Source: Pohlia nutans (taxonomy: Eukaryota > Streptophyta > Bryopsida > Bryales > Mniaceae). From it: 64,000 nucleotides of DNA. The position numbers were made by a program, and so were the translations under genes. Under the pieces are notes generated by a model, which was given only the letters and a program-made list of their open reading frames with translations, made no database searches and had not been told where the DNA came from. Numbering within the stretch: the first letter of the stretch is position 1; every line of letters begins with the position of its first letter. Of this stretch, positions 1 to 64,000 are shown in pieces. The DNA is taken from positions 1,674,001-1,738,000 of the forward strand of contig CM040094.1 of assembly GCA_022496805.1 (NCBI GenBank). Direction: 5' to 3'.

Positions 1-2170
1 CGGCGAACGGGAAAATCTCGTTCAAAGACTACGGAAAGCAACGAGTCTGTCTGGCCAGTCAGGCGCAGTTTGAAATTCCTGACATGGACGAACTCGATGC
101 AATGAAGAAGCAGAATGATCAATTACAGGCAGATGTCGCATCCCTTCGCTCCCATGTAGCCGAGCTCGAAGCAGGTATGTACTCCCTCCGTCCCAAAGTT
201 ATTGTCATGTTTGAAAGTCCTTTTTTAAGTAGGTCAAAAAAATACTTTCTTGTGGCTAATTTTATCTAGGTTGCAAAGAACACATGCAATGTTCTTCAAT
301 CATTCTAGTGACATAATTTGGAACCTTTTTTAATCATGTTTCTTACAGTATGATCAATGAAATTGGCTCAAAGAAATACCAAGCAAACAAGTTGGACAAT
401 AACTTTGGAACGGAGGGAGCATGTATGTACAAAACCCCCATTCTAGACTTTAGCAACATCCTCAAGTCATTCTTCTTCTGAAATCGGTTTTTGCGTGGTT
501 CACTTGATCTACGGAATTTATTTACAGAATGGATCTCCTGTACGAATCACATCAAATAAACAAGTTCACTCTTGGATTCCAATATGCCTACAAGGGATTT
601 TATCTTATTGACATTCTCCACTATTGTTAGAGCCAAGTTCCATGGGTTTGAGAAGTTGCTCATGGAAGTAGGCACGAGGAGGGGAAAGGTGGAACTTGGG
701 TTTGTCTCATACCTGGCCATGAAGTTGTGCACATTCCATGGACTTGCATAAAGTGAAACATGAACAAATTTGATTGGTTAGGGAAAAATTGCCTTCTCCA
801 CCACCTTTTTCTCAAAAGCTCACTTGAAATGTGGAACTTGGTCCCCGAAGTCCCTGAAAACTTGTCTTTAGTGAGATACTTCACCCATGGAAGTTGGCTC
901 TTAGTGTTTCGTCGAACACTTTCAGTCAAAAAACTTGACAGTCTTATGTGTAAGAGAATTACTGATTTTATCCTGTAAGGCATCCCATGGAACTAGCACC
1001 ATTTTCAAATAGCAGTTGTACCGAGTGTTTTCAAATGTCAGCCGTACTGAGTACTAGCTTGGCATAGTCATGAAGCTTCAGGTACCATGTGATTTTTAAA
1101 ACCATTTTGGAAAACTTTGTGCAGGAGTGAAGTCCACGGAATCCAACCTTACCATTGAAGCAGTCAGGGAGAAGACAAATAAGTTAACCTCAGAGGTACG
1201 CTCATCTTGGTATTCAATTTGTTAAGTCGACCAGGAACATGGACTAGAATTTGCGCATCATTTATAAAGCTTGTTTCTTTTCTGTAGTATTTTCATTGTC
1301 ATGCAGTTGAGCACGAGCAGCAGATCAAAATAACTCTTCAATGATAATCTTGAAAGTAGCACATGATGGCAGATTATGAGGGCTCACTTAACCTCATATT
1401 GAATGCCCTATACGAGTACCGCAGATAGAAGTCTTGGAAACCAAGGTGGAGGCGTTGCGAGAAGGCAGCGTCTTGGTGACACCTGAAGAGCGCCTGGAAG
1501 TACAGGCAGCCTATGATCACAAGTTGGGGCTATGGAGGAGGAGGAAGAAAATATATCAGGAATTGTGGGGCATGATCACCGAATCAATGACTGAAAACTT
1601 GAAAAATCTCAAGGTACTCGACCGACAGACTCCATTTCATTGAATTTATGTTGCATCTTGTTTTGAAATAGTGTCATTCTTTGTCCAGTTCAGTGTTCCT
1701 TCAAGCAACTATAGCGAACTAGGGAAGGGAACCCATTCCTGTGGGTTATAAAGTCACCCGTTTAGGCCACGAAACACGTGACTTGCAAGAAATGAGATGG
1801 TTCTAAATCCTATTACAGGCAAACATGCATCTAGATTCTGTTTCAAGGGAAGTCTAGGCTTGTGATCTGGACCCTACTACTTCTAACTCCAGCAATTTAT
1901 AACTCATTCATACAGTATTCAAATAATACACATTTAGTTGTTCTGAAAATTCTCAAAAATGGAGACAAGGTCCTACCTTAGCGAGACATGGTGCACGTCA
2001 TTGTATTTTATGGTGGTTCTTTCACATTATGTACTTTGTTTTGGCGGATAGAAACTGACCTCAGAAATTCTCTGCAGGAGGAGATTGGTATTGAGACCGA
2101 TGAAGATGTTGGCTGCAACATCACGGACTACAGCAACTTGGGAGCCAAGAAGCAGAAAAAGGGATTCTAA
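1..2170 (+). CDS. HOP2: HOP2/PSMC3IP homologous-pairing protein 2 (partial, C-terminal 174 aa)
   Basis: HOP2 pairs with MND1 in the nucleus and stimulates RAD51/DMC1 strand invasion in meiosis. I join exons 1-174, 1125-1195, 1425-1613 and 2078-2170 (TAA at 2168-2170). Every junction has GT/AG borders and the phases agree. The translation shows the family's GKQ-V-LA-Q-QFEIP segment just after the winged helix, then the coiled coil (DELDAMKKQNDQLQ), the SNLT linker, the VLVTPEER segment, the WRRRKKIYQELW motif and the closing EEIGIETDEDVG. The winged-helix N-terminus, about 50 residues judged by usual family length, lies upstream of the window. The SNLT linker is most like plant homologues. Intron 1 (175-1124) holds a short piece near 284-300 of the repeat also seen at 2357-2480. 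The gene is tail-to-tail with DRC5. Identification is by motif reading, with no database search. Confidence 0.93.
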
Positions 2171-3383
2171 GCTCAACTGAGGTGCACACTTAAATTTATC
2201 TTGTACAGTACAGTGAAGGACAAGCAGGATTGTGACCATAATTTCAAGATGCAAATGTACAAATGTAAGTAGTTCATATTTATGTTTCATGTTTTTTGTT
2301 AGCATTTTGGGTGATCCTATGTGGAGTTGCTTTTGTTCAAATTTTTTTTTTTTTAGACCAACACATACAATGTTCTTCATTGATTCCGATGATATAATTT
2401 TTTTTACCCATTTGAATTATAATTTTCAGATTAAACTTGTCATTTTCAAACCATGAATCCTTGGTCCTTTAAGGGGTAAAATGAATATTAAATTTTCTAA
2501 TTAGAAGGAGATGCCTCCACTGTTGGAAGCATGAAGATGAGGCCCTCTTTACAATTGGTTAAGTGGCCATGGAAAAAACCCCTCAAGGGACATGGCGTGT
2601 GTTCCAAAGGCTGGTCTAGTTTTTTGCATGTGGTGTAAAGCGAGAAGGGGGCACAAAATTGACTACTAACATTTTTAATACATTTTAAAAAGTAAGACAG
2701 TTTGTAACTTGAGTGTTCTTTCAAAAAAAAAGGGAAAAGGTCCTCTAAAATTTGTGTTGATCCCACCTCTTTTGTTGTGTGTGACAAAAATTCTGGGGAT
2801 TCAAAATTTGTGCACTTTTGTCGCCATGGACAAAAGTGTTGTTCATGTCATTCTCTCTTTTTGTTGTCCCTTGGATTAAAAATGTCAAATGTAAAGCGAC
2901 ATTCCATGGTCTTCTCAGTTTTCAAAACTCTCATTGGTTGCGAATTTGTATTCCGCATCTTCTCGCCTGTAAAGAGGGCCTGATTCTTCATCCAGAAAGC
3001 GTGAAGATCTTGTGACATCACACCTCTGACATCAGGTGCAAAGTTCGTTTGACTGCTTGATGCCCACCATGCACAAAATAATATCTGTGTGGGGTACCAT
3101 TATATGTATATAATTATTATTTTAGCACATATGATCCATACAGGTTGGAGTGAAGAGAAGATTGATTGAGATTACCCAAAGGGCGACACCCACTTTGATT
3201 GATAATCAATTGCAGGCTCCCATCAAGCACAAGTGAAAGTTTGATTGAAGGTCATGGCTATCGTGACGAGTAGAACATGTGATGGACATATGATTGAATT
3301 AAGAATAGATTTAGAGTATGAGCTTGTACAATTTTTAAAAGATTCATGTACATGAGGCCAGAATGCGTATGCCTGACTTGGTA
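2171..3383. other. Intergenic: HOP2 3' flank with a dispersed repeat piece
   Basis: No gene is visible. Positions 2357-2480 belong to a dispersed repeat whose ends read ACACATRCAATGTTCTTC and CCTTGGTCCTTTAAGGGG. Relatives lie at about 24866-25000 and 27300-27400. The CCTTTAAGGGG end resembles the termini of the TTAA-flanked elements. Several CCATGG-containing stretches recur between 2560 and 2910 without clear structure. Confidence 0.5.
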
Positions 3384-3932
3384 TTAACCCTTTAACGTCC
3401 CGATTCAACACTGTTTTCAAAGATTTGTTATAAAATGGTTGATGAGAAACAGAAATGGAGTTGATGTACAAAACAAAGTTGTAAATGCCAATGTGTAGAT
3501 AACATCTGTACGGTTGGATTCATCATATTTATTATTAATATTTTTAAAGTAATTTTGCAAGGTTTTCTCTTGAAATTCAATTAAAAATCCAAAATTAACA
3601 CAAAAAAATTTAAAAATATTGTAATGAAATTAGAATGACATGCACTACGAGGTGGTATGGTTTCCATTATTTGATTCTATTTACTATGGAAAATCATATT
3701 TAAGGTCTTTCTTTTTGAACTAAGATTGAAACTTGACATTAATCACTTTTGTAATTTTTCAAAAATTCACATTATCTTATTTGGAAGATCCATACCGTAC
3801 AAATGGTATTCAACTAGCACAAGAATGAAAAAAAATAAAAAATGGATGAAAAACATCCGGTACCTACAGAAATCGAGCTGCTGAAATTCATCCGGCGTCC
3901 AGATTCTGAACGCCGGCGCGCTAAAGGGTTAA
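3384..3932 (-). mobile_element. TTAA-flanked non-autonomous element, family A (549 bp)
   Basis: The element is bounded by TTAA at 3384-3387 and 3929-3932. It starts TTAACCCTTTAACGTCC and ends CTAAAGGGTTAA, so the termini are inverted. Family members are 18950-19498 (also 549 bp, opposite orientation), 59295-59841 (547 bp), 31196-32062 (with an insertion) and a truncated copy from 46447. TTAA target duplication plus CCC...GGG ends is the piggyBac signature; assignment to that superfamily is inference. No transposase is encoded. Confidence 0.8.
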
Positions 3933-4570
3933 GGTAAGTAGACCTAAAAGGAGCATTTATCTTAACCCCTAACCGCCCAACCATGCATATTTTGCTTGAT
4001 GTACAGATTTCATCCGTAGTTTCTCATCCATCATGCACTTTTTGTAGTGTGGCTTCTTTACTGAATTTTTTATGGGAAGTTAGCTTCATGTATGTGTGAT
4101 CCGATCGAAAAGGAAACAATTTCTGAAAAAAATATGCCTCATTTTGTGTTGCAGTGTTTCATCCAAAATTTTGAAGATTTTGGTCTAAAAGTGTTCTTGA
4201 AAAAAAAAATCATAAAATAAAGCATCCAAAAAATCTCCAAAAATCACTACACCTAGAGTACTACATTATAACCCATCACAACAAATTTCATCCACATATT
4301 GTCAAAATCTTATTCTCAATTGAATTACAAAATAATTTTTTATTTTATGTTTCAAAATTTGTAGAATTTTTTTAGTGATAGCAATCATAAATCTAACCAT
4401 ATAGATAGAATCTAAAATTAAAAATGTATAACTTTTATTCATACATCAAGTTCTAAATATTCATATTAATTGCATTTTATAATGCATCTTTGCAAAACTG
4501 CCTAAACTGGACATAGGTGAGGACGCTTAGGGGTTAAAGCCTGCGCATCGACTATACTGTGACATGGTAC
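3930..4570 (+). mobile_element. Foldback MITE, family H, copy 1, split by a family B insertion
   Basis: The left part (3930-3965) reads TAAGGTAAGTAGACC and runs to a TTAA. The sequence resumes at the duplicated TTAA (4534-4537) with the same AGCCTGCGCATCGACTATA stretch that follows TTAA in copy 2. Removing the 576-bp insert restores a half-element matching 4571 onward. Element A also ends at the TTAA overlapping the left tip. Confidence 0.72.
3962..4537 (+). mobile_element. TTAA-flanked non-autonomous element, family B (576 bp)
   Basis: It is bounded by TTAA at 3962-3965 and 4534-4537, starts TTAACCCCTAACCGCCC and ends GGACGCTTAGGGGTTAA. Related sequence occurs at about 26380-26949, 43908-44098 (truncated) and 62990-63311 (3' part). 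It sits precisely in a TTAA of the foldback MITE. Interior AT-rich, no coding capacity. Confidence 0.78.
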
Positions 4571-4710
4571 TAAGGTAAGTATATCTAAAAGGGAGCATTT
4601 ATCTTAAAGCGTGCGCATCGACTATAGTGTGACATTTTAGTAGTGAAATGTCACACTGCAGTAAATACGCAAGCTTTAAAGTAAATGCTCCTTTTAAGGT
4701 ATAGTTACTA
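4571..4710 (+). mobile_element. Foldback MITE, family H, copy 2 (140 bp)
   Basis: The left arm TAAGGTAAGTATATCTAAAA is mirrored by the right arm CTTTTAAGGTATAGTTACTA. The centre is a shorter inverted pair around GTGACATTTTAGTAGTGAAATGTCAC. It is nearly the same as the copy at 22967-23110 and adjoins copy 1 directly. Confidence 0.75.
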
Positions 4711-5419
4711 GCAGAAAGAAGAATTTGCCTTCAAGAACGGCATAGTAGAAGGTTTTCTTTTACCTTGCCACTCAAAGTAAAGGCTATTGCTTCACTCGCG
4801 TGGTTGTTTTCAACTTGTTCAAAGTTTCTACAACCTTCCCAACCCTGATGGCAGGCAGAGCCTGTCGTCTGAGTGGATTAGGCAAGCCTGTCGAATTTGC
4901 TTGCCTGCATTATAGAAAGTAATTTATAATCCTTTGATGTTAGTGTAAAATTATTTTACTAGATGGAAATTTGCTTGAACCATGTATCCTTGATGTTCGG
5001 CATGCCTAAGCTTAATACTCAACATCATGTACAAAATTATGTACATTGGTAATATTCCATGAAAAAACATGCCGAAAAGGATCTCTTTGAAAACTATTTC
5101 TGGATAGAGGGAATATACAATTGATCTCTATTGAAAACTATTTCTGGATTGAGAGAATATACAAGTGATCTCTATTGATCTCTAATATGAAATATACAAA
5201 ATCAATCTCTTTGAAAACTATGTGATTATTTTATTATGTGATTATTTTATTGATATTATTACAAAGTATGACTTTTATGAATAAGGGTCACTTTAGGATA
5301 TTAAAACTTAGAAGTTAAAGGTTAAATTATTTAAAATTATGCATGAATAATTTTTTTGTCAACATCTAAGTCCATATGACCTAGTTGGTAGAACTACCTC
5401 CAACAACCCAACTCTTTAT
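4711..5419. other. Intergenic between repeats and the DRC5 3' end
   Basis: No gene seen. A short tandem duplication lies at about 5081-5225, in which GAAAACTATTTCTGG and GATCTCTATTGA recur two to three times. The 3' UTR and polyadenylation site of DRC5 should lie here on the minus strand, but I cannot place them. Confidence 0.4.
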
Positions 5420-8400
5420 TTATGCCTTAGAATCGGTATTCTTTTTTACCTCGGTAGTCGGAGGCTCTACATTTACACTAACCCTAGCGTCCGGGTTATG
5501 CTTTCTCTTTTCTTCTTCTTCTTTCTTTTTCTTTTCTTCTTCTTCTTTTTTCTTCTCTTCTTCTAAGAAGACATCTTCTTCGTCGAATTTGCGGGCCATC
5601 AACAATGCCTCAAATTTGGCCTCTAAATCTGCTCCAAGGCCACATTTCTTCACATTTAGTTCTCTCATTTTCTTTTTGGCTAAAAGTCCAGTGTATATCA
5701 GTTGGCCCCCTGCAGCTCCAATGCCTGGATTGGCTGAAATATCAAGTTGTACAAGCTCGGATTGTGGTAAATGAAGCAATTTTGCTAATGCTTCCACACC
5801 TTCTACAGTAAACCCGGTTCCGGACATGCTCAATCTCTGCATTGAAACTCCACAAAATGTCATACTTTTAACCCCCTAAAGGTCCCCAATTTTCACCCCA
5901 AAAATAGACACCCTATCAAAGAAAGTACAATTCCAACCCAAAAATGAGATCCCAAAAAATTCATGATTGAATAGTGTTTATATTTGCAATGCCTAATACT
6001 ATGTAGAATATTGGAAGAATTGATTGTTAGCTTACAAGATTATAATGTTCAAAGTTTGCGTTCAATTTCTTTTGGGAGGACACTTTGACGCCTCTTGGGT
6101 CTTTAGAGGTTAAGGTAGAAATACAATGGTTCGTTAGGGTTTAATTTTGAAATTCATGATTGTACAAAATTCTAGTTCCTAATTTTCAAAAATTTAGAAA
6201 TCTGCTAGTTATGGCATTTCATATTTCACAAAGAGCTAAAAAAATTCAAATATTTTTATTTTTATTTTTATTTTTATTTTTTGCATATTGGTATGTAGTT
6301 TTCCAAAATTCAAACATACTTCAAATTTTACTTAATTATGTAATAAACGACCCATATGTAGGATAATGTAGTTGGTCATCAGGATTGACAAAAAATAATT
6401 ATAAATAAGAGAAACCCAAGTCATTAAGAAATTTCCATATTTTTTCAAAAATAATCTATTTTGTATGGAGTAAAAAGAAAATTTTGGAAAGAAAATTTCC
6501 AGATGAATAGAAAAAAGAAAAAAGAAGACCTATTTGGCAAGAATTGTCCCTGACAGCTGTATATGATAATTTCCATTGAATCAGTAATCGTTTACCATAG
6601 AATATATTTTAAATGAATAAATAAATAAGATTATTATTAGCTTGAATTTTTATATGTATATTAACCTGAAGAACTTGATTGTCCATCATATAATCAAATA
6701 TGCGGTGACCTCCATAATCTCCTAGATCATTTAGACGTAAATTTAATGATAATAAACTTTTATTGGCTGATAAAGAGTACCCAATAGCTCGTGTACCTGC
6801 AAAAAAACAACCTCATTTCAAAAATGTTATTGTTATATAAAATCTATTTGCAAAAGATAAACACTTAATTGAATGTTCATTTCAAATTTATTTTTATTTA
6901 AAATAAATAATAAATAAATTTATATATATAGACAACAATTCAAAATAAAATATAAAGATTTAAAAAATGGCATTGAACTCAATTTATATACTTATCCATA
7001 AATTAACAAGAAGTAAATAAAATGAAAAATACAATATATTAATTATGTTCCAAATGGAAAGACACCTTTAAGAATTCGAACCAATGTTTCCATGTGCTAT
7101 TTTATTTTGGAACAAAGGGAGTAAAAAATGACTAAATGAGATGCTTTTTTATTAAGAATTTGACTTTACCAATTTTTTTGATTTTGTTATTGCAAAGGTT
7201 GAGAAAAAAAACCACACAATTCTTTGCATCAAGAAGTTTAGCAAGATGTTCACATCCAGTATCACCAATCATGTTGTGTGAAAGATCCAAATTCACAACC
7301 GTAGGATTTTTTACCATTCCATCTACAAGGATTTTTACCTATGTACAAGATTTATTCAAATAAATAATGAAACTAAGCCATTCTATTTGTTTAAATAATT
7401 AAATAAATAATGTATGTTATGAGAAATTTAGAAATGTTTGGAATTTAAAAAAAATAGGAAAGAGCAATGTTGTACATGATTGTCATTTAATAAATTTGAT
7501 GATAGATTGAGTTCAGTAAGTGTATACGCGACTGAACAAAAATATGTCATTGACAAACAATCAGAGTTTAACATTCCAAAATCTTTGATATCATAACCCA
7601 TGCATACATTGGGTTTTCCATATTCAATCTTTAATGAACATAAATTCCTGTAACATATAATTGTGCATTGTAGAAGTGAATGAAATGAAATGACATTTAA
7701 TGTAACGTAAACATATAATTTAACAATGTAATAGAATTGTCAAAACAAATATTAATTTAATATATGTAGTTTTTTTAATGATAAATTTGGATTTATTATT
7801 AAAAAATTTAGTATAATTGTATCATCAAATCATCAAAAATGGATAACTTGAACTTACGACTGAAATCCATCATTTATGATGAGTAATTGCATATGAGAGG
7901 GAAATTTACGAACATCAATATTATGCACATATGGTGCACTTAACTTCATAATGTCACGTAAATCCTCTTCCCAATCTTTGGTCAATTCATAACTGTAATT
8001 GCATAAAAGCACAAATACTAAAATACACATCATTTGATGTTTTAAAACACTTGTATAAATTTTATATTATTTGACTTATTTCAACAATAACGTCAAATCA
8101 TACCAATTTCCAAATATAACTTTTTATTAAGTATAATAAAGCTTCATATTCATAAAGAGGTATAAATTTATAAACCTTTCCAAGAAATCATTTAAATTGC
8201 GTTCAAAGTACAATTGTTTCCATGAATCTCCATGACAAGCAATATCGCAATTTCGCCATCTTGGAAGAGATCTTCGTTTCCAATAGCTCTCTTCTATAAT
8301 CAACTACATACATAAACCATTAGTCATCAAAAGATGATAATTCTTTTAAAAATGAAATAATCTTTGTATTATTTTTGAAATATACAAACTAAATAATATG

Positions 8401-8899
8401 ATATTAAATTAGGATAAACTTTTGTACTAATTAATGATCATCATTTCTTGGACAAAATTACATTTACTTGTGAAGTTTTGTTCTTCAAATTTTTGTTTTG
8501 ATTTCATATTGTTTCTAAAATAAAGTAAGAACTTATATTCAAAAAAATTATATATAACACATATAAAATTAGACCTAAAATGTAAGTGATTAAGAACGAT
8601 CACCTCACATCGGAAACAAGTTCTAAAGGTAGATCAATTGGCAACAACCCAACAATACGTTCTCGGATATTTGATGGCATATCACCAAAATAAGGATAAT
8701 CTTTATAATTAATTGCTTTGATTGGTACGAGCATGTCTACTAATGTTGGTTGAAAATAGAATGGAGGTATTGGTACTCCTTCCTTCCAAATTTCTTCTTT
8801 CCTCTTTGGTTTTGGAGGTGGAGGTGGCTCTTCTTGTTCACCTTCTTTTTTTCCTTCTTTGCCTTCTTTTTCCTCTTCATTCTTTGCAACATCCGCCAT
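5420..8899 (-). CDS. DRC5: DRC5/TCTE1, dynein regulatory complex LRR subunit (complete, 7 exons, 480 aa)
   Basis: This is a leucine-rich-repeat subunit of the nexin-dynein regulatory complex (Chlamydomonas FAP155, animal TCTE1), which controls axonemal dynein. Minus-strand exons are 8899-8609, 8303-8176, 7992-7858, 7647-7476, 7338-7170, 6796-6666 and 5836-5420. All have GT/AG borders and add up to 1443 nt in one frame. Residues 1-45 are Glu/Lys/Pro-rich low complexity. IRERIVGLLPIDLPLEL follows at about 78-94, then EESYWKRRSLPRW and CDIACHGDSWKQLYFER, both family hallmarks. LRRs span about 220-410 (LNLSSNLLNDN, LDLSHNMIGDTG, LNLCNNKI, LNLRLNDLGDYGG). A Lys/Glu coiled coil fills about 430-460. 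The length fits the family, which is about 500 aa. I chose ATG 8899 (MADVAKNEEE) over an in-frame ATG at 8917 because it gives a conventional hydrophilic N-terminus. The gene implies motile cilia in the life cycle. Confidence 0.94.
5868..6113 (+). mobile_element. TTAA-flanked element (246 bp) in DRC5 intron 6
   Basis: It is bounded by TTAA at 5868-5871 and 6110-6113, starts TTAACCCCCTAAAGGTCC and ends GGGTCTTTAGAGGTTAA. It lies inside intron 6, and its edge is only about 30 bp from the acceptor of the last DRC5 exon (5836 side), so it may supply that intron's branch point or pyrimidine tract. A similar left end occurs at 45878. Confidence 0.7.
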
Positions 8900-10290
8900 T
8901 ATAACAACAATGACCAAATTACATTGTTTGATTTATAAAAAAAAATCTTTTATAAAAAATTCAAAAGGCCAATCATTCAATAAATCAATTTTGATAATAT
9001 TTCATTTGAACAAAGATTGCACTCAAAAAAATATACATCCAATAATGCAAAAACACATACTTTCAATTCAACTTATCTTTAGTGAATTTGATTTGGATAC
9101 AAATGGAATAATAAAGAAATATCATCATCAAAACAAACTTGAATAGATGATACTCAAAAAATTAGAAGAAGATACATTTAATGTCTCTAGTTGTTAAATT
9201 TTAACCAAAATAGCCTATATTGTTAGATTCAATTCTAAAATTTAAAAATAGGTAAAATGAAATTTCATTGCAATGATCTACAATATATTAGTATGCGATG
9301 ACAGTAAAAAAAATTCTAAAAATTAGGAACCAAATTGATTTATTACTATTGCATCTATAGAGTAATTTAACTAAATATGTTTTTTTACATTAGTAAATTA
9401 GTATAAGCATAATAAATGAAAATCTAAGACAAATTTTTGCAGGCCTATGCATGAAGACATTTTGATATATAAAACAAATGACCTAAACTTATGTATTTAT
9501 ATGTTTTTTCACATTCTCCATTATCCCTATCATTCACTATGAACTTTTGACATAGAAACAATGACCTAAACTTATATATTCATACAGCTCTCCACATTCC
9601 CCATTTTTTTTGACTCACAATGAACTATCTTTGTTTTTCCTTTAACTCACAATGAACTATGTCTTTAAACACTTTTTTTTAATTTTACCATGAACCTATT
9701 TCTAAATGTATTTTTTCAACTTTTAAGTAAGCCTTTTCAGAATTACACAACCAATAGAGAGCCATCTAACCTCCCTTTTTGCTCTATTTCCAACCTCTCT
9801 TTTGAATTATATTTGCGTAGAAGAGTCTTATCAAGGATTGTTCCTTTGTAGGTCAAGGACTTGGAGATTTGGTGGAAGGTGTGGGAGTTGTAGCAAGCTA
9901 TGGCAAGGATATTGTTTAGATTGTTTCGCAACTCAACCTAGACTAGTTTTTGGTTTGTTTTCGTTTCGATATGAGTTCCACACGTGTTCAATATGAGTTC
10001 CGCACGTGTTCAACATGAGTTTGTCAAAACTTTCCTCTTGGAACTGACTTTTTGGTTAACTCTATTAAATATTGTAGATGATACAAATTTTTAAGTAGAA
10101 AGTACACTATGACTCAGTGTGGAAAATATAGGTTTCCCTATGTCCACACTATGTGATTCTAATTTCCGCTCATGATAATATCCAAAACCAGTTACTACTT
10201 CACAATGCTTACCATGTTATAGGTTTGTTGTCTTTGCCCCACCAAAGGAGAGACTATAAAAATGCTTTGTTATCAAAGAGTTAGATGGCT
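8900..10290. other. DRC5 upstream region, AT-rich, no gene seen
   Basis: The DRC5 promoter and 5' UTR must begin just above 8899 on the minus strand, but no clear TATA element stands out. At about 9968-10015 a 22-bp unit (ATATGAGTTCCRCACGTGTTCA) is repeated about 2.5 times. Everything else is unassigned AT-rich sequence. Short open frames here have no recognisable content. Confidence 0.4.
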
Positions 10291-10299
10291 GAAAAATAT

Positions 10300-11460
10300 A
10301 AACAAGTGGTAAAAGTAAATCTAAGGTAAATACTAAGGCAAAGACTTGCTTGAATAGTGGAATTGGTGGTTGGGTCACAACTGTGATGGGGTCACAAGTG
10401 TGATGGCTTCAGAACAAATTTATGCAGAGAGTTGGATGTGATGGCTTGAGGAAAAGTCCACGGAGAGTTGGGTGTGATGGCTTCAAGAAAAGTAAAGACT
10501 AAAGTAGAAACTACGCAACTAGTCTCTTCTTTGAATAGTGAATAGTGGAATTGGTGGTTGGGTCACAACTGTGATGGGGTCACAACTGTGATGGCTTTAG
10601 AAAAAGTTTATGCGGAGAGTTGGATGTGATGGCTTGAGGAAAAGTCTACGGAGTGTTGGGTGTGATGGCTTCAAAAAAACTGAAGTAAATACTAAAGTAG
10701 AAACTACGCAAGCTTGCTTGAATAGTGAAATTGGTGGTTGAGTCACAACTGTGATGGTTGGAGAAAAAGTTTATACGGAGAGTTGAATGTGATGGCTTGA
10801 GGAAAAGTCTATGCAGAGTTGGGTGTGATGGCTTCAAGAAAAGCAAACACTAAAGTAGAAACTACGCAACTAGTCGCTTGCTTGAATAGTGGAATTGGTG
10901 GTTGAATCACAACTGTGATGGCTGGAGAAAAAGTTTATACGGAGAGTTGAATGTGATGGCTTGAGCAAAAGTCTACAAAGAGTTGGGTGTCATGGCTTCA
11001 AGAAAAGTAAACACTAGAGTAGAAACTACGCAACTAGTCACTTGCTTGAATAGTGGAATGGGTAGTTGGGTCACAACTGTGATGGCTGGAGAAAAGGTTT
11101 ATACGGAGAGTTGAATGTGATGGCTTGAGGAAAAGTCTACGGAGAGTTGGGAGTGATGGCTTCAAGAAAAGTAGACACTAAAGTAGAAACTACGCAACTA
11201 GTCACTTGTTTGAATAGTAAAATTGGTGGTTGGATCTCAATTGTGATGGTTCTAAGGAAAGTCTATGCACAGCTGGGTGTATTGGCTTCAGGGAAAGTGT
11301 GTATACAGAGTTGGGTATGATGATTCTAGAAAAAAATCTATACGGAGAGTTGGGTGGGGTTGCTCCAAGAAAAGTTTATACAAAGAGTTGGAAATGATGG
11401 CTTGAGGAAAAGTTTATATGAAGGGTTCAGTGTGATGGCTTTAATAAAAGTAAATACTAA
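10300..11460. repeat. Minisatellite, about 163-187 bp period with shorter sub-repeats
   Basis: The anchor AATTGGTGGTTGGGTCACAA recurs at about 10364, 10551, 10731, 10894, 11059 and 11222, spaced 163-187 bp apart. Each unit contains internal copies of GTGATGGCTTGAGGAAAAG and GTGATGGCTTCAAGAAAAG, and ends AAAGTAGAAACTACGCAACT. The last 230 bp consist only of degenerate sub-repeats. A relative of the array's left flank lies at 33630-33780. Confidence 0.8.
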
Positions 11461-14400
11461 AGTAGAAACTAGGTGATTAGTCATGCACCTCCGAGGTCTA
11501 CCGCCCTTAACGTTACGGTAGGTGCATATGTAGATCCTTCATCGTCAACAAATCTTAAAGAAATCAATTTTATTCCTTGTGACATATGTTTTTTTTTTTT
11601 AAAAATCATTTTAGAGGGGTTCAGTTCCAACATTCCATGACAAGATTCACGGCTTGTAACTCACCAGACTTTGCCATTTGAATGTGGCTTCCTGACCAAG
11701 TTGTCAACTTTTTACATATGTTCATCTATTTTTGTTGAAGATTCTATTGATCATGACACTAGGAAAACCAATGTAGCTTAAAGTTTTAGGCCGAAATTTG
11801 GAAATGTACAAGGAATCATCACCCCACAAATTGGAATTTCAATATTCTACCACTTTCTCTCTTCAATTGTTTTTGTACCAAGCTCTAAAATCTGTCCTAA
11901 AAAGTTGACAATGCAAAAATGTAGTGTAGATGGTAATACCACATTGACTTTTGTACATCACTAGTGGGACCTGTGCCGTTGAGCACATTGAGTTTGGATT
12001 GTCTCCTCGACGGATTCCAACGCAGAACGGTCGAGTGAGACAAACCATGCTGTATTGTATAATAGATACACAAGAAATGGTTAGTTAGGTAGTTAGGTGT
12101 TAAATGTAACCTTAACTTGTAGGCCTTTGTTAAAAGGGAATATATGTGATTGCATGTGAATGATTATGAAGGAATTTCTGAGTTGCCATTTGTTCGAAGG
12201 AAGTATCTTCAATTCCAATTGATTGAAAGGAATTACAATAGGGTACAAAGGAAAAGATACTACCTCAAATACGAGGGATACGGCGATGGGAATATGATAT
12301 AAAAGGTTGAGAAAAGATGCAAAGGTGGGAATGCGATGAGGGGGTCAAAAAATAATATATGGTCATACTCCTTGATGCTCTCAAAGAAGATATCATAAAA
12401 TCCATGCTTTCGATTGCCCTTGTCACCAAAAATGTCGTTTAAGGTTTAATTCAACAATTAGATTAATTTTTGTTTGTTTGTAAATGTCTTTTAGATATAG
12501 GCTTACTACGGAGGCAATGAGGACATCCTTAGTATTGTTGGAAAGCCTTTGTGGAAGAGGTGTGCACATTAAATATATACATGATTCCAATTTATAAGCA
12601 GATGACATTTTAATTTCAAAAATATTATCATCAAAAGTTATGGAAATTAGAAATTAGTCAAAATTTAGAATTTCTAGAAATTCAACTTTAGGAGGCATGG
12701 AAGTGTTGATTTACATGATAGGAAAGTTCTTGAAAAAGGAATGTACACTCTTGTGGTTTCATGAGCTTTGAACTTATTAAATAGAAACTTTGGATTTCAA
12801 ATACTTTCCATAAAAATTCATGGGACATTATTAAATACAATAATGAAATAAAAAATAAAATTTAGCATAGGTTGGGTTGTTGAAGTTGTGGAAAGAACAC
12901 ATGCTTTACTAATAACAATGAATTCTAAAAAGATGTAAATAGTATTATTTTCAAAAGAACAAATTAAAATGCTTCGAATTTCTTCTTGTAACATAATTTA
13001 TTGAGGATATTTCTTTGAATAATTATATTCATTGACCTTTGATAATACAAAGAGTATTAATTTGTCATACAACTCTAATATATAAATTGAATGCATTGGC
13101 CTATTTAAAAACTACTTCAAATGCAAGGCCATTTAGATGTAATAATGATCCATGTTGCAACCTATGCTCTCTAAACAATGGCCAATGCAATCCTATGTTC
13201 TCAATTCCAAAAAAATATTCAAATATCGTGAGAACCAACATCATTTGCATGTTTGTTAAATTGTGAATATTTTAAAATTTTTAAATGTCAACTCCCTTCA
13301 ATTTTGTGTGCAACAATCTAAAATGATGTATACCAACATGCAAAGGCACAAAAAGTTATTTTGAAGCTCTAAGAGAAAATTGACAAAAGTTAAAGTAGTT
13401 CCAACTTATAGTGCACAAAACCAAGTTTTAAACATGGCTAACTTTGAAATTCATTTTTTTCAAATCACAATTGAGTTTTTCTTCAAACTTCCATAGTAAT
13501 GTGCTATATGTTGCACACTACAACTTTTGCATATTCACTTTTGAACTTTGCCCATTGATGCTCATGGTATGGTTGTTTGAATGAAAAAGTTTCAAATCAA
13601 TACTCAGTTTTGATTGTCACTGTATGTCAAATCTTGTGAAAGGAATTGTTCAGTTTTCAAATCTTGAAGAAATTTTGAATGTTTGTGAACATTGATCTGG
13701 GGGAAGCCACTTAGTGTAAATTTAGGGTATACATGAGCAAACAAAGGGTATTTAATGGGGGCTATGAAATAAATGGATTGTTATATTATTTAAAATATAT
13801 GTAGGATATATTCAAGATATATTTTGGAAACTTTCATAAAATATTTCTGGAATTGGTTTTAAAACACCCTATATTAAATCAATGTCATTAAAAGGTCTTC
13901 ATGATGAAATCAATGTCATTGTTAGGGAGTGAACTAAATGAGTGAATAAGGTACATCTTTTGTAATTGATGAGTGTGAGTCATAATAATAAATAAAATGC
14001 CATTGACCAGTATAGTGACCGGAATTGTTGATGGATTATAAATCTAGGATTCATGGTGAGTGAGCATTCTTGTTAGAAAATGAGTAAAGCAGTTTTAAAG
14101 TGAAGTAAGTATTCGATAATATACAAGATCTTCTGTTGGTATGACCGATTGTTAACTGGAACTACTTCAACAAGCATTTTGAGCATTAACTTATCTTTGA
14201 GTAAATTAACAAGAAAAATGCTATAAGCAAAATTACTTGGAATGGATTGATGAAATTCAATATACTAACATGTAGTTGAATGATAAAAGAGAGATGCTTC
14301 ACGCAATTATTGTGAGGATAAAAATAGGATAATGAATGTCCCTCACCTATACATATCCAATAGATTAATTTACATTTTATTCTCCCAAGAATTAAACTAC

Positions 14401-14672
14401 AGTAAATACCTACTTCAAAAGTGACCTTAATCACATAACGATAGACTATTTGGTCTTTTCCAAAATTGAGTACCTTGACTATAGAATCATTTGGGTAACT
14501 TATATTCCCAACTTTTTGGATCAATAGTCGTACTACCACATAACGAGGAAAATACTATTTCTAAGAAAAAAGCCATAATTTACATGCCAATTATTATCTT
14601 CAAAAAACTCACTTTATTCATGATAGTCTTTGGGCCTCAATTAATACTATTATGTCTTCAAAATTTGATAAA
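11461..14672. other. Long AT-rich intergenic stretch, no gene seen
   Basis: I find no supported coding region. A small hairpin at about 11487-11526 pairs GCACCT and CTACCG with CGGTAG and GGTGC. The remainder is AT-rich single-copy-looking sequence with short, unsupported open frames. Confidence 0.4.
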
Positions 14673-14922
14673 TTAACCCCTAAATTTCCTTGTGTTTTTG
14701 GGAGCTTGAAACCTCAAAACTGCGATTTTCTACCTCTATGTACTCCCGGGGATGTGAACCAAGTTTTTTTACTTCTTTTAGAATTCCAACCGTAAGATCT
14801 TGTACCTAAGCCTATTCATAGCTACTGTTTCAAAAATTGACCGTTGGATGTTTATCATTTGCAAGATCATAACATCCAAAGTTTGTGCAAAAGTTTTTCG
14901 GGGCATTGCTTGGGAGGCATTG

Positions 14923-16312
14923 CCGCGTCACTGAGGCGCAGAAAGTGAAGGCAGCTCCGTTGCCGGCTCCAACGATCTGAGCCCTCCCTTGGCCCTTGCA
15001 GATCCAGCGGTTTACGTCGTCCGAGCTGGCAAGTGGGAGTGGGGACAGCTTGAAAATTTCGAACACGAGGCTCCACACACGCCACTTTCTGACACGGGCA
15101 CGCATGTCGGGAACGCGTGTATGGGAACAGGGGTTCCACCCACGTTCAACTGTTCAAAGCATTGGCCAGGGCATTCATTTCTGTTCTGCAAGGCTCCCAC
15201 CGCAGGCTCACTCATGGCATACACCATTGTTCATCTTCCGAACTATTTTGTACCCCAATTTGAAGCACGCATTCAAGCATTCTATGTCAATATGAAGATC
15301 GCATTTGTATAGTGGATTCATCGTTTAATATATATATATATATATATATTTTTTTTAACTTGCAAGTTTTCCTCTTGAAGTTCAATTAATCCCAAATCCA
15401 CAAAAGAAATTTATAAAATTTTGTATAATTTCATTAAGTTTTTTTCAATTATATATATTTTTCTTTTTTCCAAAGTGTGTCATATAAATATTTCATTGTT
15501 AGTTCTTTAAATTTTAATTTTTAGGTTCAACCCGTCATTGAAAATTGAAGAAGAACTAATGTAGGAGGCTCTAAACCTGCCACTTTAAGGGCTGTGAATT
15601 TATGAGGACACAAGGAGAAGTGAGCATGATTTTTCACTGGAAGAAAAATTCAATCAAAGACTAACATACTTTGAATCAAATTATTTGAATGTTTCTAGAA
15701 TTAGTTATGAATTTCTGAGGTTGAAATGACAAGGGTTCTAAAGTGGTGCTCTTCACCATGGGTACATCCAAAATTTCAAAATTTTCTTCCTTGATAGAGT
15801 GCGGGTTTAGAACTGTGGCGGGTTTAGAGCCCTCTACCTTAGAAAGTTATTTCAGAAACACTTCTTAATAACCTACTTTATAACAATGGGAAAAATTGTT
15901 AATTTTATAAATTTGGGTTTTAAAATTACATATTTTACTTTGTTTTGGTGTACAATATATTGCGCAAAAATATATTTATCAAATGAATGAAAGGAAACCT
16001 ATAAAAATGACCCTAAAATGATTTTTAAAAAAAGCTTGTATTTTAAGGGTGCCCTGGCCAATGCCTTGAACAATGCCCTCAAGCCCTTGCAGCGGGTGGA
16101 ACCCCTGTTCCCATACACGTGTTCCCGACATGCGTGCCCGTGTCAGAAAGTGGCGTGTGTGGAGCCCCGTGTACGAAATTCTCAAGCTGTCCCCACTCCC
16201 ACTTGCCAGCTCGGACGACGTAAACCGCTGGATCTGCAAGGGCCAAGGGAGGGCTCAGATCGTTGGAGCCGGCAATGGAACTGCCTACACTTTCTGCGCC
16301 TCAGTGACGCGG
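14923..16312. mobile_element. MULE-like foldback element (1390 bp, about 220-bp TIRs, 9-bp TSD)
   Basis: The ends are CCGCGTCACTGAGGCGCAG and its inverse. The inverted arms run about 14923-15142 and 16093-16312 with few mismatches, and a weaker match continues to near 15176 and 16050. The host sequence GAGGCATTG is duplicated at 14914-14922 and 16313-16321. A 9-bp duplication with long TIRs is typical of Mutator-like elements. The arms are GC-rich and create overlapping open frames on both strands, which I regard as spurious. The loop has no transposase; it holds a (TA)n tract at about 15330-15350 and a further foldback. Confidence 0.87.
15561..15840. mobile_element. Small foldback element nested in the MULE-like loop
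   Basis: GTAGGAGGCTCTAAACCTGC at the left is matched, inverted, by GCGGGTTTAGAGCCCTCTAC at the right, with about 20 of 23 positions agreeing across the extended arms. The interior is AT-rich and non-coding. No target duplication could be fixed by eye. Confidence 0.5.
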
Positions 16313-17016
16313 GAGGCATTGTCTCCATAGTGCAAAGGGGGACTTGAAGATTGTTACTCCAAACATTTTGCTCATATTTTTTTCCATGTAGATAACTAAG
16401 TTGGGTACGCTCATGCAAAATTTTAGAGACTCATTACGCGTTTCAAACCTTCATCCAAATTAATTTCCGGAAGTAGGTATAAAAATGGCAATTTGGTGAA
16501 ACATGCATCACATTAATTGTATTTGATTTTTGGAAAAAATGAACGGTGATTAGGTACCTCTATGATTTTATAAATTTTAGGCGAAATTATTTTTAAAAAA
16601 TTTCAAAATCTCAAATTTTGACAAATTTCGAAAGAAATGGATGTGAAATTACAAAAAACCTTGGAGGTTGTTGTTCTTTATTTTGGAGGCTGCCCTTGTT
16701 AAGCCAATAATATAATCAACATGGGTCACTTCAAATTCTGAGCCTAAATGTGGTGAAGAGCATGTCTCCAAAAAAAAAATTGAAAAAATGATTATAATAA
16801 AAAGTTTTTTTCTGCCCCAGTTGGGCTTGAAACCAAAAATTTCAATAAAGAAATTATAAATCCGAATTAGACTTTGTAATTTTTACCCCACACACCTTGT
16901 ATGTATGACCACGACCACACCAAATTATAGTCTAAAATTCTTAATTTAGACCTTCCATCTAAGCTGCCCGAAACAGCAAAAAGCCATTTTGGCTTTTAAG
17001 GGCCTTTAGGGGTTAA

Positions 17017-17799
17017 AAAATATGGATAGAAATGAAAGACATATTCGAAAGAAAGTACATTTGCAGAAGTTGGCTATGATACAATCACGAGTTGGCTCCC
17101 CGTGATTGAGGATGAAAGTGATTCCCATGATTGTCAATTAACAATAATTATAAAAAAAACAAACCTCTGCAAAATTACTTTTCCAATAAAATATATTTTT
17201 AATAATGGGAAAAAGAATCTTGAAGAACATGCAAAAAGTTGAATATGGACTATGTCACCTAGTTGAGTACTAGTCCATATTCTTCTAGAGAGAATTGAAA
17301 TCCAAACCAAACTATATTGTTGGACCAACCACTATTGAACCACCTATTGCAAATCCTAAATAAATGACAAAGTAAGAAAGAATTAGTTATGACCTTAGAA
17401 AGAATGGTGTAGAAGGCCTTGAAGAACAATAAAGTAAAAAAAACTTACATTTCTATGTGAATAAGAAAGCACACATTTTCAAAATAACGTATCACATTTA
17501 GGTTCATATACACTAAATGAACTATATATTATCCAATGAGAATTGATATCTTTTATCACAATTTGTTCAAAGGTGAAAAGAAGTAGTATCCATACACCAC
17601 AAAGGAGTTTGTCACTTGTCATTCCCACTTTCATTGAGAGTGCCATGTTTCACAGGTGACATGCCATGTTTATTATAAAGTTGCCACATGTCATTGGAAC
17701 ACTACATCCACATCGTTATTACACAGACACAATATCAATTTATATTCAAATAGTGCCAATGTTGAGAAATAGTGTCCGTGTTGAAAAATTGTAGCTCTA
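17017..17799. other. Intergenic with a dispersed repeat, family R
   Basis: About 17560-17790 is a dispersed repeat containing TTTCATTGAGAGTGCCATG, AAAGTTGCCACATGTCATTG and TTGAGAAATAGTGTCCGTG. It recurs inverted at about 22740-22930 and directly at 60020-60340. No gene is seen. Confidence 0.5.
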
Positions 17800-18340
17800 A
17801 AACAAGCAAACCATCGGCTCATTTGCTACACCATCGTACAATTTAGATCACGGGTAGTATCACTACAAGGGAATATATGCTTACAAACACCAAGTGGCCG
17901 CATGTATGCCTGCTGGGTGTAAACTTGCAACTTGTCAGCAAGCCTGTTTTCAAACATATCCACCAGGTATCACATTACTACAACAATTCATCCATAAAGA
18001 CAAAGCTCACATTGTACATTACACGACAAGACCAAACACCTACGCTCAGAATGGTAACGAGAATGGCTCAGAACTGGAGGAATGACAAACCCTAAGCTAG
18101 CCAACTCATCCTCGTTAGCGAGCCTTCTCACCCTAGATTGCTCATGCTGCATTACAGTTGTCCCTCTCTATTATGACATGTTTGGGAATCCGTAACTTCA
18201 AATAGCAGGCATGGATTAGCAGGATTAGTCACACAAATGACTTGTCACATGTGTATTGCTTGAAACAATACTCTCGTCATATTATGGAGAGTCATATTAT
18301 GGAGCCTGGACTGTATTCACCAGTCATGCCAGTAGCCATG
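17800..18340 (+). repeat. Segmental duplication, copy 1 (partner 21130-21650)
   Basis: Both copies run from CTACACCATCGTACAATTTA through TATCACTACAAGGGAATATA and CAAACCCTAAGCTAGCCAAC to TGGAGCCTGGACTGTA, in the same orientation, about 3.3 kb apart. The partner copy lies between two exon remnants of the proteasome alpha-6 pseudogene, so the duplicated segment is probably former intron sequence. Confidence 0.75.
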
Positions 18341-18949
18341 ACACCAATATACTTGGTGACAGCAAACAGATGCGTGGCACTCGTCTAATTGAGCAATTTA
18401 TCCTGCCAAGGAAGGCATACAAAAACCGAACCATCAAACCCTAATTATTCCATTCCTGCTGAGTTTGAACACGCCATTCTTTAACCTACAAGCACAAATA
18501 CGAAGATTGATAAACGTTCAAAGTGATCAGAAAATCATTGACACTAAACCCTCATCGAGATACACACCGAGACTTTCTTCTCTGTGACGAATCTAACGGG
18601 CTGCCTGCAAGAAGAGCAGTTTAACCTCTAAACGCTCAATTGACCAGGTCGCTGCACGAATCTAACGGGCTGCCTGGAATATAAAGGTGTTTTTTTTAAA
18701 AGAAAAAATATTTTAAAATACCACATCAAGCCTAATTTTCAACCCAATTTGGATTATGTCAATCCAAGTTAAACACCACCCAAGAGAATTTTTCAAAGTG
18801 AATCACTGCAACATTGTCTTAGTATTACAAAATTTACTAATTGAGGAAAGTAATGATAATCTTCAATTGTACATACAAACAAACTCATACATTCTCGATC
18901 TAGAATGTTCCCAATGAATACATAAAGACCATAGAAGGCACCTGTCCGC
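18341..18949. other. Intergenic, no gene seen
   Basis: The phrase ATCTAACGGGCTGCCTG occurs twice (about 18591 and 18659) around TTTAACCTCTAAACGCTC at 18622, which looks like one end of another TTAA-type element. No matching end was found. Nothing else recognised. Confidence 0.35.
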
Positions 18950-19498
18950 TTAACCCTTTGACGCACCAACGTCCATATTCTAGACACTGGATGATTTCTG
19001 ACGCGTCCCTTCACCACATATGGTGATGTTTTTCATCCATCCAAAATTCTCTTGATTCTTGTGCTAGTTAACTACCACTTGAACGGTACAGATCTTCAAA
19101 ATAAAATAATGTGAATTTTTGAAAAATAACAAAAGTGGTTTATGTCAAGTTTCATTCTTAGTTCAAAAAATGGGACCTTAAACATGATTTTCCATAATAA
19201 GTAGAATCAAATAATGAAAATCATACCATCTTGTAGTGCATGTTATTCCAATTCCATTGCCATATTTTTTTGATTTTTTTGTGTTGATTTTGGATTTTAG
19301 ATTGAATTTCACGAGAAAACCTTGCAAAATTAATCAAAAAATATTGATAATAAATATGATGAATCCAACCGTACAAATGTTATCTTCACATTGACATTTA
19401 CAACTTTGTTTTGTACATCAAGTGCATTTTTGTTTTTCATCAAACATTTTATAACAAATCTTTGAAAACAATGTTGAATCGGGACTTTAAAGGGTTAA
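18950..19498 (+). mobile_element. TTAA-flanked element, family A (549 bp)
   Basis: TTAA at 18950-18953 and 19495-19498 bounds an element starting TTAACCCTTTGACGCACC and ending GACTTTAAAGGGTTAA. It is the inverse-orientation relative of 3384-3932 and has the same length. Confidence 0.8.
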
Positions 19499-19554
19499 GG
19501 GCAGACTCTTCTAAAAATAACATAATTAAAACTGAAAACAAACAACGCTCTTTT

Positions 19555-19862
19555 AACTAACACATATCACCAATAAAATTCCAAATAGAAACCAAATGTC
19601 CTAACTAAAACACAAAAATAAAACTTCTAGAAACCCCACAGCAATAGGACAAGGGTTTAGTAGTTGCTAGAAGTTTAAACTGAAGTTTAGAACTTTTCGG
19701 CTTTGAACTTTTCGACTCAAACTAACACATACCACCAATAAAATTCCAAATAGTCCCTAACTAATAAAAGTTCTAGAAACCCCACAGCAATAGGACAAGC
19801 GTTTAGTGGTTGCTAGAAGTTCGAACTGCAGTTAACAACTCACAGTTTGAACTTTTCGGCTC
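19555..19862 (+). repeat. Tandem duplication in the promoter of the 20144 gene
   Basis: Two roughly 140-170 bp units share ACCAATAAAATTCCAAATAG, TTCTAGAAACCCCACAGCAA, TAGGACAAG-GTTTAGT and GAACTTTTCGGCT, starting at about 19560 and 19725. They lie directly upstream of the CCAAT/TATA region, so the duplication may double regulatory sites. Confidence 0.7.
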
Positions 19863-19894
19863 ACGGTTTTAGGGTCCAAGTTACTTTATTCCCA

Positions 19895-19914
19895 AGACCA
19901 ATAGTTCTATAAAT
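19895..19914 (+). promoter_or_regulatory. CCAAT box and TATA box of the 20144 gene
   Basis: GACCAATAG lies at about 19896-19904 and TATAAAT at 19908-19914, about 230 bp before the ATG at 20144. The interval then becomes strongly pyrimidine-rich, as in many plant 5' leaders. Confidence 0.55.
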
Positions 19915-19984
19915 TCCGCCTCGATTGACTTCCCCATTCATTATTACTTCTTCCTTGCTCTCATTTCCTCTATCCTTTCATCTC

Positions 19985-20105
19985 TACTTCTTCCTTTCGC
20001 ATACTTTCCTTACTTTCTTCCTTTCGCATACTTTCCTTACTTTCTTCCTTTCACATACTTTCCTTACTTTCTTCCTTTCGCATACTTTTCGCATACTTTC
20101 CTTAC
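19985..20105 (+). repeat. Pyrimidine-rich tandem repeat in the 5' leader
   Basis: TTACTTTCTTCCTTTCGCAT with a following ACTTTCC is repeated about four times (27-bp period, last unit degenerate). It occupies the expected 5' UTR of the 20144 gene. Confidence 0.7.
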
Positions 20106-20143
20106 TCTAAGACTCAGAAGCTCTACATTATCTCCTAACTCCT

Positions 20144-20605
20144 ATGGCTCCATTGTCACCTGACGCATGGCACCTGTGCCATAATGGCACTAGATATCCT
20201 GACCCTCCTCGCCTCAGGAAGAGCATTTTATTGGATGACGAGGGTCGATCATTACCCCAAAATGGGAACCTGAAGAAAACGACAGATTTGAAAAGGCCTA
20301 AACATAAACTATTTCAAGCTCGATTGCAAGCCCAAAAGTCTAAGAAGACTAAGTTATTGAAGCCCAAGACTAAGCCTACATTATGTAAGCCTGACAAGCC
20401 CAAGACTGCCAAGCAAGCCTCCATTGAAGAGGCCAAGAAGAAATTCTTCATTGTACCCAAGGCAAGGTGCTTGAAGCCTGCACTGCATGCCAAGCCATTG
20501 GAGGACTGGGAGGAGCCTCCAACGGTTGAAATGGTTCCAGTGGTTGAAATTTTGGACCTGCCCACAAAACCAGTTTGGAAACCTGTTTGGAACATCTGGG
20601 ATTAG
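20144..20605 (+). CDS. Unknown basic Lys/Pro-rich protein, single exon (153 aa)
   Basis: I do not recognise this protein. The frame is intact from ATG 20144 to TAG 20603-20605 and has unusual composition. Residues 1-40 include WHLCHNGTRYPDPPRLRKS. Residues 45-105 are very basic with repeated K-P-K-T and K-P-D-K-P patterns. The C-terminus is acidic then Trp-rich (LEDWEEPPTVE, then KPVWKPVWNIWD). There is no signal peptide or membrane segment. Upstream lie CCAAT and TATA elements and a pyrimidine-rich leader; downstream an AATAAA occurs near 20711. It has higher GC than its surroundings and no visible breaks. The basic middle suggests nucleic-acid or microtubule binding, which is only composition-based inference. 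It could be a lineage-specific gene or a retained fragment. Confidence 0.55.
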   Translation: MAPLSPDAWHLCHNGTRYPDPPRLRKSILLDDEGRSLPQNGNLKKTTDLKRPKHKLFQARLQAQKSKKTKLLKPKTKPTLCKPDKPKTAKQASIEEAKKKFFIVPKARCLKPALHAKPLEDWEEPPTVEMVPVVEILDLPTKPVWKPVWNIWD

Positions 20606-20922
20606 GCTACGGTTCTATAGCCCTAGCATAGAACTAGGCCAATAGAACCAGTAGCAAGACTCTTGTATGTACATAAAAAAATGTACAAGAATTTGTAAAA
20701 TAACTCTGGAAATAAAAATGGACAAATCTTCCATACAAACAAACCTTCTCCATTTCCCATGGGCTCGCACATTACACTAACCCCAGCATTCATTTTTTGT
20801 TCGTTTACAAATTATGGAACACATACAATCAGCCAGACCATGACAGATGAACCAGTTCAATGACAGTTGAAAATACATATTGTCTAAATTACCACAAAAA
20901 GTACTATAAATTTTGCACATAC

Positions 20923-21870
20923 CTTACAGCCAAGATAATGACCAGCCGGGTCATATTTGGATAATTGGGGACCTTGCTCGTCATCAATGCCAATCAGCAT
21001 AGCATCTGCAAAGCGCCAGAGAACACAACGATCAAGTATCTTCCAACACAGAATATAAGGATACTATGATGTCTAGTGAAACTCTGCCCAATCGAACACT
21101 CACATGATCCTACACGGCCAAATTCCTCTAAAAAAAGCAAACCTTCGGCCATACTCATTCATCTGCTACACCATCGTACAATTTAGGTCACGGGTAGTAT
21201 CACTACAAGGGAATATATGCTCACAAACACCAAGTGCCGCATCTATGCCTGCGTGTAACTTGAGACTTGTCAGCAAGCCTGTTTTCAAACATGTCCACCA
21301 GGTATCACATTACTACAACAATACATTCATACAGAAAAAGCTCACATTGTACACTACAGGACAAGACCAAACACCTACGCTCAGAATGGGAATGAGAATG
21401 GCTCAGAGCTGGAGGAATGACAAACCCTAAGCTAGCCAACTCATCGTCGTAAGCGAGCCTTCTCACCCTAGATTGCTCATGCTGCATTACAGTCGTCCCT
21501 CTCTATTATGACATGTTTGGGAAGTCCTAATTTCAAATAGCAGGCATGGATTAGCACGAATACTCACACAAATGACTTGTCACATGTGTAATGCTTGAAA
21601 CAATACTCTCGTCATCTTATGGAGAGTCATATTATGGAGCCTGGACTGTACTCACACAGGCAACTTGCGCTCCATGGGCAACGCAAAGAATTCCTTTCCA
21701 TTCGATTCCACCTGCTGCACCTACACGTACACAGTCACCACAAAAGTATTGATTAATATCTGTCATCAAGATGAGCATATTCTCAATCTTTTTCGTTGAC
21801 TGTAATCGATCAAGGCGATCGAACGGAACGAACGTAACTCCAGATGCCATCACAGCCTGGAATGCATACT
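20923..21870 (-). pseudogene. Proteasome subunit alpha type-6 (PAA/PSMA6) exon remnants
   Basis: The minus strand at 21005-20923 is a perfect exon-like block between TTTGCAG and GTATGTG. It translates to DAMLIGIDDEQGPQL followed by SKYDPAGHYLGCK, which matches the central strand region of the 20S core subunit alpha-6 (family pattern: G-I-D-D-E-x-GPQL-x-K-x-DPAG). A second block starting at 21870 after TTTTTGTAG reads EYAFQAVMASGVT, the family's first-helix segment that normally follows QV at an intron, but then loses similarity. The exons for the segment between these two, the N-terminal exon and everything after LGCK are missing or unrecognisable. I therefore call it a decayed gene fragment. 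The intervening 21130-21650 sequence is duplicated at 17.8 kb. Confidence 0.7.
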
Positions 21871-22229
21871 CTACAAAAATGAAAAACGGAGCCAATCACT
21901 CAACATTTAGCGCTCGAGACATAATAAATCCAACAGCAGAAAATTCTCGATGCTTAGATCGATGGATACATGATTCGAAGTGCCGAGAAAAAACATGAGA
22001 ATGCGTACTCTTCAAAAACGAAAGAAAATCGAAAATGAAGCCAATCACTCAACATCAAGAGCTCGAAAGTTGAAGAATTTTAAAGCAGAAAACTCTCAAT
22101 GCTTCGATCAATAAATACGTGAATCGAAGTACCAAAATAAACTTGAAGACATGTTCACCGTTCTAGATGCGTTCACAGCCTTGATGTAGTGTTCCAGACG
22201 GATAGATAGATAGAAACACCAACCCTAAA

Positions 22230-22350
22230 ATAAGGGCCGGCGTGAATAAAGTGTCCGTTCGTAATGTCAATGACCCGATGCCCACCAGACAAAAGGGACA
22301 TTAGAACAATACTACTCTCCCCTTTCGAGGATGGGTGTTCCGGACACTAT
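22230..22350 (+). repeat. GC-richer dispersed repeat, copy 1 (partner 28200-28318)
   Basis: GGGCCGGCGTGAATAAAGTG, TCCGTTCGTAATGT, ATGACCCG-TGCCCACC and CAATACTACT-TCCCCTTTCG are shared with 28200-28318 in the same order. It is preceded in both places by a GATAGATAGA-A tract. Its class is unknown. Confidence 0.65.
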
Positions 22351-22366
22351 TTCTCAACACTGGTAC

Positions 22367-22711
22367 TACTGTACGTGGAAGGCAGGGTCGGCATAAAATA
22401 ATTCCCCAAAAAAATGTCGAATAAATAAATAAATTTATTAAGTATTTTGTCGATAAAAAAAAAAAGAAAGTCAACAAAAAGCCGAAAAAAAATAAATAAC
22501 ATAACATAACATAACACTCAATAGAATTGGATGAAAACATAACACTAAACGCAAAAATTATAATAAAATGTTTAGTAACCAGATTTTTTTTAATGTCAGC
22601 TATTAATAGCCTATTTATTAATAATTATTTTTGAAAATGCCGACCTACACTATTTCAACTTTTATTAATTATTCGACATGAAAGTGCAGACCTTGCCTTC
22701 CACGTGCAGTA
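22367..22711. mobile_element. MITE, family T (345 bp) with about 27-bp TIRs
   Basis: The left end ACTGTACGTGGAAGGCAG and the right end inverted (ACTGCACGTGGAAGGCAA) match over about 27 bp. The interior is AT-rich. Relatives are at 44468-44935 and 46095-46440, sharing CGACAAAATT, GTTTTCATCC-type and TTATTAATTATTCGACATGA segments. Confidence 0.7.
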
Positions 22712-22739
22712 TTTGAATTTATGGTGATATTGTGTGTGT

Positions 22740-22930
22740 AAAAATGATACGGATGTAGTGTTCCAATAACATGTGGCAACTTTATAATAAACATGACATG
22801 CCACTTTGTGAAACATAGCACTCTCAATGAAATTGGGAATGACAAATTACAAACTCCTATGTGTTGTAAGGTTGCTATTTCTTTTCACCGTTGAACGAAT
22901 TGTGGTAAAAGAGGATAGGACGAAGGAAGA
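22740..22930 (-). repeat. Dispersed repeat, family R, inverted copy
   Basis: This is the inverse of about 17560-17770, sharing TGTAGTGTTCCAATAACATG, TTTATAATAAACATGACATG and TTTCACCGTTGAACGAATTG. Non-coding. Confidence 0.6.
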
Positions 22931-22966
22931 TGATGTGAATAGAAATGAGGGAAGGAAAGAGCAGAC

Positions 22967-23110
22967 ATAAGGTAACTATATCTAAAAGGGAACATTTACC
23001 TTAAAGCGTGCGTATCTATTACAGTGTGACATTTGAGCTCTAAAATGTTTCACTGCAATAGATACGCACCCTTTAAGGTAAATGCTCCCTTTTAGGTATA
23101 GTTACCTTAT
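22967..23110. mobile_element. Foldback MITE, family H, copy 3 (144 bp, near-perfect palindrome)
   Basis: The arms ATAAGGTAACTATATCTAAA and its inverse TTTAGGTATAGTTACCTTAT bound the element. The palindrome continues inward through GGTAAATG and GCGTATCTATT to a loop around GAGCTC. It is the most complete copy in the window. Confidence 0.85.
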
Positions 23111-25034
23111 GCCACGTGGCAGCACTTGTTCTTACACGCGTCACGTTCTCCTCAACCCATGAGTGGCTGCCAAGTTGCACCTTCTACAGCACCTGTGTAA
23201 CTTCTCATGAAATATGTAAGTTATGACATCGGATGAGTTACGGTCTTGTCTACATAATATTACACTGCATAATATGTCAATGTCATCATTTCAAGCAAAA
23301 TTTCACATGTGTGACAAGTCATTTCTGTGATTACCATACCTGAAAGATTGGGGCGTCAAAAATTAATTATTAAAAAAATCCATAAAAATATAAAAAGATT
23401 TCTAAAATATAGAATTCAATGGCAAAAAATAGAATCTTAATAATATTCACACAATATTAGAAAATATTCAAATTAATCCGATAGAAAAATTTAAAGATTT
23501 AGCACCAATCGTGCCATTTAGGTACGATAATCCATGCCTATCATCTTGAAGTTAAGGCTTCCAAACATGTCATAATAGAAAGGGACAATTGTACTTGATC
23601 ACAATTCTCATATCTCCAATTCCTTACCAAGGTTATTTTTTTTCAAAAACTAATCAATATAATCAACCGCTAAAGAATCAAGATGCTTTATGTTTTGTAC
23701 AACACTTTTGAGTAAGTCCTATGTATACTTTCCTACCCTCAAGTGCCGAGGCCACCTTAAAGTGGTTGTTTCCAAAATAAAAAGTGTTATAAAATGAGCT
23801 AGGAGTGTCCAAATTGAGTGTTTCTTCGGCCTAAGCTATTTAGAATTAGATTTCCTATATTCTCGTTCTCGGGGAGGTCACTCTTTGTATTTTTGAGTAT
23901 CACGTGGGAACAAAGGGTATTTAAAAGTACCCTATAAATTAAAAATAATTCTCACTATAATTAGTAGATTTTCAAAAGTATTCTCATTTTTATTCTTGTA
24001 ATGAATTGCAATCATTTTATATTAATGTAAATCATTTATAAAAATTATCTTCAAAGATTTATTTGGACCCTATCTTTGTTCGCATGTTGTTGCGTAATAT
24101 TTGGACGTGACCTCCCTGAGAATATGTCATTGGATCACTATTATTGTGTTCATAAAAATTCAAGAAAAATAAAGAACGTTGGGTGGTGAAGATGTTGAAA
24201 CAATTTACAAAAGTATCAAATATGTAAATGTGGGAAAAAATGCATGATAAAGTATATATTTTGTATAAATGTACAAAGATAGATTATAAATCATGAATTT
24301 TAAATCCAATCTATGCAAACGGATTCTTAAAATTCATCATATCCAATAATATATGTAATATCTAATTAATAAACTTCCAAAATTAAAAAAAAAAAACAAA
24401 ATTAATTAATTATTTTTGAATTTTGGTATGATTGGTTAAAAGCACAAGGTTAATAAGATGCTTAAATATCCATGGAAATTTGTTTCATTTAAACTATTAA
24501 TTCTATACTATTCTTACGTAGTGTCGTTAAAATTGACATTTAGACAAATTATAAACTCTAAATCTTGGCAACTTCTATCCATGTGATGAACATTTTTACT
24601 TTTAAGTAATAATAATTTAATTCAACTTAAAATATTGAATAATGTATTTTTATGAATATTCAAAGTTTTTTTTTTAAAATTGATTTATAAAAAAATTAAA
24701 CGGTTTTGATTATATTTAACTATATAGATGAAATTTAGAGATGACACATCACAACTTTCATATTTTACAAACTTCAAAAAATTCATAAATAACACATATT
24801 ACAACACATTTAGTTTGTGGCAAAAATCCTTAGGAACTTAAGGGTTATATTCAAACTTATTTGTTTTTTACCAACACATGCAATGTTCTTCACTGATTTT
24901 GACAACATAAAATTGGTCCCATCTGAATTATATTTTTCCCTGATATGATCAATTCAATTTTTCATTTCAAAACCAAGAATCCCTGGTCCTTTGTGGGTTA
25001 ATTGTTGTTTGAGCGAAGAATTTTGAATCAAGCC
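23111..25034. other. Intergenic, no gene seen
   Basis: AT-rich. About 24866-25000 is another piece of the ACACATGCAATGTTCTTC repeat, ending at TCCTTTGTGGGTTAA immediately before the candidate gene at 25035. Nothing else is supported. Confidence 0.4.
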
Positions 25035-27524
25035 ATGATGATGCACAAGGCTTTGCAAAGCCTGTTGAGGGTACGTGAGCAGCCTGGGCTATGGCAGCGG
25101 TCGGTGATGGCCATGGCCACCAAGGTAGATGCCGGAGGCTCAAATTCTTGCAGTTCCATCAGCCAAAACTCGCCGGGAGCAAACCCTGTTGAGGGAGAGA
25201 CTTCCAGGTTCTTTAAACCCTAAAATTCTTGGAAACACATTTATTGATTTTGGACAGGTTCTAGTGACTTCAGATTTTTGAAATGTCCATTATAATTTTT
25301 TTACTTTACTTCCATCATAAAGTTTAGGCGGTGTTCTATTTTTTAAAAAACGTCAAAATTCAAAATCCTTGGTGAACATTAAAGTCTCTTTGGTTTGTGG
25401 AATTCTTTTTTAGGTTTTGTCACATTCAACCCTTTCTAATGATACACTATGTAATTGCACATTCCTTGTATTTCTTATCATGTCGTGTTCACATATGTCT
25501 AATTGTGAGTGCATTTAGAAGTCACCATTTGATCCTCCAATTGAATAACTTCCACTTATCAAGCATGTGAGTGCATTCAAAAGCCCACTTGTTCTTGGAA
25601 GGTTATGTTATTAGAGAGTTTTGAATACAATGTGGTTTGAATGCTAATCTAAATTCATTTTGTTCCACATCAATTATTGTTTCAAATTAACACAGTCACT
25701 TAACCCTCTCTAAATGACGTTACCTTGGAGAGAAAAATGGGCTTCTAAGTGCTTTGACTGGTACATACGTTCGCAACTTAAATTGACATGTGAAGTTGTC
25801 TAATTATTATATCTATATACAACATGACAAAATTTTAAAGACATACATGGAACATGCAATTAGAGGGTGTGTCATTAGGGATGATTGAGTGCAACAATAT
25901 GTTGAGTGACATTTGTAAATGTGCTATGCATTATGAAAGGTGCAATCGATGTTTTTAATTTAAATTTTTTAAATTTTTTAAATTTTATTTAAGAGTAGTT
26001 GAGCTCCCAGTTCTTCATATGTGATACTTTTAGGGAAGATCTTAGAAAAAATCTGGTCAAGGTTTGGCATAAAAAAATGCGCGAGACATATAAAGCCATT
26101 GATAGTTGTGTTTTAACAGATGTGATATGGACAAGTGCTATGGAGATGCATACAGTACTCGGTCTGCTGATGAAGGCTATGGGGAGAGATATCACGAAGC
26201 TGTGAAAGTCGTGCTGGAGAAGAATTCCGCCAAGCATGACCAAAATGAAGAAACTGGTATTTAAAATATACTGTAGGTGAAAGAAGGGTCGGCACTTTTG
26301 TGCCAAATGATTAAATTTTTTTTTTGAGAAAATGAAGTTCAACAAATAAATGTTCAGAAATGTTCTTTAAAATTCTCTTTTTCACCCTACAATTTTTTGG
26401 GAAATTTGTGCAAAATTAAAAACATTTTTCTCATCCGTCGTTGACTTTTTGTAGTGTGGATTTTTTACTATATATTTTATGGGAAGTTAAGTTCATGCAT
26501 GTGTGATCCAATTAGAAGAGGGATGATTTGTGAAAAATTTATGTCTCATTTCATGCTGTAGTGATCCACCCAAAATTTTGAAGCTTTCAGTGTGAAGGTG
26601 CTTTTAAAAAAGTCAAGTTCTTATGAAATTATGCAACCAAAAAATCTCCAAAAATCATTGTACAAGTTAGAATATTACATTTCAATCAATCACAACAAAT
26701 TCATGTACAAACTGTTAATATCTTATTTGCAATCAAATTACAAAAGGATTTTCAATTTTAAGTTTCAAATTTTATAATTTTTTTTGGTGACAGCAAGCAT
26801 TGATCTAATTGTATAGATAGAATCAAAAAAATCATAATGTAAAAATTTCATTCATGTTTCAAGTTCAAAATATCCCTCTTAGTTACATTTTATAAGACTT
26901 TTTTGAAATTCTCCAAATTTAAAGAGGGGTGAGGACGTTTAGGGATTAAGCTTTAGAATCATATGCGTTGATGACACCCATTGAGATACCCCTTGTAAAG
27001 TTAGAATATTTTTATATTAGTTCATGTATATATGTATAATGTACATATACAACCCTATTTTCAGCCCTAAATATGCTTCACATAATATGTATACATAGTA
27101 CAATAGTGTTCAAATTAATCCAGCCTCATCTTGTGCACTCACATGATTCCTCAGATACAAAAATAAAAGAGTGCACCCTTGGTATTTAGTTTTCAACAAC
27201 TGTTCATTTTTAGTTTTTGGTTCAAATACTTACCTCACAATCTATTGATCCACAATAGTGAAATAAAAAAATTAACGAAATTCAATACCAAATATTTTTT
27301 CTCATAGACATATATTTAGTCCCATTTGAATTATATTTTTTGATTGAATTTATTATTTAAAAACCATGAATCCTTGATCTTTTACAGGTGAAGGAATTAA
27401 TGGCATATTGAATCTGGTGCCTAACTTGTAATTCACATGTGCAGTTGTGAAGGTGCAACGTGAGGAGCATGTTGAGAAGAAGGAGGTATCTCGGCCCAGT
27501 ACAAAGGGAACAAGTGCAAGTTAA
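25035..27524 (+). CDS. Candidate three-exon gene, small protein of unknown function (129 aa)
   Basis: Exons 25035-25207, 26120-26256 and 27445-27524 have GT/AG borders, compatible phases (2 then 1) and a closing TAA, and give one 129-residue frame. I do not recognise the family. The first exon is GC-richer than its surroundings. The N-terminus (MMMHKALQSLLRVREQPG, then LWQRSVMAMATK) is rich in Arg and Leu with no acidic residue before Glu16, like an organelle transit peptide; this is inference. Exon 2 reads CDMDKCYGDAYSTRS, then ADEGYGERYHEAVKVV. The C-terminus is hydrophilic and Lys/Glu-rich (VQREEHVEKKEV), LEA-like in composition. Three in-frame ATGs start at 25035. Intron 2 contains a family B TTAA element. 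Without transcripts the model stays tentative, and it may be a degenerating gene. Confidence 0.42.
26380..26949 (+). mobile_element. TTAA-type element, family B, diverged copy
   Basis: It shares TTTTTGTAGTGTGG, TTTTATGGGAAGTTA-TTCATG, AAAAATCTCCAAAAATCA-type and GGTGAGGACG segments with 3962-4537, in the same order. It ends GAGGACGTTTAGGGATTAA with TTAA at 26946-26949. The left terminus is degraded, so its start is approximate. Confidence 0.6.
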
Positions 27525-27737
27525 AATTGATAAATATTAAGACTTAATATGTGGTGTGATTATTACGGGGATTATTATTGAGAGTGTGTAACATGTTATG
27601 TTTTCAAAGCACTCCTTAGTACACATACAAATTAGCACTTAGTTGGTGAATAATTAAAGTTGCTTCAAAATAGCAAACTTTGTGGATACATATGTTCCTT
27701 CACAGTCATAATATCATGTAAAAAAAGAAGCATGTTT

Positions 27738-27819
27738 CGCCATATTAATTAAATTGGTCAATCGCTGTTATTTCTAATGGAACAAGTTACAAGGATTGGC
27801 CAATTTAACCAATATGGCG
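27738..27819. mobile_element. Short palindromic MITE, family P, copy 1
   Basis: CGCCATATTAATTAAATTGG is mirrored by CCAATTTAACCAATATGGCG around a TTATTTCTAATGG-AACAAGTTAC centre. Copy 2 is at 28441-28533 and a half copy at about 35024-35078. Confidence 0.65.
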
Positions 27820-28440
27820 CAATATGGCGTTATATGCAATGTAAATATATCTCATCTAGTATGGGTTTGTTCTTGTGACATTGGTTCTTGTCATCATCGT
27901 GATTATGAATGTTTACAAATATAAAAATGTTAACTCACTACTTCACATACCATACAAGGTGGCCAAAACATAATCATAAAAGAAAAGCCCAAATATTTAG
28001 GAAATTTTTTATTCCAAAAAATTCTATTTTTTATTCCAAAAAATTCTATTTTTTATGGTGAATAAGAAAATCTTAAAAAGTCCATAAACTCTTAAAGAAT
28101 ATCCACAACATTTGAACAAAAAATAATAATTATTTGGCATAACATGCCGACCTTGACGGCTAGGTACAATAAATAGATAGATAAAAACTCCAGTCCCTTT
28201 TTAGCAAGGGGCCGGCGTGAATAAAGTGTCCGTTCGTAATGTTAATGACCCGGTGCCCACCGAACAAGGGGACATTGGGACAATACTACTATCCCCTTTC
28301 GGGGATGGACACTATAGTGACACACTATGCTAATTCCTAACTAGCCACTGGTGCCTTGAAGATACCAGACATTGTATCCCCCAAAGGGCTTTGAGGTACC
28401 CATACAACTAGGTACAGTACACCAATGAGAGACAAAAAAA
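27820..28440. other. Intergenic with a GC-richer repeat copy (28200-28318)
   Basis: 28200-28318 is copy 2 of the GGGCCGGCGTGAATAAAGTG repeat (partner 22230-22350). The stretch AAAAAATTCTATTTTTTATTCC is also doubled at about 28000-28055. No gene. Confidence 0.5.
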
Positions 28441-28533
28441 ACCATATTGGTTAAATTGGCCAATCCCTTTTGTTTTCTAGTGTAACCTGTTACACTCAAA
28501 AATAACAGGAATCGTCCAATTTAATAAATATGG
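28441..28533. mobile_element. Short palindromic MITE, family P, copy 2 (about 93 bp)
   Basis: ACCATATTGGTTAAATTGGC is mirrored by CCAATTTAATAAATATGGT. The centre TCTAGTGTAACCTGTTACACT is itself a perfect small dyad. Confidence 0.7.
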
Positions 28534-28880
28534 TGTTCTAAGCTTGTGATACACAGGGAAAACCAGTATACTAAAAATATCATTACAAGTATTGCAACTC
28601 TATCTCACAAATTGAATCTCTAGGTTCCAAGATCAGAAAAATGAAGAATCAATTAAATATCAACTTAAAAGCACGCCTTACTTATCATCATCGATCCATC
28701 GCCAGAGTCTGCAATGATATGTTCTCTCCAACAAGACATTAATTACTTAGTGGGTCTCAGAAATATCCCAAATTTTCTCTGAAAGTAATGACAGATGCAA
28801 AATTTATATTATTTAGCAGTCTTTCAATTATCTTGGGACAAGCCAAGCAATTGGTGCTTGCAGCTCTAGAATTACAATTA

Positions 28881-28963
28881 TAGCTGAAATATCACAACGA
28901 AAGCTTTGGTAGAAAAAATTATTCTGTACAATTTCTACCAAAGCTCATTGTGATAAGTCAGCT
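28881..28963 (+). ncRNA. About 83-nt hairpin, microRNA-precursor-like or tiny MITE
   Basis: The left arm AGCTGAAATATCACAACG-AAGCTTTGGTAGAAA pairs with the right arm TTTCTACCAAAGCTCATTGT-GATAAGTCAGCT, leaving a roughly 18-nt loop and one small bulge. The size and pairing suit a plant MIR hairpin, but a tiny foldback transposon is equally possible. I found no second copy in the window. Confidence 0.35.
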
Positions 28964-29098
28964 ACAATGTGAAATTTTGCCTTGAGTGCATGCATGCAGC
29001 TTAGTTTGCCAAGACCCAAGGAGTGACTGTACCTTCTAATCCACAAAAGGCCATTTGCAAATGAGACTTCAAAACTCTACTCTCAGAATCACTTGTGC

Positions 29099-29275
29099 CA
29101 CTACAAGCAGAGGCGTCGTTTCTCACTCAGGAGAATCTGTTCATTGTCGTTTTTTTCCTGCACATGCTTGTCCTACGTGACGAATAGCACTCACCAAGTC
29201 TAACCAAAAAATTGGTGAGTGCGAAGTGGCACCGTTTGACTCACAGAAAAAGTGAAAAACGACGCCTTGTAGTAT
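29099..29275. mobile_element. Foldback element around ACTACAAG...GCGTCGTTT
   Basis: ACTACAAGCAGAGGCGTCGT at the left is mirrored by AACGACGCCTTGTAGT at the right. Internally, CACTCACC and GGTGAGTG pair. Non-coding; copy number unknown. Confidence 0.5.
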
Positions 29276-30627
29276 GCCTAAAAATGAAAAGAAAGAATAG
29301 AAGTCCTAACCTCATGTTTATCACTACCAAGATCATACAATATGTGCAAAGTTTGTTAGCAACATCACGGAGTAACTCAAGCAAAGTGAGTACAACACTT
29401 AGGAACCCTAATAAATGTTATTATAGTACTCCTCAAACAAATGCAACAATTCACAGGGAGCTCATAATGGTTTCAGGCCTGTGTCCATTTCCTTTTAGTT
29501 TCACTTTTCCCACCGAGCCTCAAGAGTTGACACTTGCATGTTAAACTTTCCTTTTACAAGGAGATGAGTCAACATTAAACTGGTGAATAAGCAGCTTTAA
29601 GACTCAGTGGGAAAAGTGAGACTCGCAGGGAAATCACCGCATATGAGACCCTGGTGATTATTGCATGATCTCAGTAGTGTATCTAAGGACTTTGAACACA
29701 AAAACATCAATACTAAGATCATACTATATTTGTTAGCAAAGTCGCCATGGCGTAATTTAGGCAACGTTACAGCTTGTAATTAATAGAACCGTAATGTTCC
29801 CCTAAGATCGTTACCAAACGTAGCGATCAAGACCGCATAATCCTAGTAGTGTATCACCAGGGTCTAGAAATCAGTATTATTCGGTACGCTGGTACTCCAC
29901 TGTAACCCGGACTGAAATCTACCCATGTACGTAGATCTGAGCTCTGCAGAACTGCTATCACTCAGTGTATCGATGTAGCTATAGAAACTGATCCCTCGCA
30001 AGTGACAAACTTATGAAACCGATCCACTTACATACTGCAGTAACTTCTAGCTTCACTTGGTGGTAATTGGGTGCTGTCAGTTTCATTTCGACAAATCTGC
30101 ATGTTAGCGAGCAACGCTAGAAGCTTCGTGTACTAACTTAACAATTTTGATAACAACTGACTCCTCCTGAAACTAAGTTAGTGCTGAAACTTTTTAAGCG
30201 GTTAGTACTGCCGCCGACATGCATGCAGGATTCTTGTTCAGTGAGATTCTCTACCATCCAGTTTTCTTTGACTTTTTCAATTAAAGCCAGTTGCTAGCTG
30301 GCTGGCCAACTTCTAGATACTGTGTAATATTCATATGAGCGTGGAAGTTAGTGTCGGTTGCATTAGAAGTTAAAAGTCTTACGAGAAACGTGTGCGCCAT
30401 TTCCAGTACTTTTCTCACTTTGCAGTCGAAATCACGGCGAGATTCATTACTTATTTGGTCGATCTCAGTGTCGTTTTCTGCGCGTCTGATCTGTTAGTGT
30501 GAAGTCAATTAATTCACGCACGAGAGTCTTATGTTACTACAGAAATCTTGGAACATAAAAAGTGTATTTAGAGTCATGTTTCATTTTGTCGACATGAGGG
30601 CCTTTTCATGAATGATCGATCAGGCTC
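29276..30627. other. Intergenic, no gene seen
   Basis: This stretch is less AT-rich than its neighbours. A loose inverted pair (TTCACTTTTCCCACCGAGCC near 29502 and GACTCAGTGGGAAAAGTGAG near 29600) suggests another decayed foldback. GAGACCCTGGTGAT near 29645 is echoed inverted near 35107. No coding evidence. Confidence 0.4.
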
Positions 30628-31105
30628 TGCACGAGCGATGTCCAGTTCCTGCATGTGAAGTCATGAACTTCGATTGCCTGCAGGAAGTGGTACAATGTGA
30701 ATTGATTGATTTTCCTTCACATTCAGACTGATTGAGGACAACAAAAATGTTTCAGTTTTTTTGTAGATTTTTTTGTCACAATTTGAACTCTTTCTAGATC
30801 TGAAAACATCTGCATGGTAGCTTTTTTTTTCCTATTGGCAGGTCACCACTCGAATGAAAACCTCTTACTACTTTGTCACTGCTAGTAGAGGAAAGTTGCT
30901 ACTAGATGTTTAAGGTCATGAAGAGTTGCAAATATGACTGACAGAAAAAAGCTACAAGCTACAAATATCAGAAAGATTGTAATAATTTTTTTCATCTTCA
31001 AGTAGGTTGAATTTGAAAGACAATTGATCAATTCACATTGTACCACTTCTTGTAGGTGAAGTTCATAGCTTCACATGCAGGGATTGGACATCACTTAATT
31101 GGGTA
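30628..31105. repeat. Long foldback with roughly 90-bp arms
   Basis: GATGTCCAGTTCCTGCATGT, GAAGTGGTACAATGTGAATT and GATTGATTTTC at about 30637-30715 reappear inverted at about 31000-31100. The arms are diverged (about 80 percent by eye), with about 250 bp between them. No coding content. Confidence 0.55.
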
Positions 31106-31195
31106 GAGCCAAAAGAGAGCTAACTCTAACTCGCTAGAGAAAAAAAAAACTAGTCGATTAGAACTCTCTTAGCTTTTACGCAAGGGGTGGGAAAA

Positions 31196-32062
31196 TTAAA
31201 CCTCTGACGTGCCTGTGTTCATTGATGAAAAGATTGTAAGCCTTCTTTTGACTACATCTTGTACAATTTTTCATCCATCCGAATTTTCCTTAGTTCCTAT
31301 GCTAGTTGATTTCTATTTGTGCTAGTTGATTTCAAAATAAGATATATTGATTTTTTTCAAATGGAAAAATTAGTTTATGTCAAGTTTCATTCTTTGGTAA
31401 TCTTATTCTTAGTTCAAACAATGAGACTTTTACAATGATTTTCCAAAATAGGTAGAATTAAATAATGGAAATTATGCCATCTCATAGTCACTATGAGAAA
31501 TCTGTAGTCACAAAGGGGCCTTGGCCTTTGGCACGTGCTGAAAAATTTAGGCCAAACCGTGCACTTTATAAGAGGGCACCAATGGTGTCACCGTGGCTGC
31601 CAGCAACGCAGTTCCGTGGGTCGCACCAATCGACGCTGCCAACACTGCCAGCACTGTCAACACTGCCAGCACTGCGGCTTCCGACGCTGTCAGCGGGCAG
31701 CGACTGCACCAATGGGTTTACATAGAAAATGGTGCTTGGGCAGCCGGTTCACCTAACTCGGGCAAGCTTAGAAGGCCCCTTTGGGACCCCATTTTTCTCC
31801 TAATGGCATATTATTCCAAATTTGGTATAATTTTTTAGTAAAAAATTGTTAATTTGGGATTTTTAGGTCCACTCCATAAAACCCTTGAAAATATTTATTA
31901 AAAACTATTAATAAAAAACATAATAAATCCAACCGTACAAATGTGATCTACACATTGAGATTTACAACTTTTCTTTATATATCAACTCTATTTTTGTGAT
32001 TCATCAAACATTTTGTATTATATCTTTGAAATCGATGGTGGATTTGGACATTAAAGGGTTAA
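31196..32062 (+). mobile_element. TTAA-flanked element, family A, with an internal insertion
   Basis: TTAA at 31196-31199 and 32059-32062; the left end TTAAACCTCTGACGTGCC and right end GACATTAAAGGGTTAA match family A. The extra length over 549 bp is explained by a GC-rich block at about 31487-31806. Confidence 0.72.
31487..31806. mobile_element. About 320-bp GC-rich insertion in the family A element
   Basis: Comparison with 18950-19498 shows extra sequence between CCATCTCATAGT and CATATTATTCC. Near its ends CACAAAGGGGCCTT is mirrored by AAGGCCCCTTTGG. The outer ends (CACTATGAGAAA and TTTTTCTCCTAATG) are weakly inverted and CACTA-like. The centre has CAGCACTGYCAACACTGC triplet-like repeats that keep several frames open. 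No target duplication could be fixed. Confidence 0.5.
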
Positions 32063-32692
32063 ACCCCTACTCGTCACTTTCAACACAAATTTTGCTCTAG
32101 TAACATTTATTTTATTATATTCATTGGTGAATATACACAAAATTGTCACTTTAATTCAAAATGGGTGACTTGAGAGTTGAGACCTATATCTATACCAAAT
32201 TACCAGTCCTAATTCTTAACTTGAGCATTCAGTTAACTAATCTTAAATGTCACAAATTTCCAAAGTACATTGAAAATTTAGCCCAAAGGGCATCCTGTGA
32301 CATATATCACAATTTTTTGTTCTAGACCACAAAATTGATGTTTGCTTATCAATATGATATATGGTCTTTGAGGAACACATTGAAGCCAAAATCAGAGGTC
32401 TTTATCTATGGACACTTGGTTCCCAAGAAACCACTCCCTAACTTAGTTAACTATGTACAAAAATGTACATTTATCCCCTCTAAAAGCATATTTTTAGAGC
32501 ATACATGGAATAAATATGAAATATTACTTGATATTTGGGAGTATTTTATTTAAGTTGATTAACATATTTGACACTAGTTGAATTAGATATTGGACGTTTG
32601 AAGTCTGTTGTCTAATACAACATCAAGTTGGAAAAAAGTGTTAGATATGACCACTATGGTAGAAAGTCAAAGTTTTCATAAATGACTTGCAA
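32063..32692. other. Intergenic, no gene seen
   Basis: AT-rich. About 32565-32680 weakly resembles 56500-56600 (TAACATATTTGACAC, AAATTGGAAAA-GTGTTA). Nothing else recognised. Confidence 0.35.
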
Positions 32693-34865
32693 CACTGGGA
32701 ACTTTGACTGGTTTAGCCGGGGCTAAACTAAGGTGGTTTAGCCCCCTCTTTAGCCCCCCTTAGTACTATGTGAAAAATGGGGGGGGGGCTAAATTTTTGT
32801 ACCTTTAGCCCCCTTTTTAGCCCCCTTTTTGTACCATTAGCCAGGGCTAAAACACAAATTAGCCGGGGCTAAAATGAAAGATTCGGGTTTAGCCGGGGCT
32901 AAACTGGGGTGGTTTAGCCCCCCAAGCCAATTTAGCCCCGGGGGCTAAACTCTTCAAAGCTTCCAGTGCAAGTTTGGGAGTCTGCAAAGCTTTAGACATG
33001 GAGGAGAAAGTAAAGCCCCACTCCTTGTTTGCTAAGTGTCTTCCTTTGGTTCTTCTACAATATTCCCTCCATCCCACAAGAAGACTTTGTTTTCACTTGA
33101 ATCCATGGATTAAGTATTTTTTTCACTAAAATTCATAGATTCAATTTAATCCCGTGCTTATAAAGAGAGTACGTTGATTGTGATGCAAAAATAATCCACA
33201 GATTAAGTAAAAAGGCCATGTTCGTTATGTTGAGACTTTTTGAAGTCTCATTTTTATCTTTGACTCGAAGATAAACCGTTTTATCTCCTTACTTCTATTT
33301 TTTTTATAAATATTTGTCAACACAACCTTTTGGAATTTCATTATAGAATCACTATTTGAGCATTAATTTTTTTGGGTTTCAATTATTATTTTTTAAATAA
33401 ATTTTTGAATAACTGGCATTTTGTCTCAAAATCAGCTAAAAGTCTCAATATAACCAATAGTTACTAAATATAGAGGGAGTAATTTGATTATCACAAAATT
33501 TATACATGATCAAAATCTATTACAATAATCCATTATAGCATCCATAGATTAAGCCACTATTTATCACTTTTCAAAGTGCACGCGAAGCTTAATTGCTAAC
33601 AGTGAATGAGTACAATTGGAAATCATGGTTTCATTGTCTCTGCCCACCAAGGGAGAGACTACGGAAACGCATGATTTTCACGCCAGAGTTACGAAGAATT
33701 ACATGGCTAAACAATATAATCTAGCCATTAAGTTAAATCTAGGATAAATACTCAAGCAGCGACTACGCAACTAGCTGTTTGTTTTGGGACAGAATTGAAG
33801 CCCATATCATGGTCTTTTTGTAGTACAAACTGGCCTGCATGCAGGTCTATCGATCTAACTACTGAGCAAATATACATATAAACATATACAGTTAATTTCT
33901 GAAATGGATCAAGAGAAGTCTGCATAATTAACACGTCGGTTGTAAACATGCATAACCGCCAATCTAAGGCAACAGATGCTTATGTCCTATTATCATTATC
34001 TTCAAATTCCGAACCTCACAAATTGGTGGTAAGTTCGTTCATTTGACTAACTTCCTGGCTGCAGTCCTAGCTTACACTTTTTATATCCATAAAACTACTG
34101 TTCCGGCTCCGGCTCGTTTGTCATACATGTCATGCAATTAACCATGTGCTCTCTTTCCATACACGCATTGATAGCCACCACTGATATGTACTTACCAATA
34201 TTGACAGTGTCTAGCTAGCAACTAGCTACCGACAACTAATTAAGCTCTTCTAAACTATTAATTAATACCAGCGCCTCTAACTTCAAGTGTAGTACCAGTA
34301 ATACCTGAGCACACAAAGATGAAGCAGAATGTCGAACAAGAAGTCAAAAGTTTTCTCAACGTGAATATTGTTTTGGATAGACTGTATAAGTAACAGTACT
34401 ACCGTTAAGCTGATAAGAATTAACTCGAAACTTGTGTACGTCAATATTTTAATGAACTGTCGATTGATTCAAGATCGATCGTAGCTTGTTGATTAAAAGG
34501 CCGTGAGTCATGAAAGCTCCTGCAGATGCACATCATGATCATTTACCATTTTCTGTAGTCTGTCTGGACTGCAAAACTGCGTTCATGCATGATTGTCGTT
34601 CAATCTACATTTCACAGGAAGTTATGGAGCTGTTAGCCCCCGGGGCTAAACCAGCGGGGGGCTAATCTTTGGCACTTTAGCCCCGGCTAAACCTGCCCTT
34701 CCTTCTAGTTCGTGAAAGATTAGCCCCGGTAATGGGACCATTTTGGGGGCTAAAGTCCAAAGTAGAAAGAAATCTCAGATTTTTTGCCGCGTGTGTTAGG
34801 GGGGCTAATGAGGGGGCTAATGCACAGTGCGTTAGCCCCGGCTAATGTCTTGGAAACTTCTTGTG
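32693..34865. mobile_element. Non-autonomous DNA transposon with subterminal GGGGCTAA arrays (about 2.2 kb)
   Basis: The left subterminal region (32708-32952) carries about 14 copies of TTAGCCCC or GGGGCTAA in both orientations, and the right one (34634-34848) about 11. The outermost sequences are weakly inverted (CACTGGGAACTTTGACTGG at the left; CACAAGAAGTTTCCAAGACA reading inward from the right), both leading into TTAGCCGGGGCTAA. Clustered subterminal motifs beside short TIRs are typical of CACTA and hAT elements. No target duplication was resolved and no transposase is present. The interior includes at 33630-33780 a relative of the flank of the 10.3-kb minisatellite. Confidence 0.6.
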
Positions 34866-36542
34866 TTTGGTACGTAGGGAGCTCTTTTCAATTTATTCCA
34901 TCTAGCTAGCGTGTATTACATTGATCTGACAAAGTCACTAATGAAGTAGCTAGTGAAGTGTAACTGCAAGGTGACTCTTCAATCTACAGTTTGATTTCCT
35001 CCAAATTGTCAGCTTAACAGCTTAACAAGTTACACTAGAAAATAACAGGGATTGGCCAATTTAACCAATATGGCGTTAGCTGTTACGATTGTCAATGTCT
35101 TGGATCACCAGGGTCTCATGGTCTGTGGTTTCCCTTGCAGAGTATGACCCATTTTTCCTTCAAATCTCACAATTTACACGGAGCCTCAAGGCCTCAATAT
35201 GATTAATTTGATCGCAGAATAAACAGTGTGATACTTTGTTCCATTAGTTCCTCTAGTTATAGGCAAAGAGAAACTCTAATTAGTAAAAAAAGTTAACAAT
35301 CTCATGTACATAAGAAAAATTCTAATATCATAAGGTAGAAGCATTAGAACCTGTTAGGGACCAATTCAAGTCACCTATGTGAGCACCTGTTTCAACTTTG
35401 TGAGTTTCCAACCATTAGTTATAGCAGTTTCGCCGATTTGGTGATCAATTATCACAAGGAACTTTGTTTGAACAATTCACTAGGAAGTAAACATTAATTA
35501 TGCCAAACTGCTGTTTATAGCAAGTTTTTCAAGTGGTTGTTCAATTTAGCAAGTGATTACCAAGAATTCACCATCATTTTTGTTCCCTTTACTGCCTAGT
35601 AATAGGGTCAGGGTTCCTTGTGTATGAATGCCAAGTTAGCAAACTGATTGGACTGTAAACGAAAGACAAGTATTGGTTCCCCTACCAACATTAATAGTGG
35701 TCTACGCAAATTAAGTTTGTAAATTTAGAACAAAATCATACATTGTGACAAAATTAAAGAGAATTTGGGCTTGGTTATTAAACCCAAAGTTTCATGTGCT
35801 GCAATTTTTTATCATTGAAAACCATTGCTCTAAATAAGTCGAAATCCTTAAACTGACAGGTATTAGTGCCTCCACCTTATTAGAATTTTTTGTGCTTGCA
35901 ATCTTGCAGAGAGCTTAATTTTGGAACAGAGCTAGCTAATAGTAGTTGAGAATGAGATAAATCATGATTGGAAGTTTCTACTTGCATTTTGCATTCTTGT
36001 GCAGATGACGAAGTGATCAGCTGAGCTGTCCAAAAACATGTTCCATTACTATGCGTAAATTGACACCATAAATAGTTAAATACCCAGGGAGTTACTCGAC
36101 CATTAATTAGACAAAGTGTCGAATAAGAAGTCAAAAATGCTAAACCTCTAAGAGTCTGTGAATTTTCTAAGATGTTAGATGTGTTATAATGTTCATCTTA
36201 CTCAACTATTATGAGTTACAATCTTTAATTATATGTAGAAACATAATATTCATTAAAATGAGAGAATTGGGACCTCTCAAAATCATATCTCTCATTTTCA
36301 AGGGGGACGATTGAATCTAAATGGGTTGTCAATTTAGGTGGATAGTTAGTACATATATCCTATGGAAGTTGGAATTTCCATTAAAACGAGAGTTACCGAA
36401 AGAATGATCGGTCCTAGTTGAAAGGAGGAGTTTCCATTAAAACGAGAGTCATGAAACGAACAGTCGATTCGAAACTAATATAGTACCATTTTAAATATAT
36501 AAAAATGATTATGTATAAGGAAGTGGTTTATCATCTCCTGGA
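34866..36542. other. Intergenic with a half copy of MITE P
   Basis: 35024-35078 is a half copy of the family P palindrome (GTTACACTAGAAAATAACAG, CCAATTTAACCAATATGGCG). The sequence at 36240-36480 repeats TTTCCATTAAAACGAGAG twice. No gene is supported. Confidence 0.45.
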
Positions 36543-36750
36543 CACCAAGTCATGAGCTCAATGGTTGGTTGTGAGTGGGTGTTTATCTCATATAGGTGGT
36601 CCGGGTTCGATTCCCGTTGAATTCGTTTGAGCGGATATGAGATATGCATGACTTGGTGCTGCTAAGTGAGCCTCGGCCGGCAGGAAATTTGTAACAACCA
36701 ACCAGCCCCGTACCCTAAACTGTGACAAGTGCTTAACGCGCTAACAAAAA
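36543..36750 (+). mobile_element. tRNA-derived SINE
   Basis: An A-box-like segment (GAGCTCAATGGTTGG, 36554-36568) and a consensus B box (GGTTCGATTCC, 36604-36614) are spaced as in a tRNA gene. The head is enclosed by a perfect 12-bp stem, CACCAAGTCATG at 36543-36554 with CATGACTTGGTG at 36647-36658, and a second inner pairing of ATCTCATAT with ATATGAGAT. A non-tRNA body follows, ending near a CTAACAAAAAAAC tract. It does not fold as a functional tRNA. RNA polymerase III transcription is inferred from the boxes. Confidence 0.7.
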
Positions 36751-37165
36751 AACAGTGGTCTTAACCACTAAACCTTTTATATATACTTGTTTTTAAAATC
36801 AAACACATACAATTAATCTTTTAAGGAAAACGGATCAAATATACAAAGAAGTAAACGTACAATGTAATAGTAAATATATTAATAAAATATAAATATTGCA
36901 CTTGCAATACGTATTTTTTTTCTAAATCAAAACACTTAGTCTTTGAAATGGAAATCTTCAACTTCAAAGTGATACACGCAAATATAAAATGAGAAATAAG
37001 TCAAAAGAAATCTACAACGTCTAATGAACTAGTCATAGTATAGACTCTATATCGCTTGCATCAAAGCGCAAAGTATCACAATAATAGTCAAATACACACT
37101 ATCACATAGACGTAGCAAGCAAGCCATACTCTCCATCGCCTCCAAAGGCTCCAATCAACAGCGGC
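36751..37165. other. Intergenic, 3' flank of the transposase-like pseudogene
   Basis: AT-rich, no gene seen. The boundary between AT-rich background and GC-richer coding DNA is abrupt near 37.1 kb. I found no repeat shared with the other side that would mark an element end. Confidence 0.4.
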
Positions 37166-40007
37166 TTAAGTAGAATTATACAAAACCAAACTTTGGTTAA
37201 TGACTTCGATCTGAGCTGATGGAATTTTGATCATGCACTCGACAGTACCTCGTTTAATCCTAGACTTCCATGCTGTCATCAAAGCATTTGTTTCTTCCCA
37301 AAGTGGAGGTTCGGTATCATCAACCTTCCAACGCAAACCTCTCGAGGTGTCCCATCCAGTGTAGTAGTCCTGGACATTTTGATCCCTTGATGATGGACGA
37401 AAGTATTGAATGAGGACACAGTTTGGTCTTTCTGGGTTACAGTTAGGATCAGACAACGCCCTAGCAATCCAAACTGGCCGAGTGTCACCATCTGCTGGTC
37501 GGATTGCAACGAAGTAGCCTTCATAAAGGTCTCGACCCACCCTGAATGATGGCAATGGACGACCCCGCATCTGCCCGACGTAAATGTCATCCTCTGCAAA
37601 TTCTTCCCGAAGGTCACCGTCCTCTGCGTATTGATCCTGTAGAATCACTTCAACCCGAGATGTGGGCCAGAAGCCGTCATTCAAAACATTGGATGGTTGC
37701 GGAGGCTCTTGAAGCGCTACTTTCACAGCCCGCCAATAATGAATCAAGTGCTCATAGCGTCTTCTGAATTCCCTGGTGAGGTCCTCATTGCACAAATTCT
37801 CCCAGTATTTGATAAATCCAGATATACCTTTGGAGATGTCTTCCACGTTCCTCATCGGACGCTGCTCAACAGGAATTGGCACTCCACGGGGTCACAAACT
37901 CCTACCTTCGGAATCCTCCTTCCACAATTTGATCCCTCCACTTTCTTTGGGCAACCAGTCTACGTCCGTGCAGAAAATCTTGTACTTCATTACCGGACAA
38001 CCAGTGGAGTCAAGGTAGAACTTGAACTGTTGTGCCTTTGTGTGCCCTACAAGTGGTTCATCTCCCTCCAGAATACTGCCTTCGATGAATCCTTTGAAAT
38101 CGGGCACTTCTTCGACAAGGTGTGGGATAGTGGGGATAGATTCCACATCCATGAAGGACTTCATGAGCAAAGGAATCGTAGGAAAGTTGTCCTTCCGCAG
38201 CAACATGCTCCACCTTCCAAACAACGCATCGATGTCATCGTGGGTGTGACCCACCAGCATAAAAGTAACATAAACTTCTCGAAATATTTTTTTTGCAATG
38301 AGGAGAGACCAAAAACAAAAAAACATATCTATTCTTGTTGTCCCCGGTAGCATTGTCCATGTGCACATGGAGAACGGGCGGCAAAGGAGTTGCTAGAGGA
38401 GAGGTTCCAGCGGTAGGACGCAACGATGGTTCACAAGTCTCTGCCCCCTTAAGCACAGCATCAAACAATGGAGATGACCTTGATCCCACAAACAATTCCC
38501 CAGATGCAAACTTAGGAGGCAACTCTAGATCCCGCAACAACTTGGCCATTGAGCCGATAGTGTAATATGAATCGTGCGAGAATAGATCCAGGCCGTAATG
38601 CGCATAGCGCACATCGCCGTGGCCATGTGCAAGCATACCAGTAACGGAAACGGGCAACTTCACAAGGTCATCAATCTCTTTACTCTTGTGGGAGAAAATC
38701 GGAGAAGCTGTTTTCGCGTGGTCCATCTTGTCATGCATGATCGTGAGACACTCGTGGGGGAAGTCTCTAGATCGGGTGCGGTTGGCGTAATAGTACTCTC
38801 GGTGCGCACGTGCAAGAGCCAGATGCTTGTCTAATCTCTTAGCCCAAAGCAATGCTTGCTGGGATCCAACTATTGATCCCCTCCTAAGAGAATGATATTT
38901 GTCGCACGTTGCGCACCGAGCGAAATTGTCACCTGGTTTCTTTGCGTCGAACTCACTGAAGGTGGATGTCCTAATCTTGCTCAAGTTTGAAGGCGAGACA
39001 TCCTTCAACCCAAACGCTGCATTCACCCTGTTCAGTTTGGGAATGGTGTCTTTCCACTGAAAGGTTGCCGGCAGAATCATGGAAACGACCTTCTCCCCGG
39101 ACTTGAGCGTCCTCGTGCGGTGGGGCATGTGGTCCGCGGATTTCTCTAGAATACATCGCAGCGTGGCGGTGGCTTGAACGGTGTGATTACGAGGCTTCCG
39201 GATTCCCGAATTTCCATGAGGATGTGCCTGCCGCCCCTGCATCGCGTATGTTTGATAACGGTAGAATGTTGCTTCGGGGACACCTGCAATATGCATCCAT
39301 GCTCGCACGCAAACATCAATACCTTCGATAGTCACAACCCTTCGGTTTTGAGAATCACGGTGAATCTGCCTGTGGATCTCCATCTTCATGTGGAATCTGA
39401 ACTGGAAAGAGGTGCCTTGATACATACGTTCGCGGAAGGCACGAATCTTATCCCTCGGAAAGGGTTGAACACAATTCTTGCTGCAACAAACTTTGCTGGA
39501 GACGGAGTTGATAGAGTCTTGAGTGAGAAGTTGCTGCGATTTGACGGAAGTCTCCCGGGGCGGATTCCTCACTGTACTAGTATATCTCGACGACCTAGCG
39601 GAAGAGGGCTGCGTGAGACTAGCTTGGTGACGGTTGTAGTTGTCGCGAAGTTCATGATCATGGAGGCTAGCTCCATTGATATGAACAAGCCGAATCGGCC
39701 AAGCCCGCAACGAGTACCTCCACTCGCAGGGGATGTCAACCTCGGAGTGACTGCGGACTATGTGAACAGCAACGTGAGTGTCTCCAAGTGGCCCGTTCGC
39801 ACCGAGGACAAGATCTTAGCTGACGCTATGACAAGTTCCGTCCCCAACATGCAAGCCGCCGTCATTGAAGAGAGCTACACGCTGAGTATTCCACTGACGC
39901 CGTGGAATGCCTTCACAATCCGGAACCTCCACGTCGAGTGTGTGTTGTGCCTCAGCTTCATCGTCCGAGGAGTCGAGTCCAGCAATGGACATGCGAGCAG
40001 GGTCCAT
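37166..40007 (-). pseudogene. Transposase-like protein (DUF7869-type), broken by two stops and one frameshift
   Basis: One long frame, about 945 codons from ATG 40007 to TAA 37166-37168, is disrupted three times. There is an in-frame TAA at 39816-39818, a 7-A run at 38317-38323 (T run on the coding strand) that shifts frame by one, and an in-frame TGA at 37892-37894. Between the breaks the protein reads through without loss of sense. The N-terminus is acidic (LDSSDDEAEA). A cysteine pair region (VCCSKNC) and an apparent zinc site (FARCATCDKYH) follow. LTIMHDKMDHAK, HMDNATGDNKNRYV and MLVGHTHDDIDALFGRWS carry spaced acidic residues like the RNase-H-fold catalytic core of DUF7869-type transposase-like proteins. 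I recall this family only from motifs. GC is well above the flanks. Some or all lesions could be assembly errors, especially the homopolymer. Confidence 0.72.
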
Positions 40008-40033
40008 GGCACCAGTACAGAACCTGAAGATAC

Positions 40034-41366
40034 CTGAAAGATGGCAAGCCCGAAAGTTAGAGGGTAGAACATTGGAGATGGCTCCCTATATACTTGATTA
40101 GCTCGAGGCGAGCTAAATCTCAAGAGGGATTCAGAAGATGAACATACTGAACTGGAGGGAATCGAAAGTGAAAGGGTGTATACTCTTGCAGTTTCGAGCG
40201 GAAGGCTATGGTCAATCATCGGATTTCGTTTAGGTCGAATCGACCTCATCTGTCTTGACCATGTATCAATGTAGGTCCGCTAGACCTAAATTATATCGAT
40301 CCAGAGCTGTAGAGTCTTAGATTCGATAATCATCTCAACTTAGGTCGGGTCGAGCTAACCTGATGTGAAGAATTTCCTCATCCATCCGGCTATATGATGA
40401 ATGTGCGAGGAGAGGTACCTCAGCTGAGGTCGACAGGATCTGACTTGAAATTTGGGGTGACAGATATGACTCACTGCTGGTTTTTCAATAGAAGATAACT
40501 ATCTGGGGTAGTTTAGGTCGAGTCGACCTCAAATGTTGATACAGCTGACCCGTACGGAAGGGTATCGGTGAGATGAGATTTGAATGCCCTATGAATTTAG
40601 GTTGCCTCGATCTAAATAGAGGAGAACAGATAGCTTCGAACAATATATAGAATGTTTACAGAAAGGAAGGGCTAGATATAGTTTAGATCGGATCGACCTG
40701 AATTAGGATGATTACATTACATGCCATATACGGAGTTCAGCTCGACCCGACGTGAAGAAGCAATAATATGCCATGTGATCAAGTCTGGCGTACTCGCTTG
40801 ATTTAGGTCGAGTCGACCTAAACCAGACGATAAATCTCCCGCATGAAACAGGCTACAATATGGTAAAGTAGGTGATACTTAGGTCGAGTCGACCTAAATT
40901 GGAGGATCAGTCTAGCTCCAGTACAATGCTAGATGTATGAAACGTTTGTGCCAATTAGGTCAAGTCGACCTAAACAGCAAGATGAATATCGCTCCGGTAT
41001 AATTATTAATGTAGGTATCGTTGGTGCCAATTAGGTCGACACGACCTAAATTGGTGGAAGGCTCTCCCTCGCTTAGGAAGCGATATAATCAGGTCGAGTC
41101 GATCTAATATGTCCCGTAATTTACGGCGACAATATCGGAAAGCAGCGGCATGTACATTCTGCATTTCGAATCAAAGGAACAGAAACTGCACTGTGGATTG
41201 CAAATGTAAGCTACTCCAAATACAATTGTCGGAAAGCATGGTTAGAAAGGCACCGTCCGAAGTATTACAATAACATAACAGTATGACATGGAACTGAAAA
41301 TGAAACCTATCGAAATCGTGCGCGCTAACCCTAGAAATTGAAGTTCTGGATACGTAGTGATCCCTT
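40034..41366 (-). repeat. Palindrome array in the probable 5' UTR intron of the transposase-like gene
   Basis: About 14 dyads related to TTAGGTCGAGTCGACCTAA lie at about 40098, 40229, 40272, 40341, 40434, 40512, 40596, 40682, 40739, 40802, 40879, 40954, 41030 and 41089. Those at 40802 and 40879 are nearly perfect 21-bp dyads with one central base. Spacers are unique and about 55-90 bp long. On the minus strand a strong donor (CCG|GTAAGG, intron from 41366) and an acceptor (CTTTCAG, intron to 40034) bracket the array, so it probably forms one 1.33-kb intron upstream of ATG 40007. A nearer alternative acceptor ends at 40024. Confidence 0.85.
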
Positions 41367-41368
41367 AC

Positions 41369-41700
41369 CGGAATATGTCGTGGACACAGCGCCTCTTGAC
41401 ACGATTCTACAGCCTCAGCCCGCAACTACACGCACTCTCCGTAAAAACCTAAGCAAAAGAAAATCTTCCCTTCAACCATGAGAGAGTACAAGAACCGGTG
41501 TGGAGGGAGTGCGCGAACGGAGGAGCATGAGCACGCAATGAAACGAGAAAAGGAATATTTCAGTCGCACTTCAAGATTTACAGACAATATGGCGGGAACG
41601 ATGTGGCGGGAAGAGGAAGGGAGAATTTGAACCGTCGTTTCTCATCCACTAAAAAATCGCAGCGACCACGAAGTTCGGTGCACTTTACAACTGTGGAGGA
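41369..41700 (-). promoter_or_regulatory. Putative 5' leader and promoter region of the transposase-like gene
   Basis: GC-richer sequence extends upstream of the donor at 41366-41369 to about 41.65 kb, then abruptly becomes AT-rich. It contains no long frame and is best read as 5' UTR exon plus promoter of the minus-strand gene. No convincing TATA box was fixed. Confidence 0.4.
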
Positions 41701-44467
41701 AGAAAGCTTACTGAAAATATTCGCGACTATAATAGATTTCTATACAGTACTTGAATACTTCATTCAAATATAGATTCCATCCCTATGTAACAAGAACATT
41801 GGAAACGGAAAATTCTTTAAAAAATAAACATATATATTTTTTTTTTTAAATTAAAAAAAAAATTAAAAGAAAAAAAAAATTACGGCGTAAAAAAAAGATC
41901 GGAAAATTCTACAGTGAGACATTGCTCTATATTAAATTGTAGATCATAAAAATAATATTATTCAAAATGCACGTTGTTGGTTTTGTCGATAGTACAAACG
42001 TACGGTTGACAATAAAATAACCACCTCATGGAGGAACCTTCCTATAAATTTCATGTACGGTTTTAGGGTATTTAATCAAGTGCTACGAAGTTATTTTGCA
42101 TATTCTAGTATTCACAATTTAGTTTTGGTATATTCTAAGAATATCCCTAGAATATTTTCTAAATTAATTTAAAACATCCTATATTACTTCTATAAATTTA
42201 TAATATTTATCACAAATGAAAAAAGGACACCCAATATTTGTTCTCATATAGTTATCAAAATTCTCGACATTCAATCCCCCGAGGTAACCACTAAACATAT
42301 TGGTAAACATCATCAGAAACTACTATTTATAACTGAGGGGTATTTCCGTTAAAATTAAATTTAACGTGTTACTTTATTGTCTTAATATTTAGTTTAAAAG
42401 CATTAATCACGTTAATTACAAAATACTGAATAATATATTGAATAGATATATGGAAAATTTAAATACATACAAACATTTTAGAGAATATTAAGTGCAAATA
42501 ATTCACATGTAATTATACATTAACATGAACGTGTAGGTAGTGCAATACATATTTGGCGGTATTAAAGTACGCAAATTATCAAATAATCGGAACATTAGGA
42601 ATAGATTTAATACAACTGCCAAAAATCTTGAAAAATCTATAAATATTATTAAAACTAATTATGGGCGTTACAGTCTTACAGATACCATGCCTGCAAATAT
42701 ACATTTGGTAATTACCAAAGGCTAGATGTCTAGCACACATATTGAAATGACTTTGATATAAGTCACACATTCATTTGCGCGTCTCACGGATCAAAGTGGT
42801 ACCTATATCAACCCATAATTTTCCTAATCCTAATTCTTGCTATATTCGTATTTTTATTGTCAGTACTGCAAATTCTGTAAATGAAAATTAATGAATATTA
42901 GTATTATACGGTGATAGCAGAAGTTTAGGGACTCTATTAAGTAACTAAAGTCATAAATGTCGTATATTAAGTAGCTTCTAAATGCATGATCATAATTAAA
43001 AAACAAGTTGTAATAAAACATATTTAATTTGTGAAATGCATGATTATTACATTGAAGCCATGCAAGTGTTCAGGATAACTTACTATTTTTTACGTGTAAA
43101 TAACAACAGAAATCGCAAATTGTTGTACTTTATGGGGCCTCAATCCTAAATGTCAAGTGATTATGATCTAAAAGCATGTTAAAAAGAAATGCACAAGTTG
43201 TAAATAAATTTTAATACGCCAAAAGCATTAAATTACTCTACCCTAAACTCTAAGTAACCGATGATTATCTGGACAAAATAATTATCAGATATGTTAAACT
43301 TCATCCGCTGATAACTTCTACGATTCACGTCCAAATATTAAATACAAAATCATTTTAATCTCATCTCCATGCAGTCTACTTCGTGAAACCAAAATCGTTA
43401 AAAGCATGACTAAATTGTAAATATTTAATATTTCATGACTTTCGAATGATACAACTCTATATCGCCTATCAAATAATCTAGAAATTTTGTGAAAATTAAG
43501 ACATTATTATTAGAATCACAAAGGTCTAAATTGTAGGTTTAGGGTAAAATGATCCACAATTAATATATTATAAAACGTTTCAGGTAATATATTAAAGTAT
43601 GTGTCAATGAAATCTTCATGATTCTACATTTAATACATTGATTGAACCACTATAGGATTACTTGTTTCGAAATACTTTCATAATTTAAATACATTGATTC
43701 ACGCCATAGTCCCTCTCAATAGCTTTCCAAATATATATGTCACTCTTTCAAATGATGAAGTACGTGTATGTTACAGATGGATGAATTATGAGAAATCTTA
43801 AACTTCATCCGCTCATACTTGCTACGATTCATCTTTGAATTTAAAATACTAATTGAAGCAAATTATTTTCATATAATCTTCATGTAGTGTGAATTATTTT
43901 GAATTGAGATTTGTATTCCAGGTTAGCTTCATGTGTGTGTGATCTGATCTAAAAGGAAACAATAATTTTTGAAAATATTATACCTCATTTTGTGTTCCAA
44001 TGTTGCATCCATAATTATGAAGGTTTTACAGACTCTAGTAAAATTGTTCATTAGAGAACTACCCAAACGGACATAGATGAGGGCATTTAGGGGCTACAGA
44101 ATTTGGAATTAAGATTGAAGTCAAGATTGGTCCAAAAGATACCTTCTATTCTAAAAACTCAATATAATAGCAATGATCATAAAAGATTGTACTTCTTCAC
44201 ATTTTGTAAATAGAATGTTTTAAAACACTATGACCATATTCTGATATTCAAGTTTGTGTATCTAAGAAAACTCTATTATGACCCTAATAAAAGAAACGAA
44301 TTATTTCCATACAGCAGTAGAACGTGCGTTCTTGTCTTCCTATAAATTATAACTATTAAACAAAGCTCCGAAAAGTAAATAAATCCCGATAAGGTGTATG
44401 AATATATGTATATATGTATATATATATAGACCTATTTTTCTACATATATGTATATATTCTATTATAT
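41701..44467. other. AT-rich intergenic with a truncated family B element
   Basis: 43908-44098 resembles the central and end parts of family B (GTTAGCTTCATGTGTGTGTG, CATTTTGTGTTCCAATGTTG, then GGGCATTTAGGGGCTA in place of GGGGTTAA). Homopolymer A/T runs lie at 41820-41880. No gene seen. Confidence 0.45.
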
Positions 44468-44935
44468 ATAGTACGTGGAAGTCAGGGTCAGCACTTTCAT
44501 GTCGAATAATTAATAAAAGTTAAAACAGTGAAGGTCGGCACTTTCAAAGGTAAGTATTATGAAAATTGGCTATTGACAGATATCAATAATTATTTTCTGC
44601 CCCCTAGTAAACGTTTTATAATTATATATTTTTCTCTGCCATTTTTGCCGAGTGTCATGTTCTCATCCAGTTTATAGTGTCTGTTTTTGACGACTTTTTG
44701 TTGACTTCATTTTTGATGATACCGACAAAATTCTTCCTATTAAATTTTTAAATTATATATAATATATATAAATGTATATATATGCAGATATGCTTGTATA
44801 TATACATGTTCATATACAAGTTTTTGCTGAGTGGCCGTAGCCCTGCCCGTAGTCCTGACCGTTGCCCGCTGCCCAGTGGGGTCGACTTAATATTTTATTT
44901 TTATTTTTTCGGCATTTTTATAGGGTATTATGTTC
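44468..44935. mobile_element. MITE family T, copy 2
   Basis: The left end GTACGTGGAAGTCAGGGTCA and internal AAGGTCGGCACTTTCAAA, ATGTTCTCATCC and TGTTGACTTCATTTTTGATG match the inverse of 46095-46440 and parts of 22367-22711. The right boundary is uncertain. Confidence 0.5.
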
Positions 44936-44948
44936 TACCAACCCTACC

Positions 44949-44950
<2 letters not shown>

Positions 44951-45010
<60 letters not shown>
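44951..45010 (+). repeat. (AC)n(AT)n microsatellite
   Basis: About 15 AC units run directly into about 14 AT units. Shorter related AC/AT runs occur at 45719-45760. The long open frames across it arise from the dinucleotide repeat and are not genes. Confidence 0.95.
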
Positions 45011-45011
<1 letters not shown>

Positions 45012-46094
45012 AATTTTCGATGCTCGTTGCCCGCTGCCCAATGTACAATTTTCTGGCCTGCTGCCTAAGGTATTCGTCCCTCTCAGGACTAGGGTCTCAA
45101 TCTTGGTTGGGTTTTTGCCCGTTGGCCTCGTTTTGTGTCTCTAGCCTTGATTTTATTGTGATAGGTAGAGAATTTAATCTCATGTCCATGCAGTCCACTC
45201 CATGCAAACCGCTAAAATCTAAGTAGGCTTTCTAAAGTGACTTGCATAGAGATCATCCAACTGAAGGTAGGGTCCCAAAAATATACGTACTAATAATTAT
45301 ATATGTACTAATATAGGTATATATAATGTACATATATATATACGTACATATACATGGTAGATTTTTTTCCTAGTATATATATAGTACGTAGAAGGCAAAG
45401 TCAGCACTTTCAAAAGTAAGTATTTTAGAAAATGGGTATTAATAGATATTAATAATTATTATGCGGCTGCTAAACATTTTATTTTAAATTTTTGTCTACA
45501 ATTGGTACAAAATTTAATAGGCTTTGTAAGGTGACTTGCATAAAGATCATCCGAGGTTGTATGAGAAAGTTATAGAGTTTGGAATCTGTTCGTGATCCAG
45601 TTTCAGGACGCTGGGACGTTCAGGAAATAATGTAGATATTATAATAAGTATTTCAATGAAATTATTTGAACAACACAATAATGTTCAAATACATATACCT
45701 GTTATATATTTTTGTATATATATATACACACACACACACACAGAGATATATATATTTACAAGAGTTCGCTGCACGTAGGCCTCGTTGCCCGGAATGTAGG
45801 ATGTGCTAAAACACGAACTAAAATGACAGTTGCCAATGTATGACATTTTTGAGTAAGAGCTCATGTAATAGACCAAATTTAACCCTTAAAGGTCCACAAA
45901 GCCCATTCCAACCAGTCTTACAGAACAATATTCCATTGTATTTGACATGATTATATACCTCTTATGGGTTTCAAGAAAGAAAAAGTTAAAATGCAGGTCC
46001 ACATGATTTTGAATAATGAGCTATTGGAATTCCAATTTGAAACCTTTCTTTTTACAACAAATGTCAACATAGTATACGCCAATGTGTCTACTAC
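45011..46094. other. Intergenic with element fragments
   Basis: 45520-45630 matches 57150-57255 (GATCATCCGAGGTTGTATGA, GATCCAGTTT, GGACGCT), the 3' part of a TTAA-type element, here with a degraded end. 45878 begins TTAACCCTTAAAGGTCC like the 246-bp element, but I found no partner end. 45370-45470 is a family T fragment. No gene. Confidence 0.45.
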
Positions 46095-46440
46095 CACACC
46101 TCGACGGCAGGTTCGGTAGATAATAATTCCCCAAAAAGATGCCAAAAACATTAATAACCTTAATATTATCTATTTTGTCAAAATCAACAAAAATAAATTT
46201 AGAAAAAAACCAAACATAAACTCAAAAATAAATCAAACTTATAACCCAATTTTCAACAGTAGTGGACGAAAACATAACACTCACCATAAAAATAAAAATA
46301 AAACCTTTTAGCAAACGTGAAAAAATTAAGTGTTTACTATTAATAGCCAAATTATTAATAATTACTTTAAAAAGTGCCAACATCCACTCTTTGAACTGTT
46401 ATTAATTATTCTATAATGAAAGTGCCGTCACTTTCAAAAG
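46095..46440. mobile_element. MITE family T, copy 3
   Basis: Begins near GGCAGGTTCGGTAGATAATA-ATTCCCC and ends GAAAGTGCCGTCACTTTC. It shares AATAATTCCCC-AAAAA, GACGAAAACATAACACTCA and TATTAATTATT with 22367-22711. Diverged; termini approximate. Confidence 0.5.
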
Positions 46441-46446
46441 TACATA

Positions 46447-46861
46447 TTAACCCTTTAATTAAGGTCCCGATTCAACACTGTTTTCAAAGATTCGTTATAA
46501 AATGTTTGATAAAAAATTAAAATGGAGTTGATGTACAAAGCAAAGTTATAAATGTCAATGTGAAGATAACATCTATATGGTTGGATTCATCATATTTATT
46601 ATTAATATTTTTTAATTAATTTTGCAAGGTTTTCTCTGGAAATTCAATTAAAAATCCAAAATTAACATTACAAAATTAAAAAATATTGTAATGACATTGG
46701 AATTACATGCACTACAAGATGCTATGGTTTTCACTATTTCATTCTACTTATTATGGAAAATCATGTTTATAGTCTCACTTTTTGAATTAAGAATGAAACT
46801 TGACATAAACCACTTTTGCTATTTTTCAAAAACTCTCAATATCTTATCTGGAAGATCCATA
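46447..46861 (-). mobile_element. Family A TTAA element, truncated by the 12-bp minisatellite
   Basis: It starts with TTAACCCTTTAATTAAGG at 46447 and follows 3384-3932 colinearly up to GGAAGATCCATAC. There the C-rich repeat begins, so the last roughly 130 bp of the element are missing. This marks the left border of the three-gene cassette as younger than the element. Confidence 0.75.
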
Positions 46862-47338
46862 CGCGTGCCCATGCCCGATGCCCATGCATATACCCGTGCC
46901 CTGTGCCATACCCGTGCCCATACCCATGTGCCGATGCACTGTGGCCATACCCGTGCCTTGTGTCCATACCACACCCTTTCCCCATACCCGTGTACCCATG
47001 CCTTGTGCCCATACCCGTGGAGTGCCCATACCCTGTGCCCATACCCTATGCCCCGTGCCCATACCCCCGTGCCCATACCCCCCTGCCCATACCCTGTGCA
47101 CATACCCTGTGCCCATACCCCTGTGCCCATACCCCCGTGCCTATACCCCCCTGTCCATACCCTGTGCACATACCCTGTGCCCATACCCCTGTGCCCATAC
47201 CCCCGTGCCCATACCCCCCTGCCCATACCCTGTGCACATACCCTGTGCCATACCCTGTGCCCATACCCCCGTGCCCCGTGCCCATACCCCCGTGCCGATA
47301 CCCCCGTGCCGATACCCCCGTGCCCATACCCTGTGCAC
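46862..47338 (+). repeat. 12-bp C-rich minisatellite (CCCATACCCCYGTG type), about 480 bp
   Basis: About 38 units of roughly GTGCCCATACCC with variable C runs fill the interval. A longer 60-70 bp higher-order unit repeats at about 47080, 47150 and 47220. The period is a multiple of 3, so several frames stay open on both strands; these are not genes. The G-rich strand has runs of G3-G6 every 6-9 bases, suitable for G-quadruplexes. It ends just upstream of the leader of the ParB/methyltransferase-like gene. Confidence 0.92.
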
Positions 47339-47883
47339 ATTTGTCTCTCTCGATCCGGCTAGGGTTGAACGCGTCGCCATTTTTTCCATCTCTCTTCGTT
47401 TCTGCGCCTGCGTCGTGTGTGTTGTTCTCGCCGTTTGTGTGTTGTTCTCGCCGTTCCTTTTGTGCGTTGTAGTGTAGGGTTTCTGGGGTTACTTTCTCCG
47501 TCGTCGTTCTCTGTTTGGAACTCGTTTTTTGTCCCTCTCGTTTTTTTCCGTCGTTTCTTCTTTCTCTCGTGTTGTTTATGTCTGTGTTGTGTCGTCGTCT
47601 CTCGTGTCAGTTAGAAGCTTGAGGTTGGAGGGGCTGCGTCTACCCTGAACCTTGTAGTTTAGAATTGCAGGAGCTACCCTGAAGCTGATTCGTTTTCTAG
47701 GGAGGGGAAGCACGCCTTGGATCGAGGGAGCACGTCTGTGACGGAGAAGGAGCACGTCTGTAAAAGCACACGGAGCGCGATTGAAGAGGTAAAGAGATCC
47801 TAAACCCTAATCCCTAAAAACGCCTTGCTTACATTTTGAGAGTTCCTGTTATCTTGGTATTTTGATTCTTTTCCTTCTTGAAG
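47339..47883 (+). promoter_or_regulatory. 5' leader with telo-box of the ParB/methyltransferase-like gene
   Basis: This is a GC- and T-rich region before ATG 47884. GTGTGTTGTTCTCGCCGTT is directly doubled at about 47417-47456. A donor-like GAAGAG|GTAAAG lies at 47789. Just after it, AAACCCTAA (47802-47810) is a plant telo-box, a motif common near the start of growth-related plant genes. Whether an intron is removed before the ATG is uncertain. Confidence 0.4.
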
Positions 47884-50800
47884 ATGAAGGACTTTGTCCA
47901 GAACTTCGACGTATTGAAGGCGAAAGTGGAATTGCATCAAAAATCAATGGCACCTGTAAGCGTGTCCCTCGATAACCGGAGCCAGGGGGGGAGTGCGGGA
48001 TCCATGGGCAACTTCTCGCCAACTGCAAGACCGCAACACAGCAGAGGCAAACGCAAGCCGAGCATGCCTCTGACACCTTCTGGAGCACTACGCCAAAGCA
48101 ACCTCGCCTCCTCCTCCTCAAAGAAGAGGCAACCTGCAGAGAAGACTGCGCCTGAGGCTGTCAACGAGGATAGCTTGGCGTCCGCTGTGACGGAGTTACC
48201 GGAGCCCCTGGTCGGCAACACCAAACCCGACTACGCGCGCTCGGCGGAAGCGTACAGGACGTTATGGACGTCTTGCACCGACGCGTTCCTGTTCAACGTC
48301 GACGATAAGAAGTCAATCCCCATTGAACAGCTAATCGATGCGCCTCCGCACATGAACATCAAGAGTTACGAGCCGGAACATGCAAAAAAGATTATGACCT
48401 TCCTTCTGAGCATGCCAGATAGAAGCACGAAGCAAACTCTGTGCGTAATGCCTGTCGACCAGGCCACTAAACCGACTAGCTGGGACGCCATCAAAGATGG
48501 TAAGTTCTGGCTGATCAGTGGGCAGCACAGCGTCAAAGCCAGTTACATGATGCGCGATGAAGGGATTGACGAGAAAGACCTCAAAGACTTCGCTTCATGG
48601 AACTGCTTTGTCGTGTGGACGGAGAATAACGAGAAACTTCGTCAAATTTTCGCCTACTACAACCGTGTAAACCACTTCGGCGCCATCAAGCCGTCATGGG
48701 CGACAAACATATTGGGAGCGCGGCAAGTATGGATAAATCTCAACCGCCCCAAGAATCCAAAAGAACTCAAAGATGTGGGAACGGCTTATCAAGCCTCCAG
48801 GACGAAAGAGGCCGAAAGAAACAAAGCAAAATTTAGGGTAATGTTCAGATCGAGTCGACCTAAAACACTTGGTAGTCCATCCCGTAGAGTAGATCCGAGT
48901 CGGCTTCATGTTAGGTCGACTCGACCTAATACGCTAGATCTGTGTCCTGTCTCGTCTACTATCTTGCCATCCATGCGCTCATCGAACATTTGTTTGTTTA
49001 GATCGAGTCGACCTTAAATCACTGACTAATAGCTAACGGTGTACGTACCCCCCTGCAGGAGTTTCAAGCTGCTATGAGGCTGCGGTTCTCGATGCTCGAC
49101 GTGGCGCAGGCGCAGAGAGACGCAAAGAAAAGTAATGCCGAAGCGTTGCTTGACATCCACAATGAGCTGAAACTGATCACTGCGCCGGACGACGTGTTTG
49201 CTCTTTGGAGCGGAGTGATATCGAGCGCAGGTGCCGGCGAGCTTTATGACCCGGATAGTGATGGGAAGTTCTGTGAAAAGGCGAACTGGAATCCGGAGAG
49301 TGGGAATCTCACGCGCGAGTTCTTCAAGTGGTTGGGGAATTTAACCTACGATGACCTCGCGAAATTGGCCAAGCATATCCTTCATTGCGATAATCCCAAG
49401 TGGACCAAGGACTACCCCAAAGTCACGATTAAGGCCATATCCTCGGTTCTAGACAGGTGCTATTCCACCAAGGAATGGGTGGAGAGGAGGAAGCGGAAGC
49501 ACCTTGTGAAACGGGAATTGCACAATATCGATCGTTCTCTCGGGCTCTTCAATCCGGCGGGGGAATTAGTGCCCGAGAAGTGGAGGCAGTTCAAGAAGGA
49601 CTACAACGTCACAAGGGCGACCATGAATGTCCTCCTCGAGCGGCCGGGAGAGCAGTACTTCAAAGAGGCCAAGCAGGTGAAGAGCAAAAATAAGAAGACC
49701 GCGGACATATCACCTCACGCCCACGAATTCTTCAAAGTCTTCCTGGAAAAACGAAAAGAATTCGTGAAGCCGTCTGGTAAGGCTCAGTACCGGCCATACG
49801 ACCCGAAGGAAAACATTCACTCCGAGTGGGCGGACGGCGTATGGACAGACGACGAGGCCAAATTCATGAGATTGGGGGTCATCGACTTTAGGAACCTCCC
49901 CGGGGTGGAGCAGAAAGAGAAGTCATGTACGGGCATGCCGTACTTTTACGAATTCATGACCTCTCTGAAGAGGAGAGGTGAACTGGACTTCGATCAAGTG
50001 CCTGCGTGGCTCTTTATCTGCGCCGACATGGAGGAGATGCACCAGGCAGTTCATTTTGCGGAGGGCGACGAAGTCCTCCACAAATACAAGAAGAAATATG
50101 CTACCTACCTTCCGGCTAAGAACGAGCGTCTGTACGATTTACCGGCGAACTCTAAGAAGGCGCGAGCAAAAGTCGAGCTCCTCTTCTTGCAAAACCCCGA
50201 ATTACCGATGGTGCGCATGATCCCCGACGAATTCATTGCGCCAGACACTACGGTATATACGAAGCCTCGGGCGTACGATGAGCTGCAGTACCGCCTGTGC
50301 AGGGGGGAACTCAGAATGGAGTTCTACCTGTCGCTCATGAAGTTGTTCACGACAACGGGGTCGAATATTTTTTCCGTCTACGCTGGATCCAAGATCACTT
50401 GTGCTGCAGTGGTACGTAGCGCATGACTCGATCTTTCAGCTCGGGTCGACCTAAAACATTTGTAGTGTTAGATCGGGTCGACCTAAACCTGCGGTTGGCA
50501 GTCCTTCTCTGTAGGTTCAGATCGGGTCGACCTATTCCGTTGTAGGATTAGCGTCCAATTCCTAATCATGTGTACATTCAGGTCGCATCGACCTAATCCT
50601 TTCGTGTTAGCTCAGGTCAACGTAAACCTGTCGTGTTGGCTCGAGTCGACCTAACCTTCACAGTTTTCCCCCCTCTTCAGCTCGATTCAACCTGAATCTA
50701 GTCCTCTATGCTTGCTTGTCTCTCCGTCATAATTGAACCTGCATGTCTGTCAATTTTTAGGTCGAGTCGATCTAAGTCTTTCTTGTTGCTCCATTTCATC

Positions 50801-51753
50801 GACCTCTAAGTCAGTTCATGACTGCCGTGTTATTTGTGCAGATGTGTTGCGTGAACAGCTATGCTGTCGGTCCCAATACGAGCATAGAATATTGGACTCT
50901 AATCGCAGAGGACGCCTTGCAGCTGGACAAGGCGGACTTCCTCGACGACAGATACAAAGTGAAGGTTGGAGGGAATCAGGGTAGTCCTGCTGCGAGAGCA
51001 GAGCCCTCTCGATTGAAGAGGAAGTTGCAAGTTGAGGATGACGATGAATCCTCCTCCGATGATGACGACGACGACGACGACGACGACGACGAGGATTATC
51101 AAGCTCCTCTGGAGACCCCCGGTACTTCATCCGCGTCCTCTGGCCGTCAGCTCAGAAGTCCTTCCTCCGAGCGGAAGTCCAAGAGGAAGAAACGTGACTC
51201 TTCCAACAAAGACATTTTGAAGTCGTTGGTTGCCACGGTTCAAGTGCTTGCTACTCAGACCGCGGAAACGAGATCAAACCAGGCCGACTTCCAGAAGTAC
51301 CTCTTGGGTTTGCAGCAGCAGCAGAATAATTTCCAGCTGACAATGCAGGCGATGATGGAACGCCTTCCGCAACCTCAACCTGTTGCCATAATGGCCCCGC
51401 CGCCATTGCCTTCTGTACCTCTGCTGCTGACTAATCATCCGTCGGGGTCAATATCTAGCGACGACTCTGCTCCACCGGCGCCGTCGGCTGTCCCTGCGCC
51501 TCCTCCGCCTCCACCGTCGTACTCTCCTGTCGCTGCACCTCCCCCGCTTCCACCGATGTCCCCGCCTGTCGCTGCGCCACCCCCGCCTCCCCCCGCTTCT
51601 GCGTCTGCTCCGTCCACTTCGCCGGCTCGCCGGGAAGTGTCATCAGGCGCTACTGGTGACGACAGTCTGGGATTCAGCGAACCTACTTGCAGTGCAAATG
51701 CGGACTCTGCCGTATCGCCCGACACTGACGCTGCAGCAAGTGGTTCCCAATAA
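47884..51753 (+). CDS. ParB-like domain plus degenerate DNA methyltransferase-like protein (1072 aa, 3 exons)
   Basis: Exons 47884-48837, 49059-50411 and 50842-51753 are all phase 0 with GT/AG borders. Residues about 140-270 look ParB/sulfiredoxin-like: SIPIEQLIDAPPHMNIKSYE, then FWLISGQHSVKASYMM in place of the usual GxHR box. Residues about 330-720 form a Lys-rich middle. Around the exon 2/3 junction, TKPRAYDEL, then SNIFSVYAGSKITCAAV and TSIEYWTLIAEDAL mirror the C-terminal motif X/I region of beta-class amino-methyltransferases (DPFAGSGTT, then IGIE). Here the glycine motif reads AGSK and no D/SPPY box was found, so catalysis is doubtful. The C-terminus has an acidic run from (GAC)n, an NLS-like RKSKRKKR and a Pro-rich tail. 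ParB-methyltransferase fusions are typical of bacteria and phages. GC-rich; introns carry palindromes. Function unknown. Confidence 0.7.
48838..49058 (+). repeat. Palindrome cluster in intron 1 (3 copies)
   Basis: Dyads lie at about 48845, 48911 and 48998. The middle one, TTAGGTCGACTCGACCTAA, is a perfect 19-bp dyad. The flanking exons contain none. Confidence 0.88.
50412..50841 (+). repeat. Palindrome cluster in intron 2 (about 8 copies)
   Basis: Copies lie at about 50436, 50468, 50518, 50579, 50613, 50640, 50680 and 50757, several with a better conserved right half (GGGTCGACCTAAA). Spacers are unique, 25-80 bp. A further degenerate copy (TTAGCTCGACTCGAGTTGA) lies at 51778, just after the stop codon. 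Confidence 0.85.
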
Positions 51754-51982
51754 TCACTCGATGTCATTTGTATAGTTTTAGCTCGACTCGAGTTGATTTG
51801 TATCATAGTTTTTTGTAGGTTCTTTGTATAGAAGGCTGTAATACATAGGATCTTCAACTGCTGGTTGAGATGACAACTTTTGACATTTTTCCATCGACAT
51901 TTTTTGTACTTATAATTTTTGACCTTATTTTAATTTACATACTTCTCACTCGGGAATTTATGTTCATCTATTGTCATCGCAG

Positions 51983-53225
51983 GCTCCCCCCGTGCCCACA
52001 ATGTGCCTCATTCACAATTACCTCATACTCTTCGCCCATCCACACAAACTACTCGGGACCGTAAGTCCTTGGAGCCCGATCTCGCCTCGCCTGGAGTCCT
52101 TTCTTCTCGTGTCGACCCTCCATCCTCTCAAACACTTGTGTATGCGCGTAGACTGCAAGAGGATGCGCAATTGGATGAGTGTACACGTACTTCGGCCTCC
52201 CCTCCTCTTAATGTCGCGAGCGCAGCACCTTCCGCAGCCGCGCCTGTGGTCAGTGCAAAGTACATCGAGACCTCCGGCCTTCAGGTGCGTTCCATACACT
52301 TCGTAGTGATCGTTTTTTTGGTCTCCCCACTCGCCTCGACTGTTTACCGTTTTCATTACGATGTCGTCCGAAATGTGTCAGTTTAGGATCGTAACTGGCT
52401 GCACATTTGTCTGTCCGCTGTCGCCAGGGATCCGGTCGTCCTCTTTCTCGTGGAGGTTCTTCGGAGGCGGTCGTTCGGTCGCCTCAGCTTAGACCGCCCA
52501 AAAAATGGCTCAATGTCGTCCTGGACCTGAACGGAATCCTCTGCGTCTGTGAGGATTTGAAATCCCGGACTACGCGTACGCCTTTTAACGACTACTCGGC
52601 GCCGCACTCAGCCATTCTCCCGACTGTAGTGGGGCCCAAAGCAGTATACGTGCGTCCACTCTGCTACTCATTCCTCCGTGAGCTCACCATGATCGCGGAC
52701 GTTACTGTCTGGAGCTCCATGAAGAAGTCTACCACTGACTCGGTAGTGCAGTATTTGTTCCGCGGCATCCAGCTCCCTTCCCTTGTGCTTGGCCAAGTCT
52801 CGTGCGAGACCCTCAAGTGTCGGGATAGGCACGGCAGGGTGTCCACCTTCAAAGTGCCTGGCACTGATAAGGACTTGTTCCTTAAGAATCTGGACAAGCT
52901 GTTCACAAGTCATGGTGGCAGATTCACGGCTGCAAACACCATTGTAGTGAACGACAGCCCCAATAAGCACATTCTGAATGAGCCCCAGAATGTAGTCCTC
53001 CCAGACTCTTGGTCCTACGTCGGGGCCGGTGCGCGCGATCATTTTCTCATTGATGTTCTCCTTCCATGGTTTCAGCGTCTACATCGCAGTCCTGGCCCAG
53101 ATTTGGTGTCGTTCAGCAGGAACGATAATATTGGGCGGCGTATGCTCTGCGACGAGCCCGACCCTCGGCTGTACAACCTCCTCATGGAGGCTGTACGCGC
53201 ATCCCGTAGTGTCACTAGTTCCTAG
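51983..53225 (+). CDS. FCP1/CTD small-phosphatase-like HAD protein, plant LDLNG type (5' exon not found)
   Basis: Exons 51983-52284 and 52428-53225 join in frame; the first starts with two bases completing a codon from an unseen upstream exon. The second exon holds the NLI-interacting-factor/FCP1 homology domain: WLNVVLDLNGILCV (motif I), VYVRPLCYSFLREL, VTVWSSMKKST (motif II), then TIVVNDSPNKHILNEP (motif III region). The classical DxDxT nucleophile motif reads D-L-N-G-I, so the second Asp is Asn, as in the plant LDLNGLL subgroup; phosphatase activity is therefore uncertain. The first exon is a Ser/Pro/Arg-rich, probably disordered region. It lies 230 bp downstream of the ParB/methyltransferase-like gene on the same strand and is GC-rich like it. 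A shared or alternatively spliced 5' exon is possible. Confidence 0.75.
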
Positions 53226-53548
53226 TTCATTGTACTGTACTATAGCTGGACGCCCTTCTCTTAGTGATTTAGTTGTTTTAGACTACTCGGTTCGATCTTT
53301 GGTCGCCTTGACTGATATGTATAATTCCTTGTAATTGTAATATACCTTTGTAATCACAGCATTCTCGGTTCAGTACTTTGTGAGATGAGTTTTATGAACG
53401 CTTGCATGCTATCCCTTTAATATAATATGTCTTCGTCGCACCCTTGTTCAATTAGCATCATTTTCCTCCTCTTTTTTCTACTGCTTGGAATATTTTGTTT
53501 CTTTGCAATGCGCTGCTGGGATTTGATCTCATTGCTAATTCTCTTCAG

Positions 53549-54357
53549 GCAAGGTATGCCGCTGCCGATCCATCCCACGGTCCTGGCCTCCAATGCACAG
53601 TGTCCACCGATTCTATCATGGACTACGGCCAGTATGCTATACTCAGTAGAGGAAACTTCTTCTGCTCCGCAACTACGGCCCAGTCAACCATGGACTTTTC
53701 CACCAAGCCAATTCAACATGGTGTAGTGGACAGCCCCCCTAACGGTGGTACTCGTCCTGTGCCCAATTCCTCACCTTCTCCTTTGCGGTCACGAGAACCC
53801 TCTACTTCTCATCGCTCGCGTTCTCCGTCTGATAGGGTGCCTCAAAAAAAGCTTTATGAAGACGCTGCACACCCAATTAATTCTCTTGAGGTACGAATAC
53901 TTTCTTTCCCCGCACCATTATTTCGCTTAGACGGTCTTGCCTTGATGTATACTTGATGTAGATTCCCTTGTATTTGCAGGGTTCCGACATTCCCAAACCA
54001 TGCAAGTCCTCTGCTACTGTAAATGCTTTCCGAATGACTCCTGCGATGCTGTCATCAGACCCGCCTCCTCTAACCCAAGCCCGTGTTCATGTGCCCTCTC
54101 GTGCGCCCTTGCGTACTCGTCTCCCTTTAGTGAATGCGGGTCTTCAAAAGACTAAGTCGCATGACAAGTTCAGAAAGAGATCCGCTCCGGTTCGAGATGA
54201 GAGGGAGGAATTGAGACTGGCGCAACTGAGGCGTGAGATTGCGCAACGGCGATTGTCGATGTATCACTTCGATAGTCGTGGTCATGTGATGTTGAAGGCA
54301 GTAGCTGAACTTCAGTTGAAGGCCGAAGCTGAACTGAAGAGTCGATCGCAACCCTAG
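53549..54357 (+). CDS. Unknown Pro/Ser-rich protein with C-terminal coiled coil (at least 239 aa, 5' end not found)
   Basis: Exons 53549-53890 and 53980-54357 are bounded by TCTTCAG, GTACGA and TTTGCAG. They are in one frame and end at TAG 54355-54357. I do not recognise the family. The first exon is Ser/Pro/Arg-rich (PSPLRSREPSTSHRSRSPS), resembling a disordered or RS-like region. The second ends in a charged helix (EREELRLAQLRREIAQRRL, then AELQLKAEAELKSRS) likely to form a coiled coil. No start codon lies in frame in the first exon, so an upstream exon between 53226 and 53548 or farther is required. As third gene of the cassette, on the same strand and with the same elevated GC, it probably travelled with its neighbours; this is inference. 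Confidence 0.5.
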
Positions 54358-57259
54358 ATCCGCTAGGCATTCTATTTGTGATTACTATAGAGACTTATAA
54401 AAATACGTGGAGCTCATGTTTTTATATAGGATTTTACGCTTCGCTCATTCTTTTTCCTAGCTTTATGAGACATTATCAAGATTGGATTACCGTCCTGCAA
54501 TACAAACACCCAAAAAATGTATATTCATTTTATACTTACTATAAATAGATGTTACTTCTGCAATCTTTTATTGCACACTTCTATTAAATGTACTATATTT
54601 GATCTTCACTTTGTCCATCTTCTATTGTTTTAACCTATATTTCGAATGGTTATTGGTTCAATTTGGGTTTAATTTAGACTTTTTGAACTCTCATTATTTT
54701 GGAATCCTCTCATTTTAATGAATATAATGTTTAGAGCACAACAATAGGACAACATCCATACCGTTGAGTTTTTGAAAAATGCTCTAAATTTTTTAATAAT
54801 CAATTTATAAGAATTGTTTTCGCAAATTCATAAAAAATACATGTTTAGCCATTTTCACTTGGAATCAAGTACATGATAGGTCAAAAGCGTTGGTTTTATA
54901 TGGTGGTTACCTTGTTCTAGTTAGAGTTACTCTTATTTGATCAGAAACCTACAGATTCCATTTCCGGCGGATTTTCAAAATTGTGACAATTTAAGATGCG
55001 GTCACTTTGAGGGCTTTATAGGAAAATCAGTAAAAAAAAAGTTTCAAATCCTCCTTTAGAAAAGGCTGATCAGTTTCAATATCTACAAGGGGAAAAAATC
55101 ATGCCATAAAATTGTTGTTTTTGCAAAAGTTATGGACGTTTAAATTTTAAAGAGGGCTAGCTAATTTTTATTTTTTTAAATCTGAAATTTCAGAGTTAAA
55201 TTAGTTCTTTGTGATTTGAATAGTCGAAAGGAACAAAAATTGAGTCACATGGGACCATTGACACAATTATTTCCACACTACACTTACCCGGTCAAACCTC
55301 ACCAATTCCTCACATTTAAATTATATTATATTTTTTTGGTATTTTTCTTATATAAGTTATTGTTAAGCCAATTTTCCTTGATTATTTTATAATTATTTAA
55401 ATAAATATGAATTTTATTAAAAATTCAAAGTTTGTTTCTTATAAAAATAACAGTAATTACAAAAATGCTTAAAATAATATGAAACTTTTAGGGGATATGT
55501 AAATAATAGTGACGAACAACAAGATGTATGTGAAATGCTTCTTGTGCTTGCATAAATAGAAATTCAATGGGTGAAAGCATGGTAAATTGAACCACTTGTA
55601 ATTCTTGTAAGGAAGCAACAATGCAAGGACCAAAAATTCATTAGATTTTTATTTTTTGTAAAATTGTTTTTGCTAATAATATAAAAGATACAATGTTCAA
55701 CAAATTCTAACAAACAAAATTGCAAATTTAATGTTTAATAAGTATTCATGTGTGTTATAGTAAGATTTAAGTAGTTAAAAGTGGAAAAGTAGTTCCGACC
55801 AAATTAAAAAGTAGATATAAAACAAGTTGAAATTGCATTAAATATCTTTTTTTTCAAGATTATATTTCTTTGAAGCTCTCAAATGGACAATGAACCTAAA
55901 GAATATGTAATTTATATTCATATTTAACATGATTCAATTCACCATATTTGTTCCCGAATTTTGTTTGACATTTTTATTCAAGCTTTACTTTTAGTAGCCA
56001 TTTTTTAATAATTTAATTTGAAACTTTGGATTTAAGTACCTAATAGGACAATTAGACAATGGAAGGTGCAATCAAATTATAACTTAAATATGTGATTTTT
56101 TAATAGTAACTTATGCGAGAATTTATGGCCTTTGACCATGAAAAGTGTAATTTCAACATGACAAATGACTTTATTGATTCAGTTTACCGTGCTTTCACCC
56201 AATTGAAAAATATTTTCAACATTGTATATTAAAAATTTAGGATTTTGAGCTTTAAAATGATGTAAAATACACAATTTTAACAATTTGGAGAATGGTAAAA
56301 TTGGATTAGAAAGTAAAAGGTAGCCCCCACACTTTCTTAGTTGGAACTGCTTTCATTTGAAATTAAGAACTGGATGAAAATCAACATTTGACTCAAAAGC
56401 GATCAAATATAGCTCGATGGAGCTCTTGGGCTTTTAGGAGTTATGTCCCAAATGACCAATTTAAATTGACAACATTTCTATAGTTAGTGCAAGCATGTTC
56501 TTAGAAGTTGTCTAACATATTTGACACGACAACACACATCTAATATGACGTCAAATTGGAAAACGTGTTAAACATGACAACCCAACACTATAAACTTTTG
56601 ACGGTTGTTACTCCCTTCGTCCCACAAAAGACCATTAGATCATGATGTCAACTTAAATTTGGTCTCAAAATAAAACTACAATTTCAAGTTGTACTCATTC
56701 ACTACAATCAAGTTTTGCATACTCTTGATAAGTGCTTCAAGGCATTGCAAACAATGCTGGAAGTTTATTCCATGGATTTTGAATATTTTGATCATGTATT
56801 TTGATCATGCTAAAAATAAATTAGTGCATGGATTTCAATTTTGTATTATAATACACTTTCTGGCAGTCAAAATACTCCCTCTATACTCACTCAATCCATG
56901 AGTCAACATACTTCCTCTGTAATCATGGGATTAACTACTAAACATACCAATCTTTTGTACAAAAGTAGATTCTAGCCTCAAAAGTAGATATTAACATAGC
57001 TTAGATGTACATGAGGTGTATATGAGAAGACCATTGCAAGTATAAATCTACCCAACAAATTTGACATACTTGCAATTGAAGGCCTCTCCAATATTATCAA
57101 TAGCTCTCCATCACAAAAGATTTATTGTTATTGGTAAAGAATTTGAAAGGCTTTCAAAGGTGACTTAGATGAAAATCATCCGAGGTTGTATGAGAAAGAT
57201 ACAAGGCTTCAAATTTGTTCATGATCCAGTTTTTGGACGCTAGAACGTTTAGGGGTTAA
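54358..57259. other. AT-rich intergenic; ends in a TTAA-type element end
   Basis: GC drops abruptly after 54.4 kb. No gene is seen. The right end at 57256-57259 (GAACGTTTAGGGGTTAA) closes a TTAA-type element whose 3' part (about 57150-57255) matches 45520-45630; its left end was not located. A similar end-like GGGCTTTTAGGAGTTA occurs at about 56430. Confidence 0.45.
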
Positions 57260-57499
57260 ACTTAAACCATGGATTTCATTGAAACAAGATCTTTTTGTGA
57301 GAGGGAGGGAGTAACTCACAACTATGTCAACATGGTAAAAACGTCAATTCCATTATATTGGTGGGTATTTATGAAATTGCCACTTCTCAAGAGGAGCAAC
57401 CTGAAACCTAAATCCATACTAATCCCATTTATTAAAACCTTGGGCAATTTCACTAAGTGCGGATTAGCTTCTCAGGCTAAACTGTTAATTATAGTGATT

Positions 57500-57788
57500 T
57501 TCTAAAGTCTTAGGAAAAAATTCAAAGGAAAGAACATTATTATGGTAGTTTCCCGAAATAGTAAATTTTATAACACTAGGACAACATTGAGCTGTTTTTT
57601 TTTGAAAAAATCTCCTTTGGTTAGTGGAGTTTTACCACGGATTAACATAATTTAAATTGGGCTAGAAAATAGACTTGATTTCCTATTTGAAATTATTTTT
57701 TATCTTTATACAAATTTTTTTTTCATTTTGACTAGTCCATAAAAAGGGCAACTACCATAAAATGATTGTTTGGTCATTTAGGAGTTAA
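57500..57788 (+). mobile_element. TTAA-type element, family G, right part
   Basis: This matches the right half of 60436-60984 (TTTCCCGAAATAGTAA, AACACTAGGACAA, GATTTCCTATTTGAAA) and ends GTCATTTAGGAGTTAA with TTAA at 57785-57788. The left end may lie anywhere after 57260. Confidence 0.6.
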
Positions 57789-58094
57789 CGACATAATATG
57801 GACAAAATAAGACTAGAAAAGATGCTAGATCCACCTCCTTTAGCACAAGCTAATAGTTCCAATCAAAGTAATTGAGGAATAATAAGCTATGTTCCATTAA
57901 AAAAGACACCATTTTGCGTTTTGTAGAGTAATCAAGATGCGCACCGTGATATATGAACACAAGGATCAAAACAAGTCAAAACAAAGTTAACCATATATAT
58001 AGCAATCTTTAGGTAGTATTGCAGCACACCCACTACTTGTGCACATAATCAACACCTAAATAGGGAATTGATGATGTGGAACATGTCGAACCTA

Positions 58095-59039
58095 TTAACC
58101 CCTAAATTTCCTTGTGTTTTTGGGAGCTTGAAACCTCAAAACTGCAATTTTCTACCTCTATGTACTCCCGGGGATGTGAACCAAGTTTTTTTACTTGTTT
58201 TAGAATTCCAACCGTAAGATCTTGTACCTAAGCCTATTCATAGCTACTGTTTCAAAAATTGACCGTTGGATGTTTATCATTTGCAAGATCATAACATCCA
58301 AAGTTTGTGCAAAAGTTTTTTTGGGCATTGCTTGGGAGGCATTGTCTCCATAGTGCAAAGGGGGACTTGAAGATTGTTACTCCAAACATTTTGCTCATAT
58401 TTTTTTCCATGTAGATAACTAAGTTGGGTACGCTCATGCAAAATTTTAGAGACTCATTACGCGTTTCAAACCTTCATTCAAATTAATTTCCGGAAGAAGG
58501 TATAAAAATGGCAATTTGGTGAAACATGCATCACATTAATTGTATTTGATTTTTGGAAAAAATGAACGGTGATTAGGTACCTCTATGATTTTATAAATTT
58601 TAGGCGAAATTATTATTTTTTAAATTCAAAATCTCAAATTTTGACAAATTTCGAAAGAAAAGAATGTGAAATTACAAAAAACCTTGGAGGTGTTGTTCTT
58701 TATTTTGGAGGCTGCCCTTGTCAAGCCAAGAATATAATCAACATGGGTCACTTCAAATTTTGAGCCTAAATGTAGTGAAGAGCATGTCTCCAAAAAAAAA
58801 TTTGAAAAAATGATTATAATAAAAAGTTTTTTTCTGCCCCAGTTGGACTTGAAATCAAAAATTTCAATAAAAAATTTATAAAATCCGAATTTGACTTTGT
58901 AATTTTTACCACACATACCTTGTATGTATGACCACGCCCACGCCAAATTATAGTCTAAAATTCTTAATTTAGACCTTCCATCTAAGCTGCCCGAAACAGC
59001 AAAAAGCTATTTTGGCTTTTAAGGGCCTTTAGGGGTTAA
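58095..59039 (+). mobile_element. TTAA-flanked element, family K, intact copy (945 bp)
   Basis: TTAA at 58095-58098 and 59036-59039. It is the uninterrupted partner of 14673-17016. At 58332-58345 it carries the single, unduplicated GGGAGGCATTG where the other copy holds the MULE-like insert, and so acts as the empty site. Confidence 0.9.
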
Positions 59040-59294
59040 AATACAAAAGTTTGTTGAACTACCCAACCATCTTTTACTAAAGATGGCTTTGATTCTACAT
59101 GAGATTACAATTCCTGTAACGATTCTAGCTTCCAAGGGCAAGCAATGTATACTTTCAAAATGATAAGGTAACGCTTTTAAAATATCCAAAACGATACAAA
59201 ATGATCCAAATCATAAAACTCTAGTTCTCTAAAAGATTACGAAATATGTTTTAAATTCTCAGTTGTAATGAATAAGGCACCCTCATTTATATAT

Positions 59295-59841
59295 TAACCC
59301 TTAGACACGCCTGCGTCCAGAATCTAGATGATGGATGATTCTGGACGCGTCCCTTCACCACGCACGGGGATGTTTTTCATCCATTCAATTTTTAAAAAAT
59401 TCTTGTGCTAGTTGATTACCATTTGTACGGTACGGATCTTCAAGATAAGATGTTCAGAGTTTTTGAAAAATAGCAAAAGTGGTTTATGTCAAGTTTCATT
59501 CTTAGTTCGAAAAGTGAGACCTTAAACATGATTTTCCATAATAAGAAGAATCAAATAGTGAAAACCATACCATCTTGTAGTGCATGTTATTCCAATTTCA
59601 TTACAATATTTTTTAAATTTTTAATGTTAATTTTGGATTTTTAATTGAATTTCAAGAGAAAACCTTGCAAAATTAATTAAAAAATATTAATAATAAATAT
59701 GTTGAATCCAACCGTATAGATATTATCTTCACATTGACATTTATAACTTTGCTTTGTACATCAACTCCATTTACATTTTTCATCAAACATTTTATAACGA
59801 ATCTTTGAAAACAATGTTGAATCGGGACCTTAAAGGGTTAA
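59295..59841 (+). mobile_element. TTAA-flanked element, family A (547 bp)
   Basis: TTAA at 59295-59298 and 59838-59841. It starts TTAACCCTTAGACACGCC and ends GGACCTTAAAGGGTTAA, colinear with 18950-19498. Confidence 0.82.
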
Positions 59842-60019
59842 CCAACAAAATATTACATAATTTCAAAAAAAAATTTAATCCTCCTAGAGCTGAGTCCTCA
59901 ATTGAGTGTGACAATTTTGAGGCTCTAAATCATATCAATATCACAAAATTAATGTTTAGTTTGTTGATTCTTGGTCAACAAGCCTGAAAAAAAACAGTAC
60001 ATTAAAATTGTGATTTTAG

Positions 60020-60080
60020 TGTTCAACTAGAATTGATGTCTTGCATCACAATTTGTTCAAAGGTGAGGAAAAATAATGTC

Positions 60081-60117
<37 letters not shown>

Positions 60118-60340
60118 TCGTGCTACTTCTACTGAGAGTGTCATGTTCCTTCCAGGTGATGAGAGTGACATGAGTTGGCAAACCATGTTTATCATAAAGT
60201 TGTTGTTTGCCATTGCCTCATTGAAACACATCTTAAAGGTTTCGTTTGAAACTTTTTTCATTTTAAATTTTACAATAAAAATTTATTTACAGAGGCACTA
60301 TATCTTTGGAAAACAAATAGAGCTTGTGTTGAGAAATAGT
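60020..60340 (+). repeat. Dispersed repeat, family R, with (AT)n tract
   Basis: Shares CACAATTTGTTCAAAGGTGA, GAGAGTG-CATGTT, ACCATGTTTATCATAAAGTT and TTGAGAAATAGTGTCCAAG with 17560-17770. An (AT)n run of about 13 units lies at 60086-60112. Confidence 0.6.
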
Positions 60341-60435
60341 GTCCAAGACACTAAATTACAATACATTTTAGTGTAGCTTTAATTTATCTATTGAAATCAA
60401 ACCAAAACCTAAAATTAGCATGCAGTCCAGACAAT

Positions 60436-60984
60436 TTAACTCCTAAATGAGAGAGGGGGTAAGGGCAAAACCTAAATGTGTTATAAAATGTTGCTTGCAC
60501 AACTTCAATGAAGTTTGGTCCCAAAGAGAAAATGAGAAGCACGATGTTTAGTAATTACCCGTACGGTCAAACTTTTGAAAATGTTTTAGATACTCATTAA
60601 ACGAATTTAGAAGCATTTATCGTTGAATATTCACCAAAATTACAAATTTTATTTTTAGAATTTGAAATTTGGTATGATTGGTTGAAACTAGACATTCTAT
60701 TCTACAGTTGAAAAAAGCAAAATTTTAGAAAGAAGGAACATCATTACTTTCCCGAAATAGTAAGTTTTGTAACACTAGGACAATGTTGAGGTGTTTGTTT
60801 TTGAAAATTTCTCCTTGATGGAGTTTAACTTGGATTGACATGATTCAAATTGGGTTGGAAAGTAGACTTGATTTCCTATTTGAAAATATTTTTTATTTTT
60901 TAAAAAAGGTTTTTTTCATCTCAGGCAGCCCGTAAAAAAAAGGGCAGCAACCAAAAAATGGTCGTTTGGTCACTTAGGGGTTAA
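60436..60984 (+). mobile_element. TTAA-flanked element, family G (549 bp)
   Basis: TTAA at 60436-60439 and 60981-60984. The left end is TTAACTCCTAAATGAG and the right end GTCACTTAGGGGTTAA. The right half is repeated at 57500-57788. Non-coding. Confidence 0.72.
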
Positions 60985-61106
60985 GTATGCCAATTTATTG
61001 TACTAAATCCTTTTGCAATGATTGTTTTTATCAAAGACTCATAGAAAGGGCATGGACACTACCGTAGTCAAAAGGTTGGTTGGGCATTGTTGTGCCCAAT
61101 AATTAA

Positions 61107-61961
61107 TTAACCCTTAAACGTCAAGGTAAGCCCTATGGGCTTATTTAAAAGAGAATAATGAAGAAAAAAGTGGATTTTTTCAACCAAACCAAGCGAGGAT
61201 TGGTGCGTTGGAAAGCTACTGAAAAAGCGATTTAGAATCCAAATTTGCGCCTCATCATTACAAGAATTTTGAGGGCAATGAAGGGCTGTGAGTTGGTGAA
61301 GGCGGGTTGATCAATGGAAGCAACTTTAAAACAACTTGGGCCAATATTATGAGCTGGGCGAACCTCGGCACTAACGGTTCCCAGCTCCCGTCACTTCGTC
61401 AGCCAGAGGAGGACCCACGGATGGATGAAAGCGGTGGGATGAATGTGACAATGTGGATGTTTGTTGGTGGCGTGATGATTGAGGGCGCGATGCAGGATGA
61501 ATACGGTCGATGTGGATGAATGTGGATGGATGTGAGAAGAATGGGAAGCGCTGCCCCGTCAATTCCCAGCTCCCCCCGTCCCGTTCTCAGCTCCCCGCGC
61601 CCTGTTTCCAACTCCCCCCGCCCCGTTCCCAGCTCCCCCGGCCCCTGCAATTTATTTCGAGAACTTTCTTGGGACTTTCTTCAACATGCTCAACCAGACA
61701 GCCCTCCCTAGGCCCCATTTCTCTTGTAATGTTGAGAGATTGTGGAATCGTTGGTAAGCAATGAAAGTTATCAAATTGAACAAGTTTTGAGGTTTGGGCA
61801 GTTGAGGTTGTTTTTTGAAACGTGCCGGAGTGCTACAATGCCGCAATAATGCTAGCCAGCAGAGCCGTTTTTTCCAAAAAAACCAATTTTTTTTTCGCCT
61901 CCAAAAATTTAGATGCCTTTTGGGCTGCCCCGCCCAGGCCCTCTTGACGTTTAAAGATTAA
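61107..61961 (+). mobile_element. TTAA-flanked element, family I (855 bp), with about 20-bp TIRs
   Basis: TTAA at 61107-61110 and 61958-61961. TTAACCCTTAAACGTCAAGG at the left matches the inverse of CTTGACGTTTAAAGATTAA at the right. It differs from the other families in having GC-rich interior DNA and a C-rich tandem array. Short frames inside show no recognisable protein. Confidence 0.75.
61558..61650 (+). repeat. C-rich tandem repeat (about 22-bp unit, 4 copies)
   Basis: CAGCTCCCCCCGTCCCGTTC and variants repeat about four times inside element I. The opposite strand has G5-G6 runs and could form G-quadruplexes. Confidence 0.75.
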
Positions 61962-63890
61962 AGTGTAGAAATTTAGTTGGGCACTTCAAATTATAATCAA
62001 TAAATTTCAAAAAGAAAATCCAATTTTAAAATAAATTTTGGCCATAACCAAGCAGTATATCAAAGATGTAAGGGTGTGCATTACATTTCATAAATGTGAG
62101 TTATGAAACTTGGGTAAAGCCTTTTTCCTTATACAAATTCTGTGTACTAGTGCTAACAATGAATGTGAGATATGTACAACTCTTCTTGCTTCTTGTTATC
62201 TCTGTGATTACTGATTAACTCCTTCACAAAAATGTGCATAACTCAAGCATAGAAACCTCAAATTACAAAATTCGTTTTGGAGAGTAAATATTACTTGATT
62301 GTGCAAGTTTTCTTAGTTGGACAATACTCAATATAAATTACACTATTAGTTGTGCGCAATTGAGCCTCGAAAGTGCAATCACAACACAGTTTTCTTATCA
62401 TTCAACTCATGTTCATTCTAATTTTGTCCATATCTAATGAATAATTTTTTCAAATCACAAATTTATTTCTTGATGTGGCAATGACTTAGCCTTCTAAATT
62501 TTCTTAAAGAAAAAAACCTTTCAAAATAAGATCTATTGTTGTACTCAAATGTGCACCAAAACCTAGTGAAAAATATGATTTAGTAAGAATTCACATAGGC
62601 TTGCAAGTTGCCAAGTTTTTATCTCATATCATTTTGGAGACCAACTTAGAATGAATTTGATTACAAGATCAACTCTTTCCGCCTCCAAAACTCACTTATC
62701 CAAATAGTACTAAGAGTGATGAAAACTGGTTATTTTTTAACGTTTCAACAACTTCAAAAAATAATTTATATGAATGTGGGCAAAAGATACTTAAAATTTC
62801 CAAAAAAATTGAGCATGTCCTTTTTGAATTATTTAGTGCCTAACCTGCCCTTTGGCTACGGTAGTGGAATTGGTATTTGAGAGATCGTGAATAGAGATTC
62901 TAAGAGCATCCAAATGATTGCAATATTTGCAATCATTTAGATGTTCCTACATACACTTTCTCACCACAACAAGTTTGTTGTTATGCTTAATACCTTTAAA
63001 AAAAATAATGTTTCAATGATCACTACACTCCAAGTATTACATTTCAATCCACCTCAACAAATTTCACCCACAAATTGTTAGTATCTTGTTCCTAATAAAT
63101 CTACAACAAAAACTTGAATTTTAAATTAAAAAATTATACAAAAATATTGGTGATAGCAGTTATAGATCTAGCCATATGGATAGAATTTGAAATTCATAAT
63201 GTGTAACCTTTATTTATACATCAAGTGCAAAATATTCCTTTTAGTTGCGTTCTTAAATGCATCTTTGCAATTCTCCAAATCTAAAAAGGAATGAGAACCT
63301 TTTTAGGTTAAAACCATGTATTTGCTTATTTGAATTATAAGTACTTTACACTGAAAAATTGTTCTCAAATTTAGAGTGCTACTCTCAATTTAACATGTTG
63401 AAGTTGAGGATGTTTGTTGAAATGGTTTCTTTTATTTGTTGATGGCAATTTGTTTTTTAAATTTTATCCTCATGAAATGACAGAGATACAAAAACATTGT
63501 ACGAAACCTATGAACAAATGCAGCTATGAGGTGGACTTGGCGTAAGGTATGTAAATGATTTTCTTTTGAAATTTAAAATTAAAATTAAAAAATCATTTTT
63601 TATAATGTGCGTGAAGCATTCCAATGAAAATTTAGTAGTTGAAAATTAATATCTTTTACATTTTTAATGGTAGATATCATCACTCACTAGCGGAGGTCAT
63701 GTTTGTTGAACACATTTAAAATAGAAAGTGAAATTTTGGAAAAGGCCTCCAAATAATTCATTACACTTGAATTTGAGGGAGTAGAATATCGAGAACAACG
63801 CACTTTTGAAACCAGATTTGAAGGAATATATGTGCACCGTACAAGACCGTTTTGCATGCTACAAAGAATCAAGAAGTCTCAGACACCTAG
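61962..63890. other. AT-rich stretch with a family B fragment; doubtful exon near 63485
   Basis: 62990-63311 matches the 3' part of family B (TACATTTCAATC, CAACAAATTTCA-CCCACAAATTGT, ATCTAGCCATATGGATAGAA) and ends at TTAA 63308-63311. 63482-63548 has exon-like borders (GACAG and GTATGT) but an in-frame stop in every frame, so I do not call it. Nothing else is recognised. Confidence 0.4.
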
Positions 63891-64000
63891 GTGTTCAAAC
63901 ACAACTTCTCCAAGGCGAAAGATTTATTGGACACTCTTGAAAAGGCAGTTGTGAAAAGATTTTGGTTGAACAAGGATTTGGCTTATGGAGTTCCAAATTT
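63891..64000 (+). CDS. Possible exon of an unidentified gene running off the window
   Basis: After an acceptor-like ACACCTAG, the frame GTG TTC AAA stays open to the window end and reads FKHNFSKAKDLLDTLEKAV, then KRFWLNKDLAYGVPN, with a protein-like, amphipathic composition. I do not recognise it. The upstream block 63482-63548 does not join without a stop. One short open exon is weak evidence. Confidence 0.3.
   Translation, partial: MFKHNFSKAKDLLDTLEKAVVKRFWLNKDLAYGVPN

What the first reader, a model, noticed from the sequence alone, without database searches (positions are those of the whole stretch)
40098..50841. A family of about 25 intron-confined palindromes, TTAGGTCGAGTCGACCTAA, shared by two opposite-strand GC-rich genes
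Dyads of about 19-21 bp recur about 14 times in the probable 5' UTR intron of the minus-strand transposase-like gene and about 11 times in both introns of the ParB/methyltransferase-like gene, with one degenerate copy after its stop. I saw no clusters in exons or in the AT-rich DNA between. Spacers are unique, so this is not a tandem repeat, and many copies keep the dyad although the bases vary (for example paired AGATCG/CGACCT changes). That pattern fits selection for protein binding, methylation or RNA hairpins in introns. No feature class I know describes it.
Basis: partly seen in the sequence, partly recalled or inferred. Interest (0 to 1): 0.92.

Follow-up and report, generated by a model that had tools for sequence, protein, structure and literature searches.

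The report
Address palindromes of moss jumping genes
The repeated palindromes are not a property of introns: they look like address tags of a family of very large jumping genes in a moss, found in their introns and also in tiny gene-less jumping DNA, with spellings that differ between families.

Summary
The two genes are not independent host genes: both lie inside one DNA transposon (window 36240-54731, inverted terminal repeats, 4-bp target duplication TAGA) of what is almost surely Pohlia nutans.

In the genome GGTCGANTCGACC occurs 1538 times (reversed control 3). The 50 sites that the search listed, all on contig C1, fall in this transposon family: five large copies, and two families of gene-less miniature elements that kept the ends and the palindromes. 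In large copy c1c, 38 of 39 sites lie in four predicted introns (3.6 of 21.7 kb). Sites are mostly more conserved than the intron around them.

Arms do not covary within an element and G-U pairs are not favoured, so RNA hairpins are unlikely. A sister lineage in the same genome, and relatives in another moss, use AGCTCGANTCGAGCT in matching places.

Best reading: recognition sites for an element-encoded dimeric DNA-binding protein that marks, regulates or de-silences its own element, like En/Spm TNPA or VANDAL VANC sites. Binding is inferred, not shown.

The parts
36240..54731 (.). Large DNA transposon holding both genes (18,492 bp; this copy looks degraded)
   Evidence: inverted repeat 36239-36268/54703-54732, 28 of 30; same ends in other genomic copies and matching 4-bp target duplications
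36236..36239 (.). Target site duplication TAGA, left
54732..54735 (.). Target site duplication TAGA, right
36240..36268 (+). Terminal inverted repeat, left
54703..54731 (-). Terminal inverted repeat, right
37166..40009 (-). DUF7869 (PF25273) transposase-like gene, open frame interrupted in this copy (one uninterrupted frame in copy c1c)
40024..41368 (-). Predicted 5' leader intron of the DUF7869 gene with 14 palindromes (40098-41107)
   Evidence: splice-like CCG|GTAAGG and CTTCAG|G read from the sequence; sites
40803..41049 (.). Four palindromes at 76-bp spacing (more at this spacing in other copies)
47884..51753 (+). Gene with amino-methyltransferase fold in exon 2 ('ParB-like' N part by eye only): exons 47884-48837, 49059-50411, 50842-51753 (predicted)
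   Evidence: leader intron and N-terminal exon present in copy c1c were not found here
48838..49058 (+). Intron 1 with 3 palindromes (48845, 48911, 48998)
50412..50841 (+). Intron 2 with 8 palindromes (50436-50775, up to 5 mismatches)
51778..51796 (+). Degenerate palindrome after the stop
52395..53225 (+). FCP1/NIF phosphatase-like gene of the element
   Evidence: PF03031, 1.1e-13; relative in L003
53962..54357 (+). Small ORF near the right end

Best explanation
The palindromes are recognition sites (two half-sites TCGA-X-CTAA around one free base) for a dimeric DNA-binding protein encoded by the transposon. Shown: in the places examined they belong to one transposon family, sit mostly in predicted introns of the large copies and inside miniature elements without visible genes, are mostly better conserved than their surroundings, and differ in letter between element lineages in one genome. 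Inferred: a protein made by the element, most likely the methyltransferase-fold protein whose own introns hold most of the sites in c1c, binds them in trans. Binding would regulate or de-silence the element and make miniature elements visible to the same machinery. Sites accumulate in introns because these are the places inside the transcribed genes that tolerate them. Two CpGs per site would make binding open to host methylation. Which of mobilisation, autoregulation or anti-silencing it serves is not decided.
For: Genome counts 1538 (GG type) and 1104 (GC type) against 3 and 2 for the reversed patterns. The 50 GG sites listed, all on C1, form 12 clusters in this family: 5 large copies, 3 MITE1 (one truncated), 4 MITE2 (one without recognised ends). 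MITE1 (558/559 bp, 6 sites) and MITE2 (403/404 bp, 2 sites) have AAC..GTT ends and 4-bp duplications GTTA, GAAC, AGTT, TTTA, one imperfect AAAT/AAAA; MITE2 has at least 40 places (40 of 146 candidates scored, 7 of them lacking the ends). Site identity against surrounding intron, window against c1c: intron 1 51/55 against 84/140; minus intron part 1 112/131 against 419/600; part 2 18/19 against 594/714; intron 2 52/76 against 130/217; coding exon 2 1050/1352. Discrete class: the same 39 sites in c1c at 3 and at 4 mismatches with X free. Half-site letter X: sister element G 37 of 38, other moss G 32 of 32, MITE2 C 12 of 12, MITE1 C 20 of 24. No arm covariation, as half-sites would behave.
Against: No binding data. 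The window and c1c have no sites within 2.9 kb of their ends, nor in the 8 kb between the site clusters of the two genes where promoters should lie, unlike TNPA sites. In the window lineage X is mixed (28 C, 8 G, 8 T of 44), and in intron 2 the excess conservation is small and many window sites face gaps (57 of 133 columns). In introns of the plus gene the 5' arm is the worse one in 16 of 19 untied sites (c1c, sign p 0.004), in the minus gene in 3 of 5, which simple dimer binding does not predict. MITE2 ends resemble those of the GC-type element (AACACG..TTATAATGGGA) although its palindromes are GG-type, so ends and spelling do not simply go together.
Confidence: 0.65

Rival explanations
1. 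Intronic RNA hairpins: the palindromes fold in the pre-mRNA and control splicing or make small RNAs.
For: In large copy c1c sites are almost confined to predicted introns (38 of 39), on both gene strands; the 5'-arm asymmetry follows transcription in the plus gene. In L002/L003 pairing extends a little beyond the core (k10 13 of 16, shuffle mean 8.7, reached in 71 of 2000), and in 18 MITE sites k12 pairs in 17 (shuffle mean 9.3, 0 of 2000), though these are close copies.
Against: No covariation of arms in the window or c1c; departures are not biased to G-U. Palindromes are kept in miniature elements in which I saw no intron or gene. In L002+L003, 5 of 16 sites lie after the stop codon of the plus gene.
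Confidence: 0.08
2. Sites for a host protein (transcription factor, silencer or chromatin factor) captured by the element.
For: Conserved and present in several element lineages; two CpGs per site suit a methylation-sensitive host factor.
Against: Two element lineages in the same genome use different letters at the same position (C in 12 of 12 half-sites of MITE2, G in 37 of 38 of the sister element), which a single host factor does not easily explain; the 50 listed GG sites are all in this element family (with 41, 42, 44).
Confidence: 0.14
3. Neutral hitch-hiking repeats: palindromes spread within the element by duplication (76-bp and 51-bp arrays) with no function.
For: Local tandem arrays exist; conservation is measured between few copies and is weak in intron 2.
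Against: Higher identity than the intron around them in the other blocks, matching places occupied in 38-44% identical relatives, and different spacers in MITE1, MITE2 and the large element.
Confidence: 0.13

Closest known systems
VANDAL (MULE) transposons and VANC anti-silencing proteins, Arabidopsis
   Same: Short motifs recur in noncoding parts of the element including introns, form tandem repeats, differ between related elements, and also occur in an element outside the family (PMC5735166: abstract and found passages; PMC10398659: found passages with the abstract).
   Different: VANC motifs are 8-9 bp; the word palindrome does not occur in either main text; VANC21 also marks intergenic and terminal regions. 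Here the site is a 19-bp dyad, absent from the 8 kb between the gene clusters in c1c; the encoded proteins differ, and neither binding nor demethylation has been shown.
En/Spm (CACTA) TNPA motifs (recalled; papers only seen in a listing)
   Same: Many copies of an element protein's motif, also kept in non-autonomous derivatives; methylation-sensitive CpG in the motif.
   Different: TNPA motifs are subterminal; here the sites of large copies are internal and mostly intronic. Ends AAC..GTT and 4-bp duplications differ from CACTA ends and 3-bp duplications.
Sola superfamily DNA transposons
   Same: 4-bp target duplications, sizes that can pass 15 kb, present in Physcomitrella (PMC10741241, passages).
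   Different: No reference Sola transposase was available, so DUF7869 could not be placed; the passages seen say nothing of intronic palindromes.
ParB/parS
   Same: Element-encoded protein next to palindromic sites.
   Different: The ParB domain was called by eye; Pfam shows none in the window ORFs or in the P. patens relative. Letters differ from parS (recalled).

Membership tests
TIR DNA transposon (class II) | Terminal inverted repeats and target site duplication of fixed length | tested here: met
   window TAGA, c1c ATCT, c1d CCAC, sister element TAAA; MITEs GTTA, GAAC, AGTT, TTTA, one imperfect; ends of c1a and c1b seen on one side only
TIR DNA transposon (class II) | Encodes a transposase | tested here: inconclusive
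   DUF7869 found with 312 relatives, one of the 120 listed named transposase by its source; structure model too poor (pLDDT 51)
Sola superfamily | 4-bp target duplication | tested here: met
   against PMC10741241
Sola superfamily | Sola DDD transposase | not testable with these tools
   no Sola reference sequence at hand; original paper not held
VANDAL/VANC anti-silencing system | Lineage-specific motif in noncoding regions of the element | tested here: met
VANDAL/VANC anti-silencing system | VANC protein that binds the motif and removes methylation | not testable with these tools
   no binding or methylation data; no VANC domain (DUF1985, recalled) among the Pfam hits of 10 window ORFs
En/Spm TNPA system | Motif copies in subterminal regions of the autonomous element | tested here: not met
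   nearest site 3.8 kb from the left end and about 2.9 kb from the right end in the window copy and c1c
RNA hairpin element | Compensatory changes between arms | tested here: not met
   window and c1c
ParB/parS | ParB domain by profile | tested here: not met
   no Pfam ParB hit in the window ORFs or P0080

The most novel reading that the evidence does not exclude
Giant moss transposons run a sequence-specific self-recognition system that arose apart from VANC: a methyltransferase-fold protein encoded by the element reads a CpG-bearing palindrome written many times into the introns of the element's own genes, protects or de-silences only elements that bear its spelling, and changes spelling together with its sites, so that sister lineages coexist in one genome without cross-activation while gene-less miniatures steal the tag.
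Probability: 0.27. Interest if true: 0.82.

Novelty: new variant of a known kind. Interest (0 to 1): 0.62.

Why it matters
If the element's own protein reads these sites, mosses hold a second, independent case of transposons that defend themselves with a private, re-spelled address, after VANC in Arabidopsis. The intron placement, the two spellings in one genome and the miniature elements give natural controls for testing how such protein-site pairs co-evolve. It also warns that strange intron motifs in GC-rich genes of AT-rich genomes may be transposon parts.

Tried and rejected
Viral contigs: the exact palindrome found one contig, read as a chance match in coding-like DNA (L001); the protein search found no relatives among 133 candidate stretches. 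Arm covariation within the element and G-U bias: looked for, not found. A transcription-linked 5'-arm asymmetry that first looked general over unique sites holds only for the plus gene when counted per site. DUF7869 structure: model too poor to search. Most rows of the fold comparison cover residues 238-451 of exon 2; the rest is untested. Literature: DUF7869 0 papers; searches on moss intron palindromes, ParB moss transposons and bryophyte subterminal palindromes listed nothing that I recognised as this; they cover only an open-licence library. Branch-point and recursive-splice readings of the motif (CTRA, YAG-GT) were considered without a test of their own; the letters vary at the needed places and the miniature elements show no introns. 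Planned genome counts for an AGATCGANTCGATCT control, for MITE1 copies and for the left end of the element did not complete, so the letter X was not surveyed beyond G and C types and the MITE1 copy number is unknown.
Full report
WHAT WAS CHECKED. With up to 3 mismatches the motif TTAGGTCGANTCGACCTAA matches 19 times in the window, only at 40098-41107 and 48845-50775, and 0 times in 100 shuffles.

WHERE IT LIES. The window is G000:C10:1674001-1738000 of a 697,796,988-bp genome whose contig C1 has 52,153,166 bases. Pohlia nutans is published at 698.20 Mb with a largest scaffold of 52,153,166 bp (PMC9247546, passages), so the host is almost surely this Antarctic moss. An inverted repeat of 30 bp (28 matching), 18.4 kb apart, frames both genes. 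Other genomic copies end at the same places, and the duplications are TAGA (window), ATCT (c1c) and CCAC (c1d). So both genes belong to one transposon, 36240-54731.

GENOME DISTRIBUTION. GGTCGANTCGACC occurs 1538 times, the reversed pattern 3 times. The answer lists 50 sites, all on C1; I fetched 20 stretches around them. They form 12 clusters: large copies c1a (8 sites), c1b (10), c1c (9), c1d (6) and L027 (3), of which 10 kb were fetched; MITE1 in L020, L021 (4 each) and truncated L022 (2); MITE2 in L024, L025, L026 (1 each) and in L023 (1), which aligns to MITE2 over 348 bp but showed no recognised ends. That is 50 of 50. The other 1488 sites were not classified. In 62,230 flanking bases (window, c1c, c1d) there is 1 match at up to 4 mismatches.

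MINIATURE ELEMENTS. MITE1 is 558/559 bp, with duplications GTTA and GAAC and six palindromes. MITE2 is 403/404 bp, with AGTT and TTTA and one imperfect pair AAAT/AAAA; one palindrome starts 52 bp from one end and the other stops about 51 bp from the other end. Their ends, AAC..ATATTC(A/G)TTA, resemble those of the large element. MITE2 has at least 40 places (80 rows, both strands of a self-complementary element; 40 of 146 candidates scored; 7 of the 40 match only about positions 45-395). I saw no gene or intron in either. This is the strongest argument that the palindrome is a transposon signal and not an intron signal.

ANATOMY IN LARGE COPIES. Copies c1a-c1d carry 39, 42, 39 and 37 sites, the window 23, at up to 4 mismatches. 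In c1c, 13 sites lie in the DUF7869 leader intron, 17 in the leader intron of the plus gene (not found in the window copy, nor is the N-terminal exon), 3 in intron 1, 5 in intron 2 and 1 after the stop: 38 of 39 in 3,613 of 21,659 bases. None lies in an exon or in the 8 kb between the two clusters (5031-13059). With the variable letter left free, 39 sites appear at 3 and the same 39 at 4 mismatches. Introns are predicted from splice-like sequence only.

CONSERVATION. Window against c1c, sites defined from the window: intron 1 51/55 in sites against 84/140 outside; minus intron part 1 112/131 against 419/600; intron 2 52/76 (57 further columns gapped) against 130/217; minus intron part 2, one site, 18/19 against 594/714; coding exon 2 1050/1352. 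Comparisons with c1a, c1b and c1d, which are close to c1c, look alike. The array part of the minus intron was left out. The excess is clear in intron 1 and in part 1 of the minus intron and small in intron 2.

HAIRPIN OR BINDING SITE. Pairing of arms k2-9 equals the shuffle mean in the window (154 of 184; 153.4) and c1c (269 of 312; 269.1). G-U cells are not favoured over A-C cells (window 10 against 15; c1c 15 against 22). In the 16 sites of L002+L003 pairing beyond the core is slightly above shuffles (k10 reached in 71 of 2000, k12 in 89, k13-16 in 141), and in the 18 MITE sites k12 is far above them (17 of 18; 0 of 2000), but those are close copies of two families. The 5' arm is worse in 16 of 19 untied plus-gene sites of c1c and 6 of 7 in the window; in the minus gene 3 of 5 in each. 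I cannot explain this beyond a half-finished switch of half-sites.

SPELLINGS. AGCTCGANTCGAGCT occurs 1104 times against 2. One cluster of it, fetched in part, is a sister element at C1:8556294-8581954, duplication TAAA, with DUF7869 about 47-48% and exon 2 about 38-40% identical. Its sites stand in matching places: upstream of DUF7869, upstream of and between the exons of the plus gene, and after exon 2; one site lies after the DUF7869 gene and one (L031 7163) was not assigned; its introns were not modelled. L002 and L003, moss-like contigs in a MAG labelled cyanobacterium, carry TTCAGCTCGANTCGAGCTGAA: of 16 sites, 10 lie in predicted introns of the plus gene, 5 after its stop, 1 further downstream (my reading), so strict confinement to introns does not hold there. 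Letter X of half-site TCGA-X-CT: sister G 37 of 38, L002+L003 G 32 of 32, MITE2 C 12 of 12, MITE1 C 20 of 24, window C 28, G 8, T 8 of 44, c1a-d C 190, G 96, T 29, A 1 of 316. Peptide tails that run into intron 2 suggest GC-type sites in several other relatives and a TTTGGGTCGATCGACCCAAA type in some of the most distant ones; codon degeneracy and my choice of tails make this a lead only.

READING. Half-sites without covariation, dense in noncoding parts of genes of the element, retained by miniatures, re-spelled by lineage: this works like TNPA or VANC sites. VANC21 binds YAGTATTAY in introns, intergenic and terminal regions of VANDAL21, and the motif is thought to co-evolve by tandem repeats (PMC5735166, abstract and passages; PMC10398659, passages). 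The present family fails one TNPA feature (subterminal placement) and has not been tested for the defining VANC activity, so it is filed as a new variant of a known kind and not as a member.

Noticed in passing
window 46447-46862, 3384-3932, 18949-19498, 59294-59841: An interspersed repeat with about 84-94% identical copies, one of them inside the spacer of the transposon.
   Followed up: no
window 46880-47345: A roughly 14-bp GC-rich minisatellite (GTGCCCATACCCCC) just upstream of the leader of the plus-strand gene.
   Followed up: no
window 36590-36620: A tRNA-like B box (GGTTCGATTCCCG) inside the left end, SINE-like; ARAGORN finds no tRNA in the window.
   Followed up: partly
L002, L003: Two contigs of a 'Synechococcales' MAG (AVDCRST_MAG81) encode moss-type transposon genes with introns: likely moss contamination.
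   Followed up: partly
L028 1279-1744 (C1 near 140952): A roughly 76-bp-spaced array of GC-type palindromes near an FCP1-like fragment.
   Followed up: no
C1:29768729-29769133 (L024) and relatives: MITE2 is a long imperfect inverted repeat over its whole length, so its transcripts could form double-stranded RNA.
   Followed up: no
P0201, P0211: DUF7869 relatives on a 110.5-Mb contig of Ceratodon purpureus with locus tags KC19_VG, probably the V sex chromosome (tags, meaning recalled).
   Followed up: no
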